NCBI RefSeq assembly: GCF_001006305.1
Contig: NZ_LBHJ01000003.1
Span: forward strand, 609,709-673,708
From: Silvibacterium bohemicum
GTDB lineage: Bacteria > Acidobacteriota > Terriglobia > Terriglobales > Acidobacteriaceae
Length of the DNA: 64,000 bases
Direction of reading: 5' to 3'
The position numbers and the translations under genes were made by a program. Positions 1 through 64,000 of the stretch are shown piece after piece. How positions within the stretch are numbered: the first letter of the stretch is position 1; each line of letters begins with the position of its first letter. The notes under the pieces are model-generated. The model was not told where the DNA came from and did no database searches. It saw only the letters and a list, made by a program, of their open reading frames with translations.

Positions 1-705
1 GCCCTCTCCATCTTTCTCGGCTTCCGCAATAGCGCGTGTTACGACCGTTGGTGGGAGGCGCGACGTCAGCTCGGCTCGATGGTTGGCGAGATGCGCTCCT
101 TCGCTCGCATCTGTATAAGTTTGTCCAAAATTGACCGAGCGGATCGAGACGCAATGGTGCGGGATGCGATCACGTATACCTACGAACTGATGCATGCTCT
201 ACGAAAGTCGCAAAGGCCGACCCCAGTGCCTGCGGAGTATTCCTCGACAAGCAATATTCCCGACCACATTCTGCGCCGGCTGGGTCTCAGGGTAGCTGGG
301 CAGTTTGAGAAGGCCGTGATCGGTGAACAGATTTATAAGCTGCTCGAGGAACGACTGACTGCGTTCACCGCCGTCCAGGTGGCGTGCGAACGTATTGGTT
401 CAACACCGACGCCCTTCACCTACACTCTTCTGATTCATCGAACGGCATACGCCTACTGTTTTCTCCTGCCATTCGGATTGGTCAGCACGATGGGGTGGGC
501 GACCCCTCTGTTCACGGTTCTGGTAGCCTATGCCTTTTTTGGATTGGACGCACTGGGAGACGAGTTAGAAGATCCCTTCGGTGATCATCCTAACGCGCTG
601 CCATTGCTGTCGCTTGCAAGGACGATCGAAATCAATCTGTTGGAAGCGATCGAAGCGCAAGAGGTCCCGGAATTCCTTCGTCCAGTAGATTCCTTGCTTA
701 CATAA
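1..705 (+). CDS. Bestrophin-family ion channel protein, 5'-truncated by the window edge
   Basis: The frame is open from the first base and ends at a TAA at 703-705, giving 234 residues of a protein whose N-terminus lies outside the window. The opening residues carry the bestrophin/YneE hallmark FRNSACYDRWWEAR, followed by a long amphipathic segment and, near residues 140-185, a hydrophobic stretch and then the motif FGLDALGDELEDPFG, matching the conserved C-terminal calcium-clasp-like acidic motif of the family. Bacterial bestrophins are pentameric inner-membrane ion channels (cation-selective in characterised bacterial members). The internal ATG at 79 is not the true start because the conserved motif precedes it. 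No partner gene is visible; the next gene is convergent. Confidence 0.85.
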   Translation, partial: ALSIFLGFRNSACYDRWWEARRQLGSMVGEMRSFARICISLSKIDRADRDAMVRDAITYTYELMHALRKSQRPTPVPAEYSSTSNIPDHILRRLGLRVAGQFEKAVIGEQIYKLLEERLTAFTAVQVACERIGSTPTPFTYTLLIHRTAYAYCFLLPFGLVSTMGWATPLFTVLVAYAFFGLDALGDELEDPFGDHPNALPLLSLARTIEINLLEAIEAQEVPEFLRPVDSLLT

Positions 706-811
706 AGAAAAATAGAACGCAGTGCCTTCAGGCACGAATAGTCGTAGCTTTTTCAAGCGGACAGCACATCGTGAGCGAAGTTGGCCTCATCGCAATAGGA
801 GTGCCCATTGG

Positions 812-1480
812 TCAGCGAATATGCAGTGCCAAAGACTCCAACAAAGCTTTCATTCCGTTCCAAGCAATTTGCACGCCGATACAAACCAGGAGAAAGGACG
901 ACAATTGGGTGATCACCGTCATCCCCGTCGGACCCAGGATTCGCGCCAGTCGGTCGGCAAATCCATAGCAGAGCAAAATGCTGACCGCGATCAGCACCAA
1001 TCCAATGAGAGCTGCCAGGATTGTCAAAGGATGGTACATGTGATGGTGAGCGGCGTTCGCGCCCAGCGTGATGGCGGCTGAGATGGAAGCGGGACCTACG
1101 GTTAATGGCAATGTCAAAGGGTAGAACGCCCGGCGATTTGTATCCTGCGGCTGGACGGTTTTATGTACATCCTGTTTCTCGTCTTTGTCATCGTCTCGCT
1201 GCTTGAGCAGCGACCATCCTGTGGCAATGACAATCAGACCGCCACCAATCTGCACCACGGGCAGAGAGATTCCAAAGAAGGCGAGCACGTAAGTTCCGAC
1301 GAAATACGTCGCAACCAACAGAAAAAAACTGTTCATGGCAATGCGCCAGGACAGCGCTCTTCGCCCTTCCGGTGAGTAGTCCCTGGTCATCGCCAGAAAG
1401 AACGGACTGCCTCCGAGCGGATCTACGATAGGGAAGAGTGTGACTAGAACCAAGAGTACAGTTTGGGCCGCTTCTTGCAT
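812..1480 (-). CDS. MarC family integral membrane protein
   Basis: A 222-residue protein with about six hydrophobic helices, the usual length and layout for the MarC/UPF0056 family. Recognisable family segments are the start (VLVTLFPIVDPLGGSPFFLAMT), the central GGGLIVIATGWSLL and the late PLTLPLTVGPASISAAITLGA. MarC proteins lie in the inner membrane; despite the name they are not established drug exporters and the substrate is unknown. A charged linker (residues about 93-115, DDDKDEKQDVHK) separates the two three-helix halves, as in other members. The gene stands alone between convergent and divergent neighbours. Confidence 0.9.
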   Translation of the reverse strand: MQEAAQTVLLVLVTLFPIVDPLGGSPFFLAMTRDYSPEGRRALSWRIAMNSFFLLVATYFVGTYVLAFFGISLPVVQIGGGLIVIATGWSLLKQRDDDKDEKQDVHKTVQPQDTNRRAFYPLTLPLTVGPASISAAITLGANAAHHHMYHPLTILAALIGLVLIAVSILLCYGFADRLARILGPTGMTVITQLSSFLLVCIGVQIAWNGMKALLESLALHIR

Positions 1481-1566
1481 AGGGTTGTATATCCCCAGTG
1501 TAATGGATCTCGATTGCTCTTTAGCCGGCGTGAGAGTTGCCGAAAAGTCGTGCTTGCCATTGAGGA

Positions 1567-1956
1567 TTATCTTCTCGACTTAGGAATTCGACCGAAGCGA
1601 GGGTCATGGCGCAGCAGAAGATCGCACGCATGAAGCGCCTCCACCTCGAATCCGGGGCTGTCACTGGGGATGACGAGCCAATGGCCGATCTTATTTCTCA
1701 GGAGCTCGATCGAACGGATAGAAGGAAATTCACGGCGAAGTTCTGGATCTGTGGGCTTCGTGCTGTCCGAAAGAACGAGCCAAACGCCGTTGTCTCTCGG
1801 AGATTTGGGATGATCCCGGAGCATACAGACAATGCGATCGCCCAGGTAGACGGCAAAACCAGAAAACAAGCGACGCACTTCGGGGCGCAGGGGCGTGAGC
1901 GCCTCCAAAACGAACGCGTGCGGAGCCTTCTGTTTGGGTTTGTCAGGGCGAGGCAT
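1567..1956 (-). CDS. TfoX/Sxy N-terminal-like small protein
   Basis: A 129-residue protein with a compact core ([18 protein letters not shown], then VWLVLSD, then [10 protein letters not shown]) resembling the TfoX N-terminal / YjbR-like fold, where a Met/Phe-Gly-Gly turn precedes a beta-hairpin. The N-terminus is Lys-rich ([12 protein letters not shown]). It lacks the C-terminal helix-hairpin-helix domain of full TfoX, so a competence role should not be assumed. The family assignment rests on motif resemblance. The gene is divergent from gadB, separated by about 170 bp that would hold both promoters. Confidence 0.6.
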
Positions 1957-2127
1957 GATCTCTATGGTCTCTCAAAAAGGATTAAACAGACAAAATCTGA
2001 TCCTCGACTAACTCAGCTTCGTTCCCGGCAACTTATTGGTATCGATTCTCAATTCATTCACCGTCTTTTTTCCCAACGGCGCGCACGACGCGAACTACAC
2101 TTTGTATTCAGAGAAACAGGAGAATTT

Positions 2128-3537
2128 ATGCCCCTGCACAACACCGCCGAACTCAAAGCTGGACCGACGAGCGAAATAGAGGCCGAAGTCCTGAATGACA
2201 AGACCAGCACCTATGAGTTCCCCGCAGCGATGCAGGATCCGCAGACTGTCTATCAGACGATCCACGATCAGCTCATCCTCGACGGGAACTCGCAGCAGAA
2301 TCTCGCCACCTTCTGCACCACTTGGATGGAACCTGAGGTCAGGCAGCTCATGGATGAGTCTGCCGATAAAAATATGATCGATAAGGATGAGTATCCACAG
2401 ACGGCGGCCATCGAAGAGCGTTGCGTCCACATGCTCGCCGATCTTTGGAATTCTCCGGAAGCTGCCGGTACGATCGGCTGCTCCACTACTGGCTCGAGCG
2501 AGGCCGCCATGCTTGGCGCCCTGGCACTCAAGTGGAACTGGCGCAAACGTCAACACGCCAAGGGGAAGTCCACTGAAACTCCGAACCTCATCATGGGGCC
2601 TGTCCAAGTCTGCTGGCACAAGTTCTGCCGCTATTTCGACGTCGAAATTCGCGAAGTGCCGATGGAAGGCGATCGGCTCCTGCTCACTCCGGAAGAAGTC
2701 ATCAAGCGTTGTGACGAAAACACCATCGGTGTTGTTGTCACCCTCGGCGTCACTTTCACTCTCCAATTCGAGCCGGTGCACGGAATCAGCATTGCACTCG
2801 ATAAGTTACAAAGCGAAACCGAACTCGACATCCCGATACACGTCGATGGAGCGAGCGGCGCCTTTCTCGCGCCTTTTAGTCAGCCTGAGTTGCTCTGGGA
2901 TTTCCGCATTCCCCGCGTGAAATCGATCAACGCCTCCGGACACAAGTTTGGTCTCGCTCCGCTCGGTGTCGGCTGGGCTCTTTGGCGCGAAAAGCACGAC
3001 CTTCCGGAAGAGTTGATCTTCGACGTCAACTATCTCGGCGGCAACATGCCTACTTTCGCGCTCAACTTCTCGCGGCCTGGCGGCGAAATCATCTGCCAGT
3101 ACTACAACTTCATGCGCCTCGGCAAAGAGGGTTATCGAGAAATTCAAACCGAATGCTACGCGCTGGGCCGTTACCTCGCTGAAAAAATCGCGGAGTTCGG
3201 ACCCTTCAAAATCATTTACGACGGTCAGGGCGGAATCCCCGGTCTGTGCTGGAAGTTGAAAGATCCTGCGTCTTCGAGCTTCACGCTATACGAGTTTGCA
3301 GATCGGCTGCGTGAGCGCGGCTGGCTCGTTCCGGCATACTCCATGCCACCCAACCGCGAGGATCTCGTCATTCAGCGCATTCTTGTTCGCCACGGGTTTA
3401 CAAGAACCATGGCCCTCCAGCTTCTCGGCGAAATACAAGGAGCCCTAAACCACTTCGCCGAGCGTCAACCAGAACAGCCATCGGCCCCGACGCCTGTCGG
3501 AGCAGGATCGAGTTCGCACGACCACTCCGGCCGATAG
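2128..3537 (+). CDS. gadB: Glutamate decarboxylase (PLP-dependent)
   Basis: Converts glutamate to GABA and CO2 with consumption of a cytoplasmic proton; in bacteria this supports acid resistance when paired with an antiporter, which is not seen nearby. The 469-residue product matches the usual GadA/B length. Visible group II decarboxylase features are [16 protein letters not shown] (phosphate-binding region), HVDGASGAF (Asp to the pyridine nitrogen) and [18 protein letters not shown], with the Schiff-base Lys at residue 273. I chose the ATG at 2128 because it has an AGGAGA ribosome site just upstream and begins where homology begins; the open frame runs back to 1606 but that part is antisense to the TfoX-like gene. 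Ends with a TAG stop. Confidence 0.95.
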
Positions 3538-3599
3538 ACGCCAGGTTATTGCGTCCTCTCACGGATGACGATGGCGCAATCAGGTCTCCTCTCTCCTGG

Positions 3600-4020
3600 G
3601 TTTGTCGCAGTGTCATCAAGATTTCGTTCCAGCCTCAGGTACGCATCGATGCTGCTATGTCCCAGGTAGGAGCGGCGGTTAACTCGATTCGATTCCAAAT
3701 GCCTCCTGGAGTAAATCCACCGTGGATTCTGCGCTTCAGCGCCTCCACCGTGCCGATCATCCAGCTCTCACTACCGCGCTCATCATCCTGCTGTTCCTGG
3801 GAAGCTGGCGCAGCACGATGATCATCGCCGTCTCCATCCCGCTCTCCATTCTCAGCTCCATCATTGTCTTAAGCGCAATGGGCGAGACCATGAATACCAT
3901 GACCCTCGGCGGTCTGGCCCTGGCCATCGGCATCCTGGTAGATGACGCAACGGTCACCATCGAAAATATCCATCGCGATTGGTGGCCAGACTTGAGTCTG
4001 GACCGTGAGATGCTGAAGGC
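3600..4020 (+). pseudogene. Remnant of an RND efflux pump inner-membrane protein
   Basis: Two pieces in different frames. The first (about 3615-3790, QVRIDAAMSQVGAAVNSIRFQMPPG then PPWILRFSASTVPIIQLSL) matches the porter-domain start of an AcrB/CzcA-type pump. The second (about 3770-4010, ALIILLFLGSWRSTMIIAVSIPLS and GLALAIGILVDDATVTIENI) matches the transmembrane segment carrying the conserved helix-4 Asp pair. The roughly 150 residues normally between them are missing, so an internal deletion and frame change are evident. No membrane-fusion or outer-membrane partner is present. A non-functional relic. Confidence 0.8.
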
Positions 4021-4059
4021 GGCGATCGCAAAAAACGGCCTGAGCTCGTGAACCGGAGG

Positions 4060-4790
4060 ACGGATGCTCGCTGCTCCAAGAACAGTTCCAAGCCAGTAAG
4101 TGCCGGGTTTGCGGGCTGATGTCGATTGCCGCGAGCAGTTGTCGCAACTGCTCAAGACGGTTGGATGAGACGCTGAAGGAGAAGCTGGTTCGGTTATCCA
4201 GAGAGAAGCCGTGCTACGGTTATCGGAGGTTGCAGGTGCTGGTCGAGCGTGAAGGCGAATGCGTGAGCCGCTAGCGTCTCTATCGCTGCTATCGCGAGGC
4301 GGGACTCTGCCTGGAACAGAAGAAGCGAAAACACTGCGTCCACAGCGGTTCTCCGCCCGTGCTGTTGACAGGCGCTGACCAGGAGTGGGCGCTAGACTTC
4401 ACTCAAGACGTGGTCGCGGCAGGTCGCACGATCCGCGTGTTGAGTGTGGTCGATGCCTTCAGGCGTGAGCCTTGCGCCCGAAGTGGACACGGGCTTCGCC
4501 AGATGCCGGGTCACGCGTGTGCTCGACGAGATGATCGCCAGACGCTGGATGCCGCAGGCGATCCGCTGGAACACGGACCGAAACTAACCAGTCGCCACTT
4601 CCTCGCCTAGGGCCTGGAGTGGAAGATTGAGATTCGCCACATCCAGCCTGGCCGGCCGATGCAGAACGGTCACGTGGAAAGCTTTCATGGCAAGCTGCGC
4701 GAGGAGTGCCTGCGGGCGAGTTGGTTCCGCAACCTCTTCGACGCAAGAGTAAAGATCCAGGCTGGAAAAAGTGGCCGTCCGGCGAACTAT
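4060..4790 (+). pseudogene. Degenerate IS3-family transposase (orfB)
   Basis: Reads as an IS3-type OrfB broken by stops and frame changes. Intact patches are EKPCYGYRRLQVLVEREGE (HTH_21-type region), CYREAGLCLEQKKRKHC, then WALDFTQDVVAAGRTIRVLSVVDAF (first catalytic Asp region of the DDE fold), RVTRVLDEMIARRWMPQAIRW, and RPMQNGHVESFHGKLREECL (the catalytic Glu region). A TAG interrupts the first patch, a frame change falls near 4460, and another TAG (4608-4610) replaces the Trp of the conserved FLAW motif. No clean terminal inverted repeats were found. The following 4791-5113 holds no recognisable gene. Confidence 0.85.
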
Positions 4791-5113
4791 CGAGGGTTAC
4801 GGTTCTCTCGGAGCTGGTTGGGTGAAGCCTCAGAGAGCATCGCAGGCACCGAATTGCTTCATATATTCGAGAATCTGCATCCCATTTGTATTGGGCGACA
4901 GCTGTCCATATTGAAAGCCAGCCTGCTTAGAAGCTGGCTGGCGTACCAATGGCTCAACAATCTCTTCCATAAGAAGCCTTCGTGTCTCTGCTTTGAGTGC
5001 TACAAGTTCTAACAGAATGCTCCATACGCTTTTATGCCTTCGTTGAGTCGACGCCAGGATCAGTTGATTCGCCCACGCAATACACTCTTCACTCTTTAGA
5101 TCCGGAGCACTCC

Positions 5114-5563
5114 ATGGCGTCAGTTCTTCGAGCAGTTTTCGGATATGCATTTCTCGTTTTCATGGTGCGGGTCGTGGGGCGGCGTCCCGGCAAGCAGATG
5201 ACTCCATTTGAATTTGTGCTGATCTTCTTCATCGGTGGTTTGACCCTCACCTTCGTTGTGGGTGACGAAGCTTCCTTCACCAACGCCATCGGGCAGATCA
5301 TGACGATTGCTATCTTGCACTACCTGATCGCTTGGGCAAGAACCAAGTCTTCGGCATTTGCGCGTCTCACGGATGGCACTCCTTTGGTGCTGCTCGAGAA
5401 GGGACAATGGCGTCCTCTCGCGATGAAAGGAATGCGAATTGCGGACGACGATGTGATGGCAAGCGCACGCGATAAAGAGCTTAAAAGCTTCGACGAAATT
5501 GAATACGCCATTCTCGAACGAAACGGCGAGATCAGCATTATCAAAGCATCGGAAATGCTCTAA
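5114..5563 (+). CDS. DUF421 (YetF-like) membrane protein
   Basis: A 149-residue protein: two or three N-terminal membrane helices (YAFLVFMVRVVGRRPGKQM, FVLIFFIGGLTLTFVVGD, ITIAILHYLIAW) followed by a soluble domain with TDGTPLVLLEKGQW, the KGMRIADDDVMASAR segment and ILERNGEISIIKA, the pattern of the YetF/DUF421 family. Function is not established. I placed the start at the ATG at 5114 because the helices begin there; the open frame extends to 4997 but without family similarity. It forms a cassette with the next gene (41 bp downstream) and a second, interrupted DUF421 copy. Confidence 0.88.
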   Translation: MASVLRAVFGYAFLVFMVRVVGRRPGKQMTPFEFVLIFFIGGLTLTFVVGDEASFTNAIGQIMTIAILHYLIAWARTKSSAFARLTDGTPLVLLEKGQWRPLAMKGMRIADDDVMASARDKELKSFDEIEYAILERNGEISIIKASEML

Positions 5564-5604
5564 ACAAAACGCCTGCATCCTAATTAGAAATCGAGACGTC
5601 AGAT

Positions 5605-6144
5605 ATGGCTCAACCAATTTATAGAAAAGCAGTCGAGGACACGGTCCCGAAGGTCAACAATGAGATCGCAGTCGGAGAAGATGTAGAGTTTCAACGCAAG
5701 TGGTGGAAGTTCGAGAAGTTGGTGTGGGCTGCTTTCATCTGCTTTGTCCTGCTTGACCTTGCAGGCGTCTTCGGGCGCGGGCCTTTATCGAAAGCACATT
5801 TGGCCACCGCCGACGGAACAGTAAACGTCAGCTATGAACGCGTCCAGCGGACCGGGACGCCTTCCACCCTGAAGGTCGAATTCAGAGATAGGGCTATTCG
5901 GAATAAGCAAATTCGCTTGTGGGCCGGTGAGGATCTTGTGTCCAAGCTCGGTAATAAGCAAATCGCTCCGCAACCCGCCACCTCCGCCGTCGGAGATGGA
6001 GGATTGCATTACACGTTTCCGGCCACGACGGAGCCTGCGGAGATTGTCTTCTCTCTGCAACCGCCGTCCCCTGGCCTCTATGACCTTTCGCTTGGTGTTG
6101 ACGATTTTCCCGCTTTTCACTTCAAGATTCTAGTTATGCCCTGA
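5605..6144 (+). CDS. Unknown single-span membrane protein within the DUF421 cassette
   Basis: Not recognised. The 179-residue product has a charged N-terminus, one clear transmembrane helix at about residues 33-53 (KLVWAAFICFVLLDLAGVFG) and a C-terminal beta-rich extracytoplasmic domain of about 115 residues. The topology suggests a cytoplasmic N-terminus anchored with the globular part outside. It lies between two DUF421 genes with 41-bp and 11-bp gaps, so it is probably co-transcribed with them and may work with that protein family; this rests on context only. Confidence 0.75.
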   Translation: MAQPIYRKAVEDTVPKVNNEIAVGEDVEFQRKWWKFEKLVWAAFICFVLLDLAGVFGRGPLSKAHLATADGTVNVSYERVQRTGTPSTLKVEFRDRAIRNKQIRLWAGEDLVSKLGNKQIAPQPATSAVGDGGLHYTFPATTEPAEIVFSLQPPSPGLYDLSLGVDDFPAFHFKILVMP

Positions 6145-6155
6145 GGTTCTAGCTT

Positions 6156-6596
6156 GTGTACACCATCATTCATGCCATCCTTGGCTACTTCTTTTTACTT
6201 TTTACGGTGCGGGTGCTGAGCCGGCGACCCGGTGGGCAGATGACGCTCTTTGAATTCGTCATCGTCTTCTTGATCGGTGGCGTTATCATCCTGTCCACTG
6301 TTGGAGACGACCGTTCGGTTACAAATTGCGTCGGCGCCGTCATCGTCATTGGGCTTATGCATGGTCTCGTTTCCTAGGGCAAGACTAAGTCTCCCCGCCT
6401 GGGAAGAATCGTTGATGGAACTCCCTTGGTGGCGCTAAAAGACGATCAATGGCAGGACGAGATTATGAAAGGAATGCGGCTTGATGCGAATGACATCATG
6501 GCTGCAGCCCGAACAAAGGGCCTAAGAGACCTATCTCAAATCAAGTACGCAATCCTCGAAAGAAACGGGACGATTTCGATCATCAAGAAGGGCTGA
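6156..6596 (+). pseudogene. Second DUF421 (YetF-like) gene interrupted by an in-frame amber codon
   Basis: Starts with GTG at 6156, 11 bp after the preceding gene. It reads 73 residues of the DUF421 membrane part (FTVRVLSRRPGGQM, FVIVFLIGGVIIL), meets TAG at 6375-6377, and then continues in the same frame with the soluble part (IVDGTPLVALKDDQW, MKGMRLDANDIMAAAR, YAILERNGTISIIKKG) to TGA at 6594-6596. In the intact paralogue at 5114 the residue at the stop is Trp (IAWARTKS versus VS-stop-GKTKS), so one G-to-A change (TGG to TAG) explains it. Readthrough or a sequencing error cannot be excluded. 6597-6911 holds nothing recognisable. Confidence 0.85.
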
Positions 6597-6911
6597 CGGA
6601 CACGAGTCCGGATGAGCATGGAGGGATGTCATTGCCACAAGGTGGGCAAATATATCTTTTTTGAGATTTGCGCATTCGCGATTGCCACTTTTCTATGCCA
6701 CAGGCACACCCGTCGGATGTGGGCGCGTCGTTCGCCTTTGGCGCACCCATCACTTCCGGTTCTCGCAGGCCCGTTAACGTCGGGTTTCGCGTGCGTGTCT
6801 CTTTTATGGCTGGGCCGCGACTTGCGAATGGGCCATCGGTATATAAGCAGCCGGCAAAGTCGCTCAAATCGATCTCGAAGCCTTCAGGGCTGAGGATAGG
6901 AGGCAAAAGCT

Positions 6912-7331
6912 GTGTATCCAAGTGTTCTTCAAGAGCCGCTCTCACGGCAATTCGGCTATCTCCTGTTGCTTGGGCTTGCCATCGCCTGCGTCTCATGGAC
7001 TATTACACACGAGGAAATATTCCGGGAATCGAGGGAATACTGTAAAGCCAAGAGCCAAAACTGTAAGCCCTTATACCAACGCAAGTTCTTCTACCTCTTT
7101 ACCTGTGAGTACTGCTTCAGCCATTATGTGACGGCATTATTCCTTCTCCTGACTCAATTCCAACTGCTGTATCAGGGATGGCGGGGCTTCCTAATTTCGG
7201 GGTTCGCGCTAGTGTGGATTGCCAACGCGTATATGAGTGCCTTCAATCGATTACGGCTTGAAATCAAAGCTGAGAAACTTTCGACCGCCGAGCAGGCGAA
7301 CTCCGCCGCTGAGAATAAACTCCCGCGTTGA
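6912..7331 (+). CDS. Unknown small membrane protein with a Cys pair
   Basis: A 139-residue product from a GTG start. It has a first helix (FGYLLLLGLAIACVSWTI), a cytoplasmic or periplasmic loop with three Cys residues, a CEYCFSHYVTALFLLL segment at about residues 54-70 that combines a C-x2-C pair with the start of helix two, and a third helix (FLISGFALVWIANAYMSAF). The C-x2-C-x-S-x-Y pattern at a helix start recalls the DUF1360 family, but I am not certain of that link. No operon partner. The 7332-7729 interval shows no gene. Confidence 0.6.
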   Translation: MYPSVLQEPLSRQFGYLLLLGLAIACVSWTITHEEIFRESREYCKAKSQNCKPLYQRKFFYLFTCEYCFSHYVTALFLLLTQFQLLYQGWRGFLISGFALVWIANAYMSAFNRLRLEIKAEKLSTAEQANSAAENKLPR

Positions 7332-7729
7332 TCGATGGTTCCCATAAGCTTATTTAGCTTAGAAACTGATTTAGTTTCGTAACATAGCCCCTTTATTCGT
7401 GTTGAGCAGGAAGTGATGTCGCTCTGAAGGAAGATGACTCGGCAGGTGCGGCGTAACTAGGCATTCCCCTAGGAAAATATCGGGACTCATCCGCAGCCCC
7501 TTTCGTAAAAAAGCAACCCTGTCGTTCTTTGTACGTTCCAAAAAGTAGGCATCTCGTGAATTGAATCTCTATAGCATCGCGATTGGAATTGCTAGGGAAT
7601 ATTTGCATCGTATGATGAGGCAAGCTACGTCACACATGAAATATAAGAGACGGCAAATGGCAAAACTCATCTATGGAAGTACTGACGCCATGCAAACGCA
7701 ACCACCCCCATCAGACTGAGAAAACTCTT

Positions 7730-8764
7730 ATGAATATTCGTATGCGTATCTGCCTTATTACGGTCATCCTGCTTCATGCCGGCGTGGCAGCGTTCCCACA
7801 AGAGAATTCCGCTGCCACGTCTCGAACAGTCCGTCTGAATGTGATCGTATCTGCAAAATCTGGGACGCCAGTCTCTGGTCTTGGGGAGCAGGACTTTAGC
7901 TTGTTGGACAACAAGGCACCGAGAAGCATCCAGTCCTTCAAAGTGGTCAGTTCAAGCCAAGAGCCAGTGAAGGTCATTTTGCTCATCGATGCCGTCAACA
8001 CCAACTTCGACAGAGTTGCCTACGTGCGCAACGAGGTGCAGAAATTTTTAAAGGCAAATGACGGCAAGCTTGCAAATCCCACCACGATCGCGGTGCTCAC
8101 CGACGACGGGACGCAGATGCAGAAGGGATTCACTCAAGATGGCAATGCGCTCAATGCATCTCTAGAACACTACACCATCGGGCTGCGTCAGCTTACCCGT
8201 TCAACCGGTATCTGGGGAGCGAATGATCGCGTGCAGATATCTCTGACGGCCGTACAACAGCTGGCGGCTTACGCGTTGACGATTCCTGGTCGCAAGATCG
8301 TTCTTTGGGTCTCGCCAGGCTGGCCTCTTCTTTCAGGCAATCGGTTTGATCTTGACTCTAAGCAGCAGCGGCAGATCTTTGCCAACGTGGTCGCTTTCTC
8401 TAAAGAGTTGCAACAAGCGAACCTCACGCTTTACAATATCAATCCGCTTGGCCCGGAGGAGAGCCTCTTTCGGGAAGATTATTATCAGGATTTTTTAAAA
8501 GGAGTGAGCAAAGCGGGTCAGACCGATCTCGCGGATTTAAGCCTACAGGTTCTTGCCGTCCAAAGCGGCGGCCTTTCCTTGAATGGCCAGAGCGACGTTG
8601 CCGGAAATCTCGAGAAGTGCTTGAGTGATACAGAATCCTGGTACGAAGTCACTTTCGCCACGTCTGTTGCTGAGCAACGAGATGAATACCATCACATCCA
8701 GATTACGGTAGATAAGCCGGGCCTCACCGCTCGAACCCGAGACGGTTATTATGCCCAACCATGA
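7730..8764 (+). CDS. Secreted VWFA-related protein (acidobacterial type)
   Basis: A 344-residue exported protein. An N-terminal signal peptide (MNIRMRICLITVILLHAGVAAFPQ) is followed by a short beta-domain with the phrase GTPVSGLGEQDFSLLDNKAPRSI, then a von Willebrand A-like fold starting VKVILLIDAVNTNFDRV and a late GRKIVLWVSPGWPLL strand. This arrangement is typical of the VWFA-related proteins expanded in Acidobacteria. The metal-binding DxSxS motif of classical VWA domains is altered to DAVNT, so metal coordination may be lost. The start is placed at 7730 because the signal peptide begins there; an upstream in-frame ATG at 7673 adds residues without signal character. Role unknown. Confidence 0.85.
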   Translation: MNIRMRICLITVILLHAGVAAFPQENSAATSRTVRLNVIVSAKSGTPVSGLGEQDFSLLDNKAPRSIQSFKVVSSSQEPVKVILLIDAVNTNFDRVAYVRNEVQKFLKANDGKLANPTTIAVLTDDGTQMQKGFTQDGNALNASLEHYTIGLRQLTRSTGIWGANDRVQISLTAVQQLAAYALTIPGRKIVLWVSPGWPLLSGNRFDLDSKQQRQIFANVVAFSKELQQANLTLYNINPLGPEESLFREDYYQDFLKGVSKAGQTDLADLSLQVLAVQSGGLSLNGQSDVAGNLEKCLSDTESWYEVTFATSVAEQRDEYHHIQITVDKPGLTARTRDGYYAQP

Positions 8765-8870
8765 AAGCCTGTGAGTGGTCTCCGGGGCTGAAATCGCACT
8801 CGATTATGGGGTAAGAAAACTTAAATTCTCGAATGAGCCCGGCCCCGCTGCATCGGCATCCAAAAGCCAT

Positions 8871-10694
8871 ATGGCCATCGACCCTGCTCGTCTTCATCCG
8901 CGGCCTCAGTTTAGGCGCACGTCTTTCGAACTCCTCAACGGTATCTGGGACTTCTGCATTGATGAAAGAGCGGAAGCAAAGGTCCCCCATGAAATCTCTT
9001 GGACTCGGGCGATTTTGGTACCGTTTAGCCCGGAAACGGCGTCAAGCGGCATCGGCGACACCAAATTCTATTCCGCTGTCTGGTATCGAAGAAGATTTGC
9101 TTCCCCTGTACTTTCAGATGACCAGAGGTTGTTGCTTCACTTTGAGGCTGTCGACTACCGCGCCACCATTTGGTTGAACGGGGCTAAGGTATGCGAACAC
9201 GAAGGGGGCTACACTCCCTTCGTCATCGATATCACTGACGCGCTGCAAACGGAAGGCGCTCAGGAACTGGTAGTTCGGGCAGAAGACGACCCAGCAGATC
9301 TGGCGAAACCACGAGGTAAGCAGGATTGGAAACTAGACCCTCACTCCATCTGGTATCCCCGGACGACAGGTATCTGGCAAACGGTGTGGTTAGAGACGGT
9401 ATCAACGATACGAATTGGATCGTTGCAATGGTCGTCCAACCTCGAGAGGTGGGAGATTGGGTTGGACGCGATTATCAATGCACCCGCCAAAGGCAAGCTG
9501 ATGTTGCATGTGGGACTTCGCTGTGGAGACCAGGTCCTCGCCGACGACCGCTACGAGGTTATCTGCGGCGAGGTGCACCGCCGTATTGCCCTCTCCGATC
9601 CCGGAATCGACGACTACCGAAATGCGCTCTTGTGGAGCCCTTCGTCGCCCACTCTCATCGACGCGGTGGTGGAGTTGCGCGACGAGGCTGGACAGCTGCT
9701 CGATGCTGTAACCAGCTATACCGCGTTGCGTTCCATCTCTGCTCAGGGAGATCGATTCCTTCTTAACGGGCGTCCCCTCAACCTAAGAATGGTTTTGGAC
9801 CAGGGTTATTGGCCGGACAGCGGCCTCACACCTCCTTCGGATGAGGCGCTTGAGCAGGATGTCCTTCTGGCCAAGCGGCTGGGATTCAATGGGGTTCGCA
9901 AACATCAGAAGGTTGAGTGCGCCCGCTATTTGCATTGGGCTGACAAACTCGGCCTACTTGTGTGGGAGGAGATGCCGAGCGCCTACCGTTACACCACCCA
10001 ATCCATTCAGCGGCTGACACGAGAGTGGATGCAGGTAATTGAGCGCGATCGCAGTCACCCCTGCATCGTAGCGTGGGTACCGTTTAACGAATCGTGGGGA
10101 GTGCCTGATTTACCAGAGAGTCCGGCTCAACGTCATTATGTTCAAGCTCTCTATCACCTGACGAAAGCATTGGATCCGACGCGTCTGGTAATAGGAAATG
10201 ACGGATGGGAGAGTGTCGCAACCGACATCATCGGCATTCACGACTACGACGGCCAGCCCGAGCGCATAGGAAAGCGATACGGCATCAATGATATCGAGGA
10301 GCATCTCTTCGAGCGTGAGCGCCCTGGCGGCCGCATGTTACTTCTCGGTGAGGATCGGGCATGGAAACATCCGATCGTTCTCACCGAATTCGGTGGGATC
10401 GCCTTAACGAACGAAGTAGATACGTGGGGCTATTCAAAAACGTCCACGGCAGAAGAGTTTGCGAACCAATATGCGGCGCTGCTTGCGGTAGTTCGTAATC
10501 TTCCAGCTCTCGCGGGTTTCTGTTACACGCAATTCGCCGATACCTACCAGGAAGCCAACGGCCTACTACATGCGGATCGTACTCCTAAAGTACCCTTGGA
10601 AAAAATTGCGCTCGCCACTACCGGATCCCTACCGGATCAAGATATCCACACGGCTATGCTTTGGCGAAAACATTTGATGAACCATGGCAGTTAA
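8871..10694 (+). CDS. Glycoside hydrolase family 2 enzyme (beta-galactosidase/glucuronidase-like)
   Basis: A 607-residue GH2 enzyme without a visible signal peptide. The sugar-binding jelly roll (RRTSFELLNGIWDF to about residue 185) contains FHFE-like LLLHFEAVDYRATIWLNG, followed by an immunoglobulin-like domain and a TIM barrel. The acid/base Glu is at residue 407 in VPFNESWGV and the nucleophile Glu at residue 506 in VLTEFGG. Substrate cannot be read from sequence. I prefer the ATG at 8871, which begins at the conserved N-terminal domain; a GTG at 8775 is an alternative. The gene converges on the GH1-like gene, overlapping its 3' end by 4 bp. Confidence 0.9.
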   Translation: MAIDPARLHPRPQFRRTSFELLNGIWDFCIDERAEAKVPHEISWTRAILVPFSPETASSGIGDTKFYSAVWYRRRFASPVLSDDQRLLLHFEAVDYRATIWLNGAKVCEHEGGYTPFVIDITDALQTEGAQELVVRAEDDPADLAKPRGKQDWKLDPHSIWYPRTTGIWQTVWLETVSTIRIGSLQWSSNLERWEIGLDAIINAPAKGKLMLHVGLRCGDQVLADDRYEVICGEVHRRIALSDPGIDDYRNALLWSPSSPTLIDAVVELRDEAGQLLDAVTSYTALRSISAQGDRFLLNGRPLNLRMVLDQGYWPDSGLTPPSDEALEQDVLLAKRLGFNGVRKHQKVECARYLHWADKLGLLVWEEMPSAYRYTTQSIQRLTREWMQVIERDRSHPCIVAWVPFNESWGVPDLPESPAQRHYVQALYHLTKALDPTRLVIGNDGWESVATDIIGIHDYDGQPERIGKRYGINDIEEHLFERERPGGRMLLLGEDRAWKHPIVLTEFGGIALTNEVDTWGYSKTSTAEEFANQYAALLAVVRNLPALAGFCYTQFADTYQEANGLLHADRTPKVPLEKIALATTGSLPDQDIHTAMLWRKHLMNHGS

Positions 10695-11989
10695 GATGGG
10701 ACTCTTTCATTCGCCATGGGCGGATAGCAGATACGATCCTTATGAAGCCACCAGCCGCTGCGTTGCAGCGCCTGGTGAGATGGAGCCAGGCCCTTTGCAA
10801 TCTGTCGTACAACAATTCCCAATTCCGATTCGACCGGGATTCCAGAGCGTGTATCAAAGACACCCGGTTCGTAATAGCCATTCTCGCGGGTAACGAGCTG
10901 ATTCCAATAAAACGAGCCGAGTAGTGCCCAGAAGGTCATCGCGATACACTGTGCGCCCTGGCTTCTTGCGCTCAAGACGCTCTCGTATATCGATGCCGCC
11001 CAGCGAATTTGCTCATTTACCTCTCCCCCAATATGGACCTCTGTAATGGCTACGGGAATTCGATATCGGTCCCACGCTTCCACGATGAGATCCCCCAATC
11101 CGAGAACCGGTGCGTTCTCAGATCGAACTGCCTCAACATCCACAAAAGTGCCTTCGGCTGATCTACATTCTTCAGGATAACTATCTACTTGATGATCGAG
11201 GTATCGGTCGCTCGTAGGATAAAAGTTGATACCGATAACGTCGGGAGGGCATGGATGCTCCGCAAACCACCCTATCTCATTCTCGGAGATGCCAGCAGAC
11301 AGCAGTTCGCGAAATAGCGAATGTCCAGAGTCCACTTTGCCACACAGCAGATCGATGGCCAGCCAACGACGCTGGTTGAGATTCTCCCATACAGGTCTCA
11401 GCATCTCGGTCCCGCTGACTCTTCCGAAATCATCGGTCTGGATGAGTTGCGCATCGTTTCGCACTTGGCGAATGGCTTCCATGCATAGGACGGTTGCCTT
11501 CAGTTGGTGGATCAGAGCTCGGAAGAGACTTGACCGCGACATCTGATGCGGGTACCAGAGGCCGTACATTCCGCTGAACCGTGCCGTCGTGTAGGGTTCA
11601 TTCACCGGGGTGTACTTGGCGATGTCCGGGTATCGGCGCGCTAGAGATCCGGCGTATGCGGCCAGCATTTGAGGGAATCGACTATCCAAGAGGTCTGTAT
11701 GGGCCGGCCCACTGCCATGATGAACCAGTCCCGCTATCACTTCTAATTGTGCTTTGCTGGCGCCCCGCACGTGTTCATCGGTCCATTTCCACGAGGACGC
11801 GCTTTCATAACGCTCCCACAACAGGCCGATCCGAAGGGAGGTCAATCCCAAGTCCGCGAACCTCGAATAATCCTGCGGTCGATGGGCGTGACCAGATAGC
11901 TCCATTTGATCGATGTACCTGTCGCCCACGCGGTTACAGGTATATTCGGCGCCTCCCCAAATCTGCAACGCTTCGAGTTCCATTTGCAT
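10691..11989 (-). CDS. GH1-like family 1 glycosyl hydrolase homologue
   Basis: A 432-residue TIM-barrel protein resembling the family 1 glycosylhydrolase modules that in other bacteria are often fused to a dTDP-4-dehydrorhamnose reductase; here the reductase half is absent. The acid/base Glu is seen at residue 131 (YTPVNEPYTT) and a likely nucleophile Glu at residue 317 (ITEVHIGG). No signal peptide. It is the last gene of a minus-strand operon with glf and a glycosyltransferase (3-bp gap to glf), so it probably acts on, or helps make, a galactofuranose-containing surface glycan. Whether it hydrolyses or transglycosylates is unknown. Confidence 0.8.
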   Translation of the reverse strand: MQMELEALQIWGGAEYTCNRVGDRYIDQMELSGHAHRPQDYSRFADLGLTSLRIGLLWERYESASSWKWTDEHVRGASKAQLEVIAGLVHHGSGPAHTDLLDSRFPQMLAAYAGSLARRYPDIAKYTPVNEPYTTARFSGMYGLWYPHQMSRSSLFRALIHQLKATVLCMEAIRQVRNDAQLIQTDDFGRVSGTEMLRPVWENLNQRRWLAIDLLCGKVDSGHSLFRELLSAGISENEIGWFAEHPCPPDVIGINFYPTSDRYLDHQVDSYPEECRSAEGTFVDVEAVRSENAPVLGLGDLIVEAWDRYRIPVAITEVHIGGEVNEQIRWAASIYESVLSARSQGAQCIAMTFWALLGSFYWNQLVTRENGYYEPGVFDTRSGIPVESELGIVVRQIAKGLAPSHQALQRSGWWLHKDRICYPPMANERVPS

Positions 11990-11992
11990 GAA

Positions 11993-13168
11993 TTAGGCCG
12001 CCTCAATGCCATGACCATTGAGGACTATGGGTTCCACAGTTTCGTCATGCCTCTCAGCTTTTGCGGGCGATGTCTCCTTTATCTTTTCGAAGGTTCGCAA
12101 TGCCTGTGCGACGACCTGGTCCATGTTGTAGTACTTATAGGTGGCAAGACGCCCTACGAAATGCACATGCGGCAGTGTGTCCGCTAATGCCTTGTAGCGC
12201 TGGTACAGTGCCGCATTTTGCGGTTGCGGAATGGGATAATACGGGGCTCCGTCCGCACAGGGATATTCGAAGACGATGCTGGTCTTGCGGTGTTTCTGCC
12301 CTGTCAGATCTTTGAACTCAGTGATACGTGTATAGGCATGTTCATTTGGATAATTGACAACAGGTGCGGTCTGATACCGATCTTGATCGTGCGTCTGATG
12401 ATCGAAACGCAGGGAACGGTAAGGCAACTTACCATAGCAATAGTCAAAATATTCATCCACAGGTCCGGTGAAAATCAGTTCGCGGAACCGCACTTCGTTC
12501 TTGACGTCTTTGTAGTGCGTGTTCAGCATGACGCTGATTTTTGGATGTGCAAGCATTCGATCGAACATCCGGGTATATCCATGAAGCGGCATCGCCTGAA
12601 ACTTGTCCGTAAAATATCGATCATCGCGACTTGTTCGAACCGGAACTCGCGCGGTCACCGCCGCGTCGAGTTCAGACGGGTCAAGGCCCCATTGCTTGCG
12701 CGTGTAGTTGCGAAAAAATTTCTCATAAAGCTCTCGTCCGACCCGGCTGACGACGACATCTTCTGAGGTCGTGATCGAATCCCGCGTCTCTGCGATCGAA
12801 GTGAGATAGGCATCTACTTCGTGACACGTGAGTCTGAGCCCATATAGCTTATTTATCGTGTCCGCGTTGATCGGCATTGGAACGAGCTGACCGTCAACAC
12901 TTGCCTTCACACGGTGCTCATAAGGCCGCCACGCCGTAAAACGCGACAGATACTGGAATACTTTTTCCGAGTTTGTATGAAAAATGTGGGGGCCGTATTT
13001 GTGGACCAAAATCCCTGCGTCATCGTAGAAATCGAAGGCATTGCCTGCGATGTGGTTGCGGCTATCGACCACCAGAACGCGAGCATTTTGCTCAGAAGCC
13101 ACCCGTTCCGCCAGAACACTGCCGGCAAAGCCTGCCCCCACAATCAGGTAGTCAAACACGGAGCACAC
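11993..13168 (-). CDS. glf: UDP-galactopyranose mutase
   Basis: Interconverts UDP-galactopyranose and UDP-galactofuranose using reduced FAD, supplying galactofuranose for cell-surface glycans. The 391-residue product has the FAD-binding start FDYLIVGAGFAGSVLAERVA, the substrate-domain segment KYGPHIFHTNSEKVF, the NYTRKQWGLDPSEL segment and the C-terminal VHFVGRLATYKYYNMDQVVAQAL, all characteristic of bacterial Glf. Its start overlaps the end of the upstream glycosyltransferase gene by 17 bp and the GH1-like gene follows 3 bp after its stop, so the three are co-translated. Confidence 0.95.
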   Translation of the reverse strand: MCSVFDYLIVGAGFAGSVLAERVASEQNARVLVVDSRNHIAGNAFDFYDDAGILVHKYGPHIFHTNSEKVFQYLSRFTAWRPYEHRVKASVDGQLVPMPINADTINKLYGLRLTCHEVDAYLTSIAETRDSITTSEDVVVSRVGRELYEKFFRNYTRKQWGLDPSELDAAVTARVPVRTSRDDRYFTDKFQAMPLHGYTRMFDRMLAHPKISVMLNTHYKDVKNEVRFRELIFTGPVDEYFDYCYGKLPYRSLRFDHQTHDQDRYQTAPVVNYPNEHAYTRITEFKDLTGQKHRKTSIVFEYPCADGAPYYPIPQPQNAALYQRYKALADTLPHVHFVGRLATYKYYNMDQVVAQALRTFEKIKETSPAKAERHDETVEPIVLNGHGIEAA

Positions 13169-14330
13169 TCAATTCCCCAACGCTTTCCTTCGCTGGTTTC
13201 GAGTCGTGCCGAATGCTTTGATCAATACACATCCACATTTCGTCAAATGTCTTGTCCCAGGATCGACCGCATAAAAATTTGTCGACGCGAGTATTGTGCG
13301 CTTGCACATCCGAGATCAGGCACCTGGAAATGCCATCGAGAAACGATTCTAAGTCCTCGGCAATCTCGACGAGGCCAAGCTCCCCGTAAGGTCGGACGAC
13401 ATCGCTGATTGCGGTTGACACAACAGGCTTTCCTGCCGCAAGAAATTCTGGCGTTTTCGTAGGGCTTATAAATTTTGTTGAATCATTGATCGCGAAGGGC
13501 TGCATCGCCACTTCCCAACCTGATAGATACCGAGGCAACGACGCATACGTTTTTTGCCCAAGGTAGTGAATATTTGTCGCTTTAGGCAAATGCTCTTCAG
13601 CAATTTTCACAACCGGTCCGATCAATACAAAATGCCAATCCCGCCGCGCGGCCGCGAGACTTCGCAATAATTCCTGGTCGAGCCGCTCATCCAGCACTCC
13701 GTAAAATCCAACTCTCGGACGGGGGATGGCCTTTTGATCTTCTGGCTCCGCCTGGAATTGCCTGGCGGTCGCGAAATGGTTTTGGTCGATGCTACTCGGA
13801 AAAAGGTGAACGTTACTATGTTGTGTTCGCTTTGAGGCAAATAGACTAGCGCCACCTGCAAACACCACGTCGGCAAGTTCAAAAAGCCGTCGTTCTTGTT
13901 CGATCAACCCGGGCGGGGCTCCCTGGAAGGCCGACAGTTCGTCCATGCAGTCATATACGGTGACGGCGGGATTGAGATGCTCTGAGAACAGCAACGCCAT
14001 TGGGGTGTAATACCAACTGATAAAGTCCCTCGTCCCGTTCGTAGCCAAATAATGATCGAGAAGGCTTCGCAGCGCAGCATGCGCCTCTCCCGCAGTGGAC
14101 CCGTGAGGAATCTGAGGGGTCAGCACCCGAACTCCGTCGCCCCCTGAATGCACCGAAAGCTCGGGACGGGAAACCGCCGTCCAAACCGGCTCCTCCCAAT
14201 AATGCACTAACCCCTTTCTCCCCGCTCTGCTGAGGAGATGCTGCGGTCGCTGATAGACGAAGTCCCAACGCAAATGGGAGAAACAGAGTATTTCGGTGCC
14301 CGGCTGGTCATTTACATTGGTCTCAATCAT
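13152..14330 (-). CDS. Glycosyltransferase (GT4-like), glf-associated
   Basis: A 392-residue two-domain GT-B-type protein. The N-terminal part begins LCFSHLRWDFVYQRPQHLLSR, a phrase typical of glycosyltransferases encoded beside UDP-galactopyranose mutase; the C-terminal half has GFYGVLDERLD and the donor-binding region SPTKTPEFLAAGKPVVST. Cytoplasmic, probably membrane-associated. Because it is translationally coupled to glf (17-bp overlap), the donor may be UDP-Galf, but this is inferred. First gene of the operon. The region 14331-14724 upstream contains no gene I can support and presumably holds its promoter and that of the divergent DUF892 gene. Confidence 0.85.
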   Translation of the reverse strand: MIETNVNDQPGTEILCFSHLRWDFVYQRPQHLLSRAGRKGLVHYWEEPVWTAVSRPELSVHSGGDGVRVLTPQIPHGSTAGEAHAALRSLLDHYLATNGTRDFISWYYTPMALLFSEHLNPAVTVYDCMDELSAFQGAPPGLIEQERRLFELADVVFAGGASLFASKRTQHSNVHLFPSSIDQNHFATARQFQAEPEDQKAIPRPRVGFYGVLDERLDQELLRSLAAARRDWHFVLIGPVVKIAEEHLPKATNIHYLGQKTYASLPRYLSGWEVAMQPFAINDSTKFISPTKTPEFLAAGKPVVSTAISDVVRPYGELGLVEIAEDLESFLDGISRCLISDVQAHNTRVDKFLCGRSWDKTFDEMWMCIDQSIRHDSKPAKESVGELSVLRV

Positions 14331-14724
14331 CTTTTTGTAAGATGCGCTTTATAGTTGAAAAGCATTCCAGCCCTCCCGTCGTCCAGGATGAAGCATCTAA
14401 CGTCGCACTTAATATTCACGTTCGCGCTAGGATCAGCTTCCTTCGAAGATCGCTTCTGGCAACGTACGGACGGGCCCATGTAAGCATGCTTCAAAGAGTT
14501 CCGGGCTCGCCTCACCGATGTACCAAGCGCAGGGTTGCCCGTAGCCAGCAGTTACGTACGCGGCGGCCGGGTTCGGCGAAGTACCCGATCCTGCAGGTGC
14601 CCTGCGTGCCTCGCATCCCAGTCGTAATCAAGCGGGAATATTCCGGCGCTTCGACAACAAATTCGTAGCAGCGCGCTTCTCACTGCTTAGATTCAAACTT
14701 TTTGTTACCCGGAGATGACGACAC

Positions 14725-15312
14725 ATGGCACTCAAAGAAGTTCTGATTGATGAATTGCGCGATATGTACTCGGCGGAAAACCAACTGGTGAAGGCTCTTC
14801 CGAAACTTGCCAAGGGCGCTAAAGATCCCGCACTCAAAACTCTCTTCACTTCCCATCTCGATGAGACCAAAGAACAGGTCAACCGCCTCAAGCAGGTCTT
14901 CGAGATTCTGGAAGAAAAGCCGACCGGCGAGCACTGCAATGGCATGGAAGGTGTCATTGAAGAAGGAGCGGATGCCTTGGAGAAAGATGAAGAAGGAGCT
15001 TCTTTCGACTCAGGCATCATTGGCGCCGCACTGCGAACGGAGCATTACGAAATTGCTGGATATACGGCGACAATCGCGATTGCAAAGGTCTTGGGTCTTT
15101 CGGATGTCGCCGCACTTCTGAATGAAAACCTGAAAGAAGAGCAGTCGGCATCCAACAAGATTTTGACCGTTGGGCAGACGATCCTCGAGGAAGCGAGCGG
15201 CGAGCCTGAAACGGAAAAGGGCCCAAAAAGCAGCAAAGAGAAGAGTTCCGCGAAAAAGAGCAAAGAAGACGAGAAAAAAGCGGCACCCGACCTAAAGAAG
15301 CGGTCTGCCTAA
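14725..15312 (+). CDS. DUF892 ferritin-like protein (YciE/YciF type)
   Basis: A 195-residue cytosolic protein whose first about 150 residues are the four-helix DUF892 bundle (LIDELRDMYSAENQLVKALPKLAKGA; SHLDETKEQVNRLKQVFE; IIGAALRTEHYEIAGYTA). Conserved Glu/His positions (E in YSAENQL, H in SHLDET, ExxH in RTEHYEIA) would form the di-metal site of the fold. The family is associated with general stress responses; its activity is not settled. The last about 40 residues are a low-complexity Lys/Glu/Ser tail, common in acidobacterial members. Stands alone. Confidence 0.9.
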   Translation: MALKEVLIDELRDMYSAENQLVKALPKLAKGAKDPALKTLFTSHLDETKEQVNRLKQVFEILEEKPTGEHCNGMEGVIEEGADALEKDEEGASFDSGIIGAALRTEHYEIAGYTATIAIAKVLGLSDVAALLNENLKEEQSASNKILTVGQTILEEASGEPETEKGPKSSKEKSSAKKSKEDEKKAAPDLKKRSA

Positions 15313-15323
15313 ACGGCAGGCCG
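15301..15323 (+). terminator. Hairpin over the stop codon of the DUF892 gene
   Basis: Nine-base arms (CGGTCTGCC and GGCAGGCCG, one G-T pair) flank a 5-base loop containing the TAA stop. There is no T-run after the stem, so it is at best a weak intrinsic terminator. Confidence 0.35.
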
Positions 15324-15477
15324 ATCAGTTGAGATCACGAGTGGCGTGCAAATCAGGGTACAGATGCGGACGATCGAGTTCAGCGTGTTATCAAGACTTG
15401 CCGCCTCACGTCGAAAACTTGCGCCAATCAGCGGGAAGGGGCGAGATTGTTGATTTAGGATCGCGATGAGCGTGAAT

Positions 15478-15509
15478 TGACGCCGGATCAGTCTGACGCC
15501 GGATCAGTC
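15478..15509. repeat. 16-bp tandem direct repeat, two copies
   Basis: The unit TGACGCCGGATCAGTC occurs twice head to tail. It abuts the integrase remnant on its 3' side and may be a replication slip or a relic of an insertion edge. No function is evident. Confidence 0.8.
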
Positions 15510-15780
15510 TCTAGAGCATGCCCGGATTGGGCGCTGCGAAATTTCTGGGCATTCGATTTCGTCAATGTGACCGCGGCCACTTACGCGTCTACTGAACGGT
15601 ACGACATGACCGCATTTGCCGACGAGGTCCACAATGGCCCAATGGCCCTGTCTGATCTGTAAATCCTCAACTGTCAACGTATAAAGCTCGGCCCGGCGCA
15701 ATCCGCAGCCCACGAGCACAGAAATCATTGCGAGATCGCGAGTATTGTGCAGATCATCCCGTCGGCTTTCTCCAGTAAGA
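15504..15780 (-). pseudogene. Fragment of a tyrosine recombinase/integrase
   Basis: A short piece reading LAMISVLVGCGLRRAELYTLTVEDLQIRQGHWAIVDLVGKCGHVVPF, which is the region around the first catalytic Arg (GCGLRRAEL) of IntI/XerC-like phage-type integrases. Both the N-terminal arm-binding domain and the C-terminal HxxR/Tyr catalytic segment are missing. The remainder of 15313-16015 shows no gene. It marks an old integration or recombination scar. Confidence 0.75.
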
Positions 15781-16015
15781 GCCTAGCCTGGTCTTGCGTC
15801 GGCTAATTTCCATGCGCGCTCCAAGCTGTTTGGCCCCTTGACCCGGCGAATGCCACATAAGGCCGTTGGTAGGGCGGCTTATACCAAGGTATTGGCGACA
15901 GACGACACCATCGTCTAATGGACCCGCCTCCACGCTTCTGGCTTAATCGCAGCAATGGAACGTATCTCCATTTATCGGAGACACGTATCCAAGCGGTTTG
16001 CTTAGGAGACAGGTC

Positions 16016-17389
16016 ATGATCGCACTTGAAGCGACATCCCGCACCACGTTATCCATATCACCCAACCGACGCAGTTTTCTTCGCGCCCTGGCAGCCGCCG
16101 GTGCCTTTAGCCGTTTCTTCTTTAGCTCCCTGAGTATGGGCGAAACAGGTCCTGGCACTGGCGCAGAGGCCTCGTTCGATAGCCTGCATGGTACGGATGC
16201 CGGGGTGGACAGTGACGAGTCAATCCGCCCATTTCACATTGACTTTCCGGAAGCAGCAATCGTCGACCTCCGCCGGCGCATCGCCGCGACAAACTGGCCG
16301 GAGAGGGAAACGGTGGCAGATGCATCCCAAGGCGTGCAACTCGCGACGATGCGCGAACTCGCGAGTTATTGGCAGAAGGAGTACGACTGGCGCAAGGTCG
16401 AAGCGCGGCTGAACGCCCTGCCAGAATTCACGACGAACATCGACGGGCTCGAGATTCACTTCATCCATGTTCGCTCGAAAAATGCGAATGCGCTTCCGAT
16501 GATCATCACGCACGGGTGGCCGGGATCAATTATCGAGCAGATGAAGATCGTAGGTCCTCTAACCGATCCAACCGCATACGGCGCGAAGGCCGAAGACTCA
16601 TTCAATGTCGTGATTCCGTCGCTGCCTGGTCATGGGTTTTCCGGAAAGCCCACTGCAACGGGCTGGAACCCACAGCGCATAGCGCGCGCCTGGGTCGTCC
16701 TGATGCAACGCCTTGGATACAAGCGTTACGTGGCGCAAGGCGGGGATTGGGGCAACGCGGTCACAGAGCAGATGGCTCTGCTGACGCCCCCAGGACTGCT
16801 TGGCATTCATACCAACATGCCTGCCACAGTGCCGGACGACATTGCGACGGCCTTGTCGGCCGGCGATCCGGCACCGTCTGGCCTCTCAGCCGACGAGGAG
16901 CTCGCCTACCATCAGCTCGACACCTTCTACAAGCATGGCCTTGGCTACGCCCAGGAGATGAGTCACCGTCCGCAGACGCTGTACGGACTTGAAGATTCGC
17001 CTGTCGGCCTAGCGGCCTGGATGCTCGACCACGATGCAGCCAGCGAGGCGCTCATCGCACGCGTCTTTGACGGGCAGTCTGAGGGGCTTACGCGAGACGA
17101 TATCCTCGAAAACATTACTCTCTACTGGTTGACGAAGACGGCGGTCTCTTCCGCTCGTCTGTATTGGGAAAGCAAGCTCAGCTTTTTCGCCCCAAAGGGC
17201 GTCGCCATTCCGGTTGCCGTGAGCGTCTTCCCCGACGAGATCTACGCAGCCCCGAAGAGCTGGACCGAGAAGGCGTATCCCAAGCTCATCCATTACAACC
17301 GCCTCCCCAAGGGCGGCCATTTTGCAGCGTGGGAGCAGCCGACACTCTTTACAGAGGAGCTCCGCGCCTCTTTCAGCTCGTTGCGCTAA
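16016..17389 (+). CDS. Exported epoxide hydrolase (EHN-type alpha/beta hydrolase)
   Basis: Hydrolyses epoxides to vicinal diols. The 457-residue product has an N-terminal export signal with twin Arg (NRRSFLRALAAAGAFSRF), then an EHN domain (IRPFHIDFPEAAIVDLRRRI to EYDWRKVEARLNALPEF), then an alpha/beta-hydrolase domain with oxyanion motif HGWPGS, nucleophile Asp at residue 244 in AQGGDWGNAV, and a final His in GGHFAAWEQP. The ATG at 16016 has AGGAGA upstream; an earlier in-frame start at 15998 is less convincing. Export is unusual for the family, though related secreted copies are known in Acidobacteria. It is followed by yceI-like, alpha/beta hydrolase and SDR genes on the same strand. Confidence 0.9.
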   Translation: MIALEATSRTTLSISPNRRSFLRALAAAGAFSRFFFSSLSMGETGPGTGAEASFDSLHGTDAGVDSDESIRPFHIDFPEAAIVDLRRRIAATNWPERETVADASQGVQLATMRELASYWQKEYDWRKVEARLNALPEFTTNIDGLEIHFIHVRSKNANALPMIITHGWPGSIIEQMKIVGPLTDPTAYGAKAEDSFNVVIPSLPGHGFSGKPTATGWNPQRIARAWVVLMQRLGYKRYVAQGGDWGNAVTEQMALLTPPGLLGIHTNMPATVPDDIATALSAGDPAPSGLSADEELAYHQLDTFYKHGLGYAQEMSHRPQTLYGLEDSPVGLAAWMLDHDAASEALIARVFDGQSEGLTRDDILENITLYWLTKTAVSSARLYWESKLSFFAPKGVAIPVAVSVFPDEIYAAPKSWTEKAYPKLIHYNRLPKGGHFAAWEQPTLFTEELRASFSSLR

Positions 17390-17444
17390 TCGCGAGATAT
17401 TACTTCTCGGCCAGGTCAACAATTTTGAAAAGGAGATTCACCAC

Positions 17445-18020
17445 ATGACTTCAATAACCGCAACCGCTATTCTCACCGGCACAACTACCGCTTCCAGCAC
17501 CTGGAAGATCGATCCTGCCCACTCGGTAGCTGAGTTCAAGGTAAGGCATATGATGATCTCGTATGTGAGGGGCGCGTTCTCCGGACTTTCCGGCGTGCTG
17601 AGGCTGGACGAAACAGATTACACGCATTCCACTGTGGAGGCGTCGATCCCCGCTGCCAGCGCAAGAACCGTCGATGAAAACCTCAATGCCCATCTGAAGA
17701 ACGCGGACTTCTTCGATGTCGAGAACTTTCCAACGCTGACGTTCAAATCTACGAACATCCGATCCACGGGCGGTCGCAACTACGCAGTTACGGGCGATCT
17801 GACGATCCGCGGTGTCGCTAAATCCGTGACTCTGAGTGTGGACGACGTGAGCGAGCCTTCCATTGACCCCTGGGGCAATCGGCGCATCGGCATTTCCGGC
17901 TCCGCTAAGGTCAATCGCAAGGATTTTGGGCTCACATGGAATACACCGCTGGAGCTCGGCGGCGTGCTGGTGGGCGACGAAGTGACTATCACGCTGGATG
18001 TGCAGTTCATCAAGGAATAG
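17445..18020 (+). CDS. YceI family lipid-binding protein
   Basis: A 191-residue lipocalin-like beta-barrel protein. It shows the YceI pattern: STWKIDPAHSVAEFKVRHMM, then LSGVLRLDE, HLKNADFFDVENFPTLTFKST, GDLTIRGVAKSVTL and RIGISGSAKVNRKDFGLTWN. Family members bind isoprenoid or other long-chain lipids in the periplasm; this copy has only a weak hydrophobic N-terminus (ITATAILTGTTTASS), so export is uncertain. The ATG at 17445 has AAAAGGAGA upstream. It follows the epoxide hydrolase by 55 bp and ends with TAG. 18021-18344 has no gene. Confidence 0.92.
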   Translation: MTSITATAILTGTTTASSTWKIDPAHSVAEFKVRHMMISYVRGAFSGLSGVLRLDETDYTHSTVEASIPAASARTVDENLNAHLKNADFFDVENFPTLTFKSTNIRSTGGRNYAVTGDLTIRGVAKSVTLSVDDVSEPSIDPWGNRRIGISGSAKVNRKDFGLTWNTPLELGGVLVGDEVTITLDVQFIKE

Positions 18021-18344
18021 TGGGTGAGGCGTCGGCAGCCTGCGGTCTTTGGGAGTCATTCGATCACTACCTCGGTGGCGCTTGGCCATGAGGGTTTCAT
18101 GTCCAAACAGCAACGTGAAGAGTCCCCGACACAATCGTTCCCCAGCTGCATTGAGCAGGTGCAGGGCCTGACTCATGCTTCTGCCGTGGGATGGCAACAG
18201 GAAAAGTGGGACAGAGACAAGAAGAAAAATACGAGGCCCGCTTGAGGAAGCTGCAGCAGTATATATGCGAGCTTCTCATCATGAATCAACAGCTCCCGGA
18301 GTTATTAGAACCAGCAACAAACCAACAGTTCCAGGAGGTTGCCA

Positions 18345-19403
18345 ATGAATACGATTAGAACGTCAAAAGAAATTGATTATGATCGCCGCCGTTTTTTGGG
18401 TGCTGCCGCCATGACAGTTGCCGCAGCGAACTTCGGTATAGGCAGTTCCGCCGACGCGCAGCCGGGTAAGGTCACAGCGACTGCTACTTATACCGCTCCT
18501 CACACGTCGTTCAGCTCTCTGAAGCAAATCACTGCAGGTCTGCTGAATGTCGGCTACGCGGAGGCCGGTCCCTCCGATGGCCCTGCCGTGATTCTTCTAC
18601 ATGGCTGGCCCTACGACATCTACAGCTTCGTCGACGTCACTGCCCTGTTGGCGTCGCACGGCTACCGAGTGATCGTCCCGTATCTACGCGGCTATGGAAC
18701 TACGACCTTCCTCTCCAGCGAAACGATGCGGAACGGCCAGCAATCGGTCGTCGCCGTCGACATCATCGCTCTGATGGATACACTGAAGATCCAGAAAGCC
18801 ATCGTCGCTGGCTTTGACTGGGGGGCGCGTACAGCCGACATCATGGCAGTGCTGTGGCCAGAACGCTGCAAGGCCCTGGTCTCCGTCAGCGGCTACCTGA
18901 TCGGGAGCCCGGCGGCCAACGAGGCCCCATTGCCGCCAAAGGCCGAACTCGCCTGGTGGTATCAGTTCTATTTCGCTACAGATCGCGGTCGCGCCGGCTA
19001 CGACAAGTACCGGCACGACTTTGCGAAGCTCATTTGGCAGCTCGCATCGCCGAAGTGGAACTTCGACGATGCCACCTTCAATCGCTCTGCGGCGGCCTTA
19101 GACAATCCGGACCACGTCGATATCGTGATTCACAACTACAGATGGAGAATTGGCTTGGCTAAGGGCGAGTCGCGATATGACGATTTGGAAAAGCGACTTG
19201 CGGGCGGTCCAGTCATCACCGTTCCTACCATCACCATGGAAGGCGATGCCAATGGTGCTCCCCACCCGGGCGACGCATCTTATCGCAGCAAATTCGTGGG
19301 CAGATATGAATACAGACTCATTAGCGGTGGCATCGGACACAACTTGCCCCAGGAAGCCCCACAAGAGTTTGCCAAAGCTGTAATCGACGTTGACGCGTAC
19401 TGA
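18345..19403 (+). CDS. Tat-exported alpha/beta hydrolase (dehalogenase/epoxide hydrolase-like)
   Basis: A 352-residue protein with a Tat signal peptide (DRRRFLGAAAMTVAAANFG, Ala-rich to ADAQ). The alpha/beta core carries the oxyanion motif LLHGWPYD, nucleophile Asp in VAGFDWGARTADIM and the C-terminal His in GGIGHNLPQE. Asp rather than Ser as nucleophile points to epoxide hydrolase or haloalkane dehalogenase chemistry; the substrate cannot be told. The ATG at 18345 follows a CAGGAGG ribosome site. Upstream 300 bp contain no gene and likely a promoter. Confidence 0.88.
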   Translation: MNTIRTSKEIDYDRRRFLGAAAMTVAAANFGIGSSADAQPGKVTATATYTAPHTSFSSLKQITAGLLNVGYAEAGPSDGPAVILLHGWPYDIYSFVDVTALLASHGYRVIVPYLRGYGTTTFLSSETMRNGQQSVVAVDIIALMDTLKIQKAIVAGFDWGARTADIMAVLWPERCKALVSVSGYLIGSPAANEAPLPPKAELAWWYQFYFATDRGRAGYDKYRHDFAKLIWQLASPKWNFDDATFNRSAAALDNPDHVDIVIHNYRWRIGLAKGESRYDDLEKRLAGGPVITVPTITMEGDANGAPHPGDASYRSKFVGRYEYRLISGGIGHNLPQEAPQEFAKAVIDVDAY

Positions 19404-19498
19404 CGCTGCCAATCGCCCTGCTATCCGGGCATTCTCTGCGCTAGCGCTTGTACGCAGAATGAATCTGACGATTGTTGAAAAGGAAGGAACAGCACACT

Positions 19499-20221
19499 AT
19501 GGATAAGAAGAAGACAGTAATTGTTACGGGAGCCTCACAAGGTATCGGAGCAGCCATTGTCCGGGCCTTGTTAGATCGAGGTTACAACGTAGTTGCGAAC
19601 TCCCGCAGCATCTCGAAGAGCGGCATCTCGCCGACCGCGAACCTGACTCTCGTGGATGGCGACATTGGCGATGTCGCGACAGCTGAGAGAGTGACAAAGA
19701 CTGCGTTATCCAGCTTCGGCTCGATCGATCACCTGGTCAACAGTGCCGGTATCTATACTTCGAAGCCCTTTACGGAGTACAGTGCTGACGATCTCCGCAG
19801 GTTTGTATCTACTAACCTCTACGGCTTCGTCTTTATTACTCAATTCGCAGTAAAGGAGATGCTTGCGCAAGGCGCCGGAGGTAGCGTAACCACTATAACC
19901 GCCGCTCTTGCCGACAACCCGCAGACCGGTGCTTCGGGCTCCATCCCAATGATCACGAAGGGCGGCCTCAACACGGTCACTCTAAGTCTGGCGAACGAAT
20001 ACGCGAAGCCGCGTATCCGCTTTAACGCTGTCGCGCCCGGTGTGGTCGATACGCCCATGCATGAGGATCATCCACAAGAGCTCCTGAAAACCCTTTCGCC
20101 GATGGGCACGATTGCCGCTGCGCAGGATGTCGCGGACGCAGTCGTTTATCTGATAGAAGCACGGTACGTGACCGGGGAGGTGCTGCATGTGGACGGCGGT
20201 GCACACGCAGGCCGATGGTAG
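19499..20221 (+). CDS. SDR-family protein lacking the catalytic Tyr
   Basis: A 240-residue Rossmann-fold protein: NAD(P)-binding TGASQGIG at residues 11-18, the NNAG equivalent LVNSAGIY, and C-terminal GEVLHVDGG. In place of the usual Y-x3-K active site it has IPMITKGGLN: the Lys is present but the position four residues earlier is Pro, not Tyr. A subfamily with similar TKGGLN sequences and no Tyr exists, so this is probably its native state rather than damage, but standard oxidoreductase activity is doubtful. RBS AAGGAAGGAA precedes the ATG at 19499. Co-directional with the neighbouring hydrolases. Ends in TAG. Confidence 0.85.
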   Translation: MDKKKTVIVTGASQGIGAAIVRALLDRGYNVVANSRSISKSGISPTANLTLVDGDIGDVATAERVTKTALSSFGSIDHLVNSAGIYTSKPFTEYSADDLRRFVSTNLYGFVFITQFAVKEMLAQGAGGSVTTITAALADNPQTGASGSIPMITKGGLNTVTLSLANEYAKPRIRFNAVAPGVVDTPMHEDHPQELLKTLSPMGTIAAAQDVADAVVYLIEARYVTGEVLHVDGGAHAGRW

Positions 20222-20246
20222 ACCGAATCACCGCACAGCCCCGCAG

Positions 20247-20267
20247 TCCTGAAGGTCGACTTCAGGA
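20247..20267 (+). terminator. Hairpin downstream of the SDR gene
   Basis: Seven-base perfect arms TCCTGAA and TTCAGGA around a 7-base loop, 26 bp after the SDR stop. No T-run follows, so termination strength is uncertain. Confidence 0.3.
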
Positions 20268-20395
20268 TCTCGGCGTCCGGCTTCCCACCGCGCTGACTCC
20301 CTTCGGTTCATACGTGGAAGCGATACAAACGGGAAACCTTTGAGTGTCCCGATCGAACTGGAGATTATCTTCGAACTCAATAAGTAGGAGGAAGC

Positions 20396-21355
20396 ATGCG
20401 CAAGATGAGACTAGTCCCTTTTACTCTGCCAGCTTTCGCGATTCTCCTCGCGATCATCCCAGGACTGAACGCACAAACAAGGGAAAGGGCTATGAATATC
20501 CAGATACTTTACCGCACTGTACAGGTAGATGGACTCAACATCTTTTATCGCGAGGCGGGACCGAAAGATGCCCCGGTTCTTCTACTCCTGCATGGATTAC
20601 CTTCATCGTCACGCATGTTTCAACCGCTATTGATCAGGCTCACGGACAAATACCGTCTAATCGCGCCTGACTACCCAGGCTTCGGTCACAGCGATTGGCC
20701 CGACCCGAAGCAGTTCGACTATACCTTTGACCACATCGCCCGCGTTATGGATGATTTCACGCAGGCTCTCGGCCTGACCAGCTACACGCTTTATATGCAG
20801 GATTACGGGGGGCCGGTGGGCTTTCGCATGGTGTTGGCACATCCGGAACGTGCCGAGGCCTTGATCGTTCAGGACGCTGTGGGGCATAACGAAGGACTGG
20901 GGGCCAACTGGGCAACGCGCCGTGCCTTCTGGGCCGATCGTCCGGCGCATGAAGAGGCGTTGCGAAAGAATCTGCTTTCCATCGCTGCCACGAAAACCCG
21001 CCACGTCGGAGACGATCTGAATGTGGAACTCTACGACCCTGATCTCTGGACGGACGAATACGCGTTTCTGAATAGCCCAGGCCAGGCGCAGATCCAAAGT
21101 GATTTGTTCTACGACTATCGCACCAACGTCGACGCATATCCCAAGTGGCAAGCCTGGATGCAGAAAACCCAGCCGAAACTTCTTGTACTTTGGGGAAAGC
21201 ACGACCTCTCCTTTGATTCCGGCGAACCCGAGCGCTACAGGAAAGATGTACCGAGCGCGGAAGTGCATGTACTGGATGCTGGTCACTTCGCACTCGATAC
21301 AAAGGCGGATGAGATTGCTGAACTTGTACTCAGGTTCATGAGCGCCAGGAATTGA
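20396..21355 (+). CDS. Secreted alpha/beta hydrolase (haloalkane dehalogenase-like)
   Basis: A 319-residue protein with a Sec signal peptide (MRKMRLVPFTLPAFAILLAIIPGLNAQ). The core shows FYREAGPKDAPVLLLLHGLPSSSRMF, APDYPGFGHSDWP, nucleophile Asp in YMQDYGGPVGFRM, an acid residue in LWGKHDLSF and the His in DAGHFALDTKADEIAE. It is a close paralogue of the Tat-exported hydrolase at 37889, sharing the FYREAGP...DYPGFGHS...DYGG/DFGGP layout. AGGAGG lies just before the ATG. Reaction likely hydrolytic dehalogenation or epoxide opening; unproven. Confidence 0.88.
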   Translation: MRKMRLVPFTLPAFAILLAIIPGLNAQTRERAMNIQILYRTVQVDGLNIFYREAGPKDAPVLLLLHGLPSSSRMFQPLLIRLTDKYRLIAPDYPGFGHSDWPDPKQFDYTFDHIARVMDDFTQALGLTSYTLYMQDYGGPVGFRMVLAHPERAEALIVQDAVGHNEGLGANWATRRAFWADRPAHEEALRKNLLSIAATKTRHVGDDLNVELYDPDLWTDEYAFLNSPGQAQIQSDLFYDYRTNVDAYPKWQAWMQKTQPKLLVLWGKHDLSFDSGEPERYRKDVPSAEVHVLDAGHFALDTKADEIAELVLRFMSARN

Positions 21356-21469
21356 TCGGTTTCTCAAGCATCAGGCATGAACACTGGCATGTTGGCCTGG
21401 GGTGTTTTTCGCTGTCGCATTTAGATTGCGCCAGCCTGACGTGCAGTCATCCAGGCAGTCGGCTCGTTT

Positions 21470-24400
21470 TCAGGAGTCAGTCGAGTTGGACGTCAGACCC
21501 ATCCATTTCAAGATGGATTTGATCGCGGGCAACTTTCGGCGGCTGGAAGTTGCCCTAAGGTAGATGATGCTGCCGGGAACAACCAGTTTGATCTCCGTCC
21601 CGGAGACCGCAGAAGTTTCGAATGTTAGTTTGGCCATGATGCGGCCTGCCCGTTCCCGCATCCCCTGCAGCCCAAAATGTCCTTCCTTACCCTCATCCAC
21701 GATGGCAGGGTCAATGCCGACGCCATCGTCATGTACGCCCAGGATGAGATTCTCCGCGTATGTGAGCTCGACTTGAAGATTAGCGGCTTTTGAGTGGACG
21801 CACGCGTTGCGGATCGCCTCATACCCGATCCGGTAGACCTCATCGCGAACGATGGGGTGCATTTCGCTGACCTCACCAACCACGGAAAACTTGGCTTCCA
21901 TAGAGCCGTGTATCCGACACTCTTCAATCGAACGTCGGAAGGCTTCTGCAAGATCGTTCGTCTCTGTGGTCGATGTGCGCAACGAGTTCAGGGCTGCCCG
22001 GCCTTCCTCCGTTGCCTGTCCCATCCAGACCGATACCTGTTCCATGGCGCCACGCATTCGGACGGAATCGGCTGACTGTTTTAGCGCGGAATCCGCCACC
22101 AGTTTGGTCCCCTGGATGGTCTGTAGAAGTGTGTCATGAAAATCCCGGGCGATGCGAGTGCGTTCTGACAAACGCTCGTCGAAGCGGTCAGACATGGACT
22201 TTGCAATCTGCCGCATGCGCAGCCGGTAGAGAATCCACAAGATTAAGAAACCAATAGTGGCGCAGAGCGCGTAGAACCAGGTGGTCTGATACCAGGCAGG
22301 CGCGATTGTGAACTCCACATTGGCACCCACATTGTTCCAAATTCCGTCATTATTACAGGCGATGACGCGGAAACGATAATGACGAGGGCTAAGGTTGGTA
22401 TAAAAGGCCTCGCGGCGCGTTCCGGCATCCTTCCAGTCCTTATCTGAACCTTCCAGCTTGTATTTGAAAAGAACTCGCTCCGGCAGGGACAAGCTTAGTG
22501 CGGTGTAACTGACTTGAACGTTTGCCGTGTGCGCAGGGAGTCGCAGATCGTCCTTTTGCACCTGAGGCAAATCATCCGCTGACACGGAGGTGATCGAGAT
22601 GGGCGGCGGAAGGGTATTTTTAGGAATCCAATTTGGGTCGACCCAGGCGAGGCCTGTTGTTGAAGTGAACCAGATCCGCCCGTCCGTTCCCTCGATCGCC
22701 TTTGGATATGGGCCTGTAGCCTCGGCTTGCCCGGGAAGGCCATCGGAGGAATCGAACCGCTTCCATTGAAAGCGATAGGAGGGATCCCGTAATGCATGTT
22801 CTGCCTCATGCTTGGAGACGTGAATCACCCCGCCCGCCGTATTGAGCCAAAGTCCCTCGCTCCCGGCATCGACAATTCCCGTAACATCCTCTAAAGCACC
22901 CAAACCAGCCGACTTGATGAGGCGGAAGTGACCCCTGTCTATCAGAAGTAAACCACCTGCACCACCTGCCCAAATCTCTTGCGGAGCGTGCTCGGCGAAG
23001 GCCTTGACGTTATTTAGACGGCTATCCTTGGCGAGATAGTCCACAATGCTTCCTTTGTCCATCGTGATAATGTCACCCTGGTAGGTGGATACCCAGATAC
23101 GCCCCGTGCTATCGGAAAACATGTTGAGAACGTGCTGCTTTGCCACTTCCGGTGGAGTTGGCCATACTTTCCATCGGTGATGATCCAAAGAGAAGAAACC
23201 ATAACCGCTGGCAAAGGCCCACAGTGTTCCGAACCGATCACCCGCTACTTCCCAGGTGCCGAAGCTGCCAGAGAGACCCTCTGGAGACTTCGCCATTTGT
23301 CGGAATCTGCCCTCCTTCCACTGTGCAAGGGAATTCCCCATCAGCCAGGTGACGCCGGCAAAATCTCTATAAGGTTTGAAGGCGTCGGCTGGGACAAGGG
23401 ACAGATTCTTCGAGCGGCTATGTATTCGACCAACATAATTAGAACTGACGGCAGCCCAGATATCTCCGTTGTCAGCCGGCGCGATTGCCGTTTGAACGAT
23501 CGATTTCGGCAGGACAACTGGAACCAGTGCGGTATCGCGGAACTGGTCCAGTCCATCCCGCGTTGCGACCCAGATATTTCCCTCCCGGTCTTCGAGTATG
23601 GGAGTGCAGTTGTCGGCGCTCAAACCGTCCTTTGAAGTGAACCGCTGCAGAGCGTCACTGGTCTTCGAAATCGGTCGGTCCCTCAGCCCGTCAGGATGCG
23701 GAACGCGGACGACTCCCAAACTATCCGTGGTCGTCCAAAGACTTCCGTTGTGGTCAAACATGATGCGTACTGTGCCGCTAATCTCAATCACGAGTGAACG
23801 TTCGCTGGGACATTTTGAATGAGCCCCTCTAAGCGTATCCGCCTCGCATTTAGCGATCGTGGCGGATTTCGTGCTCACGGACGTCCCAATGGCCCGGACA
23901 TAGCCCGCATTGTCTGACAGCCATATTGTGCCGTCCGGGGCCTCAGCAATCGATAGAGAAAAACCTGCAAATGCACCCGTCGGTTCAAATCGCTTTGATC
24001 CCTGCTTGAGATAAAGGATGGTTGAGTTGACGCCGACCCAAAGAGTTCCTCGGCTATCCACAAACAATACTCGTGAAGTCATGTGCGGTACGTCTTCCGG
24101 GAAGTCCCAATTCTTGCCGACATGTTCCCATCGCGTACCGTTGAAGCGTATGACGCCACTCTCGGTGTTTGCCCAAATGGTGCCTTCGTGGTCCTGAACG
24201 ATGTCGGTGGGGTTCCATGTTACGCCGTCAGTCTTGCCGTAGCACTTGACGTTGCCGTTCCGCAGGACACAGATCTTGCCGTTGTGTGCATAAGCGATCC
24301 ACAAACTGCCATCTGGGAGTGCAAGCAGGCTACGCACTATGTCTTCTGAGGGTTTGTCTCCCGATCTCGGCACATACCGTTCAAAGTGAACGCCATCGAA

Positions 24401-24604
24401 TCGAAAGAGCCCGGTGTCAGAGCCTAACCACAGAAATCCATCTCGGGTTTGTGCCAGAGCCCGCGTGTGGCCAGGATAACCTTGTGTTTGGCTCCATGAC
24501 CGGTGCGCAAGCTGGTGGATGTCACGGTCCGGATTGAGCGCATTTGCAGTCGCTACGAGCCATAGAAGGAAGGAGCAGATCGAAAGTGTACGAACGACCT
24601 TCAT
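21470..24604 (-). CDS. Two-component sensor histidine kinase with beta-propeller sensor
   Basis: A 1044-residue membrane sensor. After a signal peptide (MKVVRTLSICSFLLWLVATANA) come about 700 residues of periplasmic two-component propeller repeats (e.g. DGFLWLGSDTGLFRFDG, REGNIWVATRDGLDQF), then a Y_Y_Y domain (VLFKYKLEGSDKDWKDAG, SPRHYRFRVIACNNDG), a single transmembrane helix (WFYALCATIGFLILWILYRL), and a HisKA_3 dimerisation domain with phospho-acceptor His 823 (RIARDFHDTLLQTIQ) plus a HATPase domain (VHDDGVGIDPAI, GHFGLQGMRERA). The start at 24604 is chosen because the signal peptide begins there. It is preceded by its likely partner, the NarL-type regulator at 24756, 151 bp upstream on the same strand. 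Hybrid sugar- or polysaccharide-sensing is common in this class, but the ligand here is unknown. Confidence 0.92.
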   Translation of the reverse strand: MKVVRTLSICSFLLWLVATANALNPDRDIHQLAHRSWSQTQGYPGHTRALAQTRDGFLWLGSDTGLFRFDGVHFERYVPRSGDKPSEDIVRSLLALPDGSLWIAYAHNGKICVLRNGNVKCYGKTDGVTWNPTDIVQDHEGTIWANTESGVIRFNGTRWEHVGKNWDFPEDVPHMTSRVLFVDSRGTLWVGVNSTILYLKQGSKRFEPTGAFAGFSLSIAEAPDGTIWLSDNAGYVRAIGTSVSTKSATIAKCEADTLRGAHSKCPSERSLVIEISGTVRIMFDHNGSLWTTTDSLGVVRVPHPDGLRDRPISKTSDALQRFTSKDGLSADNCTPILEDREGNIWVATRDGLDQFRDTALVPVVLPKSIVQTAIAPADNGDIWAAVSSNYVGRIHSRSKNLSLVPADAFKPYRDFAGVTWLMGNSLAQWKEGRFRQMAKSPEGLSGSFGTWEVAGDRFGTLWAFASGYGFFSLDHHRWKVWPTPPEVAKQHVLNMFSDSTGRIWVSTYQGDIITMDKGSIVDYLAKDSRLNNVKAFAEHAPQEIWAGGAGGLLLIDRGHFRLIKSAGLGALEDVTGIVDAGSEGLWLNTAGGVIHVSKHEAEHALRDPSYRFQWKRFDSSDGLPGQAEATGPYPKAIEGTDGRIWFTSTTGLAWVDPNWIPKNTLPPPISITSVSADDLPQVQKDDLRLPAHTANVQVSYTALSLSLPERVLFKYKLEGSDKDWKDAGTRREAFYTNLSPRHYRFRVIACNNDGIWNNVGANVEFTIAPAWYQTTWFYALCATIGFLILWILYRLRMRQIAKSMSDRFDERLSERTRIARDFHDTLLQTIQGTKLVADSALKQSADSVRMRGAMEQVSVWMGQATEEGRAALNSLRTSTTETNDLAEAFRRSIEECRIHGSMEAKFSVVGEVSEMHPIVRDEVYRIGYEAIRNACVHSKAANLQVELTYAENLILGVHDDGVGIDPAIVDEGKEGHFGLQGMRERAGRIMAKLTFETSAVSGTEIKLVVPGSIIYLRATSSRRKLPAIKSILKWMGLTSNSTDS

Positions 24605-24755
24605 CGGTATTCCTTCGGTCACAACACCATAGAGATCCAGCAAAGGCTTGAACGCATTGGTTGTTGGCCCTATTCACGATATCGTGTTGCCTTGGTCTTC
24701 AACACACCACAAACTGGAGCTGTGGCCCTACAGTTCTTAGTGGGTAGGAGCGTCA

Positions 24756-25385
24756 TCAGATTTGCAGCAGACCACGTCGCAACGCGATCGTGACTGCATG
24801 GGTTCGGTCATTGGCCCGAAGTTTTCCCATCAGATTCTTGATGTGAAAATTGACCGTATTTTCCGAAATGGTGAGTTGATCGGCAATCTGTTTGTTGCGA
24901 TAACCGTCTCGAATCAGACGAAGAACTTCCAATTCCCGGGCCGTCAGATCGTCGTCCCCCATATACTCGGCGAGGCGAGCGGCCACCTCTGGTGGGATGT
25001 GCCGCCGGCCAGAGTGAACGGACCGTATGATGTCCAGCAGTTCCTCCATCGGCATGCTCTTGAGGATGTAAGCCGAGGCGCCAGCGCGCATGGCCCGCTG
25101 AATGTCAGCATCGCCGTCGGAGGTCGTCAGCATGATGACACGAGCCTGCGGAAACTCTCCACGGATAGAGATCAGGACATCAGTGCCATTGGCTCCAGGA
25201 AGGCGGAGATCCATCAAAGTGACGTCGGGCCGGTGATTGCGAAACTCCGCTATAGCCTGCACTCCGTTGACAGCATGCGCCACCAGGATCATATCCGGCT
25301 CACAATCGATCATCGCCCTCAGTCCTTCACGGAAGACCGGATGATCTTCTACGCAGAGGATGCGGATCGAACCGGAAGCGGGCAT
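24756..25385 (-). CDS. NarL/LuxR-type response regulator
   Basis: A 209-residue cytosolic regulator. Receiver domain: acidic pair in CVEDHP, phospho-acceptor Asp 59 in VTLMDLRLPG, Thr/Lys at MLTTSD and YILKSMP. The C-terminal LuxR-type helix-turn-helix is LTARELEVLRLIRDGYRNKQIADQLTISENTVNFHIKNLM. It lies upstream of the propeller kinase on the same strand and is almost certainly its cognate regulator because HisKA_3 kinases pair with NarL-type proteins. Confidence 0.93.
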   Translation of the reverse strand: MPASGSIRILCVEDHPVFREGLRAMIDCEPDMILVAHAVNGVQAIAEFRNHRPDVTLMDLRLPGANGTDVLISIRGEFPQARVIMLTTSDGDADIQRAMRAGASAYILKSMPMEELLDIIRSVHSGRRHIPPEVAARLAEYMGDDDLTARELEVLRLIRDGYRNKQIADQLTISENTVNFHIKNLMGKLRANDRTHAVTIALRRGLLQI

Positions 25386-25620
25386 GGCTATTACCTCTAT
25401 TCGGAGAGCTTTGAGGACAATTTAAATTGTAGCCGCTGTTCTTCTTTCTCTAACAATTCCGCCGCCTCGCTACCCACTGAAATTTGTAGTGCGATCGCTA
25501 CCACAACTGGTGTCGCGCAAAACAACGATCCCATTCACTCTTGTGGTGAGCCTCGGTGACGAGCCTGTGTACCTCGCACCGTTGCCGATTCCCAGGTGCT
25601 GCCTGGTTGCAGGAGGGGAT

Positions 25621-26349
25621 ATGAGTTCAGCCGCTATTACCGCAGTTCCTACAGCAAATATACCGGGGCCAATACGTGCATTCAGAGGGGGCTCCGACCC
25701 GCGAAGCACACATGACCCACGCACAGTTTTCGTAGTTGACGACGACATCGATACTCGGCAATCGTTGGAACTGTTGATCTGCTCGCAGGGCTGGCAACCC
25801 CAGACCTGCGGCTCAGCTCAGGAATTTCTCGCCCGAGGGCGCCCGTTTGTTCCTAGCTGCCTGATCCTGGCCTTTTCTTCCACGGATTCGAGCTGCCTCG
25901 AAGTTCAAAAGCGGATCGCCAGAGAATGCGCTGAGATATCTATTATCGTTATTGCCGACTACGGAGATATTCCAACAACTGTGCAAGCCATGAAGGCCGG
26001 GGCCGTTGACTTTCTCGTGAAGCCATTGAGCGAAGAACTATTGGTGGCCGCAATTTGTCAAAGCTTCGTGCGTAGCCGTGCCAGTTTTGATCGCGGGATG
26101 GAAATGCGCGATCTTCGGAATCGCCACGCTTCGCTTACCCCGCGGGAACAACAAGTCATGGTTTTGGTAGTCTCCGGTTTGCTGAACAAGCAGGTCGGTG
26201 CAGAGCTAGGCATCAGCGAAATCACAGTCAAAGCTCACCGTGGACAGGTCATGCAAAAGATGAAGGCAGCGTCTTTCGCTCACTTAATGAATATGGCGTC
26301 GAAACTTCGCATGACGAGGTCCATGACACCAGGCGCCATCTCAGCGTGA
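25621..26349 (+). CDS. FixJ-like regulator with a degenerate receiver domain
   Basis: A 242-residue protein with a receiver-like N-terminal domain and a LuxR-type HTH (LTPREQQVMVLVVSGLLNKQVGAELGISEITVKAHRGQVM). The receiver keeps the acidic cluster (VFVVDDDIDTRQ) and the Lys (VDFLVKPLSEELL), but the phospho-acceptor position reads CLILAFSS, with Ala at residue 84 where FixJ proteins have Asp. Canonical phosphorylation is therefore unlikely; it may be constitutive or controlled by another input. Start at 25621 is supported by AGGAGGGG just upstream. Divergent from the NarL-type gene across 235 bp. Confidence 0.88.
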   Translation: MSSAAITAVPTANIPGPIRAFRGGSDPRSTHDPRTVFVVDDDIDTRQSLELLICSQGWQPQTCGSAQEFLARGRPFVPSCLILAFSSTDSSCLEVQKRIARECAEISIIVIADYGDIPTTVQAMKAGAVDFLVKPLSEELLVAAICQSFVRSRASFDRGMEMRDLRNRHASLTPREQQVMVLVVSGLLNKQVGAELGISEITVKAHRGQVMQKMKAASFAHLMNMASKLRMTRSMTPGAISA

Positions 26350-26481
26350 TGATCGAACGCGCATGTACTCGACGTTGAGCTGTCTCAGCCCACTGGAGTT
26401 CACGAACCTCTCGATCGACAGCACCACACAGAAGCTGCCATACGAACGCGCCGTCTACTGTAAGTAATCTGGGTCGGGTCG

Positions 26482-26808
26482 CTGCCCGTGAATGCTGAAT
26501 ACCGCGCGAAGCAGTTCTACGCGAACCTGGGGTAGAGGCTCGACGCCGGCTTTGCTTTCGATAATGGTTTCCGGGTTGTCCAGTTCACGCCACATGGTTC
26601 AGAGTGTTCGGTGCAATTTGGCACGAACATCACTTCGGCCGCGCCGGGCTCGGCGCAAGGCTCCTACCTGATCGTCTCCGACATTGTGGCGGCGCAGGCC
26701 GAAAGAGAACTCCGGCGAATGCACGCCAACTACGACCAGACCCTGGTCCTTGTATCTATCAGCCCCGGCGCGCACGTAGGGGAGTTGGCGTCTCCGGCCG
26801 GACGTTAG
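26482..26808 (+). pseudogene. Glyoxalase/VOC-family protein remnant
   Basis: One frame reads RAKQFYANLG, TAG, then RLDAGFAFDNGFRVVQFTP, ECSVQFGTNITSAAPGSAQGSYLIVSDIVAA, the sequence of a common vicinal-oxygen-chelate domain protein. The TAG at 26533-26535 falls on the conserved Trp of LGWRLDA. The N-terminal strand and the C-terminal part after DIVAAQ are lost or diverged. 26809-27308 has no gene I can support apart from a short frame ending at 27273 that I do not recognise. Confidence 0.75.
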
Positions 26809-27308
26809 CGTCAATTTTTGACGTTTGGTGTCGTGACCCCTAGCGGCACGATTGGCGCCGGAACGCAAGTTACTATAAGTTCGGAATAAGTTCGGGATTT
26901 TTTTCAGGCTCGCAAAGAAAAATGCTTCTTTGGGCCACGTTTCGGGTTATTATCTCCTCACGACGGGCGGTACGCTCAAAACAGCCAGATTCACCATCGT
27001 CTGCTTCATTAAAGCCTTACTTGCAACTTTCCTTTCTGCGTAAAGCACGACCTCAAAATTACTTACCAAAGATACTATCTCGCGATAGCCGTCGGTGGAG
27101 CCATAGTTATATCTAAAGTTAGTCGAAGCTAGTGCTTAGGCAACATGGCTTTAACATTTGGCGGTACATCCAGCCCTTGAAGGAGAGTTGGCTAAGGTAT
27201 TGCGCCAAGAATTGGAGAGACTGTCTGCAGATGATGCGGATACGGGGATGTCCGTCCCGATTTCCGAGCTTTAACACTAGATATTCATTCAAGAACTAAG
27301 AGGAACGG

Positions 27309-28520
27309 ATGATCACCTCCCCTGATCGATTGCTCCTGCTTGCCGGCGATAGTTCCGAGGAACTGCGTCATCGGATCGCGGCTGATCCAAGCGATCTTCT
27401 CGCGCGCAATGACCTGCTCAGTCCACAGCCAACGGGCCGATGCCGGTTAGCTCTTGTGAATGCCGACGCACAGCGGCTAGCTCTCGCCAAGCGCATTCTT
27501 GACGGCGGAACGGCCTGGCGCGGCCGCAAGGATATCTGGTTTACGCCATCTCCTCTGATCGATGGCCAGGAAGGACGCGTGGCCGTGGTCTTTCCGGGGC
27601 TCGAGCAGCGCTTTGAGCCGGTTCTGGACGATGTCGCGGCCCATTTTGATCTTTCACAGCCTGAGTCTATCGACGAGCAGCGCTCCGTTCGTCAACACTC
27701 GATCGCCCTTCTTTCCGCGGGCAAGCTACTCGACGCAGCCTTACGGCGGATCGGTGTGCGGCCCGCTGCGGTCGCCGGTCACAGCATCGGCGAGTGGAAC
27801 GCCATGATGTCTGCCGGGATTTTCACTCCAGAAGGCATCGACCGGTATATCGAGGGTGCGGGTCCGGGAGTCTTCGAGCTGCCCAATTGCATGTATGCGG
27901 CATTGGGGTGTGGCGTGGATGTCGCGGCAGCCATCATCGCCGATCTTGATGGCATCGTCATCTCGCATGACAACTGCCCGCATCAATCCATTCTCTGCGG
28001 TGAGCGCGATGCAATAACCATTGCTGTATCCCGGCTGAGCGAACGCGGTATCTCCGCACGCGTGCTCAGTTTTCAATCCGGCTTTCACTCGCCGTTTCTC
28101 ATTCCCTATCTAGATTGGGTGCGCAAAGTAGCGGACCTTCCCATCGAAGCTGCTAGCACTCCGGTCTGGTCGGCTACTATCGCCCAGCCATTTCCCGCCG
28201 ATGAACAGACAATCCGCGAACTCACGGTGCGGCATCTGCTGGAGCCGGTGCGCTTCCGTGAGTTGATCGATAACATGTACGCTTCGGGGATTCGTGTCTT
28301 CATCCAGGCAGGCGTCGGCAGCGTCACGGCTTTCATCGACGACACTTTAGCCGGCCGCGAGTATCTCGCGATCTCCGCAAATGCCGCCGGTCAGCCTGGC
28401 ATGCGGCAGCTGCTGCGAACGGCAGCCGCGTTGTGGGTAGAAGGCGCGCCGCTGCGCTTCGACCAGTTGGCGACCAGGGAAATGTTCGCCGCAGCCGTAC
28501 CCGATCAAGTTGTTGCCTAG
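27309..28520 (+). CDS. Discrete acyltransferase (PKS AT / malonyl-CoA:ACP transacylase-like)
   Basis: Would load an acyl unit, typically malonyl, from CoA onto a carrier protein. The 403-residue product has an N-terminal about 90-residue segment like the linker preceding AT domains in type I polyketide synthases (RLLLLAGDSSEELRHRI), then a FabD-like fold: VAVVFPGLEQRF (normally FPGQG; here altered), nucleophile Ser 159 in AGHSIGEW and catalytic His 260 in SGFHSPF. The Leu replacing the second Gln region of the GQG motif is notable. ATG at 27309 follows AAGAGGAA. First gene of a five-gene operon with an acyl carrier protein 85 bp downstream. Extender specificity cannot be assigned safely. Confidence 0.88.
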   Translation: MITSPDRLLLLAGDSSEELRHRIAADPSDLLARNDLLSPQPTGRCRLALVNADAQRLALAKRILDGGTAWRGRKDIWFTPSPLIDGQEGRVAVVFPGLEQRFEPVLDDVAAHFDLSQPESIDEQRSVRQHSIALLSAGKLLDAALRRIGVRPAAVAGHSIGEWNAMMSAGIFTPEGIDRYIEGAGPGVFELPNCMYAALGCGVDVAAAIIADLDGIVISHDNCPHQSILCGERDAITIAVSRLSERGISARVLSFQSGFHSPFLIPYLDWVRKVADLPIEAASTPVWSATIAQPFPADEQTIRELTVRHLLEPVRFRELIDNMYASGIRVFIQAGVGSVTAFIDDTLAGREYLAISANAAGQPGMRQLLRTAAALWVEGAPLRFDQLATREMFAAAVPDQVVA

Positions 28521-28605
28521 CAAAACGGGCAAGCGATTCGTACATCTGTTTCACGACAAACCACGTTGTTATCTCAACCAATCGTTGAAATGGGGAGGCC
28601 CTATC

Positions 28606-28929
28606 TTGAAGGACGAGCGAAATGATACTTCGGAAGCGGAAGTTATGACTTATGTGAAGCAACAGCTTGGCGCTGTCATCGGCGACCCTGAACTGCTTTC
28701 CACAGAAATAACCATGGATACAACCTTCAATCGGGATCTTGAACTGGAGAGCATTGAGTTCGTGGCGCTCGCCAGCAGGCTGCGCAGCAAGTTCGGCGAC
28801 CGTGTGAATTTTGTAGAGTTTCTGGCAACGAAAAATGTAGACGAAGTAGTTTCTCTCACCGTGGGCGACGTGGTTCGTTACGTCGAAATCTGCCTGCGCG
28901 ATGAGGCCATGCAGGAAGGAGCCGCGTGA
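28606..28929 (+). CDS. Acyl carrier protein
   Basis: A 107-residue carrier protein. The 4'-phosphopantetheine attachment Ser is residue 49 in NRDLELESIEFVALASRL, a variant of the usual DSL with ESI, as in some polyketide and specialised acyl carrier proteins. I place the start at the TTG at 28606 because it has GGGAGG seven bases upstream; the ATG at 28645 is an alternative without a clear ribosome site. Its stop codon overlaps the next gene's ATG (TGATG), so translation is coupled to the hydrolase gene. It is probably the partner of the acyltransferase upstream. Confidence 0.85.
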   Translation: MKDERNDTSEAEVMTYVKQQLGAVIGDPELLSTEITMDTTFNRDLELESIEFVALASRLRSKFGDRVNFVEFLATKNVDEVVSLTVGDVVRYVEICLRDEAMQEGAA

Positions 28930-29792
28930 TGACAGAGGTATTCGCCAACGGAGTACGCTTGCACGTTCAACGTCTTGTCCCGCCTCCAGGAGTACGGCCC
29001 AGCGGAAAGACGGTCGTGCTGCTGCACGGCCTGATCATCGACGATCTTTCCAGCTATTACTTCACCCTCGCGAATCCTCTTTCCGCCGCCGGTCATGATG
29101 TCATAATGTACGACCTGCGAGGGCATGGGCACTCCGACCGCCCTGAGACGGGCTACTCCATGGAGGACGGCATCGCCGATCTCCATGGATTGCTCACCGC
29201 ACTCGACATTACTCACCCCGTGCATCTGGTGGGCAATAGTTATGGCGGAGCAATCGCCATGGGCATGGCGCTCACGCATCCGCATCGCGTTGCCGACATC
29301 ACCCTGATCGAGGGGCTATATGCAGATGAAGGCTTCGGAGAAGAGATGGCCGAGACTCTCGGCTTCCTGACTAAGTGCGTGTACGAGGAAAAGTGGCGCG
29401 CATGGATCGCGGAGCGCGGAAAGAAAACGGTAAAGATGGCGCATCGCGGTGTTTCTCTGATTGAAAACACCACCATCCAGCAGGATCTGCTCTCGACAAC
29501 GCCCCACGCTGCCGCGGACTTTCGGGCTCTGCGGAAATCGATTCTAGCCATTTACGGAGAAGCCTCGGAGATCCTGTATCGGGCACACAAGTTGAAGGAC
29601 CTGGCGTCTGAAGTACAGCTCTTTGTACTGCCGGGGCTCGATCATCGCGTCCTGCTGCATGCAGGGCCATACTTGTGCCAGGTCCTGCTCTGGTGGCTCA
29701 ACGGCCGTCACGGAGCACCTCCACTTTGGGTGGCTCCAGTGATCGCGCTCGAATCGGCTCCTTTGACCCGCGCGCTCCTGCCGGCCGTGTAA
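28929..29792 (+). CDS. Alpha/beta hydrolase of the AT-ACP-GT operon
   Basis: A 287-residue cytosolic alpha/beta hydrolase: LLHGLIIDDLSS (oxyanion), YDLRGHGHSDRP, nucleophile Ser 104 in LVGNSYGGAIAMG and a C-terminal His in LPGLDHRVLLHA. In this operon it may release or dimerise an acyl chain from the carrier protein, like the thioesterase-fold enzymes of lipid pathways or RhlA of rhamnolipid synthesis, but it is not clearly an RhlA orthologue. Overlaps the ACP stop by 1 bp and its own stop overlaps the next ATG (TAATG). Confidence 0.85.
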   Translation: MTEVFANGVRLHVQRLVPPPGVRPSGKTVVLLHGLIIDDLSSYYFTLANPLSAAGHDVIMYDLRGHGHSDRPETGYSMEDGIADLHGLLTALDITHPVHLVGNSYGGAIAMGMALTHPHRVADITLIEGLYADEGFGEEMAETLGFLTKCVYEEKWRAWIAERGKKTVKMAHRGVSLIENTTIQQDLLSTTPHAAADFRALRKSILAIYGEASEILYRAHKLKDLASEVQLFVLPGLDHRVLLHAGPYLCQVLLWWLNGRHGAPPLWVAPVIALESAPLTRALLPAV

Positions 29793-31000
29793 TGAGCCGC
29801 TTCTTGTTTGTGGTTCCCCCATTTACCGGCCACATCAATCCCACGGCAGCCGTCGGAGCAGAGCTTGCGGCTCGTGGACATGAGGTCGCGTGGGCGGGTC
29901 ATCCTTCCGTCGCGGCTTCTCTTTTGCCTCCAGGGGCCACGCTTTTCCCGACGGATGGAATTCTCTCTGCCGAAGTCCTGCATGCGATTGCGGCACGCAG
30001 CCAGGGCCTGCGTGGTGCAGAGGCTTTTCGTTTTCTCTGGAAGGATGTCATCCTGCCGCTGGGCGAGGCCATGCTTCCGGAAGTAGCAAGGGCCGTAAAA
30101 CGACTTTCTCCGGACGTGCTCATCGTCGATCAGCAAGCGATCGCCGGAGCGGTGATCGCACGACAGCGTGACCTGCCTTGGGCCACCTCGGCCACCACGT
30201 CTTCCGAGCTGGTCGACTCCTTCGCTCTCTTCCCCATGTTCGGCGAGTGGCTTCGCGATGAGCTGCACGCCTTTCAGCATCGCGCGAAGATCGCTCCCGA
30301 AGTTGTGGCGAAAGGCGACCTGCGCTTCTCCGAGCACCTGGTGCTGGCCTTCAGTACCCGTGAGCTGGTTGGAGACGGCCCGTTCCCCGCGGAGTGGCTC
30401 TTCGTTGGGCCTGCATTGCAGAGAAGACCGAGTGCGGGCGAGTTTCCCTGGCAGTGGCTAGATCCCCAACGTCGCCACGTATTGGTGACGCTCGGCACAG
30501 TGAATGCGGCGAGCGGCCGTCACTTCTTCGAGGCGGCTCTCACGGCGGCAGCACATCTTGAAGAGCGTCTGCAGATGATCGTGGTCGCGCCTGATGGCAT
30601 GCTTCAGCCTTCAACTGCCAATGTGCTCATCCTTCCCCGAGTTCCCCAGCTTCTGCTGCTGCCGCAAATCGATATCGTCGTCTGCCACGCCGGCCATAAC
30701 ACGGTTTGCGAAGCTCTGGCGCACGGTATTCCGCTCGCGGTTGCTCCCATCCGCGATGACCAGCCGATCATTGCGCAGCAGGTAGTCGATGCCGGCGCGG
30801 GCATTCGCCTCAAGTATGGACGCGTGAAGCCTGACGAAATCATCGATGCGCTGACGTTGCTCTTCGAAGCTCCTGAATATCGCGCCGCCGCAAAACGCAT
30901 TCAGGCCGCATTCCAGGCTTCCGGCGGCTCTTCCGCGGCAGCGGATGGGCTGGAATCGCTGGCCTCCGTTCCTATTCCCCTCGCGGCGAGGAGCAGGTGA
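29792..31000 (+). CDS. GT1/MGT-type glycosyltransferase
   Basis: A 402-residue GT-B fold enzyme of the macrolide/UDP-glucuronosyl type. It begins MSRFLFVVPPFTGHINPTAAVGAELAARGHEVAWAG, with the acceptor-activating His in GHINP, and has the donor-binding signature HAGHNTVCEALAHGIPLAVAPIRDDQPIIAQQV near residues 310-345. Such enzymes transfer a sugar from a nucleotide donor to a lipophilic acceptor. ATG at 29792 overlaps the previous stop; the next gene starts inside its last codon. The likely acceptor is the acyl product of the upstream genes (inference). Confidence 0.92.
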   Translation: MSRFLFVVPPFTGHINPTAAVGAELAARGHEVAWAGHPSVAASLLPPGATLFPTDGILSAEVLHAIAARSQGLRGAEAFRFLWKDVILPLGEAMLPEVARAVKRLSPDVLIVDQQAIAGAVIARQRDLPWATSATTSSELVDSFALFPMFGEWLRDELHAFQHRAKIAPEVVAKGDLRFSEHLVLAFSTRELVGDGPFPAEWLFVGPALQRRPSAGEFPWQWLDPQRRHVLVTLGTVNAASGRHFFEAALTAAAHLEERLQMIVVAPDGMLQPSTANVLILPRVPQLLLLPQIDIVVCHAGHNTVCEALAHGIPLAVAPIRDDQPIIAQQVVDAGAGIRLKYGRVKPDEIIDALTLLFEAPEYRAAAKRIQAAFQASGGSSAAADGLESLASVPIPLAARSR

Positions 31001-32247
31001 AGCGCGGCACCCTTTTCGTCTTTGCGACGGTGATGGTGGACATGCTGGGCGTGGGGCTTATCGCTCCCGTCCTGCCCCAGCTTCTTCTTCACCTCACCGG
31101 CAACAACGTCGCACGGACGGCGTCGGTCTTCGGAGTCTTCGGCGCAACCTTCGCACTCATGCAGTTCCTCTGCTCGCCGCTGCTTGGCGTGTTATCCGAT
31201 CGCTTGGGACGAAAGCCGGTGCTGGTGCTCTCGAATCTCGGCCTCTCGCTCGACTACGTCCTCATGGCGGTGTCTCCAACGGTGGGTTGGCTCTTTGCAG
31301 GCCGAGTGATCGCCGGAATCACCTCCGCAAGCATGGCGACCGCAAGCGCCTATGTGGCCGATGTAACCGAGCCGCAGGAGCGCGCCCGATCCTTTGGACT
31401 GCTGGGAGTAGCCTTTGGCCTCGGCTTCATCGCCGGTCCGGCCATTGGCGGCTTGCTCGGTGGAGTCTCCCTCCGGCTGCCCTTCTGGTTTGCAGCCGCT
31501 CTGAGTCTGGTTAACGCTACCTACAGTTTTTTCCTGCTGCCGGAATCGCTGCCCCGCGAGCGGCGCAACGCCATGGTCTGGCGACGAGCCAATCCCTTCG
31601 GCTCGCTGCAACTGCTGCGATCGCACCCGCAACTCATGGGGCTCGCTTCGGTGTCGTTTCTCAACACGCTCGCCGGCGTCGTGCTGCCCAGCATCTACGT
31701 GCTCTATGTCGAAGAGCGCTACGGTTGGAACTCACGGTCGATCGGCTTCTCGCTCATGCTCCTGGGACTGTGCTCCGGACTTACACAGGCCGCACTCGTG
31801 AAACCAGTGGTCGCTGTTCTCGGAGAGCGAAAAACCATGCTCCTCGGACTGCTGTGCGGCGCAACAGGCATGATGATTTTCGGAACAGCCAATACCAGCC
31901 TGCTCTTTGTCTGCGGCATCCCCTGCATTGCGGCCTGGGGACTGGCGCCCGCGGCCGCCCAAAGCGTGCTTACTGGACAGGTGGGCGCGTCCGAGCAGGG
32001 ACAGCTACAAGGAGCGCTCATGAGCCTCTCCAGCATCGCCGCCCTACTCGGCCCAGAGATCTTCACATCGATTTACGCGCGGTCCTTCCACAAAACAGAC
32101 CAATGGAACCTGCCCGGCATCGCATGGCTGCTCGCCGGGCTGATCTTGTTCAGCGCGGCTCTCTTGATGCTGCGCGTAACCCGGACTTCGCCCTCAACAG
32201 TTGAGAGGGAAAGACTGGAGGGCTTGAACATTGTTGAGAATCCTTAG
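30997..32247 (+). CDS. MFS transporter (TetA/Bmr-like), probable product exporter
   Basis: A 416-residue, 12-helix major facilitator transporter. Helix 1 VDMLGVGLIAPVLPQLLL carries the DHA1-type motif, and the loop 2-3 signature reads GVLSDRLGRKPVLVLSNLG. The GTG start at 30997 overlaps the glycosyltransferase stop by 4 bp (GTGA), making the whole set from ACP to MFS translationally coupled. Position at the end of a biosynthetic operon suggests it exports the glycosylated product. The interval 32248-32736 holds no recognisable gene. Confidence 0.92.
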   Translation: MKRGTLFVFATVMVDMLGVGLIAPVLPQLLLHLTGNNVARTASVFGVFGATFALMQFLCSPLLGVLSDRLGRKPVLVLSNLGLSLDYVLMAVSPTVGWLFAGRVIAGITSASMATASAYVADVTEPQERARSFGLLGVAFGLGFIAGPAIGGLLGGVSLRLPFWFAAALSLVNATYSFFLLPESLPRERRNAMVWRRANPFGSLQLLRSHPQLMGLASVSFLNTLAGVVLPSIYVLYVEERYGWNSRSIGFSLMLLGLCSGLTQAALVKPVVAVLGERKTMLLGLLCGATGMMIFGTANTSLLFVCGIPCIAAWGLAPAAAQSVLTGQVGASEQGQLQGALMSLSSIAALLGPEIFTSIYARSFHKTDQWNLPGIAWLLAGLILFSAALLMLRVTRTSPSTVERERLEGLNIVENP

Positions 32248-32736
32248 AATGAAGGAACGGGGTTGATCCTATGATGCCGCGCCAAGAACCTCAGGCTCTC
32301 TTGACTACGTTGTATCGCTTGACGGACCGCCTCTGTGGTTGTGGCGCTCCGGTAAAGACCCTGTCCCATGGTGACTCCTTCTCGTGTTCAGAAAAGTATG
32401 CACCATCAAATGCCGGGACTAAACATCTAGTTGTGAGGTTTCAATAGGTTGTCCATCGGGTCAAGAACTGTAAAGCGGGGTTTGCGAAGACTCAGTATTT
32501 CCAGGAGAGCCGATGGACTATCACCAGCATGCCCGACTGACGGCGTTTGGGGGGACACCTCAAGAATGGGAAATTTATGTACGCTAAGAGCCATTGCCGA
32601 CATTTTCAGTGATGGTCACGTTCGACGACCATCCCGTGTTGTTCAAGCAAATCCCTAACGCTGCCGTCCAGCGTCTTTTGCTCTTTGCTCTCTGGTGAAG
32701 GGCCTGAAAAATCTGTACCAGGTTGAGGGTTAGTTT

Positions 32737-33130
32737 TCAGCTGTTTTGAGTTGTGGTGATATCGCGGCTAGCCGCGATATGACAGGCGAATTCCTCCGGT
32801 GTCCTGTTGGCGAGAGCCCTGTGAGGACGACTCACATTGTATTCCCGCCGCCAGGCTTCGATGAGCTGTCTGGCATCTTCGAGATTGCTGAACCAGTTGG
32901 TGTCGAGGCACTCCGAGCGGAAGGTCCGTTGAACGATTCGCAGAATGCATTATCAGTCGGCTTGCCTGGACGAGAGAAGTCGATCTTCACTCCATTGCGG
33001 TAAGCCCACAGATCCATCAGTTGGCCGGTGAACTCCGGCCCATTGTCACAGAACGGCACCTTCGGCACACCGCGTTGTTGTTGCCACCGGTTCAGCACAT
33101 GCACCACATCTTCTCCTCTCAGACTTAGCG
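32737..33130 (-). pseudogene. C-terminal remnant of an IS3-family transposase
   Basis: Reading on the minus strand: SLSLRGEDVVHVLNRW, then PFCDNGPEFTGQLMDLWAYRNGV, then FSRPGKPTDNAFCESFNG (catalytic Asp and Glu regions of the DDE domain); a single missing base shifts the frame, after which FRSECLDTNWFSNLEDARQL, AWRREYNVSRPHRALA continue to a stop at 32737. The N-terminal two thirds are absent. Bases 32759-32780 inside it form a perfect 22-bp palindrome around GCGGCTAGCCGC. The 5' edge lies directly against the cytochrome oxidase gene. Confidence 0.88.
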
Positions 33131-34117
33131 ATCCAAAGCGTTGCCGGTTTCCCTGGCAACCAGACTTCGTTGAACCCGGCGGGACCGGCCGCGCTGCGCG
33201 TGGAGCACACCTTCGTGACAATCTTCTGGATCACGGGCATCGTCACCTGCTTGGTACTCGCCACCCTGCTTTATTTCGTAGCAAAGCGGCGTCATTCCAT
33301 CCTTGGCGATCCATTGCCCCAGACCACTACGGCAGCCAGCGATAGGCTAGCGACTCGGGCGGTGACCGGCGCCGTTATTGTCACGATCCTGCTTCTCTTC
33401 GTCATGTTGATCAGCAGCTTCATCACAAGTCGCCGGCTGGGCCATATGCACGATCAGGACGCGATGACGATTGAAGTCTACGGTCATCAGTGGTGGTGGG
33501 AGATCCACTATCCCTACCCCAAGGAACCCTATCGCGAGGTGATCACTGCGAATGAGCTTCATGTGCCGGTAGGAACCCTCATCCGTATCGAGGGCACTTC
33601 CAACGACGTGATTCATAGCTTCTGGGCGCCGAACCTCAACGGCAAACGCGATCTGTTACCCGGCTATACGAATGACCTGATGTTTCTGGTCGACAAGCCC
33701 GGGATATGGAGAGGGCAGTGCGCCGAATTCTGCGGTTTACAGCATGCTCATATGAGCTTCTTCACGATTGCCGAGTCGAAGGAAAACTTTAATCGCTGGA
33801 TGGAAGCGCAGCGTCAAAGCGCAGCCGATCCTAAGACGGAACAGACGCGACATGGCCAACAAGTTTTCCTCACACATAGCTGTGTTCTCTGCCATGCGAT
33901 CGGAGGCACGACGGCTGGCTCTCATGTGGGTCCGGACCTCACTCATCTGGCGACTCGCTCCACGATCGCGGCGGGAACTCTGCCGAACACGATCGGAAAT
34001 CTTGCGGGATGGATTTTGAATGCACAAAGCATCAAACCAGGCTGCCGCATGCCTCCCAATCAGCTGTCGGGCTCCGACCTGCAGGACCTTCTTGCCTATA
34101 TGGAGACTCTGCGATGA
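33131..34117 (+). CDS. ctaC: Cytochrome c oxidase subunit II with fused cytochrome c (caa3 type), 5' end lost
   Basis: The homologous frame runs from about 33131 (AIQSVAGFPGNQTSLNPAGP) without an ATG; the first usable start is TTG at 33170. Two membrane helices remain (VTIFWITGIVTCLVLATLLYFVA; GAVIVTILLLFVMLISSFI). The CuA site is complete: His in VIHSFWAP and CAEFCGLQHAHM. A C-terminal cytochrome c domain has CVLCH and a distal Met in CRMPPNQ. The signal peptide or lipobox that should precede SVAGF is gone, replaced by the IS3 remnant. Its stop overlaps the ctaD start (ATGA). Electron entry subunit of a terminal oxidase, but the locus is likely dead because ctaD is truncated. Confidence 0.85.
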   Translation: MQSVAGFPGNQTSLNPAGPAALRVEHTFVTIFWITGIVTCLVLATLLYFVAKRRHSILGDPLPQTTTAASDRLATRAVTGAVIVTILLLFVMLISSFITSRRLGHMHDQDAMTIEVYGHQWWWEIHYPYPKEPYREVITANELHVPVGTLIRIEGTSNDVIHSFWAPNLNGKRDLLPGYTNDLMFLVDKPGIWRGQCAEFCGLQHAHMSFFTIAESKENFNRWMEAQRQSAADPKTEQTRHGQQVFLTHSCVLCHAIGGTTAGSHVGPDLTHLATRSTIAAGTLPNTIGNLAGWILNAQSIKPGCRMPPNQLSGSDLQDLLAYMETLR

Positions 34118-34680
34118 GCAACGTAGTGATTACCACGTCGGGAAGGGCAGACGAACTCACGGAGGCCGAAGTTCTGCAGGCCACTCAGCTTGAACGCGTC
34201 TGGAGAGAGCCGCATGGCTTCTGGGGTTGGTTTCAGGCCGTTCACCATACGACAATTGGCAAGCGTTATGCGGTCACCGCATTCGGCTTCTTCCTGCTGG
34301 CGGGTTTGCTCGCTGGTGTGATGCGATTGCAGCTTGCCTTTCCGGAAGCGCATTTCCTGTCTCCCGATAAGTACAACCAGTTCTTCACCGTGCACGGGAC
34401 CACGATGATGTTCCTGTTCGCCGTTCCGATGATGTTCGAAGCTTTGAGCGTGTATCTGGTGCCACTGATGGTCGGCACACGGAACATCGCATTTCCGCGG
34501 CTTAATGCCTACAGTTACTACCTTTATCTATTCGGTGGCCTGATGTTCTATGCCGCATTCCTGACCAACACCGGCTCAGATAACGGCTGGTTCAGCTATG
34601 TGCCGCTCGCGGGACCGGATTTCGCGCCTGGAAAGCGTTCCGACTTCTGGGCTTGCCTGTTAAGGCAGGTGATCGGGTAA
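34114..34680 (+). pseudogene. ctaD: Truncated cytochrome c oxidase subunit I
   Basis: Begins with ATG at 34114 and reads 180 residues of a subunit I: FGFFLLAGLLAGVMRLQLAF, the heme a His in FTVHGTTMMFLFAVPM, GTRNIAFPRLNAYSYYLYLFGG and [23 protein letters not shown]. Homology stops abruptly near 34650, where IS110-type sequence begins, and a stop follows at 34680. At least two thirds of the protein, including the CuB ligands and heme a3 His, are missing, so it cannot be an active oxidase. Confidence 0.9.
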
Positions 34681-35524
34681 AGACGGATCGGCGGGATGCA
34701 GAGAAGCTGGCACGTTGCTATCGATCCGGAGATCTGACGGCGGTATGGGTTCCGGATGAGGGTTCCGAAGCATTGCGCGATCTGGTGCGAGCCCGCGAAG
34801 CAGCCAAGTAGGATCAGACACGAGCGCGGCATCGCCTGAGCAAGTTCCTTCTGCGCTCCGGTCAGCGTCCACCGACTGGAGTCAGGCCGTGGACACGACC
34901 CTATCTGATCTGGGTCGCGCAGCTGCGTTTCACACAGATAGCTCAAGAGTCACGCGCCAGGACTATCTGCACGAGGTCGAGCACATGCGGGAGCGAGTAG
35001 CGCGCCTGGAGCAAACCATCACGGAAGCTATAAAACTGGCCTCGCCCGAGCTGCAACAAGTCATCAACGATTTACAGGCACTGCGTGGTATCGCTGATAT
35101 CTCTGCAGTGACCATTGCTGCCGAGTTTGGCCAGGTATCCCGTTTCGACAGTGCTCGGCAACTCATGGGTTATTGCGGGGTTGTTCCCAGCGAAGACTCC
35201 AGCGGCAAGAGAACGAGACGCGGAGGCATCACGAAGACCGGCAACGCTCTCTTGCGACGCATCGTTGTCGAAGATGCATGGAGCTATCGTCGTCCACCAG
35301 GTATCTGGTACGGACTGCGCAGACGACAGGAGACCATTTCAGAAGAGGCCAAGGAGATTGCGTGGAAGGCGCAACACAGGCTGCACAAGCGATATATAAA
35401 ACTGGGCGCGGCCGGCAAGGACCAGAGGAAGATTGTCACGGCAGTAGCCCGAGAGCTGCTGGGCTTTATCTGGGCTATTGGAACCAGGGCCGAGACGATT
35501 TCATGGCAGCAAGTTGCTGCCTGA
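34660..35524 (+). pseudogene. Degenerate IS110-family transposase
   Basis: The first frame reads [36 protein letters not shown] (34809-34811), then RARHRLSKFLLRSGQRPPTG. After a frame change near 34950, the rest follows: DYLHEVEHMRERVARLEQ, ALRGIADISAVTIAAEFG, RQLMGYCGVVPSEDSSGKR, GGITKTGNALLRRIVVEDAW (the C-terminal Transposase_20 domain) to TGA at 35522-35524. The N-terminal DEDD domain is mostly missing. It interrupts ctaD. The 640 bp from 35525 to 36165 contain no gene I can support. Confidence 0.9.
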
Positions 35525-36165
35525 TAACAACCACAGCTAAGGCAAAAACTTCCTAAAAAGAAGAGTACCGAATCGATGAACGTTGACATCCATCTCGAAC
35601 ACTGAGCCGGCAGCAGCCAGGGCAAGCACGAAGGAGAACCCTCGCTCGGCCTATGCGACAGGCTCAACCCGACTCGCGATAACAGTCAGAGGCAGCTCCC
35701 GACGGATCATGATTATGTGGTTCCGACCCGCGAATATCAGACTGATCAATCGTCGCTCACAACTGCTCCGACTGCTGCTCGCTCTGTCTTCGGGAAAAGA
35801 CAAAAGCAACGACAACGACAAAAACAAATCCCACAGATTTCGCCGTGTTGACACGGTCACTCCATATCAGGCCGATGAACTCATTGAGCCATTCAGATCG
35901 ATCAGTGTTCTCGGCAAGTGACCGAAGAACGGCTTTTCGGCCATGTGACTCAAGGGCTGTCGTCGGTGAGCGCATTGGCGATGATGCACTCACCGAGAGG
36001 GCAAGCAGATGACCACCAGATGCCATCTTTCAAGGAAAGATGAGGGGAAGCGCGTTTCCCTGGACGAAATCACCGAGTCACATAGGAAGCTGAACATCCT
36101 CCCGGAGCAATGTGAGGAAATTGAGTGATGTCATCGTCCCCCAGGCCGTTTACGGCGATGTCGTA

Positions 36166-37050
36166 TCAATCGCTTGCCTGCAGCGTCCTTTTCAGACACT
36201 CCACCGGTGCCCTGAGCCTTCCAATGTTTGGTGAACATACAAGCCACGTGCCGATGCGATGTTTAAAATCGGTTGGCACGATAAAACGCAAACGATTGGC
36301 ACGTCTTGATGCGGCCACATCTTTCTTCCGTGCGAGGCCAATCCCCAATCCCTTTTCGATCAACTCCAGCTTCAGCGCAGCCCCTGACGATTCCACCAGA
36401 ATGCGCGGCGGTTCACCGAGCTTGTTGCAGCCGCGAATCAGTTCATCTCTCGCGCTACAGCCCGGCGGATTCAGCGCCCATGCATACTCCATCAGATCTG
36501 CCAGACGCACAGAAGATGGAATCGCAAGAGATTTCGCAGCCACGACGCCCATTGCGTCGTGACTTAGTAAATCGCCCGAGAGGCCTTCCGGCACTCGGGC
36601 ATCATCAATCAGAAGGATCACGACGGCATCAAGGTCCCGTCTCTCCACCTTCTTCATCAAGCTGTGCGACTCATCGACAACAACCTGTATCTGTAGGTTC
36701 TGGAATTCGCGGCAAAGGCTCTCAATCGATCGTGCAAGCAACATATCTCCGATCGACATGCTGATCCCGAGACGAAACTCTCCCTTCATCTCTGCATCCG
36801 GCACCATGGCGGCGCGCATGGAGTCGATCGCCGCCAGAACATTTTTGGAATGCTTATAGGCCTCCGCTCCTTCGGGCGTGAGTACCAGTGGACGTGCCTC
36901 GCGGTGAATGAGCACCGCGCCTACAGATTGCTCCAGATTCTGCAGCCTGCGAGTCACAGCAGACTGACTCAGTTTCATCCTGGCTCCCGCAACCTTCACC
37001 GACTTGCTCTCCGCTACAACAACGAATGCTTCCAGATCTGAAAATTCCAT
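36166..37050 (-). CDS. LysR-type transcriptional regulator
   Basis: A 294-residue regulator: N-terminal HTH (FSDLEAFVVVAESKSVKVAGARMKLSQSAVTRRLQNLEQSVGAVLIHR) and a periplasmic-binding-protein-like effector domain. The ATG at 37050 is where the HTH begins; an upstream in-frame extension adds only non-homologous residues. It is divergent from the SnoaL-like gene at 37229 across about 180 bp, the usual geometry for a LysR protein controlling its neighbour. It is distinct in sequence from the two near-identical LysR genes further right. Confidence 0.92.
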   Translation of the reverse strand: MEFSDLEAFVVVAESKSVKVAGARMKLSQSAVTRRLQNLEQSVGAVLIHREARPLVLTPEGAEAYKHSKNVLAAIDSMRAAMVPDAEMKGEFRLGISMSIGDMLLARSIESLCREFQNLQIQVVVDESHSLMKKVERRDLDAVVILLIDDARVPEGLSGDLLSHDAMGVVAAKSLAIPSSVRLADLMEYAWALNPPGCSARDELIRGCNKLGEPPRILVESSGAALKLELIEKGLGIGLARKKDVAASRRANRLRFIVPTDFKHRIGTWLVCSPNIGRLRAPVECLKRTLQASD

Positions 37051-37228
37051 GTCTGTTCCTACGGCGCCTGGCGTTTTGCGCATAACTAGTATGTCCATAA
37101 TTACTGTAACGCTGGTCACATACGCAACATCTACTTGAGTAAAGGGAAGTCGGCGCTTGTCACGGAACAACAAAATGAATGCAAACATTGCTACCCGCTT
37201 TCACTCACCTCGCACCACTGGAGACACC

Positions 37229-37789
37229 ATGAAGATCAGACATCTACTAGCTGGAGCAGCGTTAGCGGCGATTGCAAATATGGGAATGATTGCGTGTGCT
37301 CAAACAAATTTCATCCCCTCGGCCGCCGTCAATCCGGAGCAGACAAATACACAGAATGGGAAGCCATCCTTTGATCCCGATCGCGAATACCGCCGACTCA
37401 TCGAAATAGAAAATAAGGGCGACCTGACGTCGATCCGGCAGATCTTCTGGAAGTCGCCATCCGCTGTGTTTATCGGTAAGACTCCCTCCGCGCAGGTAGC
37501 GAAGCTGGGAAACTGGGCGGGCTTTTGGGGAGACGACGCAATCGCGGAACTTGAAGGTATCGTTCGAAGCAACCTTCACATTACTCCAGACTATTCCCGC
37601 GTCAAGACAGTGTTCTTGGCCAAAGATGTCGCTGAAACGTACGCTCCGATTGAGTTGACTGTCTCATTTGCGGGTCTCGATCCAGCGCCGAGGTCACTCC
37701 TGCAAATTGTCGATTGGGTCAGCACCGATGACGGCTGGAAGATCGCAACCATCATAGCCCTGCCCATCCCGCTGGTAGCGGCAAAGTAG
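37229..37789 (+). CDS. Exported SnoaL/NTF2-like protein
   Basis: A 186-residue product with a signal peptide (MKIRHLLAGAALAAIANMGMIACAQ) whose Cys after MIA suggests either a lipoprotein or a Sec substrate cleaved at ACA-Q. The mature part resembles a SnoaL-like alpha+beta cone (DREYRRLIEIENKGDLTSIRQIFW; FWGDDAIAELEGIV; IVDWVSTDDGWKIATIIA). Catalytic role unknown. ATG at 37229 follows GGAGACACC. It lies divergent to the LysR gene and 99 bp before the Tat-exported hydrolase, so the two are probably co-regulated. Confidence 0.75.
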   Translation: MKIRHLLAGAALAAIANMGMIACAQTNFIPSAAVNPEQTNTQNGKPSFDPDREYRRLIEIENKGDLTSIRQIFWKSPSAVFIGKTPSAQVAKLGNWAGFWGDDAIAELEGIVRSNLHITPDYSRVKTVFLAKDVAETYAPIELTVSFAGLDPAPRSLLQIVDWVSTDDGWKIATIIALPIPLVAAK

Positions 37790-37888
37790 CACACTCGTCT
37801 GCCAGGTGCGGCCTATCTCGTAACGGGCCGCTCGCTTGCATGACGTAGCCACCCATCTCAAATCTTCAAACCTATGAGGAGCGATCCA

Positions 37889-38869
37889 ATGGAACGCCGA
37901 AGTTTTCTCAAATCAGGAATCATCTCGAGTCTCGCAGCAGCGATTCCCCTCGCCGCTGAGCAGCCCAAACCCAAACAAACCGCAACGCATCCAGCGCCTT
38001 TGCCACCCACCTACCACCGCGCAGTGACGATCGATAACATTCCCATCTTCTACCGCGAGGCAGGCCCTGAAGGAGCGCCGGTGATTCTGCTGTTGCACGG
38101 ATGGCCGTCCTCGTCGCACATGTACCGGAACCTTATCCCGCTGCTGGCCGACCGATATCATGTCATCGCTCCCGACTACCCAGGCTTCGGCCATAGCGGC
38201 GTTCCATCGCGCGATCAGTACGACTACAGCTTCGATCGCATGGGAGAGATCGTCGACGCTTTGCTGCATAAGCTTCAAATCGAACGTTTCGCTATGTACA
38301 TTATGGATTTTGGCGGACCTATTGGCTTCCGCCTGATGCTGAAGCAGCCTGCTCGCGTCACTGCGCTCATCACGCAAAACGGGCCGGCCTATCCAGACCA
38401 TGGCGAGTGGTGGCAGGATCTGATCCAATACTGGAAAGACGGGACGCCCGAGAGCCGCCAGAAAGTTCGAGAGTACTTCACTCCCGAAGCCATCAGGCAA
38501 CAGTACGTATACGGGGTTCGCGACGTCTCCCGCATCGATCCCGATAACTGGCTCATCGACACCTCCCTCATAAACAGGCCCGGCCTGGATGAGATTCATC
38601 TCGACATGCTTTACGACATACGAAAGAACGTTCCCCTGTTCAAGGATGTCCATGAATACTTCCGGTCCCATCGTCCCCCAACGCTCATCGTCACCGGAGC
38701 CGATGATGAAATCTTCCCCGGAGACAGCATGAAGAGCTATCTGAACGATCTACCGGACGCAGAGCTTCACCTTCTGGATACCGGTCACTTCGCCTTGGAG
38801 GACCACTGCGAGGAGATCGCATCGCTCATACATGAGTTTCTGGGACGGAAGCTCAACAAAGCGGTGTAG
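37889..38869 (+). CDS. Tat-exported alpha/beta hydrolase (haloalkane dehalogenase/epoxide hydrolase-like)
   Basis: A 326-residue protein with a twin-arginine signal (MERRSFLKSGIISSLAAAIPLAAEQ). The core shows FYREAGPEGAPVILLLHGWPSSSHMY, APDYPGFGHSGVP, nucleophile Asp in YIMDFGGPIGFRL, acid in VTGADDEIFPG and His in LDTGHFALEDHCEEIA. It is a paralogue of the Sec-exported protein at 20396. The ATG at 37889 has GAGGAGCG upstream. Acts in the periplasm on a small hydrophobic substrate, likely by an alkyl-enzyme ester; substrate unknown. 38870-39443 has no gene. Confidence 0.9.
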   Translation: MERRSFLKSGIISSLAAAIPLAAEQPKPKQTATHPAPLPPTYHRAVTIDNIPIFYREAGPEGAPVILLLHGWPSSSHMYRNLIPLLADRYHVIAPDYPGFGHSGVPSRDQYDYSFDRMGEIVDALLHKLQIERFAMYIMDFGGPIGFRLMLKQPARVTALITQNGPAYPDHGEWWQDLIQYWKDGTPESRQKVREYFTPEAIRQQYVYGVRDVSRIDPDNWLIDTSLINRPGLDEIHLDMLYDIRKNVPLFKDVHEYFRSHRPPTLIVTGADDEIFPGDSMKSYLNDLPDAELHLLDTGHFALEDHCEEIASLIHEFLGRKLNKAV

Positions 38870-39328
38870 TTCGTGAGATAGGGTCAGACGACTTTGCTAT
38901 TGCCGATTGAGACGCGTCAGCGTCTAGAAAGAAAATCGACCGTAGAAACAAGACAGGCCGATTCGCCGCCGCCGTCACCTGTCGACTTCAGGGCGATGCG
39001 CTCATTGACCTATTCAGATCGATCTGTGTCTCTGCAAGTTGTCGTATACCGGTGGGGCACTTCAGATGGTCTTCGACTTCACACTTGATTTGGACGTAGT
39101 GGCTGCCCTGAACGAACAGTCACGCTCTCTCCCCAGAGTCTGGTAGGAGCGGATTCGGTCTGGCGTCGCAACCTGTTCAATGTTTCCGGAAGCAGAAACC
39201 ACTCAGAGTGGTGCCCTTAGACCCGGTGCATGAGACGGAAGCAGACCGTGAGAAAATTATCTGAAGTTGTAGACTTGCTTGCCATGGAGACTCGTGATGC
39301 GTGGTCGAGAGTCGAGCACAGAATGTGG

Positions 39329-39355
39329 TTGGGCTGACCGCCACGTTCAGCCCAA
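39329..39355. terminator. Hairpin downstream of the integrase relic
   Basis: Nine-base perfect arms TTGGGCTGA and TCAGCCCAA with a 9-base loop. It lies about 90 bp beyond the integrase stop. No T-run on either side, so a terminator role is only possible. Confidence 0.3.
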
Positions 39356-39443
39356 ATCCCCAGTTGGTTCAGAGTTTTTGTGTCAAATCGCGGCGATTCC
39401 TACCGATTCGACCGGTTTTGCCGGTTTCTAACCCCTGTTCCGT

Positions 39444-40696
39444 CTATAAGATAGGGATGGCATGGATGAGGTCATCGGTTCGATCCCGATCAGGTCCACC
39501 AACAAATCCTTTCTGACTTGAACTTACGGCACCGCCATTTTTCTTGCAGCTTCTCCGAGGGTGCTGAAGTTTTTTTATCTCCAGTGGCAGCATTAATTCC
39601 ATCACTTTCAGGCTCGCTTCGCGTTCTTGCTGATCGATCGCGCGGGTGTAAACATCGAGCGTCGTGCGACTGCTGGAATGGCGCATCAACTCCTGTGCGA
39701 CCTTAATGTCGACACCGAGTGAGCGCAAATTCGTCGCCAGCGAATGAGGGAAGTGTGCCACCCAATCTGCTTGCCAACGACTCCAATCCTAGCTAGCGCG
39801 GGCCGAATGCTCTTCTCCAAAATGCTGTCGGGACTGAGAGGTCGGGCGCCCTTGAGCCGTGGCGAAGGGAACAAGAAATCCAGATCCATTGCATAAGGCG
39901 ATTGTGCGCGCCACACTAACGGAGCATTCAGGACGACCGGGTGAAACGGGACAGGGCGGCAAGACGCCTCGGTCTTCATCTTCCCGAAGCGGTTGCGCAC
40001 GCAGGACCGCAAGATATTGACCTCCATCGTTCTGGTGTTGAGGTCTAACCATGTGAGCACGATCATTTCCGATCGACGAAGCCCCGTGCTGCCAATCAGC
40101 AAGACCATGGCCCGGTCACGTACAGAAAGCTGCTGGACTAACTTCTGGAACTCCTCTGGAGTGAGAACGTCCTTATCGCGGAGGCGACGCTGTGAGGTTC
40201 GCACTCGGCTGATCGGGTTGAACGTGAGCCATTGATAACGGATCGCGTGGTTGTACAGTACGGACAAAACACACTTGAGTTTCGCCTTTGACGCGGGCGC
40301 CAATGGAAGAGAGTGTAGCCATTCTTCGACTTCTAGTGTCCGAATGGAACCAAGTCGAAGGCTCCCCCATCTTGGCTCAATGTACCGCTTGAACAGATTG
40401 CGATGGTTATCGATGGTTGAGAAGGACTTCTTCTCCTGAGTCAGTTCGTGCACTCGATAGTGCGCCGGAAGCTCGCATACTGTGTGTGGCGTTCCAATGT
40501 CAAAGTTGATGGAACTGCGAAGTGCAGCGACAGCCTTCTCCGCTTCGCGTTTACTCCGAATTTGAGCTACGCTGCCGATGATCTTCTTCTTGTAGATTCG
40601 TTTCCCAGAAGAATAGTCATACCAGCGAAACACCCAAACATCGGAGCAGCCTTTCCTCTTCGCCTTGAAGAGACTCCCTTGCTGATACCTGTTCAT
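39444..40696 (-). pseudogene. Tyrosine site-specific integrase, frameshifted, over a tRNA att site
   Basis: Starts at ATG 40696 behind a strong AAAGGAGG. It reads an N-terminal SAM-like arm domain (ELTQEKKSFSTIDNHRNLFKRYIEPRWG), then the catalytic domain with the first Arg in LIGSTGLRRSEMIVL. Near 39765 one base is missing (ACTTTCC became ACTTCC); in the next frame the sequence continues HSLATNLRSLGVDIKVAQELMRHSSSRTTLDVYTRAI with the catalytic His and Tyr. The Arg of the HxLR-like motif also reads Pro (FPHSLAT instead of FRHSLAT), so two independent lesions argue for real decay. The C-terminus runs through the tRNA fragment before stopping at 39444. Likely the relic of an integrated island. 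Confidence 0.88.
39457..39501 (+). other. tRNA-Ala(GGC) 3' fragment, probable integrase attachment site
   Basis: From the anticodon loop onward the sequence has exact tRNA geometry: loop with anticodon GGC at 39459-39461, 3' anticodon strand GGATG, 5-base variable loop, T-arm with stem ATCGG/CCGAT around TTCGATC, 7-base acceptor strand CAGGTCC, discriminator A and CCA (39499-39501). The 5' half is absent: upstream bases cannot pair. Such duplicated tRNA 3' ends mark the far edge of elements integrated by tyrosine recombinases. Confidence 0.85.
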
Positions 40697-40782
40697 TTGA
40701 CCTCCTTTGTATCCACTCAGCGCATGCTTAAAATGCTCGAATAGACGCGGCACCTCGCGGGACGATCTCGATTGTCTTGCCG

Positions 40783-40829
40783 TTGGTAAATAAAGCAGCC
40801 GCTGCTATCATTAAGATGTGTATACATCT
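40783..40829 (+). promoter_or_regulatory. Promoter and 16-bp inverted-repeat operator of the chorismate mutase gene
   Basis: A plausible sigma-70 promoter: TTGGTA (40783-40788), 17-bp spacer, TATCAT (40806-40811). It is followed at 40814-40829 by the inverted repeat AGATGT-GTAT-ACATCT. The GTG start (40818) lies inside the operator, six bases after the -10 box, so the mRNA would be leaderless. The same inverted repeat occurs at 44232, 48639 and 60707. Confidence 0.7.
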
Positions 40830-41450
40830 CATCAGCACAACGCGGCTTCTTGTACCAGGCAGAAAGTCCGTTTCAATGTAGCGGTGGCAATCGTCGTAGG
40901 GACTATGGCGTGGGGAGCGGCATCGGGCCAAAGTGGAGTCGGTCAGTTCGATCCTTTGGTTAGAACCTCTGCTCGCAGGCTTGCTATTGCGGAACAGGTG
41001 GCACTTTCCAAATGGGATAGCGGCGCTGCTGTGGAGGATGCGACACGCGAAGCGCAGGTAATTCAGGGCGCGGTTACGGCCGGCGAAGCCAGGGGCATCG
41101 ATGCGGCATCCGTCACAAAATTCTTTAGGGCGCAGATCGAGGCGAACAAGGTCGTCCAATACTCTCTGCTGGCCGAATGGAGGAGGCAAGGCAGTGCACC
41201 GTCCCACGCCCCGATTAACCTTGCCGGTGTAATACGGCCCGAACTGGATCAGTTGCAGGCAGAACTCGTTGCAGAGTTGGTTGACACGAAGGAGATACGA
41301 TCCGGGGCGCGTTGCCGGATCGAGGTGGCCACCGCAGTTGGAAAATATGTTGCTGCCCACCTTAACGAGAGATCAACGCTCACTGAAATCGGATTGGATC
41401 GTGCGCTCAGCGAGAGTTGCGCTGATTCGGTATCCCAAACCTCTAAGTAG
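40818..41450 (+). CDS. Secreted (periplasmic) chorismate mutase, AroQ-gamma type
   Basis: Converts chorismate to prephenate. The 210-residue protein has an N-terminal export signal (VRFNVAVAIVVGTMAWGAASGQS) and an all-helical AroQ-gamma core: LVRTSARRLAIAEQVALSKW, VEDATREAQVI, DAASVTKFFRAQIEANKVVQYSLLAEW, with the Arg/Lys/Gln residues expected for the active site. Exported copies are known in other Gram-negatives. The GTG start at 40818 is forced: a stop codon lies six bases upstream and no later start would keep the signal. It begins MYTS inside the operator, exactly as the marR gene does. Convergent with the quinone oxidoreductase gene. Confidence 0.87.
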   Translation: MYTSHQHNAASCTRQKVRFNVAVAIVVGTMAWGAASGQSGVGQFDPLVRTSARRLAIAEQVALSKWDSGAAVEDATREAQVIQGAVTAGEARGIDAASVTKFFRAQIEANKVVQYSLLAEWRRQGSAPSHAPINLAGVIRPELDQLQAELVAELVDTKEIRSGARCRIEVATAVGKYVAAHLNERSTLTEIGLDRALSESCADSVSQTSK

Positions 41451-41468
41451 TTCGCGTTGAGGGAGAGA

Positions 41469-42455
41469 TCAGCCAATATCGATGACGATTTTGCCTTTTG
41501 CTTTGCCGGACTGCAAGCGGCGGTGTGCGTCGGGGGCGGTATCAAGAGTAAACTTTCCTTCGTCCAGGAGCGGCCGTAGCTTCCCATCGTCGACGAGTTT
41601 CGCGATTTCCCTCAGGATTTTTCCATGCCCCTCCCGGCCTTGATTCTCGAGTAGGGGAAGCATCATGAAAATGACGTGAAGCGAGAGGCCCTTTGAGTGT
41701 GCTTCGCTTAGGTCCAGTGTAGTGCGGCCGTTCGTGGTTGAAATGCGGCCGTTCGAGGCTGCTGCGGCCAGAGATAGCTCCAGATTCTTGCCGCCGATCG
41801 TATCGAACACAACGTCAAAACCGCGTCCAGCGGTGAGACGGTCGACATACTGGCTAACCTTTTCCTGGCGATAATTGATGATCTCGTCGGCTCCGAGACT
41901 TCGTGCGATTTCGGAATCCTCGTTCTCAGCTACTGTTGTCGCGATTCGGGCACCGACTGCCCTTGCCAGTTGCAGTGCTACATGACCGACTCCACCGGTG
42001 CCCCCATGCACCAGAACATGATCAGATGGAGCTATTTTTGCGCGTTCCAAACCTTGCCATGCAGTAATTGACACCAGAGGTAAAGCCGCGGCCTCGCGCA
42101 TCAATAAGCACTTTGGCTTCAGGGCGACGAGTCTTGCGTCGGCGACGATGTACTCGGCCAATGTGCCGCCGAAGCCTTTGACTCCGCCGGCGCAACCGTA
42201 GACTTCATCTCCCTTGGTAAAGCCGATAACGCCATCCCCTACCTCTTCCACGGTCCCAGCGATATCCGAGCCTAGAATGCCCGGCAGCGCCGGCGCAGCC
42301 GAAATGCCTCCCTCCCGGATTTTGATATCGAGCGAGTTTACGGACGTCGCCCTAAGATGAATCAATAGTGTTCCGTCCTCTACGACGGGCTTTGGGACTT
42401 CGGTGAGCCTGAAGTTCTCCGGACCGCCAAACGCGGTTAAGAGTTGAGCTTTCAT
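41469..42455 (-). CDS. Zinc-free quinone oxidoreductase (MDR family)
   Basis: A 328-residue NADP(H)-dependent medium-chain reductase: GroES-like domain (LPGILGSDIAGTVEEVGDGV) and Rossmann domain with VLVHGGTGGVGHVALQLARAVGA. The structural- and catalytic-zinc Cys residues of alcohol dehydrogenases are absent, as in quinone oxidoreductases. Cytosolic; probably reduces quinones or enones. Lies 66 bp upstream of the damaged crotonase stop on the same strand, so both may be in one transcript controlled by the 40-bp element at 43656. Confidence 0.9.
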   Translation of the reverse strand: MKAQLLTAFGGPENFRLTEVPKPVVEDGTLLIHLRATSVNSLDIKIREGGISAAPALPGILGSDIAGTVEEVGDGVIGFTKGDEVYGCAGGVKGFGGTLAEYIVADARLVALKPKCLLMREAAALPLVSITAWQGLERAKIAPSDHVLVHGGTGGVGHVALQLARAVGARIATTVAENEDSEIARSLGADEIINYRQEKVSQYVDRLTAGRGFDVVFDTIGGKNLELSLAAAASNGRISTTNGRTTLDLSEAHSKGLSLHVIFMMLPLLENQGREGHGKILREIAKLVDDGKLRPLLDEGKFTLDTAPDAHRRLQSGKAKGKIVIDIG

Positions 42456-42521
42456 CTTGGGTATTTCTCCTTTGCTGATCCATCCGGTTCAGCGTGACGT
42501 CAACCAATCTACCGCGCGACG

Positions 42522-43481
42522 TCACTTACCCTGATAAACCGGCTTCCTGCCCTCGGCCTCCGCTTTACGACCTTCCTTGAAGTCTTCTGTCCGATAGAGG
42601 GCACCATACTGCGCATCCAGCCTGGACAGAGCTGCGGATTCAGACGAGTCAATTGCCAGATGCGCGGACAGAAGCGTGGTCTTGATTCCAAGTGGTCCGC
42701 AGGCGGCGATTTTCGTAGCTATATCGACCCCGGCCTGCAAAGCTGTTTCGGGCGTAGGAGCAATCTGTTGCACCAGCCCCATACGATAAGCATCCTCGGC
42801 GCCTCAATGATCCCCGGTCAGCATGTAGCGCATGGCATTTCCCCATCCGGCTTCCCGAACGAAGCGAATGGTAGAGCCGCCACCGGGAAACCTTCCGTGG
42901 GTATTCTCGTCCTGACCGAATCGTGTGTCTGCGGACGCAACTCGGATATCTGCCACCAGATAGAGTTCGTCGGCCATATTCCATGTGTCCCCATGAACCA
43001 CCTCGACCAGCGGCTTTGTGAGCTTCGAGCTACCTTTCGCCAATGGGTCTATCGTTCCACGTTCGCTGATCAGAGGACGCCCGGTCGTTGCGAGCGCCTG
43101 AAACGCGTTGACATCGATACCGCGGGAAAAGTTCTCTCCATGTCCGAACAGCACAGCGGCACGAAGAGAGGGATCGTGATCGTATTGGTAATAGGCTTTC
43201 GCCAGCCCCACGAAGGCTTCAGGATCGAGCCGGTTTTGGATATACGGACGGTTTATACCGATCAGGACGATCTCTCCACGACGCTCGACCGTGACTTTAG
43301 CGGCGGAGCTAAGGGGTATATCTCCCATACGGACTACGTCACGATCGGGTTGTTGTCCCCTATCGGAAGTCTGCTCCTCGCCACTAGCGACAGAGGTAAA
43401 AGCGGAGAACGTGAATAAACCGCCGAACGCTGCCGCGCCTTTCAATAAGCTCCTGCGCTGAAAAATTCTCGAAAGTGACAT
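42522..43481 (-). pseudogene. Tat-exported enoyl-CoA hydratase/isomerase-like protein with an in-frame TGA
   Basis: A crotonase-fold protein read in one frame of 319 codons plus the stop. It opens with a twin-arginine signal (FQRRSLLKGAAAFGGLFTFSAFTSVASG), unusual for a CoA-dependent family. Then come VERRGEIVLIGINRP, LFGHGENFSRGIDVNAF (first oxyanion region) and VADIRVASADTRFGQDE, GGGSTIRFVREAGWGNAMRYMLTGDH, then TGA at 42804-42806, then GAEDAYRMGLVQQIAP to the end. Relatives have Trp at the stop (LTGDHWGAEEAYR), so TGG to TGA explains it. Start at 43481; a 40-bp regulatory element lies 175 bp upstream. Confidence 0.85.
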
Positions 43482-43655
43482 ACTGTTGGAACTCCCTGCC
43501 GAACTGCTTGTCAGTAGTGGGTATGTGACCCCCGCGAGGCGATCCTCATACCTAATCGGTCACTCACACTTCAGCGAGTTATCCCCGTACCGTTTGTGCA
43601 TTAAGCGCGCTCACACTAGATCAGATAAAGAATGAGTCCAACCTTTCGGAACAAT

Positions 43656-43695
43656 CCAATATCGTTTACGAGAGGTTTTGATAGTCGCGGCTTAT
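43656..43695 (-). promoter_or_regulatory. 40-bp repeated promoter element, copy 1 (upstream of the crotonase gene)
   Basis: Read on the minus strand: ATAAGC at positions 1-6, ATCA at 14-17, AAAC at 29-32, TATTGG at 35-40, with identical spacing to copies at 45172, 57536 and 61421. Its TATTGG end is 175 bp from the start codon of the gene it faces. Probable LysR-type regulator binding site (inference). Confidence 0.75.
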
Positions 43696-43717
43696 GAGGC
43701 GTGATCCCACCCCTCAG

Positions 43718-44110
43718 CTACTGAGCTGTGGTGACATATTGAGCGAGTCCGTTGCCGAACGACCAGTTCTCCTTTGGCACTTCGATGAGGTTGATGAAGA
43801 CATCTTCTTTGCGAAGTTCAATCCCTTCGTGTAGACGGTCCGCGAGTGCCTTGTAGAAGAGCTGCTTGAGTTCAACAGACCTGCCGCTATTCAGCGTTAT
43901 CTGAAAGAAAATGCACGCGTCTGATCGATGAATCCCGAGATAATCACGGTCAAAAGGCTGCCCGCTTTTTGGATGTTCCGTTATAACGTAGAACTTGTCA
44001 TGTTCCGGAACATTGAATACATCCACCAGGGTCTGGTACACGATACCGCCCACCTTAGTGCGATATTCCTCTGACTTTCCTTCAATCAAATCAATCCGAA
44101 CTAAAGGCAT
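43718..44110 (-). CDS. Tautomerase family protein (4-oxalocrotonate tautomerase-like)
   Basis: A 130-residue protein starting MPLVRIDLIEGKS; after Met removal Pro-1 would be the catalytic base of the tautomerase superfamily. The second beta-alpha-beta unit reads RLHEGIELRKEDVFINLIEVPKENWSFGNG, so it is a fused double-length member. Likely acts on an unsaturated keto-acid from aromatic breakdown. ATG at 44110 is supported by GAGGAGG upstream; the frame extends to 44245 but only non-homologous residues. A degenerate 40-bp element (44164) and a 16-bp inverted repeat (44232) lie in its upstream region, shared with the divergent LysR gene. Confidence 0.9.
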   Translation of the reverse strand: MPLVRIDLIEGKSEEYRTKVGGIVYQTLVDVFNVPEHDKFYVITEHPKSGQPFDRDYLGIHRSDACIFFQITLNSGRSVELKQLFYKALADRLHEGIELRKEDVFINLIEVPKENWSFGNGLAQYVTTAQ

Positions 44111-44163
44111 TTTTCCTCCTCGGAGCCTGCTGCTTGATTGGATCGTCCCATTTTTCTTTCGGT

Positions 44164-44203
44164 TCGATAGAAAATCCAGTGGGTTTTGATAGGCCTGAAT
44201 TAT
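44164..44203 (-). promoter_or_regulatory. Degenerate fifth copy of the 40-bp element
   Basis: On the minus strand ATAA at 1-4, TATCAAAACC over 13-22 and TAT at 35-37 match copy 1 with unchanged spacing, but the AAAC block is lost. It lies 54 bp before the tautomerase start in the same orientation as the other copies. Weaker than the four good copies. Confidence 0.4.
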
Positions 44204-44231
44204 CGACGGAACACACCCCATGATATCTTGT

Positions 44232-44247
44232 AGATGTGTATACATCC
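44232..44247. promoter_or_regulatory. 16-bp inverted repeat operator (MarR-type), copy B
   Basis: AGATGT-GTAT-ACATCC, with outer bases CTTGT and ACAAG extending the symmetry imperfectly. It lies 45 bp before the LysR start (44293) and about 120 bp before the divergent tautomerase start, so could control both. Confidence 0.7.
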
Positions 44248-44292
44248 CTACAAGCAGATGAGGTGTCGCCGAGGACGGGGATTTGAAGATCG

Positions 44293-45159
44293 ATGATTGA
44301 AAATCGTCACCTGCGATATTTCAGCGTGCTAGCTCGAACCCTCCACATGACGCGAGCAGCCGAAAAACTGTATCTTGCCCAACCCGCCTTGAGTCAGAAT
44401 ATTCAGCAGCTTGAAGAGGAACTGGGAACGATTCTCATTCAGAGAACGGGACGCAAGTTGTCGCTCACCGCCGCAGGGCAAGTGTTTCTCCATGAAGCCG
44501 AGAACAGTCTTCGGCAGTTCGAGCTTGCGAAACTTGCCGCCCAGAGGGCGGGGCGAGGAGAACTGGGTCATATTTCCGTGGGCTTCAACAGCACCGCCGG
44601 AATTCAGCTCATCCCAGAGATCGTAAAGACGTTCCGTACCCGATATCCGGATGTCGACATTCGAATGAGGGAGATGGGGATGGACGCCCAACTCGCCGCG
44701 TTGCGTTCGGGAGAAATCGACGTGGCGATTACTTACGCTCTGCCAGACGAGGAGTTTTGCACTCGGCAGCTTCCGCCCGAGCCTCTGTTGATCGCACTGA
44801 ATTCCCACCATCCAATGGCTGACCGGGAAGTGATCTCGTTAGGAGAGCTGACTGACGACGTTTTGATCGTTCCTGCGAGGTATGTCGCCGCGACCCTTTC
44901 AAATGCCATCCTCGCACTTTGCGAGAACGCGGGATTCACACCCCGCTATATACAAGAGATAACTACGTGGCCGTCGGCACTTGGACTTGTTGCATTTGGG
45001 TATGGCGTTTTGCTCATACCAGCTACCGCCAGTATCCTCGCTCGGCCGGGCGTTGTTATGCGAAGGCTCACCGACGCGCACAGCGAAGTTGGGCTGCTGC
45101 TGCTGTGGAAGCGAGGAGACATTTCTTCGGTTGTTGAGCGTTTCCTGGCTCTGTTCTAG
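44293..45159 (+). CDS. LysR-type transcriptional regulator, paralogue A
   Basis: A 288-residue regulator beginning MIENRHLRYFSVLARTLHMTRAAEKLYLAQPALSQNIQQLEEELG (winged HTH) with an effector-binding domain (HISVGFNSTAGIQLIPEIVKTFR; LRSGEIDVAITYALPDEEF). The regulator at 57988 has the same length and a nearly identical first 45 residues. It resembles CatM/BenM-type LysR proteins that sense aromatic intermediates. Divergent from a tautomerase gene; the 40-bp element copy 2 lies 12 bp past its stop. Confidence 0.93.
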   Translation: MIENRHLRYFSVLARTLHMTRAAEKLYLAQPALSQNIQQLEEELGTILIQRTGRKLSLTAAGQVFLHEAENSLRQFELAKLAAQRAGRGELGHISVGFNSTAGIQLIPEIVKTFRTRYPDVDIRMREMGMDAQLAALRSGEIDVAITYALPDEEFCTRQLPPEPLLIALNSHHPMADREVISLGELTDDVLIVPARYVAATLSNAILALCENAGFTPRYIQEITTWPSALGLVAFGYGVLLIPATASILARPGVVMRRLTDAHSEVGLLLLWKRGDISSVVERFLALF

Positions 45160-45171
45160 CGCCTCGCAACT

Positions 45172-45211
45172 ATAAGCAATTGAAATCAAAACCTCTATCA
45201 AACACTATTGG
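45172..45211 (+). promoter_or_regulatory. 40-bp repeated promoter element, copy 2
   Basis: ATAAGC at 1-6, ATCA at 14-17, AAAC at 29-32, TATTGG at 35-40. It shares an additional run ATCAAAACCTCT with copy 1. Lies between the LysR stop and the ECF sigma gene, TATTGG end 203 bp before the chosen start. Confidence 0.75.
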
Positions 45212-45413
45212 CATTTTGCGGAGCTCGGCTCCATGCTCTATTGCTGAAGGCTGACCTCTGACAACGGGAAATGCGCGCTTTGCCTCAGCACCATCGCGAG
45301 ACAAGCGGGTGCAACTTGAACGGCGCTCGTCCCTGCTTTCAAGAAAGAACAAGGGCGGCCTGGCGGCGAGCCTCGTCGATCACACTGGGAAAAACACAAG
45401 AAAAGGCATACGC

Positions 45414-46052
45414 ATGCGGACGACTGGAGCCAATACAGAGCTGTTGTTGGTAAGTTCCGAGCCGACCTGCACAGAGACCATGCTCGTGCTCGCAGCGAAA
45501 TCGGGCGATGATGAGGCGTTTACGCAATTGTGCAAGCGCAGCTCAAAACGCGTGCTCTTGACCATCCTGCGGATCACCAAAAACCAGGAGGATGCCGAGG
45601 ATGCTCTTCAGGACGCGACGCTTCGGGCATTCAGACGCCTGGAAAGTTTTGATGGCAGATCAAGTTTTACAACATGGTTCACCCGAATCGGGATAAATTC
45701 GGCTCTCATGGTCCTTCGGCACAAGAAGAGGCACTCCGTGGTGTCTCTTGAAGAGCTCTGGATCAATAAAGAAGGGGAGTCCATCGGTGAGGTTCCCGAT
45801 CACTCTCCGAGCCCGGAAGAACTCTATGCCAAGGAGGAACAAGGGCAGCGGCTGTGGAAAGCAATTAGCAGCCTGCCGCCGAGCCGGCGCTCGATCTTCG
45901 AAATGCACTTCATCCGCGGCCATTCGCTGCGCGACGTGGCTTTGGCGAACGATCTTTCGATCTCGGCGACCAAGTCCCGGCTCTCCCGTTGCAAGCCAAG
46001 ACTTCTAAATTCCATGGAGCGGGTGCTATACAGGCCCGCCTCCAAAGCCTGA
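45414..46052 (+). CDS. ECF-type RNA polymerase sigma factor
   Basis: A 212-residue sigma factor. Region 2: AFTQLCKRSSKRVLLTILRITKNQEDAEDALQDATLRAFRRLESFDGRSSFTTWFTRIGINSALM; region 4: AISSLPPSRRSIFEMHFIRGHSLRDVALANDLSISATKSRLSRCKPRL. Directs RNA polymerase to a set of promoters, usually under an anti-sigma factor; none is encoded next to it. The start is uncertain (ATG at 45414 or 45480; the open frame reaches 45309). The 40-bp element upstream suggests LysR control. Confidence 0.88.
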   Translation: MRTTGANTELLLVSSEPTCTETMLVLAAKSGDDEAFTQLCKRSSKRVLLTILRITKNQEDAEDALQDATLRAFRRLESFDGRSSFTTWFTRIGINSALMVLRHKKRHSVVSLEELWINKEGESIGEVPDHSPSPEELYAKEEQGQRLWKAISSLPPSRRSIFEMHFIRGHSLRDVALANDLSISATKSRLSRCKPRLLNSMERVLYRPASKA

Positions 46053-46144
46053 CAGTGAAGCGCATCAATGTCGATGATCCGAAACGAACTCTGACTCTTG
46101 TGCCCAGATACCATCCACCCGCAGGATTGACGGATCGAGCGTGT

Positions 46145-46768
46145 TTAAAGCGACAGTGCAAGAGCTGAAGCCGCCGATCGACCGGCGTCGCGGGCAGCTT
46201 TATCCATCTCAGCCCCAAACAGTGTCTTCTCGATCACGACGGTGTGAACATCCTCGATCCCGACCATACGGGACCATGTCTTCAGATACGCGGTTTGGTG
46301 GTCGAAGTCATGAACTGGAAAATCGCCACCGAGCTGTGCCCCGCGCGCAGCTATTACGACGACTTTCTTCCCGCACAGCAGGCCGAGCAATCCCCGCTCG
46401 TCGAATGTGAAGAGAATGTCCTTGTGAGAGACAGAGTCGATCAGGTGCTTCAATTTGTAAGGAATACCGAAGTTCCACATCGGGACACTGAAAAGGATCA
46501 CGTCTGCGCAAATAAAGAGATTGGCCAGGCCCTTGATCTGGCTCCATGTCTTCTCTTGGTCGCGCGTCAATTCCTTCCCTTCGAGGCCAGCATACTTTGC
46601 GCTCAGCGCTTCTCCGTCGAATTCAGGAAACTGAGTCTCCCAAACATTGAGGGTTTCGACGACACCGTTGGGATTCTTTACCAGCCACGCATCAATGAAT
46701 GCATCTGCTACTTCGATGGATGCCGAACGCTCTTTACGCGGCGAGGAGATGACGTGAAACAAGTTCAT
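46145..46768 (-). CDS. azoR: FMN-dependent NADH:quinone/azo reductase
   Basis: A 207-residue flavodoxin-fold enzyme: N-terminal phosphate loop ISSPRKERSASIEVADAF, then FSVPMWNFGIPYKLKHLIDSVSHKDILFTF and IAARGAQLG around the isoalloxazine ring, typical of AzoR. Reduces quinones (and azo dyes) by two electrons with NADH, protecting from electrophilic stress. Last gene of a minus-strand group led by marR (MarR, SDR, small membrane protein, AzoR), consistent with MarR-controlled quinone defence. Confidence 0.92.
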   Translation of the reverse strand: MNLFHVISSPRKERSASIEVADAFIDAWLVKNPNGVVETLNVWETQFPEFDGEALSAKYAGLEGKELTRDQEKTWSQIKGLANLFICADVILFSVPMWNFGIPYKLKHLIDSVSHKDILFTFDERGLLGLLCGKKVVVIAARGAQLGGDFPVHDFDHQTAYLKTWSRMVGIEDVHTVVIEKTLFGAEMDKAARDAGRSAASALALSL

Positions 46769-46869
46769 AATTCGAAAGCCCTTCCAGCTCCGATGATATA
46801 GGTCTTTCCTTCATCTTTCGTCTGGGAGCTTTCGACACGCCGGCTGGTTTCAGAAAGAGCAGGCCGATT

Positions 46870-47217
46870 TCATCTTCTCAATGGATGATGCAAATAGATC
46901 ATGAGAAAGGGAAGAAGAAAAAAGGGGATTTCGATCAGCGCTCCCTTGAGATGGCGAACTCGCAACTGCAATATCGTCACAATGAAAATAAGGCTGGCGC
47001 CGAGAAGATTGCCAGCAACAAACGTGGCAGGGAAAACAACCAGGACACCAGAGACCAGCACGAGAAACCCGAGAACTATTTGTCCAGTTCGCCCCAACCG
47101 CAATTCTTCTGCCATCGCCCTCGCTTGAGGGGAAGAGCTCAACATTCCCCAACCATGTCTGACCGAAAGAATGAATGTGAGGAGAATCAGTGCGGCGCTT
47201 AGAACTCTGAGTGCCAT
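46870..47217 (-). CDS. Small four-helix membrane protein (DoxX-like?)
   Basis: A 115-residue hydrophobic protein with about four helices (MALRVLSAALILLTFILSV; IVLGFLVLVSGVLVVFPATF; GASLIFIVTILQL; PFFLLPFLMIYL). The size and topology fit DoxX-like proteins, which often accompany quinone- and stress-related oxidoreductases, but the sequence identity to that family is not obvious. Begins 21 bp after the SDR stop and ends 101 bp before azoR, so part of the same operon. Confidence 0.7.
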   Translation of the reverse strand: MALRVLSAALILLTFILSVRHGWGMLSSSPQARAMAEELRLGRTGQIVLGFLVLVSGVLVVFPATFVAGNLLGASLIFIVTILQLRVRHLKGALIEIPFFLLPFLMIYLHHPLRR

Positions 47218-47238
47218 GCCAGCCTTTCGTTCCTTAAG

Positions 47239-48021
47239 TTAAACCTTCGTCTCCGTCAGCATGGTTTCGACGGGGCCACTCGCCGCTTTGACCATGATAT
47301 TGGGTGCGATTCTGGATCCGGCCCGCAAAACCTTGCTCAGGCCAGGAAGGATCTCTGGTTTATCCTTCCGCAATCCTCCGATTGCGACTGTCACCATTTT
47401 CTTGAGACCCATCATCGGGGCACCCTTCAGGTCCGCGGCAGTAAATGCTCCCTGCAACGGGGTGTCCGTTGCGGGGGGAGCTAACTCGAACACCTTGATT
47501 TTGGTGTTCTTGAGTTGAACACGCAGCGATTGCGTAAACGAATGGATACCCGCTTTTGTTGCGCAGTAGATAGGCGAGATTGGAAAGGGACTGAAGGCTA
47601 GTCCGGAGGACACGTTCACGATGGCGGCGCTAGGCTGGGCGATCAGTAACGGTAGAAACTGCTTCACCATACGTATCGGACCCATCAGATTCGTCTCGAT
47701 CTCCAGGCTAATATCTTTCAGATCACCCCCCGCGTCCTGAAGGTTGATCTTCCGCATGATGCCTGCGTTATTGATCAGCACATTGAGACCCGGAAAACGT
47801 TGAACTACGGTCTGATAGAGCGATGCGATTGCTTGCGGATCATTGACATCACTTTGGATACCGTGAAAATCCGGATGGTCCATTGCGATCTTTTGCAGCT
47901 TGGACGCATCCCGGCCAGTAATAATCACGGTGTTCTTGAGCGCCAAAAGTTGAAGCGCCAATTCAAGTCCGATGCCGGACGTCGCTCCCGTAATCAGAAT
48001 CGTGTTCGCAGAAAGCTTCAT
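47239..48021 (-). CDS. SDR-family oxidoreductase (DltE-like)
   Basis: A 260-residue classical short-chain dehydrogenase: MKLSANTILITGATSGIGLELALQL (NAD(P) site TGATSGIG), NVLINNAGIMRKI (NNAG), Ser in NVSSGLAFSPF and active-site YCATKAG (Y-x3-K). Close in layout to DltE-annotated proteins. The start at 48021 is chosen because family members begin there; the frame opens at 48042. Second gene of the MarR-led operon. Confidence 0.92.
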   Translation of the reverse strand: MKLSANTILITGATSGIGLELALQLLALKNTVIITGRDASKLQKIAMDHPDFHGIQSDVNDPQAIASLYQTVVQRFPGLNVLINNAGIMRKINLQDAGGDLKDISLEIETNLMGPIRMVKQFLPLLIAQPSAAIVNVSSGLAFSPFPISPIYCATKAGIHSFTQSLRVQLKNTKIKVFELAPPATDTPLQGAFTAADLKGAPMMGLKKMVTVAIGGLRKDKPEILPGLSKVLRAGSRIAPNIMVKAASGPVETMLTETKV

Positions 48022-48191
48022 GAGCGCAGTTTCTCCGTGCATCGCCTCTCTCGATCGGCGTATGCGTTATCTAACCAATGTGCCTGTTGACAACAATCGC
48101 AATAGTTCTTAAAGAATCCGGATCCAAATCGTCGAGTTTGGCCGTGTGTTTTGCACGGATAATCCAGCTACATACGCGGAACGAATGGACA

Positions 48192-48650
48192 TTAGTCAGC
48201 TGCGGACTCTGACGTTTGTTCGACACAATCTGCGAGCCGATTGAGTTCCTGCATGAATGCGGCGTATTCCTTGGAGCCAAAGCTGCTGATAATTCGATTC
48301 TGAATCTGATCCCATCCCGAACCGGCACTGGTCAGAAGCCGATTTCCTTTTTTTGTTATCTTCGCCGTCTTACTTCCGGTCGATGGCCCATCTGCAAGCA
48401 CGACCCATCCATCGCGAATCATCGGGTTGAGAGCCCTGTACAGGGAGGTCTTCTCCAGCTCGAGTTCATCAGCAACCCTTATAAGCGGTTCCCCGGCCCG
48501 ACGTGAAATGCACCGCATTACCGCCAGCTGGGTAATGTTGAGACCTGAATCAGAGAGTGCTGCATCATAGTGGCGCCCTAGAATTCGGGATAGCTTCTTC
48601 ACTGTGGTGCAGGCGCAAGGAATAGAGCCGGGCTTGTTCGATGTATACAC
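48192..48650 (-). CDS. MarR-family transcriptional regulator, probably autoregulated
   Basis: A 152-residue winged-HTH repressor: helix 1 TTVKKLSRILGRHYDAALSD, recognition region GLNITQLAVMRCISRRAGEPLIRVADELELEKTSLYRALNPMIRDGWV and wing ADGPSTGSKTAKITKKGNRLL. The GTG start (48648-48650) lies inside the inverted repeat at 48639-48654, so MarR binding would block its own transcription; both this gene and the chorismate mutase gene encode MYTS from within the operator. Cys residues at positions 12 and 14 (CACTT) could sense oxidants or quinones, as in QsrR/YodB-type members, but this is speculative. Leads an SDR-membrane-AzoR operon. Confidence 0.9.
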   Translation of the reverse strand: MYTSNKPGSIPCACTTVKKLSRILGRHYDAALSDSGLNITQLAVMRCISRRAGEPLIRVADELELEKTSLYRALNPMIRDGWVVLADGPSTGSKTAKITKKGNRLLTSAGSGWDQIQNRIISSFGSKEYAAFMQELNRLADCVEQTSESAAD

Positions 48651-48654
48651 ATCT
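48639..48654. promoter_or_regulatory. 16-bp inverted repeat operator, copy C (marR start region)
   Basis: Minus-strand reading AGATGT-GTAT-ACATCG: five symmetric bases per arm and the same 4-base spacer as the other copies. It contains the GTG start of marR, consistent with autorepression. Confidence 0.75.
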
Positions 48655-48700
48655 GCTAGACTACCTACTCAAGTTGACACAGTCCAGCATTGATTCGGAG

Positions 48701-48729
48701 TTGGGTTCTGGGGACGACCCAGAACCCAA
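48701..48729 (+). terminator. Strong 12-bp stem-loop followed by T4
   Basis: TTGGGTTCTGGG and CCCAGAACCCAA pair perfectly over 12 bp with a 5-base loop, followed on the plus strand by TTTT. It lies between the stop of the minus-strand unknown gene (48771) and the marR promoter and probably insulates the two; the T-run favours plus-strand termination although no plus-strand gene precedes it. Confidence 0.65.
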
Positions 48730-48770
48730 TTTTCACGATGACTCATTGAACACCTATTCCCACGGTGCTC

Positions 48771-49478
48771 TTAAGGATGAACGGCGCCCGGGATCACCTT
48801 GAGTTTCGATCCGGGCGAAGCCACCGGCATCAGAATGATTGGGTGGTCTCGCTCAAGAGCCTCCACAAATGGCCCGCCGTTGTAGACTTCATGACTGACG
48901 CCGGCAAGCTCTTTGGGATTAGGCAGAATTACCATCACGTGGGGTCCGACAAAATACGGCACTTTGCCTGGAGGAGAAGTGGTAAACGAAGGATCTCGTT
49001 GGTCGAAGGCCTCGCCGCCCTGAAGCATATAGGCCAGCCCAACGTGATCGATTTTGGCAGGCCGTTTTTCCATACCGGCATGCATCCACTCCAACCAGAC
49101 AGCGTCGAGACACATCGGATCATTCGCTGGCGTTACCGGCCAATCTGGGAAGCAAGTCCATCCGTTGTTTCCCTTTCGAAGAACAATCGGCTCATCTCCC
49201 TCCTTCGCCGGCCAACCAAGAATCGTCGCATTCTTCGCAATCCCCGTCGGGCCTGCACTTTCGGCATTTGCAATGAGCGCAGCTTTGTTGGCGGCGCCGG
49301 TCTTGGTAGTCTGTGCTCCGCCGTAGGCCACAAAGCACGTCAAGACCGCAACGACTGCTGCGTATCGTGTCGCTTTAGGTTTGCGGCTGTTTTTGAGACG
49401 GGTATTGACAATAGAAGTCGTGGTCTTGTCGTTGGCTGCGAGGACTAAATCGGTGATGTTCTTAAAATCATTCAGCAT
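48771..49478 (-). CDS. Unknown exported or anchored protein
   Basis: Not assigned to a named family. The 235-residue product has an unusual about 37-residue N-terminus before a hydrophobic segment (YAAVVAVLTCFVAYGGAQ), then a globular part with several Trp and Pro (LGWPAKEGDEPIVLRKGNNGWTCFPDWP, ANDPMCLDAVWLEWMHAG, VGLAYMLQGGEAF, VPYFVGPHVMVILPNP). ATG at 49478 is backed by AAAGGAGG. The sequence looks like a real conserved periplasmic protein. Downstream of zwf on the same strand. Confidence 0.7.
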   Translation of the reverse strand: MLNDFKNITDLVLAANDKTTTSIVNTRLKNSRKPKATRYAAVVAVLTCFVAYGGAQTTKTGAANKAALIANAESAGPTGIAKNATILGWPAKEGDEPIVLRKGNNGWTCFPDWPVTPANDPMCLDAVWLEWMHAGMEKRPAKIDHVGLAYMLQGGEAFDQRDPSFTTSPPGKVPYFVGPHVMVILPNPKELAGVSHEVYNGGPFVEALERDHPIILMPVASPGSKLKVIPGAVHP

Positions 49479-49510
49479 TAGTGCCTCCTTTGTTGGTCAA
49501 AACTTGTGAA

Positions 49511-49525
49511 GGTCTCAGTGAGACC
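49511..49525. terminator. Short inverted repeat between zwf and the unknown gene
   Basis: GGTCTC-AGT-GAGACC, arms of six. Located 6 bp after the zwf stop in the 52-bp intergenic gap. No T-run; may be a weak terminator or an operator. Confidence 0.3.
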
Positions 49526-49530
49526 GAGAA

Positions 49531-50934
49531 CTATAAGTCCACTAGCCGAAAATCATCGGCAATCTCCCGTCTGGGAATATGCCAGCCGCCCGGCGGAGTG
49601 ACTGCCTCACGGCTCGGTCCCCAGGTGTGGGGTTCGTAGGGGACCACCGGTACTGGGCTTTGAAGGATCGGGTCGACAATTCGCCACGCCTCCTCGACAT
49701 AGTCCTGGCGCGCAAAGAGCGTCGGATCGCCGGCCATCGCATCCGTCAACACTCGTTCGTAGGCTTCCATCTCCCGAGATTCCGCGTGTCGAGTGGCGAT
49801 CAACTCTACTGCACGCCGCTTTGTCTCCTCGCCTGGAGAGGCCACAGAAACGGCCATTGCAATAGTCATCTCAGGGCTGACGCGAAAGCGTATGTAGTTG
49901 TGGGGGCACGCTGCTTCATTGAATTTCGTAGCGGGAGTCCTCCGCAAACGTGCGACCACCTCCGTGCAGGTGGTCGGCAGATTCTTTCCGGATCGAAGAT
50001 AGAAGGGAACACCTTCCCAGCGTGGCGTGCCAATAGTCACCTTGAAAGCTCCGAACGTCTCGACCGTTGAGCCGGGCTTCACACCCGGCTCATTCAGGTA
50101 GCCAATGAACTGCCCGCGCACGACATCTTCCTGTCGCATAGCTGGAATGGCCTTGAGTACCCGAACTTTCTCGTCACGAATGGACTCGCTGTCGCCGTTC
50201 GCGGGCGCCTCCATTGCGAGGTTGCAGAGTACTTGAAAGAGATGGTTTTGCATTACATCTCGAATTGTTCCTGTCTGGTCGTAAAACGCGCCGCGTCCCT
50301 CAACTCCAAAGTCCTCAGCCATGGTGATCTGAATGCTCTCGATGTGCTCCTTGCTCCACAGCGGCTCAAGAAAACAATTGGCGAAGCGGAAGGAAACCAT
50401 GTTGTGAACGGGCCCCTTGGCCAGGTAGTGATCAATTCGATAGATAGAAGATTCCGGGAATTCCGAAAGGAGGATTCGATTGAGATCCTGAGCCGAGGCC
50501 TGGTCATGACCGAAGGGTTTTTCGATGACCGCGCGTGCTCCATGGGAACATCCGCTTGCGGCGATTTGCTTGACTACCGTGTCAAACATCAAGGGCGGTA
50601 TCGCCAGGTAGTGAGCTGGGCGCTGTGACGCTCCAAGCTCCCTCCGAACCTTTACGAACGTTGCTGAATCGGTATAGTCACCGTCCACGTACCGCAGTAA
50701 TTTACTGAGCTGTACGAAGGCAGTGTTGTCCAATCCGCCGTGCTTTTCCAAGCTGTCCTTGGCTCGCGCTACGAATTGATCGAGAGTCCAGCCGGCTCTC
50801 CCGACTCCGATCACTGGGACATTGAGTGTTCCACGCAGTACCATCACTTGAAGTGCAGGAAAGATCTTTTTATAGGCAAGATCTCCCGTTGCCCCGAAAA
50901 ATACAAGTGCGTCCGAATTGGTAGTAGCAGTCAT
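49531..50934 (-). CDS. zwf: Glucose-6-phosphate 1-dehydrogenase
   Basis: Oxidises glucose-6-phosphate to 6-phosphogluconolactone, producing NADPH. The 467-residue product has the coenzyme motif FFGATGDLAYKKIFPAL, the active-site segment SSIYRIDHYLAKG (usual form RIDHYLGKE; the Lys is kept but LGKE is LAKG) and TGTIRDVMQNHLFQVL with the catalytic His. The ATG at 50934 has GGAG upstream; a longer frame begins at 50967. Placed downstream of a thioredoxin-reductase-like gene, it may supply NADPH for the reductases of this region. Confidence 0.93.
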   Translation of the reverse strand: MTATTNSDALVFFGATGDLAYKKIFPALQVMVLRGTLNVPVIGVGRAGWTLDQFVARAKDSLEKHGGLDNTAFVQLSKLLRYVDGDYTDSATFVKVRRELGASQRPAHYLAIPPLMFDTVVKQIAASGCSHGARAVIEKPFGHDQASAQDLNRILLSEFPESSIYRIDHYLAKGPVHNMVSFRFANCFLEPLWSKEHIESIQITMAEDFGVEGRGAFYDQTGTIRDVMQNHLFQVLCNLAMEAPANGDSESIRDEKVRVLKAIPAMRQEDVVRGQFIGYLNEPGVKPGSTVETFGAFKVTIGTPRWEGVPFYLRSGKNLPTTCTEVVARLRRTPATKFNEAACPHNYIRFRVSPEMTIAMAVSVASPGEETKRRAVELIATRHAESREMEAYERVLTDAMAGDPTLFARQDYVEEAWRIVDPILQSPVPVVPYEPHTWGPSREAVTPPGGWHIPRREIADDFRLVDL

Positions 50935-51054
50935 TGGGTCTCCGTCATTTCCAGGTAGAACGGTCATCGTTTGCTAAACTCGCCGCGGCAGAGGCGCGCC
51001 GTTTCTCGCTCCGTCGGCATTACAGTCGTCCCGCACTACAGCTCACTCGTGCAG

Positions 51055-52716
51055 CTATGCAATTGCAAGATCAGCATGCTCCTCAAGAGCAAGGAACTGA
51101 TGAATGAAGGCAATCGCCATACTGCCTTCACCGACACCACTTGAAACTCGCTTGATAGAGCCGTGCCGCACATCGCCCGCGCAAAAGATCCCAGGCAGAC
51201 TCGTCTCCAGCATGAAAGGCTCCCGACCCTTCGGCCACTTCTCAATATCGCGGCCAGTACAAACAAATCCGTTAACATCGCGCTGAATCGCTTCTGGCAG
51301 CCATTCGGTTCGCGCGCGAGCACCGATCATTACAAACAGAGCATCCGCTGGCCTTTGAACGAGCGCTTTCTCCTGAGTAATGGTGGATATCGATTCCAAA
51401 CAATCTGCTCCATGTGCAGACTCCACCCTCGTGAAAGTTTCGACAGCGATGTTTCTGGATTGAGCCAGTTGATCAATCAAGTACTGTGACATCGTGGATG
51501 CGAGCCCTGCCCCGCGAACAAGGATCGTCACCGACTCCGCGTAGCTGGAGAAAAATATGGCCGCCTGGCCTGCCGAGTTCCCCCCGCCAACAATGAAAAC
51601 CTTCTTTCCCACGACGGTCGCGGCCTCGGTTCTAGCAGCACCGTAGAGGACGCCTTTTCCCTGAAGCCGATCAATGCCCTCAGCTTCCAGCCTGCGCCAA
51701 TCAACGCCGGTTGCAAGAACAGCAGCCTTCGTCGTGACCTTACTTCCGCCATCGAGTTCGACGCGATAGCCGCCCGGCACCGTTTCAATCTGTTGCACAT
51801 CTCGGGTCATTACCATCTCCGCCCCGAAGCGAGAAGCCTGTTTCAATGCCCGTGAACTCAAGTCGTCTCCGGAAATACCATTGGGAAAGCCGAGATAGTT
51901 TTCGATCCGGGACGATGTGCCTGCCTGGCCCCCAGCAGCGTTTCTCTCCACCAGGAGAACTCGCAGACCCTCAGATGCTCCGTACACCGCAGCCGCAAGC
52001 CCCGCAGGTCCGCCCCCCACTACAACTACGTCGTAATTACTGTCGGCAGGTGCAGTCCCGATTCCTAATGCGTCCGCAACTTTGCGCACAGTCAGCGGTG
52101 CGTCGATGAGAACTGATTTATCCACTAGCACGAACGACCCACTCAAGCCTGCGGGCACATATGCGGGGATACGATCAGTCTCTCGCCCACTATCACACCA
52201 TTCGTAAGGAATTCGGTTCAGAGACAGGAAGACTCGGATGTCACGACACTCGGCGTCGTATTGTGAGCCAACGACGAGGGCGCGCAGAGGATTGTTGTCA
52301 CGGGTATAGTCGCGGATCGCCGTGACCCGCTTCATCATCACTTGCACGACCAGATTGCTACACTCCAGCGAAGAGTCAATCAGTTCTTTGAACAGCATCC
52401 GATCGAGCCTGACGACTCTCGAAGCTTCGTGTGCGCGTAAGGACGCTATCGTCGGAGAATCAAGCAGAATCGAGGTCTCCCCAAAGAAATCACCGGGATA
52501 GTATTGCCAACTCGCGTCGCTCTTTCCGCGATGCTCCTTCTCGATCTCTACGCAGCCCTGGAGTAAAACGAAAAACCAGGGCACCTCCCCTTCTCTTATC
52601 AGCCAGTCGCCTTTTGGGACGTAGAGATCTGCTGCATTGTGGGCTACGCGGTGGCGTAACTCTTCGGACAGGCAAGCAAAGAACGGAATTGTTTTGAGTT
52701 CATCAGGTTGAATCAT
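51055..52716 (-). CDS. Cyclic-nucleotide-binding domain fused to a thioredoxin-reductase-like FAD oxidoreductase
   Basis: A 553-residue fusion. Residues about 1-130 form a cNMP-binding-like domain (FACLSEELRHRVAHNAADLYVPKGDWLIREGE; PGDFFGETSILLDSPTIASLRA). A thioredoxin-like or linker segment follows (RDIRVFLSLNRIPYEWCD), then the two-dinucleotide-domain reductase (YDVVVVGGGPAGLAAAVYGASEGL; VGKKVFIVGGGNSAGQAAIFFSSYA; GIFCAGDVRHGSIKRV). The redox CxxC of true thioredoxin reductases is replaced (VLYGAARTEA), so electrons are not passed to a thioredoxin in the classical way. The stop lies 120 bp before zwf. Confidence 0.9.
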   Translation of the reverse strand: MIQPDELKTIPFFACLSEELRHRVAHNAADLYVPKGDWLIREGEVPWFFVLLQGCVEIEKEHRGKSDASWQYYPGDFFGETSILLDSPTIASLRAHEASRVVRLDRMLFKELIDSSLECSNLVVQVMMKRVTAIRDYTRDNNPLRALVVGSQYDAECRDIRVFLSLNRIPYEWCDSGRETDRIPAYVPAGLSGSFVLVDKSVLIDAPLTVRKVADALGIGTAPADSNYDVVVVGGGPAGLAAAVYGASEGLRVLLVERNAAGGQAGTSSRIENYLGFPNGISGDDLSSRALKQASRFGAEMVMTRDVQQIETVPGGYRVELDGGSKVTTKAAVLATGVDWRRLEAEGIDRLQGKGVLYGAARTEAATVVGKKVFIVGGGNSAGQAAIFFSSYAESVTILVRGAGLASTMSQYLIDQLAQSRNIAVETFTRVESAHGADCLESISTITQEKALVQRPADALFVMIGARARTEWLPEAIQRDVNGFVCTGRDIEKWPKGREPFMLETSLPGIFCAGDVRHGSIKRVSSGVGEGSMAIAFIHQFLALEEHADLAIA

Positions 52717-52734
52717 TTCATTGCCTCGATTCCT

Positions 52735-54405
52735 CTATGCCTCTTGCCTTTGCAGGCTTTGGCTATCCGCGATCGGTTCATCGGAGTACTGCGTCTTGGG
52801 ACCGATCTCGCCGAGAAGCGGCAGAAGGGTCGCGTCGACCTCCACCTGCAGGACATATGGCCCAGGGAAGGCAAGACCTTTCAAAATTGCTGCTTCCAGC
52901 TCTGACGGTTTAGACACGTAATCGCCTTCACATCCGTAGCCTTTCGCAAGTTGCACGGTGTCGATACCGGGAAGGTCGAAGCCGGGGACTTCCGGTGCGA
53001 CTAGATAGGTGCTGAAGGCCTTCAGGATGTTGTATGCGTGGTTGCGCAGAATGATGTAGAAGACGGGTAGCTTGTGCTGCGCCGCGGTCCAGAAAGACTG
53101 GATCACATACTGCGTCGCACCATCCCCCATCAGGCAAATCACTTTACGATTCGTGCCAAGATCCCGCTCTGCCAAAGCCACGCCGCCTGCCGCGGGGAGA
53201 CCGTAGCCGAGGACACCGCTAAACATCGAAAAGAATGATCTCGGTTGAGAGATTCGGATGCGGTCATGCAAGGGACCGAGTGTAGACAGTGATTCCTGCA
53301 CAATGACCGAATTCTTCGGACGAAGCTTCTCAACCGTGTGGTAGAGATAGTCGGCCGTGATAATTTCGCCAACCGTCGGTTCCGGACTCGGCGGCAACGG
53401 CAGCGGCGCCTTGCGCCAGGTTACAGGAAGCAGTTCTACGAGAGTTGCGCAGGCGCGCGCGGGATCACAAACAACGCTATCCCCGACAACAGCGCGTGCG
53501 GTCTCTTCTGCACTGTCACTGAGGTGTATAAGTTTAGTGCCCTGCGGCAGCGGATGGCCCGGTGCGTAAGGATAATAGCGGAACACTGGCGCGCCAATAA
53601 CTACGACCAGGTCATATCCTTCGAGTTGCTTACAGACGGAACTCATACCACTAAGCAGCCCGCCCTGATAGAGGGGATGGTTTTCCGGAAAACCGGGCCG
53701 GCCCTCAAACGGCGCCGCCCAGACAGCAGCTTTCACTTTTTCTGCTAACGCGATCGCGTCATACCATCCCCCGGTTTGGTCTATCGCACCACCGAATACA
53801 AGTGCAGGGGTTTTCGCTGCTGCCAGTGCATCGGCCACAGGCTGCAACACATCTTTTCCAGCGGAGAGGCGAGGTTCGACGATGCGGAGCTGAGGCAATA
53901 CCGGACACTCCTTGTCCATGTCGTCCATGGGAAGAGAGAGATACACAGGTCCAGCGGGCGCCTGTATTGCGGTTGCGTAAGCTCGAAAGAATGCCGCAGG
54001 AACATCCTCAGCACGAGCGGGCTCATAGCTCCACTTCACCCACGGCTGGGCCTGTTGGTAGGGATTCTTGTTTGTCAGGTACGGCTCATGGATTAACATC
54101 TCCCGCATATGCTGTCCGGCGGTGATGATCATGGGCGTTCTGTTATAAAAGGCAGTTTCGATATTGCCCATGCCATTCCCACTACCTGCAGCGGTATGCA
54201 GATTCACATGCGCCACCTTGCCGGATGCCTGGGAGTAAGCATCCGCCATCGCAACAGCCACGGATTCCTGCAATGCGAGCACATACTGAAAATCTGAAGG
54301 GAACTCTTTCAGCATCGGCTCTTCTGTAGAGCCGACATTGCCGAAGATCTTTGTCATATCGAGCTTCCTCATCAGTTCAAATAGAACTTCCCTGACCGTC
54401 GCCAT
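52735..54405 (-). CDS. mdlC: ThDP-dependent 2-keto acid decarboxylase (benzoylformate decarboxylase-like)
   Basis: A 556-residue thiamine diphosphate enzyme. In benzoylformate decarboxylase numbering, Ser26 (FGNVGSTEEP), Glu47 (LALQE) and His70 (VNLHTAAGSGNG) fall exactly at residues 26, 47 and 70. The second active-site His (281 in the Pseudomonas enzyme) is replaced by Tyr in RYYPYAPGHPL, so the substrate may differ from benzoylformate. The ThDP/Mg motif is GDGATQYVIQSFWTAAQHKLPVFYIILRN. ATG at 54405 follows GAGGAGAGAA. It lies 79 bp after the mandelate-racemase-like gene, forming a keto-acid or mandelate-type catabolic pair; the mandelate dehydrogenase step is not encoded here. Confidence 0.85.
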   Translation of the reverse strand: MATVREVLFELMRKLDMTKIFGNVGSTEEPMLKEFPSDFQYVLALQESVAVAMADAYSQASGKVAHVNLHTAAGSGNGMGNIETAFYNRTPMIITAGQHMREMLIHEPYLTNKNPYQQAQPWVKWSYEPARAEDVPAAFFRAYATAIQAPAGPVYLSLPMDDMDKECPVLPQLRIVEPRLSAGKDVLQPVADALAAAKTPALVFGGAIDQTGGWYDAIALAEKVKAAVWAAPFEGRPGFPENHPLYQGGLLSGMSSVCKQLEGYDLVVVIGAPVFRYYPYAPGHPLPQGTKLIHLSDSAEETARAVVGDSVVCDPARACATLVELLPVTWRKAPLPLPPSPEPTVGEIITADYLYHTVEKLRPKNSVIVQESLSTLGPLHDRIRISQPRSFFSMFSGVLGYGLPAAGGVALAERDLGTNRKVICLMGDGATQYVIQSFWTAAQHKLPVFYIILRNHAYNILKAFSTYLVAPEVPGFDLPGIDTVQLAKGYGCEGDYVSKPSELEAAILKGLAFPGPYVLQVEVDATLLPLLGEIGPKTQYSDEPIADSQSLQRQEA

Positions 54406-54484
54406 TTCTCTCCTCATTCGTAGACTGTTGGGGACTTAGAACTCCCTCGCAGCAGTACTCGAGGAGGAGGTCGTAGTCGATTGA

Positions 54485-55579
54485 CTAGGCTTTCAGCGCG
54501 TACTTCGCGATGGCTTTTTCGTTCCAGCCGATCCCGGTTCCTGGCTTGTCGAGCGCGGTGATTTGACCTTTGATGGGTACGGTGGGCTCGGACAGGATTG
54601 GATTAGCCCAGTCGACCCACTCCAACCAGTGCGCCGTAGGAGTGACCCGAAGAAGATGGGCAGAGATTTCCGGATACACATGATTGGACATTTGAATCCC
54701 GGCAGCCGCGGCAACCCCCGCCGTCCTCATCCATCCGCTGATACCTCCTATACGCATGAGGTCGGGCATCACGTAGTGCACCGCCTTCGCCTGTAGGAAG
54801 TTCATCAAATCGCGCTCACCATAAAAGTTCTCGCCCATCTGGAGAGGGGTCGTCACGCGTTTTGCAATCTCTGCATAGCCAGCGATGTTGTTGTAGAGGA
54901 TCGGTTCTTCCAACCAATAGAGTCCTTCATTGTCGAGATCGCAACACCGCCTAATGGCATCTCCAAGACCCAAGGCTTGGTTAAAGTCCACCATGATGTC
55001 GACTTCTGCCCCGACCGCATCTCGAACGGCATGAATCGCTGCGAGGTCGTCGCGCAGTCGCTCATTACCGAGGCGAAGCTTCGCTGCTGTGAACCCGCCT
55101 TCCGACAGGAGCTCCTTTGCTTCAGCGCCCAAAGTGTCTACGCTGTGCCTCCACAGGCCATTGCTGTTGTAGGAACGGATAGGACCGATGCTTCCTCCGA
55201 GCAGACACGCCAAGGGGAGTCCAGCTTCTTTAGCGAGTGCATCCCAAAGGGCCATATCAACTGCAGCAGTCGCAAGAGTAGAAACACCGCTCACCCCCAC
55301 GACGTTGAGTGCCTTTTGCACAACCTGAAAGGCGTCGAAGGGTTCCGAACGGCCTGCTAGTTGAGTAGCGATATCGCGGATCTCTGCAATGATTGCCGTT
55401 ACAGCGTGTTCGCGATATGGCGCGATATAACTCGACCCGATGATGCCGCCCTCTAACTCTAGATCAACAAGGATCAAGGGCCATTGAGCAAACGTACCAA
55501 TGTCTGCGATGATCGGCCTGCGAAGCGGGACAAGGACAGCGCGTACGTTCGCGCGTTTAAGACGGCTCACCGAACTCAT
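54485..55579 (-). CDS. Mandelate racemase/muconate lactonising enzyme family protein
   Basis: A 364-residue enolase-superfamily member. Relative to Pseudomonas mandelate racemase, ligands and bases are offset by three: K167 and R169 (AKLRLG; the native KxK has Lys at the second site), metal ligands D198 (VDFNQ), E224 (LEEP), E250 (MGEN), D273 (MPDLMRIGG), base H300 (SNHVYPE) and E320 (WLEW). Loss of the second Lys, which acts on (S)-mandelate, suggests a one-base dehydratase or epimerase of altered specificity rather than a true racemase. ATG at 55579 follows AAAGGAAC. Upstream gene of the decarboxylase. Confidence 0.85.
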   Translation of the reverse strand: MSSVSRLKRANVRAVLVPLRRPIIADIGTFAQWPLILVDLELEGGIIGSSYIAPYREHAVTAIIAEIRDIATQLAGRSEPFDAFQVVQKALNVVGVSGVSTLATAAVDMALWDALAKEAGLPLACLLGGSIGPIRSYNSNGLWRHSVDTLGAEAKELLSEGGFTAAKLRLGNERLRDDLAAIHAVRDAVGAEVDIMVDFNQALGLGDAIRRCCDLDNEGLYWLEEPILYNNIAGYAEIAKRVTTPLQMGENFYGERDLMNFLQAKAVHYVMPDLMRIGGISGWMRTAGVAAAAGIQMSNHVYPEISAHLLRVTPTAHWLEWVDWANPILSEPTVPIKGQITALDKPGTGIGWNEKAIAKYALKA

Positions 55580-55764
55580 GATGTTCCTTTCGTTTCGGGC
55601 CCCCAGGCACCGAAAAGGTGTTGAGCATGACGCAAACAGCGTCACCGTGGACGCCTTCGGCGCTAATTCATGCGTTGACACACGTCGACTGTGGCGTCAA
55701 AGAAAGACGTCTCGATCGATGCATGTCAACTGAAAGTGAGGGCCTATAAGAGTACGGCCGTCCG

Positions 55765-57015
55765 CTATTTCAATAGCACGGGACCAGCATCGATCTTCAC
55801 GCGAAACAATATGTATGGCTTCTCGCGCAAATCCTGACCTTCGTGGAATTGTGGCTGGCGAGGGAACTGGTTCGCTGTGAAGTACAGGTAGCCATCGGAC
55901 GCAACAGAGAGCGTGTCCGGCCAGAGAACCCTTGGATTGTGAACGATTGTTTTCCACTCCCCGTTGGTTTGCATCTGACGAATACTGTTGTGTTCGTAGT
56001 CGCCGGCATAAACTCTTCCCTTATCGTCGCTCTCAAGGCCATCCGAGGCACCCTTTTCACCTAGGTCGACTACAGCCTCAGAGATAGTCTTGCTGTTGTC
56101 AGCGGTATCCAGGAGAAGTTCGGTCGGAACGGAGTATAGATGCCTGCTTGACAGCGGACAGTAGTAGAGCGTTCTTCCGTCGGAGGACAAGGCTATGCCG
56201 TCGGATGCAATGCTGAGGGGTACCGGGGCCTTCCCCTTCTCTCTTGTCGCGAGCCGCTCCCCTTCGACGATAGGGACGAAGGACAGGTCGGGCGAAGTAG
56301 ACCGATGGCCCGTGAGCTTGCGCCAGCTATTTCCGCTTTCGAGATCAACCACAATGATGCCGCCTGGGCCATTAGCGGACGAATCCGTGATATAGGCAAC
56401 GCCACCTTTACCCTTCCGCAGGTCGAAGCGCACATCATTGAGATAGGTTGTGGGTAGAACCGTCGTAGCGGGAAGGACGATACTCTTCACGACTTTATTC
56501 GTGACCAGGTCCACAGCGATTAGCTTGGCCGCACCTACCAGAGGTGTCGTAAACTTCGGAGCAGCCGTGTCCAGTATCCACAAGCGATTTGCCGCATCGA
56601 CGACGACGCTCTGTACACTTCCCAGGGTCTCCCCAGGGTGCGCCGGATCGAATGTATTGATGTGCTGATCGGGATAGGCCACGACTTTGCCATCCTGAAT
56701 CACACCAACCGTGAAGGGGACCCCATCTCCCCATCGGGGGAAGTTCAGGAAGATTCTTCCGTCGGCGGCAACTGTTACCCCCGTTGGCATTGCGTCAAAA
56801 AAGCGAAAGACCGGCTCGATACTTCCGATGCTGCGATCAGTCGCAATTTTGTCGTTGGACACACTTTCTTGGGGATTTACTGAGTTTTGCATATCACCTC
56901 CGCGTGACTGAGAATGGGCTAGCTGCCAGAAACTCAGAGACAGTGCTAATCCGAATGCCAAAGGCGCACAGACGATCTTCATGTGCGTACCGCAAACATT
57001 GAAAAAGTGCGACAT
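55765..57015 (-). CDS. Secreted SMP-30/major-royal-jelly-like beta-propeller protein
   Basis: A 416-residue exported protein. The signal peptide is HMKIVCAPLAFGLALSLSFWQLAHSQS; the mature part is a six-bladed propeller-like sequence (MPTGVTVAADGRIFLNFPRWGDG; VQSVVVDAANRLWILDT; YLNDVRFDLRKGKGGVAYITDSS; SDGIALSSDGRTLYYCPLSSRHLYSV; ASDGLESDDKGRVYAGDYEHNSIRQM) matching the MRJP/yellow and SMP-30 group; these may act as lactonases or tautomerases. Start at 57015 has GGAG at good spacing and lies 2 bp after the heme-binding gene's stop; an inner ATG at 56982 is an alternative. Confidence 0.85.
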   Translation of the reverse strand: MSHFFNVCGTHMKIVCAPLAFGLALSLSFWQLAHSQSRGGDMQNSVNPQESVSNDKIATDRSIGSIEPVFRFFDAMPTGVTVAADGRIFLNFPRWGDGVPFTVGVIQDGKVVAYPDQHINTFDPAHPGETLGSVQSVVVDAANRLWILDTAAPKFTTPLVGAAKLIAVDLVTNKVVKSIVLPATTVLPTTYLNDVRFDLRKGKGGVAYITDSSANGPGGIIVVDLESGNSWRKLTGHRSTSPDLSFVPIVEGERLATREKGKAPVPLSIASDGIALSSDGRTLYYCPLSSRHLYSVPTELLLDTADNSKTISEAVVDLGEKGASDGLESDDKGRVYAGDYEHNSIRQMQTNGEWKTIVHNPRVLWPDTLSVASDGYLYFTANQFPRQPQFHEGQDLREKPYILFRVKIDAGPVLLK

Positions 57016-57017
57016 AA

Positions 57018-57448
57018 TCAGGACTCCAGCGAGGCTAATAACGCATCGCGTCCGGCTTCGGCAACTGCAACATCCTGCTCCGTGGTGCCGGATCCGACGC
57101 CTATGGCGCCGAGTAACTCACCCTTGTAAATAATGGGGAATCCGCCACCAAGATTTGTGATTCCACCATGGCTGGCGAAGGCGAGGTTGGCGCCGAACTC
57201 AAACGGGATGCCACCCGTGGGAGCTCCGAGTGCAGCCGAAGTAGTAGCCTTGGCGATCGCAGGTTGAACGGCCAGGACTGCCGCTCCATCGATACGGGCA
57301 TAGGCCAATAAATTTCCACCGCGTCTACGACTGCAATGCACTCGGGTGCGGAAATTTCCATCGACTTTGCGACTGCAGCCGCGATGACTATCGCGGCACC
57401 GGCATAGGTCAACTGATTGCGGCTTTGGAAAAATGCTGTCTTCGACAT
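57018..57448 (-). pseudogene. GlcG/HbpS-family heme-binding-like protein with a single-base frameshift
   Basis: First frame: MSKTAFFQSRNQLTYAGAAIVIAAAVAKSMEISAPECIAVVDA. Second frame: GGNLLAYARIDGAAVLAVQPAIAKATTSAALGAPTGGIP, to GGITNLGGGFPIIYKGELLGAIGVGSGTTEQDVAVAEAGRDAL, the standard GlcG/HbpS sequence. The break is at about 57316-57322, where GCGGTGGAAAT should read GCGGGTGGAAAT, i.e. one G lost from a run of three. Without it the gene would be an intact about 143-residue protein. Upstream element copy 3 and the coupling to the propeller gene suggest an active operon, so a sequencing error is quite possible. Confidence 0.85.
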
Positions 57449-57535
57449 CTCAGGATCTCCTCGTAATCTAGAGATCGCGTGCGGCTTCTGCAATCTCACG
57501 AATGAGATAAGAATGCTCTTATTGGAGCGAACAGA

Positions 57536-57575
57536 CCAATACTGTTTGCGATGTCTTATGATCGCTTCTGCTTAT
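57536..57575 (-). promoter_or_regulatory. 40-bp repeated promoter element, copy 3
   Basis: Minus-strand: ATAAGC 1-6, ATCA 14-17, CAAAC 28-32, AGTATTGG 33-40. Shares ATAAGCAGAA and CAAACAGTATTGG with copy 4. Its TATTGG end is 88 bp before the glcG-like start, the likely promoter region of the glcG-propeller-racemase-decarboxylase set. Confidence 0.75.
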
Positions 57576-57987
57576 ACAAGCGATTGCGAAGATATGACGC
57601 TTGCAGGCTGCTCCGACATTCTCTGGGGAGGGGCCATTCTCGCCCATGAAATCAGCTCATTCTAGCTATTCGCGTTCCGCAATTCTCGCTACGAGGCATA
57701 GATTGAGGGCGATTGCGAAATCGACATAGTCGCCATGAGAACATTTCATGCTCTTTAAGTGAACGATTCGACTCCATATCTATACACCGCAAGTTCGGAG
57801 CTCCAGACCGGAACGCTTGAGCTGTCAAAGGGATAGTTCGTGGAGATGTGCCGACCCAGCAATGAACTGGTGGTGAGTCGCAGAACACAGTATGCACTGA
57901 ATGCAGATTAGATTTCTTCAACTTTCGATGCGTCCGCGAGGCGCTAATCGGGATGGATACCAAAACAGAAAGGCAGGCTGCCGGTCC

Positions 57988-58854
57988 ATGATTGAGAATC
58001 GTCATCTTCGCTACTTTAGCGTTCTGGCTCGCACACTCCATATGACTCGGGCGGCGGAACAATTGCATATCGCGCAGCCGGCGCTGACACAAAACATTCA
58101 ACAGCTTGAAGAAGAATTGGGAATATCCCTGATCCACCGAAACGGTCGCAAGCTGTCTCTAACGGTGGCCGGGGAGGTCTTCCTCCTCGAAGCAGAGCGT
58201 AGTCTCGAAAAGTTCGAGGGCGCGAAGTTCGCTGCTCAGCGCGCAGGTCGAGGCGAGCTCGGACACATAGCGATCGGCTTCGGAACGGCTGCCGACGTCG
58301 TTGTGGTACCTCGATTGGTAAAGAGCTTTGCGGACCACTACCCGGATGTTGCGATTCAGCTCAAGGAAATGGGAAGCGACGATCAGGTTCTTGCATTGCG
58401 GAGTGGGGAGATCGATATCGCGATCTCCTATACAACGCCCAACGCGGAATTCAATCATCGCGAACTGCCGCCTGAGTCATTGATCGTGCTCCTGAACGAC
58501 CAGCATCGCCTTGCGAAGCAAAATTCCATTGATATCGCAGATCTGAGACAAGATCGGTTGATTTTGCCCTCCAAGAATGTAGCAGCGACCCTCTCAGAAG
58601 CAGTCATGCTTGAATTTGCGGGATATGGCCTTAAGCCACGGTCGATACAAGAGGTGGCTACTTGGCAAACAGCGATCGGGCTAGTGTCCGTGGGTGTCGG
58701 AGTGTCGATTATGCCAGTCTCGGTGTCCGCATACACGCGAGAAAATGTCGTAACTCGTCCAATCAAAAATCCCGGTCGCGAAGTGCGACTGCTGCTTTCG
58801 TGGCAGCGAGGGAATGTTTCCTCTGTTGCTCAGCATCTAATATCCGCGATCTGA
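57988..58854 (+). CDS. LysR-type transcriptional regulator, paralogue B
   Basis: A 288-residue regulator starting MIENRHLRYFSVLARTLHMTRAAEQLHIAQPALTQNIQQLEEELG, a near copy of the HTH of the 44293 regulator, with a more diverged effector domain (HIAIGFGTAADVVVVPRLVKSF; LRSGEIDIAISYTTPNAEF). Because recognition helices are almost identical, both proteins probably bind the same DNA, and the 40-bp elements are the obvious candidate. The start at 57988 matches the paralogue's start. The gap 57576-57987 has no gene. The FAH-family gene follows 87 bp downstream on the same strand. Confidence 0.93.
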   Translation: MIENRHLRYFSVLARTLHMTRAAEQLHIAQPALTQNIQQLEEELGISLIHRNGRKLSLTVAGEVFLLEAERSLEKFEGAKFAAQRAGRGELGHIAIGFGTAADVVVVPRLVKSFADHYPDVAIQLKEMGSDDQVLALRSGEIDIAISYTTPNAEFNHRELPPESLIVLLNDQHRLAKQNSIDIADLRQDRLILPSKNVAATLSEAVMLEFAGYGLKPRSIQEVATWQTAIGLVSVGVGVSIMPVSVSAYTRENVVTRPIKNPGREVRLLLSWQRGNVSSVAQHLISAI

Positions 58855-58941
58855 TTCGGGCAAGTCGTTGAACACTGCCGCGTTCAAATGACTCCCTACC
58901 AAGTCCTTCATTGGCCACGCAAAACAAGAGGAGAAAGATTC

Positions 58942-59766
58942 ATGCAACAATTTGCACGTATCCGTCAGGCAGCAACCACGATTCCAGTACTCATTCGCAA
59001 TCAAACTCTTTTGGATCTTCGGCCGATTGTCTCTGACATCACGCCCGAGACGATTGCAAGCGGTAGCTTGACGAAGATCGAGGCTGGCGAACTCAAGGAG
59101 CTTTCAGGTGAAGTCACGTATTTGGAGCCAATCGCTGGGATTCGGCAGGTCGCGGCAACTGGGTTCAACTACAAGAAGCACATTGAAGAACTGAAGGTAC
59201 CTGCCCCTACCGAGCCCGAGGTCTTCCTCAAATCAACGCTTTCCCTAACTGGCCCTCTCGACCCTATTCGCCGCGGCCCAAGTGTGGGCGCGAAGCTGGA
59301 TTGGGAGACGGAATTAGCAATCGTCGTCGGACGCGAAGTGCAGGACATCGATGCAGTCGACGCCGCAGAATACATCTTTGGCTACACTTGCATTAACGAT
59401 ATCTCCGACCGAGCGACCCAAGTCGATGCAGCGCATGTACAGCATCTGGTTCGTGCGAAATCTCGCCCTACTTACGGCCCGATCGGTCCGTATCTTACAA
59501 CCGGTATTGATGCGATGAGCCTCGACGTCTGGACCAAACTCAACGGGAATTACGAGCAGCAAGGGAATACCAGCGATATGCTGTTCCACATCCATGAGAT
59601 GCTTGCTTACTTTTCTCGCTATATGCGGCTTCTTCCGGGGGACATTCTGGCGACTGGCACACCGCCAGGAGTCGGCATGGGAAAGAACCGGTACATGGCA
59701 GTCGGAGATATCCTGGAGTGCGGCATCACCCATCTGGGAGCCCAGCGGCACGAGATCATCGCCTAG
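58942..59766 (+). CDS. Fumarylacetoacetate hydrolase family protein
   Basis: A 274-residue FAH-fold enzyme: GIRQVAATGFNYKKHIEEL, EVFLKSTLSLTGP, the metal-binding DWETELAIVVGREV (Glu-x-Glu, with an upstream Glu), YIFGYTCINDISDR and LPGDILATGTPPGVGMGK. Family members cleave or decarboxylate keto-acids in aromatic breakdown. ATG at 58942 follows GAGGAGAAAG. Right next to LysR paralogue B, supporting a catabolic role in the same pathway. 59767-60038 shows no gene. Confidence 0.92.
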   Translation: MQQFARIRQAATTIPVLIRNQTLLDLRPIVSDITPETIASGSLTKIEAGELKELSGEVTYLEPIAGIRQVAATGFNYKKHIEELKVPAPTEPEVFLKSTLSLTGPLDPIRRGPSVGAKLDWETELAIVVGREVQDIDAVDAAEYIFGYTCINDISDRATQVDAAHVQHLVRAKSRPTYGPIGPYLTTGIDAMSLDVWTKLNGNYEQQGNTSDMLFHIHEMLAYFSRYMRLLPGDILATGTPPGVGMGKNRYMAVGDILECGITHLGAQRHEIIA

Positions 59767-60038
59767 CAGCGCGTTTCTGGAAGTCGATCTGATTCGGATA
59801 TCAACGCGGCGACAATCTTTTGTCGCCGCATTGATTGTAGGACGCTGTCGAAGGATCGCTCGAGCCAATGTGAGAATGGTTTCTTGGTGCATGCGCGTTA
59901 ACAATGACGTTCACGAATAACGTTGGCGGCACCTGGAATTCGGAGGATAACCCAGGGAGGGGGCTCAATTGCAGGCACAATGGGTGCCGCTGCAAGAGAG
60001 CAAGCCTCCTCCCTGTGTAGTCTAGGGAGTATGGGATG

Positions 60039-60671
60039 CTAAGCAGTTTTCGGCTGAAGTTCGGCGATAAATTGAAGATGCGTGAGTGGACGTGAGAACA
60101 TCCAGAAATTCTTCTCTACCGCCGCTCGCTGCTCCTCTTCGCCGATCGTGGCCGTGCAGTCCGTCAGGGTGACGACATCGTAGCCCTTGTCGTACCCAGT
60201 ACGGGCTGTTGATTCGACACAGCAGTTCGTCAGCAGGCCGCCTATCGCGATCGTCGTAATGTTACGGCGCCGAAGGATGAAATCGAGATTCGTGGTTGTA
60301 AAACCGTCGAAGCCTCTCTTTCCCTCAACGATGATATCGCCCGCCTGCCGAGGGAGAGCATCGACGATCTCCGCCCCCCATGTCCCCTTACGAAAGGCGT
60401 TTGCCTCAATGACTTTTTTCAGGAGTCCGTATGGGTTCGGTCCGAGTTCACCAAAGCCGTCGGCGAACGTAATCGGAAGGAACATGATGGTCGTGCCCAA
60501 TGCACGCGCCTTTTCGACGAGTTTTGCGGTGTTCGCTAGCATGTTACTGCTCGCGACGACGTCCTTGACTCCGCTGTGCATCGCACCCTTCGGCGATAGA
60601 AAGTCGTTTTGATACTCAATTAGCACCAATGCTGCCGTCTTCGGATCCACCAATTGTTTGTTTTCTGCCAT
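60039..60671 (-). CDS. Isochorismatase-like cysteine hydrolase
   Basis: A 210-residue hydrolase: ALVLIEYQNDFLSPKGAM, Lys 118 in VEGKRGFDGF and nucleophile Cys 151 in GGLLTNCCVESTARTGYDKGY. The first triad position is Glu 19 (LIEYQNDF) rather than the usual Asp, as in some YcaC-like members, so it need not act on isochorismate. ATG at 60671 has AAAAGGA upstream. The inverted repeat at 60707-60722, 36 bp upstream, overlaps a possible -10 box TATACA, indicating control by the MarR protein. Confidence 0.9.
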   Translation of the reverse strand: MAENKQLVDPKTAALVLIEYQNDFLSPKGAMHSGVKDVVASSNMLANTAKLVEKARALGTTIMFLPITFADGFGELGPNPYGLLKKVIEANAFRKGTWGAEIVDALPRQAGDIIVEGKRGFDGFTTTNLDFILRRRNITTIAIGGLLTNCCVESTARTGYDKGYDVVTLTDCTATIGEEEQRAAVEKNFWMFSRPLTHLQFIAELQPKTA

Positions 60672-60706
60672 GAGCTTTATCCTTTTCTATCGTCCTGGAG
60701 CGAGCG

Positions 60707-60722
60707 GTAGATGTATACACAT
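60707..60722. promoter_or_regulatory. 16-bp inverted repeat operator, copy D
   Basis: AGATGT-ATAC-ACATCT, perfect 6-bp arms, with outer GGT and ACC extending the symmetry. Overlaps a TATACA that could be the -10 box of the isochorismatase-like gene. Confidence 0.75.
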
Positions 60723-60936
60723 CTTCTACCACCGTGAAGGACCGTTCTCGACGCGGCTCAGTTCGACATGAGTCCGTTGGGTCTGGTTATTCTGGCGACC
60801 TTCCGAAATGATGAAGATCGGTGAATCGATGGGATCTCATTTGAAGAGTAGCGACGGAAATTATGACGCTACCGCCACTACAGGTCTCTCGTTGCCACCA
60901 GAAGGGGCTAGTCATCAAAGCTCGACAACCTGGGTC

Positions 60937-61323
60937 TCAGCTGATGTTCCAGATGTCCTTGTCCCACAGCCATTGGCCGTCTTCCTGCTTCCAGTGCACG
61001 ACGTACTTGGCGGTCGCCGATCCATTTTCCCCAAGGTTCAACTCTGCCTCACCGACTTCGACTGCGGTGTTGCCGGTTATCTCGATATTCAGCGTGGCCA
61101 GCTTAGCCCCCTTGATTCCCAACGCGGTGAATCCAGCCTGCCAGAATCCCCTGATAGCCTCTCGCCCATTCATGAGTGACGCCCTTCGCGGAAGAATTTG
61201 AGCGTCGGCTGTATACACACGGTTTATCCCGTCAAGGTTTCCTTGGCCTACAACCCCGAGACAGAATCGCCGGCTTGTCTCCTGCACCGCTCTGAGAACG
61301 TCGTCAGACGGAACCATACGCAC
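60937..61323 (-). CDS. SnoaL-like / DUF4440-type protein
   Basis: A 128-residue cytosolic protein with the NTF2-like cone pattern: ETSRRFCLGVVGQGNLDGINRVYTADAQILP, NGREAIRGFWQAGFTALGIKG, NTAVEVGEAELNL and WLWDKDIWNIS. SnoaL-like proteins include cyclases and isomerases; activity here is unknown. The 40-bp element copy 4 lies 98 bp upstream in the expected orientation. Confidence 0.85.
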   Translation of the reverse strand: MRMVPSDDVLRAVQETSRRFCLGVVGQGNLDGINRVYTADAQILPRRASLMNGREAIRGFWQAGFTALGIKGAKLATLNIEITGNTAVEVGEAELNLGENGSATAKYVVHWKQEDGQWLWDKDIWNIS

Positions 61324-61420
61324 CCCTCAATCAAGCAATCCAATCAGACAGGACTGCCTCCAACAGGACCCTGCAGATCCCATGGTCATGCTCAGGATGC
61401 GCCCACAGCTTACCAATTAC

Positions 61421-61460
61421 CCAATACTGTTTGCCCAAGACTTTGATTGTTTCTGCTTAT
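61421..61460 (-). promoter_or_regulatory. 40-bp repeated promoter element, copy 4
   Basis: Minus-strand: ATAAGC 1-6, ATCA 14-17, CAAAC 28-32, AGTATTGG 33-40. Located between the HxlR stop and the SnoaL-like start, 98 bp from the latter. Confidence 0.75.
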
Positions 61461-61483
61461 GAAGGAAGGGACGGTGTCTTCGA

Positions 61484-61855
61484 TCACTTCTTGCACGTTT
61501 TGCCGTCGTAACGCGCCTGCGCTGCACGAACGGCAGCAGAATAGGTGGCGGTCCACTCATAGAGCGCCGCCACCGGAGTTTCCAATGTATCGCCCAGCTT
61601 CGTAAAGGAATACTCCACACCGAGAGGAGATTGGGTGAGAACCCGGCGCTGCACCAGCCCGTTTCTCTCCAATTGCCGTAGGCACTGTGTCAGCGTCTTT
61701 TGCGAGATTCCGGGCACAGCGCGCTTGATTGCATTAAAGCGTGCGCGGCCCTCGTTGTCGCAAAGCGCTCCCAACACGAGAAGGGTCCATTGGCCAGCTA
61801 TCTGGTCCAACAGAACCCTATCCAGGCGAAGCGACATGGCTACGGTTTTGCTCAT
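61484..61855 (-). CDS. HxlR-family transcriptional regulator
   Basis: A 123-residue winged-HTH regulator: DQIAGQWTLLVLGALCDNEGRARFNAIKRAVPGISQKTLTQCLRQLERNGLVQRRVLTQSPLGVEYSFTKLGDTLETPVAALYEW, the HxlR pattern. Divergent from the SDR at 61982; the 126-bp gap holds a symmetric operator-like repeat (61872-61907), so it likely regulates both genes. Confidence 0.93.
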   Translation of the reverse strand: MSKTVAMSLRLDRVLLDQIAGQWTLLVLGALCDNEGRARFNAIKRAVPGISQKTLTQCLRQLERNGLVQRRVLTQSPLGVEYSFTKLGDTLETPVAALYEWTATYSAAVRAAQARYDGKTCKK

Positions 61856-61871
61856 CGGTTACCTCAACGCT

Positions 61872-61907
61872 ACCTAGTGTCACCTAGGTGCGTAATTGAC
61901 ACTAGGT
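61872..61907. promoter_or_regulatory. Inverted repeat between the HxlR gene and the divergent SDR gene
   Basis: Perfect 10-bp arms ACCTAGTGTC and GACACTAGGT separated by 16 bp, with a further palindrome CACCTAGGTG at 61881-61890. The CTAG-centred half-sites suggest a dimeric HxlR operator controlling both directions. Confidence 0.7.
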
Positions 61908-61981
61908 TTCTAAGGAATACCATATGCATGGAACGAGCGAGCAGTTTTGTTGGGTAACTCGTTGAGCTCGAGAGGAGAAAG

Positions 61982-62854
61982 ATGGGAGTTTTGGACGGTA
62001 AAGTTGCGGTTGTTACAGGTGCCTCAAAAGGCATCGGGGCCGGCATTGCAAAAGGTTTGGCCGCTGCAGGAGCGATGGTTGTTGTCAACTACGCCACAAG
62101 CAGAGAAGGTGCCGACAGGGTGGTCGCGGATATCGTCGGCCAGGGCGGCAAAGCGATCGCAGTACAGGGAAGCATCGCCAACTCTTCGGATGTGGAGCGG
62201 CTCTTCGAAGAGACCGTGAAGGCCTTCGGGACAGTCGATGTGCTTGTCAATAATGCGGGCGTGTACTCCTTCGGCCCCTTGGAGTCCGTCACGGAGCAGG
62301 AGTTTCATAGGCAGTTCAATACCAACGTGCTCGGTATCTTCCTCAGCACACAGGAGGCAGTCAAGCGCTTCGGGGCAAACGGTGGCAGTGTCATCAATAT
62401 TGGGACCGCGGGAACCCAGGTGACATCACCTGGGACGGTGCTCTATACCGCGACCAAAGGTGCCGTCGACTCCATAACGCAAGTACTTTCAAAGGAACTA
62501 GGACCGAAGAAAATTCGGGTGAACTCGATTAATCCAGGCGGCACGGAGACCGAAGGCGCTCATGCAATTGGCGTCATAGGAAGTGATTTCGAAAAGCATC
62601 TCGTCTCTCAGACGCCGCTTGGCCGCTTTGGGCAACCCTCGGACATTGCGCCGATTGCCGTTTTTCTGGCGTCAGATCAATCCGGCTGGCTTACCGGCGA
62701 GACCCTGATCGCTTCGGGGGCATGCGATAACGGAAGCAAGGATGCGTTTCCGGCCGTTTGGCAGGCAAGAAACGTATCCTCCGCTGATTTATCTACCAAA
62801 ACTTTTCTTCCCATTTCTGCAGGTACGTACCTCGTGCAAATCACAATCCGGTGA
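61982..62854 (+). CDS. SDR-family oxidoreductase, C-terminus probably frameshifted
   Basis: A classical short-chain dehydrogenase: VAVVTGASKGIGAGIAKGL, VDVLVNNAGVYSFGPL, Ser in NIGTAGTQ, active-site LYTATKGAV (Y-x3-K) and SGWLTGETLIASG. Family members end ASGGMR or ASGGLR; here ASG is followed by ACDNGSKDAF and about 40 unrelated residues. Adding one G to the run at 62716-62720 restores GGMR and a TAA at 62728-62730, so the natural end is probably 62730 and the tail, which overlaps the next gene, is an artefact or mutation. ATG at 61982 follows GAGGAGAAAG. Divergent from HxlR, its likely regulator. Confidence 0.85.
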   Translation: MGVLDGKVAVVTGASKGIGAGIAKGLAAAGAMVVVNYATSREGADRVVADIVGQGGKAIAVQGSIANSSDVERLFEETVKAFGTVDVLVNNAGVYSFGPLESVTEQEFHRQFNTNVLGIFLSTQEAVKRFGANGGSVINIGTAGTQVTSPGTVLYTATKGAVDSITQVLSKELGPKKIRVNSINPGGTETEGAHAIGVIGSDFEKHLVSQTPLGRFGQPSDIAPIAVFLASDQSGWLTGETLIASGACDNGSKDAFPAVWQARNVSSADLSTKTFLPISAGTYLVQITIR

Positions 62855-63452
62855 GTGACAGCTTCTTCTTGGCTGCTTCCGCCATGGTGACCACGGCTGC
62901 GCCTAACATGATCACGTCCTTAATGATGAGCCGACCCGCTATCGATAGATAGGGAAAGCCATGCGCTGAATCACCAAGGGCTGGAACCCATGCCTCGGGA
63001 GTAGTAATAAGGAACGACAATGTCGTGAACGACATCAGGATCAAAAGAAAACTGCCCACGGTTGCGACGCCCGGTGCAAAACCATAACAGGCGATCATGA
63101 GACCAATTGCCACGATCACACACCCAAGGACGTGCGCAAATGGGTAGGTTCCATTGCTGACTTGCCACTCCCGATTGCCGGGCTTCAATTCTCCCTCGTG
63201 ATTCATATGCTCGCGATAATCGGGCGCCGGGTGGTGGTAAAAGAAACTCATTAGTGGACTGTTTGCGACCAGCGGTACGATTCCGTCTGCTTCGTAATCT
63301 GCAAACTTTAGGCCTCCAATCCAGATCAACACGACAACAAGCGCGAAACGCAAGAGTCGCATTCCAACGACATTCGCTCCTGAAGCGAGAATCAGTGCTC
63401 GTGTAAATACGCTGGCCGCGTGATAGCCACCTTCACTGCTCATACGTTGCAC
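62841..63452 (-). CDS. YkgB/DUF417-family membrane protein
   Basis: A 203-residue membrane protein with about four helices (GMRLLRFALVVVLIWIGGLKFADYEADGIVPLVANSPLMSF; HVLGCVIVAIGLMIACYGF; VGSFLLILMSFTTLSFLITTPEAW; IIKDVIMLGAAVVTM). The KFADYEADGIVPLVANSP segment and TTPEAW identify the YkgB group, often beside oxidoreductases; function is unknown. Convergent with the SDR gene. Confidence 0.88.
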   Translation of the reverse strand: MQRMSSEGGYHAASVFTRALILASGANVVGMRLLRFALVVVLIWIGGLKFADYEADGIVPLVANSPLMSFFYHHPAPDYREHMNHEGELKPGNREWQVSNGTYPFAHVLGCVIVAIGLMIACYGFAPGVATVGSFLLILMSFTTLSFLITTPEAWVPALGDSAHGFPYLSIAGRLIIKDVIMLGAAVVTMAEAAKKKLSLTGL

Positions 63453-63566
63453 TATGGCGTTCCTTTCGTTTCTCGTGAAGGGAGCAGACGGTCTTCTCGC
63501 CGGACTGAAATGGGAGAACTACACTCGGGCGCTCCTTGTCTTTGCCGCTGGGTAATTGCTCCCAAT

Positions 63567-64000
63567 CTATAAAACAAAGCTGTCCCGGTCAGTTCCAAGG
63601 TTGACAAGATAATCCTTGAGCGATTCGGGCAATCCGTTGAACCACTCCCGCTCCGCACCAGGTTCCGGCAACACGTGTCCGTACTCGACCATGTCGGTTG
63701 GTTCGAGATTGTTGAGATAGACCCAGATTGACTCCTCTTTGAGCCTTGCGATTTTGGCTACAGCCCGCATCATCCCAAGCATCATCTTCGTCTTTTGCTC
63801 TCTGGTCCTTCCGGAGCGGATATGACCGTAGATCCAAATATGATTCACGGTAAGCTTCCCTCCCAGGAACCTGTCCTCGGAGCCCCTTTCTTCAATGACG
63901 ACCTGAACAAAGAATGGAGGCGCCCCAGTCGCTTCACTGTGGCTGTGGGAAATCGCCTCTGCGATCGCCGCCTTCTGTGTGACGGTGAGCGAACCCGCCG
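63567..64000 (-). CDS. Tautomerase family protein, 5' end outside the window
   Basis: The frame is open to the right edge: AGSLTVTQKAAIAEAISHSHSEATG, then FFVQVVIEERGSEDRFLGG, then HIWIYGHIRSGRTREQKTKMM and IWVYLNNLEPTDMVEYGHVLPEPGAEREWF to a stop at 63567. This is a double-length tautomerase-superfamily protein; the catalytic Pro-1 lies just beyond the edge. A GTG at 63848 is internal, not the start. Likely another keto-enol isomerase of the aromatic-acid island. Confidence 0.85.
   Translation of the reverse strand, partial: AGSLTVTQKAAIAEAISHSHSEATGAPPFFVQVVIEERGSEDRFLGGKLTVNHIWIYGHIRSGRTREQKTKMMLGMMRAVAKIARLKEESIWVYLNNLEPTDMVEYGHVLPEPGAEREWFNGLPESLKDYLVNLGTDRDSFVL

Follow-up and report, generated by a model that had tools for sequence, protein, structure and literature searches.

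Two neighbouring genes in the 64-kb stretch of DNA that was analysed (the window) encode a mandelate racemase-like (MR-like) enzyme with Arg in place of Lys166 and a benzoylformate decarboxylase-like (BFD-like) enzyme with Tyr in place of His281, and genes for enzymes of these two kinds were found adjacent or one gene apart in at least six genomes, including Mycolicibacterium and Acuticoccus. Sequence comparison supports the pair as a real module in at least six genomes whose members have diverged in parallel; the new element is the pairing of Arg166 and Tyr281 enzymes, not the substitutions themselves. By similarity alone the pair reads as mandelate racemase plus benzoylformate decarboxylase, but the two enzymes appear to be sister branches of the mandelate-degradation enzymes that travel together in distantly related bacteria. 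Our tentative reading is a two-step catabolic module, a one-base dehydratase followed by a ThDP-dependent decarboxylase. No published account of an Arg166/Tyr281 module was found in a literature search that mostly covered sources other than subscription journals. The genes of the region are as follows.

49531..50967, minus strand: glucose-6-phosphate dehydrogenase, downstream of the pair; among the other five pair loci, in G223 only
51055..52716, minus strand: cyclic-nucleotide-binding thioredoxin-reductase-like protein, downstream of the pair; among the other five pair loci, in G223 only
52735..54417, minus strand: ThDP-dependent 2-keto acid decarboxylase of BFD-like type with Tyr281; translation probably begins at 54405, giving 556 aa
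54485..55579, minus strand: MR-like member of the enolase superfamily (364 aa) with K164-x-R166 and an intact His297-Asp270 dyad
55765..57015, minus strand: beta-propeller assigned to the major royal jelly protein family (PF03022), lying immediately upstream of the MR-like gene
57018..57499, minus strand: HbpS/GlcG-like gene, two reading frames in the window, a single frame in relative L015
57901..58854, plus strand: divergent LysR-type regulator, syntenic in G223

An open reading frame check placed both genes of the pair at these coordinates. The MR-like gene starts with the ATG at 55579, preceded by AAAGGAA, and the most likely start of the BFD-like gene is its second ATG (54405, with GGAGAGAA upstream), the position at which close homologues likewise start. 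A scan of the region for sigma-70 promoters and terminators gave counts not above those of shuffled sequences. Gene decay was ruled out, both frames being full-length and the MR-like model confident, as was chance substitution or sequencing error, since Arg166 and Tyr281 are constant among close relatives; on these alignments the two substitutions are not random. The glucose-6-phosphate dehydrogenase and the thioredoxin-reductase-like protein were set aside as pathway parts because of their restricted distribution.

Alignment to solved mandelate racemases bore out the original observation of Arg for Lys166 with His297, Asp270 and Glu317 retained: K164-L-R166 replaces K-x-K, and D195, E221, E247, D270, H297 and E317 are kept. 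The protein has the enolase-superfamily fold (PF02746 and PF13378 were matched) with the three metal carboxylates D195, E221 and E247, and lacks Lys166, the second base of the racemase KxK motif. Its AlphaFold2 model (mean pLDDT 88.6) gave the uncharacterised structure 3UGV, also an Arg166 protein, as top PDB match (TM 0.96). The top-scoring characterised relative was mandelate racemase (264 bits; talarate dehydratase 162 bits). None of the dehydratase models scored on the window's MR-like protein attained its cut-off, the L-talarate/galactarate dehydratase model NF047820 giving 198.6 bits vs a cut-off of 500, and the KxK motif of that enzyme (K195/K197) is replaced by KxR; the fold matches included its K197A mutant (2PP3).

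Among the matches listed, Arg166 was present in 51 of the 56 homologue rows of at least 37 % identity and Lys in five, all Lys166 rows lying at 38–42 % identity and every listed row of at least 44 % identity having Arg. These rows support the constancy of Arg166 within its branch, and the figure of 51/56 is its measure, as the 44/44 of the ‘other KxR’ group belongs to rows picked by their Arg. Arg166 is therefore not private to the window's pair but marks a large set of relatives, and on the clade evidence the name mandelate racemase is probably wrong for the whole Arg166 branch, 3UGV included. K164, R166, R273 and Y137-N-S139, a set read off in this analysis and not taken from a published definition, are all present in the MR-like enzyme. 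Near the pocket, positions 24, 25, 52 and 55 differ from mandelate racemase and flap positions 22, 26, 29 and 54 remain hydrophobic or aromatic; in the listed rows position 52 is Glu in 25 of the 44 other Arg166 proteins and Ala or Ser in the pair subclade. Arg166 and Arg273 were coupled in all 56 rows of at least 37 % identity (51 R/R, five K/K; matches listed), but as a mechanistic couple they were rejected since the coupling breaks down among distant homologues, where the 103 rows listed comprised 53 R/R, six K/K, six K/R (three of them overlapping loci of a single gene in the window's own genome), four R/K and 34 others, five duplicate rows having been removed before these counts; the link may therefore reflect lineage alone.

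The BFD-like enzyme likewise agreed with what had been noted on alignment to solved benzoylformate decarboxylases, retaining S26, E47 and H70 and showing FRYYPY for the classical FRYHQY, i.e. Tyr for the His281 of the family. It scored 608.3 bits with the benzoylformate decarboxylase family NF005485 (cut-off 493), and its best matches were 4K9Q (521 bits) and 4Q9D (498 bits), with MdlC at 414. When 248 genomes of the host's order were sampled, 17 of the 18 matches had Tyr281, as do 4K9Q and 4Q9D; one study reported that the 4K9Q enzyme converted formaldehyde into glycolaldehyde (PMC6435721, in excerpt). According to an excerpt of PMC6028569, changing His281 of the Pseudomonas putida enzyme to Phe lowered kcat only 5-fold, and this His is thought only to bind substrate. 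Because His281 is replaceable in published mutants that stay active and a large set of relatives shares Tyr281, the latter is weak evidence and was dropped as the mark of a new reaction. Both exchanges are thus present, but they mark large sets of relatives rather than being peculiar to this pair.

Relatives of the locus were taken as the best 80 of 593 stretches in a search of genome contigs, and genes in the compared loci were called by a simple purpose-made ORF caller. Among the relatives listed, the two genes lie side by side in four genomes (the window's, G223, G200 and M. peregrinum) and separated by one gene, an aldehyde dehydrogenase, in two (Acuticoccus and G782). Identities to the window form matching ladders (90, 77, 62, 61 and 60 % for the MR-like and 92, 84, 58, 59 and 59 % for the BFD-like proteins), and both gene trees place the same genomes together. 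A BFD-like gene was nearby in four of the 35 listed Arg166 clade loci, a lower bound because several loci are short. No Arg166 enzyme was found in the 16 other decarboxylase loci read, 10 of which lack gene-by-gene annotation; a GMC dehydrogenase was present in four (L200–L203) and a D-2-hydroxyacid dehydrogenase in two (L196 and L197), annotated as such in L201 and L197 and assigned by sequence cluster in L196, L200, L202 and L203. Some loci with related Tyr281 decarboxylases thus carry one of these dehydrogenases in place of the Arg166 enzyme.

The absence of a mandelate dehydrogenase, also noted originally, was confirmed for the FMN family. FMN_dh (PF01070) had no match within the window; in the rest of the window's genome only two stretches on other contigs matched part of the barrel (profile positions 222–307 of 350), and their 37.8 and 24.9 bits barely reach the family cut-off of 24.9, whereas full-length members listed from four comparison genomes score 337–458 bits. 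A full-length FMN_dh was not found in the window's genome or in its two closest listed relatives with the pair, G223 and G200, each with partial matches only; in M. peregrinum, Acuticoccus and G782 full-length FMN dehydrogenases are encoded away from the pair. The FMN mandelate dehydrogenase that stands beside racemase and decarboxylase in mdlABC-type loci is missing from the window locus, and none of the six pair loci contained a homologue of the mandelate dehydrogenase of Rhizobium rhizogenes K84. Other oxidoreductases do occur: one FAD-oxidase_C and two GMC matches elsewhere in the window's genome, short-chain dehydrogenase genes at 47239–48042 and 61982–62854 of the window (named by eye from sequence), a zinc-type oxidoreductase in the M. 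peregrinum neighbourhood, and a molybdopterin-binding protein and a cytochrome c in that of G782.

The pairing and the dehydrogenase pattern support, without proving, the dehydratase–decarboxylase route. As the two enzymes co-occur with no dehydrogenase of the usual kind beside them, they probably act on a hydroxy acid other than mandelate. An engineered lactonase, dehydratase and MdlC route to butanetriol (PMC4680960, in excerpt) offers a precedent for such chemistry. The MR-like enzyme would bind an alpha-hydroxy acid on Mg2+, and the alpha proton would be taken by a single base, the His297-Asp270 dyad; Arg166, probably too basic to act as second base, would hold the substrate or enediolate. 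Instead of being re-protonated on the opposite face, the intermediate would expel a beta substituent, most simply water, to give a 2-keto acid, which the adjacent ThDP enzyme would decarboxylate to an aldehyde. The aldehyde might then be oxidized by an aldehyde dehydrogenase, as the intervening gene of Acuticoccus and G782 suggests; the corresponding gene was not located for the window. The propeller may open a lactone and so supply the hydroxy acid. The one-base elimination, the hand-over of the keto acid, the lactone step and the substrate are all inferred. Of the alpha-hydroxy or sugar acid originally proposed, the sugar acid is not favoured, since the partly hydrophobic pocket tells somewhat against it; as the flap is mostly hydrophobic, a substrate with few hydroxyls would suit it, which counts against the dehydratase reading. 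The proposal that a dehydratase spares the dehydrogenase is favoured by the module, by the three genomes without full-length FMN_dh and by the loci in which a dehydrogenase takes the place of the Arg166 enzyme. It is weakened by the other oxidoreductases, by the full-length FMN dehydrogenases of M. peregrinum, Acuticoccus and G782, by scores that favour mandelate racemase over every dehydratase model, and by the many Arg166 clade loci with no BFD-like gene in view.

Because such oxidoreductases occur nearby or elsewhere, a racemase-plus-dehydrogenase route has to be weighed. It is possible, if doubtful, that a racemase or epimerase with a His297/Arg166 acid–base pair inverts a non-mandelate hydroxy acid, leaving the keto acid to be made by a separately encoded dehydrogenase, whether of FAD-oxidase_C, GMC, short-chain or NAD type. 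The nearest characterised relative is indeed mandelate racemase, the remaining catalytic set is intact, both the window and its genome offer candidate dehydrogenases, and in L200–L202 a propeller and a Tyr281 decarboxylase accompany a GMC dehydrogenase. A few enzymes, such as IMPDH, use Arg as a base, but at neutral pH Arg usually carries protons poorly, and both the mandelate-dehydrogenase homologue (none in six pair loci) and full-length FMN_dh (missing from three genomes) are lacking.

It is improbable that the MR-like enzyme catalyses a different alpha-proton reaction, working alongside the propeller as a cycloisomerase or on lactones, with the decarboxylase taking a later keto acid. The propeller matches PF03022 well (134 bits vs a cut-off of 19.8) and the SGL lactonase model just under its cut-off (25.3 vs 26.3 bits); a lactonase or tautomerase role is a guess. 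It shares a locus with the MR-like gene in six of the 35 listed clade loci as well as in the window, adjoining it in L015 and L026 and lying ~6 kb away in L025, and the lactone cycloisomerases 4HPN and 5XD7 are among the fold matches; these rank far lower, however (25–28 % identity), and three Methylocystaceae propellers are only 26–27 % identical to the window's. An ordinary mandelate racemase and benzoylformate decarboxylase with tolerated substitutions, an unrelated enzyme elsewhere replacing mandelate dehydrogenase, is very unlikely: the mild effect of H281F, the NF005485 score, a K166R racemase crystallised with (R)-mandelate (title of 1MDL) and nitrile hydratase genes at the Acuticoccus locus, reminiscent of the nitrilases encoded with the mandelate genes of K84, speak for it, but mandelate racemase relies on Lys166 as its S-specific base (PMC9835602, in excerpt), close relatives uniformly have Arg166, the pocket is also changed, and the KxK/His281 operon of K84 has its mandelate dehydrogenase gene between the pair.

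If the dehydratase–decarboxylase reading is true, such loci would offer naturally matched dehydratase–decarboxylase pairs for the production of aldehydes and diols. Co-inheritance of the decarboxylase restricts the reaction to one ending in a 2-keto acid, so that the function of the branch becomes testable with two purified proteins. A bolder version, rather unlikely as a whole, is a natural redox-free shortcut, spread horizontally in Actinomycetota, Pseudomonadota and the window's phylum, in which the propeller would open a lactone, the MR-like enzyme would act as one-base dehydratase and the Tyr281 decarboxylase would yield the aldehyde; nature would then have its own version of the route engineered from lactonase, dehydratase and MdlC.

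Among known systems, mandelate racemase of P. putida (MdlA; 1MNS, 2MNR and 1MDL) shares the fold (TM by query length 0.92–0.95), the metal ligands, K164, N197, His297-Asp270 and Glu317 with the MR-like enzyme, which at ~37 % identity differs by Arg for Lys166 and Lys273 and, near the pocket, by T24A, A25D, V29F, F52A and T55R. Closer is 3UGV (alphaproteobacterium BAL199, EFI-501650; 47–48 % identity), with the same KLRMG, NSNG and R273; its entry title gives no function, and its position 52 is Glu, unlike the pair subclade. The BFD-like enzyme has the ThDP domains and catalytic residues of MdlC (1BFD), 4K9Q and 4Q9D, and shares Tyr281 with the latter two but not with MdlC. The mandelate operon of K84 plasmid pAtK84c likewise holds both homologues in one gene run, but with an FMN dehydrogenase between them, a KxK racemase and a His281 decarboxylase. 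The YjhG dehydratase lies outside the enolase superfamily. It serves in an engineered 1,2,4-butanetriol route (xylonolactonase, xylonate dehydratase and MdlC) which, unlike the window, was built in E. coli for a sugar-acid substrate and which, in the excerpt of PMC4680960, runs through lactone opening, dehydration and decarboxylation in the order proposed here for the window.

Alignment to solved mandelate racemases showed that the mandelate-racemase-like (MR-like) enolase-superfamily enzyme of the window retains K164, D195, N197, E221, E247, D270, H297 and E317, with Arg at position 166 (mandelate racemase numbering). The benzoylformate-decarboxylase-like (BFD-like) ThDP enzyme, aligned to solved BFDs, retains S26, E47 and H70, with Tyr at position 281 (BFD numbering). 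The original prediction, which had named Arg in place of Lys166 with His297, Asp270 and Glu317 kept, and Tyr in place of His281 with Ser26, Glu47 and His70 kept, is thus borne out and both substitutions are real. Neither is confined to this pair. The top PDB match of the MR-like enzyme, 3UGV, likewise has Arg (KLRMG), and the top matches of the BFD-like enzyme, 4K9Q and 4Q9D, both have Tyr281. Among the listed homologues with at least 37 % identity, Arg166 was found in 51 of 56 rows (five duplicates having been dropped beforehand) and Lys in five; the Lys rows lay at 38–42 % identity and every row at or above 44 % had Arg. Tyr281 was found in every BFD-like row with at least 44 % identity, His rows lying at 38–43 %, and in 17 of the 18 BFD-like matches from 248 sampled genomes of the window's order; in 297 sampled genomes of the Acuticoccus order, eight of 23 matches had Tyr, 14 His and one a gap.

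The phylogenetic tree of 84 MR-like rows (79 different) comprised 61 KxR, 14 KxQ, eight KxK and one KxG sequences (residues 164-x-166). Among the matches listed, the window's seven nearest genomes formed a starred group of eight rows (100/99; one genome twice), nested in a starred group of 41 rows, all KxR (100/98). Over the tree as a whole, KxR required three changes; five KxK rows, including the racemases of Cupriavidus and of the Rhizobium rhizogenes K84 mandelate operon, sit among KxR rows, so KxR does not form a single clade. The Gln166 (KxQ) rows fell into two groups of MR-subgroup sequences (L062–L075; four rows from Chloroflexota and 10 from Pseudomonadota) and, judging by sequence, would represent a further natural case in which the second base is lost. 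In the tree of BFD-like sequences (63 rows, 44 different), two changes were required for Tyr and two for His.

According to its entry title, 1MDL is the K166R mutant crystallized with (R)-mandelate; we take the residual activity of this mutant to be low. Arg166 is stronger evidence than Tyr281, because Lys166 is named as the S-specific base of mandelate racemase, with His297 as the R-specific base (excerpt of PMC9835602). Tyr281 is weak evidence, since His281 was replaceable in published mutants: in the P. putida enzyme, Phe lowered kcat fivefold and Trp or Glu less than about 20-fold, with calculations giving His281 a role in substrate binding only (excerpt of PMC6028569), and His281Ala had 35 vs 390 U/mg (excerpt of PMC2976732).

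The Arg166 enzyme was rare among the sampled genomes. At E ≤ 1e-60, matches were found in four of 249 genomes from the window's order, its own included, one of the four being a KxK protein; at E ≤ 1e-90, they were found in one of 401 genomes of the Mycolicibacterium peregrinum family, 13 of 397 of the Acuticoccus order and two of 297 of the Pseudonocardia family, the starting genome being counted each time. Seven genomes among the matches listed fell in the MR-like group with at least 60 % identity. In four of them (the window, its closest pair-bearing relatives G223 and G200, and M. peregrinum), the genes for the MR-like enzyme and the Tyr281 decarboxylase are directly adjacent, and one aldehyde dehydrogenase gene lies between the two in Acuticoccus yangtzensis and genome G782. 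In the seventh, Pseudonocardia xinjiangensis, a propeller gene, not a decarboxylase, adjoins the MR-like gene, and the best BFD match is 35 %. An MR-like gene was present in six of the eight genomes of the closest group on the BFD tree; in the other two (G211 and G147), the decarboxylase lies on a contig of 5.3 or 4.2 kb, respectively, that lacks this gene. Identities to the window ran in parallel (MR 90, 77, 62, 61 and 60 %; BFD 92, 84, 58, 59 and 59 %), and both trees grouped the same genomes. In the wider clade, a BFD-like gene was found in four of the 35 loci examined among the matches listed, some of these loci being short. A non-classical, co-inherited enolase–ThDP module is well supported.

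The pair and its neighbours in the window are arranged as follows.
57015–55765, minus strand: major-royal-jelly-family propeller gene, first in transcription order
55579–54485, minus strand: MR-like gene, after the propeller gene
54417 or, more likely, 54405 to 52735, minus strand: BFD-like gene, after the MR-like gene
Next after the BFD-like gene, minus strand: cNMP-binding thioredoxin-reductase-like gene
After the thioredoxin-reductase-like gene, minus strand: G6PDH gene
57018–57499, minus strand: HbpS/GlcG-like gene, split across two reading frames
58888–59766, plus strand: fumarylacetoacetate-hydrolase-family protein, near the pair and syntenic in G223
60039–60671, minus strand: isochorismatase-family hydrolase, near the pair and syntenic in G223

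Between the MR-like and BFD-like genes lie 67 or 79 bases, according to the BFD start chosen, and the terminator scan, whose sites overall showed no excess over shuffles, listed no minus-strand terminator there. The split HbpS/GlcG-like gene may be a pseudogene or reflect an assembly error; a relative has it in a single frame (L015, 9238–9669). In M. peregrinum (L025), an isochorismatase-family gene also follows the BFD gene (10776–11432), and an acetolactate decarboxylase gene above the TIGR01252 cut-off (6123–6905) lies about 1 kb from the MR-like gene. The propeller gene shares the MR-like locus in the window and in six of the 35 clade loci among the matches listed; the distance is about 6 kb in L025, and three Methylocystaceae propellers are 26–27 % identical to the window's, no more. 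In Acuticoccus and G782, a nitrile hydratase alpha gene and a short beta gene (L051 5444–6453 and L124 6292–7295, respectively) lie 1.5–2.5 kb upstream of the MR-like gene and its aldehyde dehydrogenase and BFD neighbours (scanned in L051, where the beta gene matched the C-terminal domain only; by eye in L124). In these two, a hydroxynitrile could be the form in which the substrate enters.

The six pair loci contained no gene homologous to the mandelate dehydrogenase of K84, and in the genomes of the window, G223 and G200, PF01070 gave no more than partial matches (best 37.8 bits, some nominally above the 24.9 cut-off), but other candidates are present: one FAD-oxidase_C match (158.8 bits) and two GMC matches in the window's genome, one of the latter inside another enolase/ThDP cluster, and two short-chain dehydrogenase genes inside the window. 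Full-length PF01070 members occur elsewhere in the genomes of M. peregrinum, Acuticoccus, G782 and Pseudonocardia, and in M. peregrinum and G782 the pair has further oxidoreductases in its neighbourhood. A separate locus of the window's genome reads as follows.
L018 (G000:C13), 6572–13051: pyruvate-oxidase-like ThDP enzyme, then KxK MR/MLE enzyme, 319-aa protein, gluconate-2-dehydrogenase subunit 3 and GMC oxidoreductase
The 319-aa protein had no Pfam match. With this second ThDP enzyme, the cluster shows the theme of ThDP enzyme, enolase and dehydrogenase again, all in one place.

The Arg166 enzyme was found in none of the 16 other decarboxylase loci read. Three from the window's family (L200–L202) possess a propeller (56–58 % identical) and a Tyr281 decarboxylase (42–43 % identical), with a ketopantoate-reductase-like gene, a GMC dehydrogenase and a weak gluconate-2-dehydrogenase-subunit-3 match (20.3 bits, cut-off 23.4); L203 has the same set minus the propeller (annotated in L201, named by sequence cluster in the other three). 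The clusters of L200–L202 also include a sodium symporter. A D-2-hydroxyacid dehydrogenase and an aldehyde dehydrogenase lie 3–7 kb from the decarboxylase in L197, and L196 has a gene in the same sequence cluster as the former. By sequence-cluster comparison, neither dehydrogenase cluster was present in the remaining ten loci. A candidate keto-acid-making dehydrogenase thus lies near the decarboxylase in six of 16 loci, none with the Arg166 enzyme, and this enzyme may take the place of such a dehydrogenase in the window's group. Among the comparisons made, this contrast speaks most for a dehydratase–decarboxylase route, although the number of loci behind it is small.

The AlphaFold2 model of the MR-like protein (mean pLDDT 88.6, pTM 0.89; 17 window and locus sequences) was matched by Foldseek first to 3UGV (TM 0.96), then to the mandelate-bound Bradyrhizobium enolase 3TTE and mandelate racemases, and then to talarate dehydratase. 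No NCBIfam model reached its cut-off with this protein, the nearest being talarate/galactarate dehydratase (198.6 vs 500). Y54 is kept, F52 is replaced by A and T55 by R; we take positions 52 and 54 to line the pocket. The flap has I22, A24, D25, I26 and F29, the mandelate racemase residues being Val22, Thr24, Ala25, Val26 and Val29 (excerpt of PMC9835602). As far as residue positions indicate, most of the pocket seems to be hydrophobic, some charged residues having been gained, and a hydroxy acid of aryl or branched type would suit it better than a sugar acid. Substrates probably differ within the Arg166 branch, because Glu52 is frequent in the other Arg166 rows (25 of 44).

As to the proposal that the pair processes a different hydroxy acid through a dehydratase and the decarboxylase, this is partly supported: the module itself stands, and we hold the dehydratase step, tentatively and as something short of probable, to be the likeliest single mechanism. 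The module has known precedents, as far as excerpts of the two sources go, in Pseudomonas LLC-1, where BFD is used without MR or mandelate dehydrogenase (PMC7760541), and in an engineered lactonase–dehydratase–MdlC route (PMC4680960).
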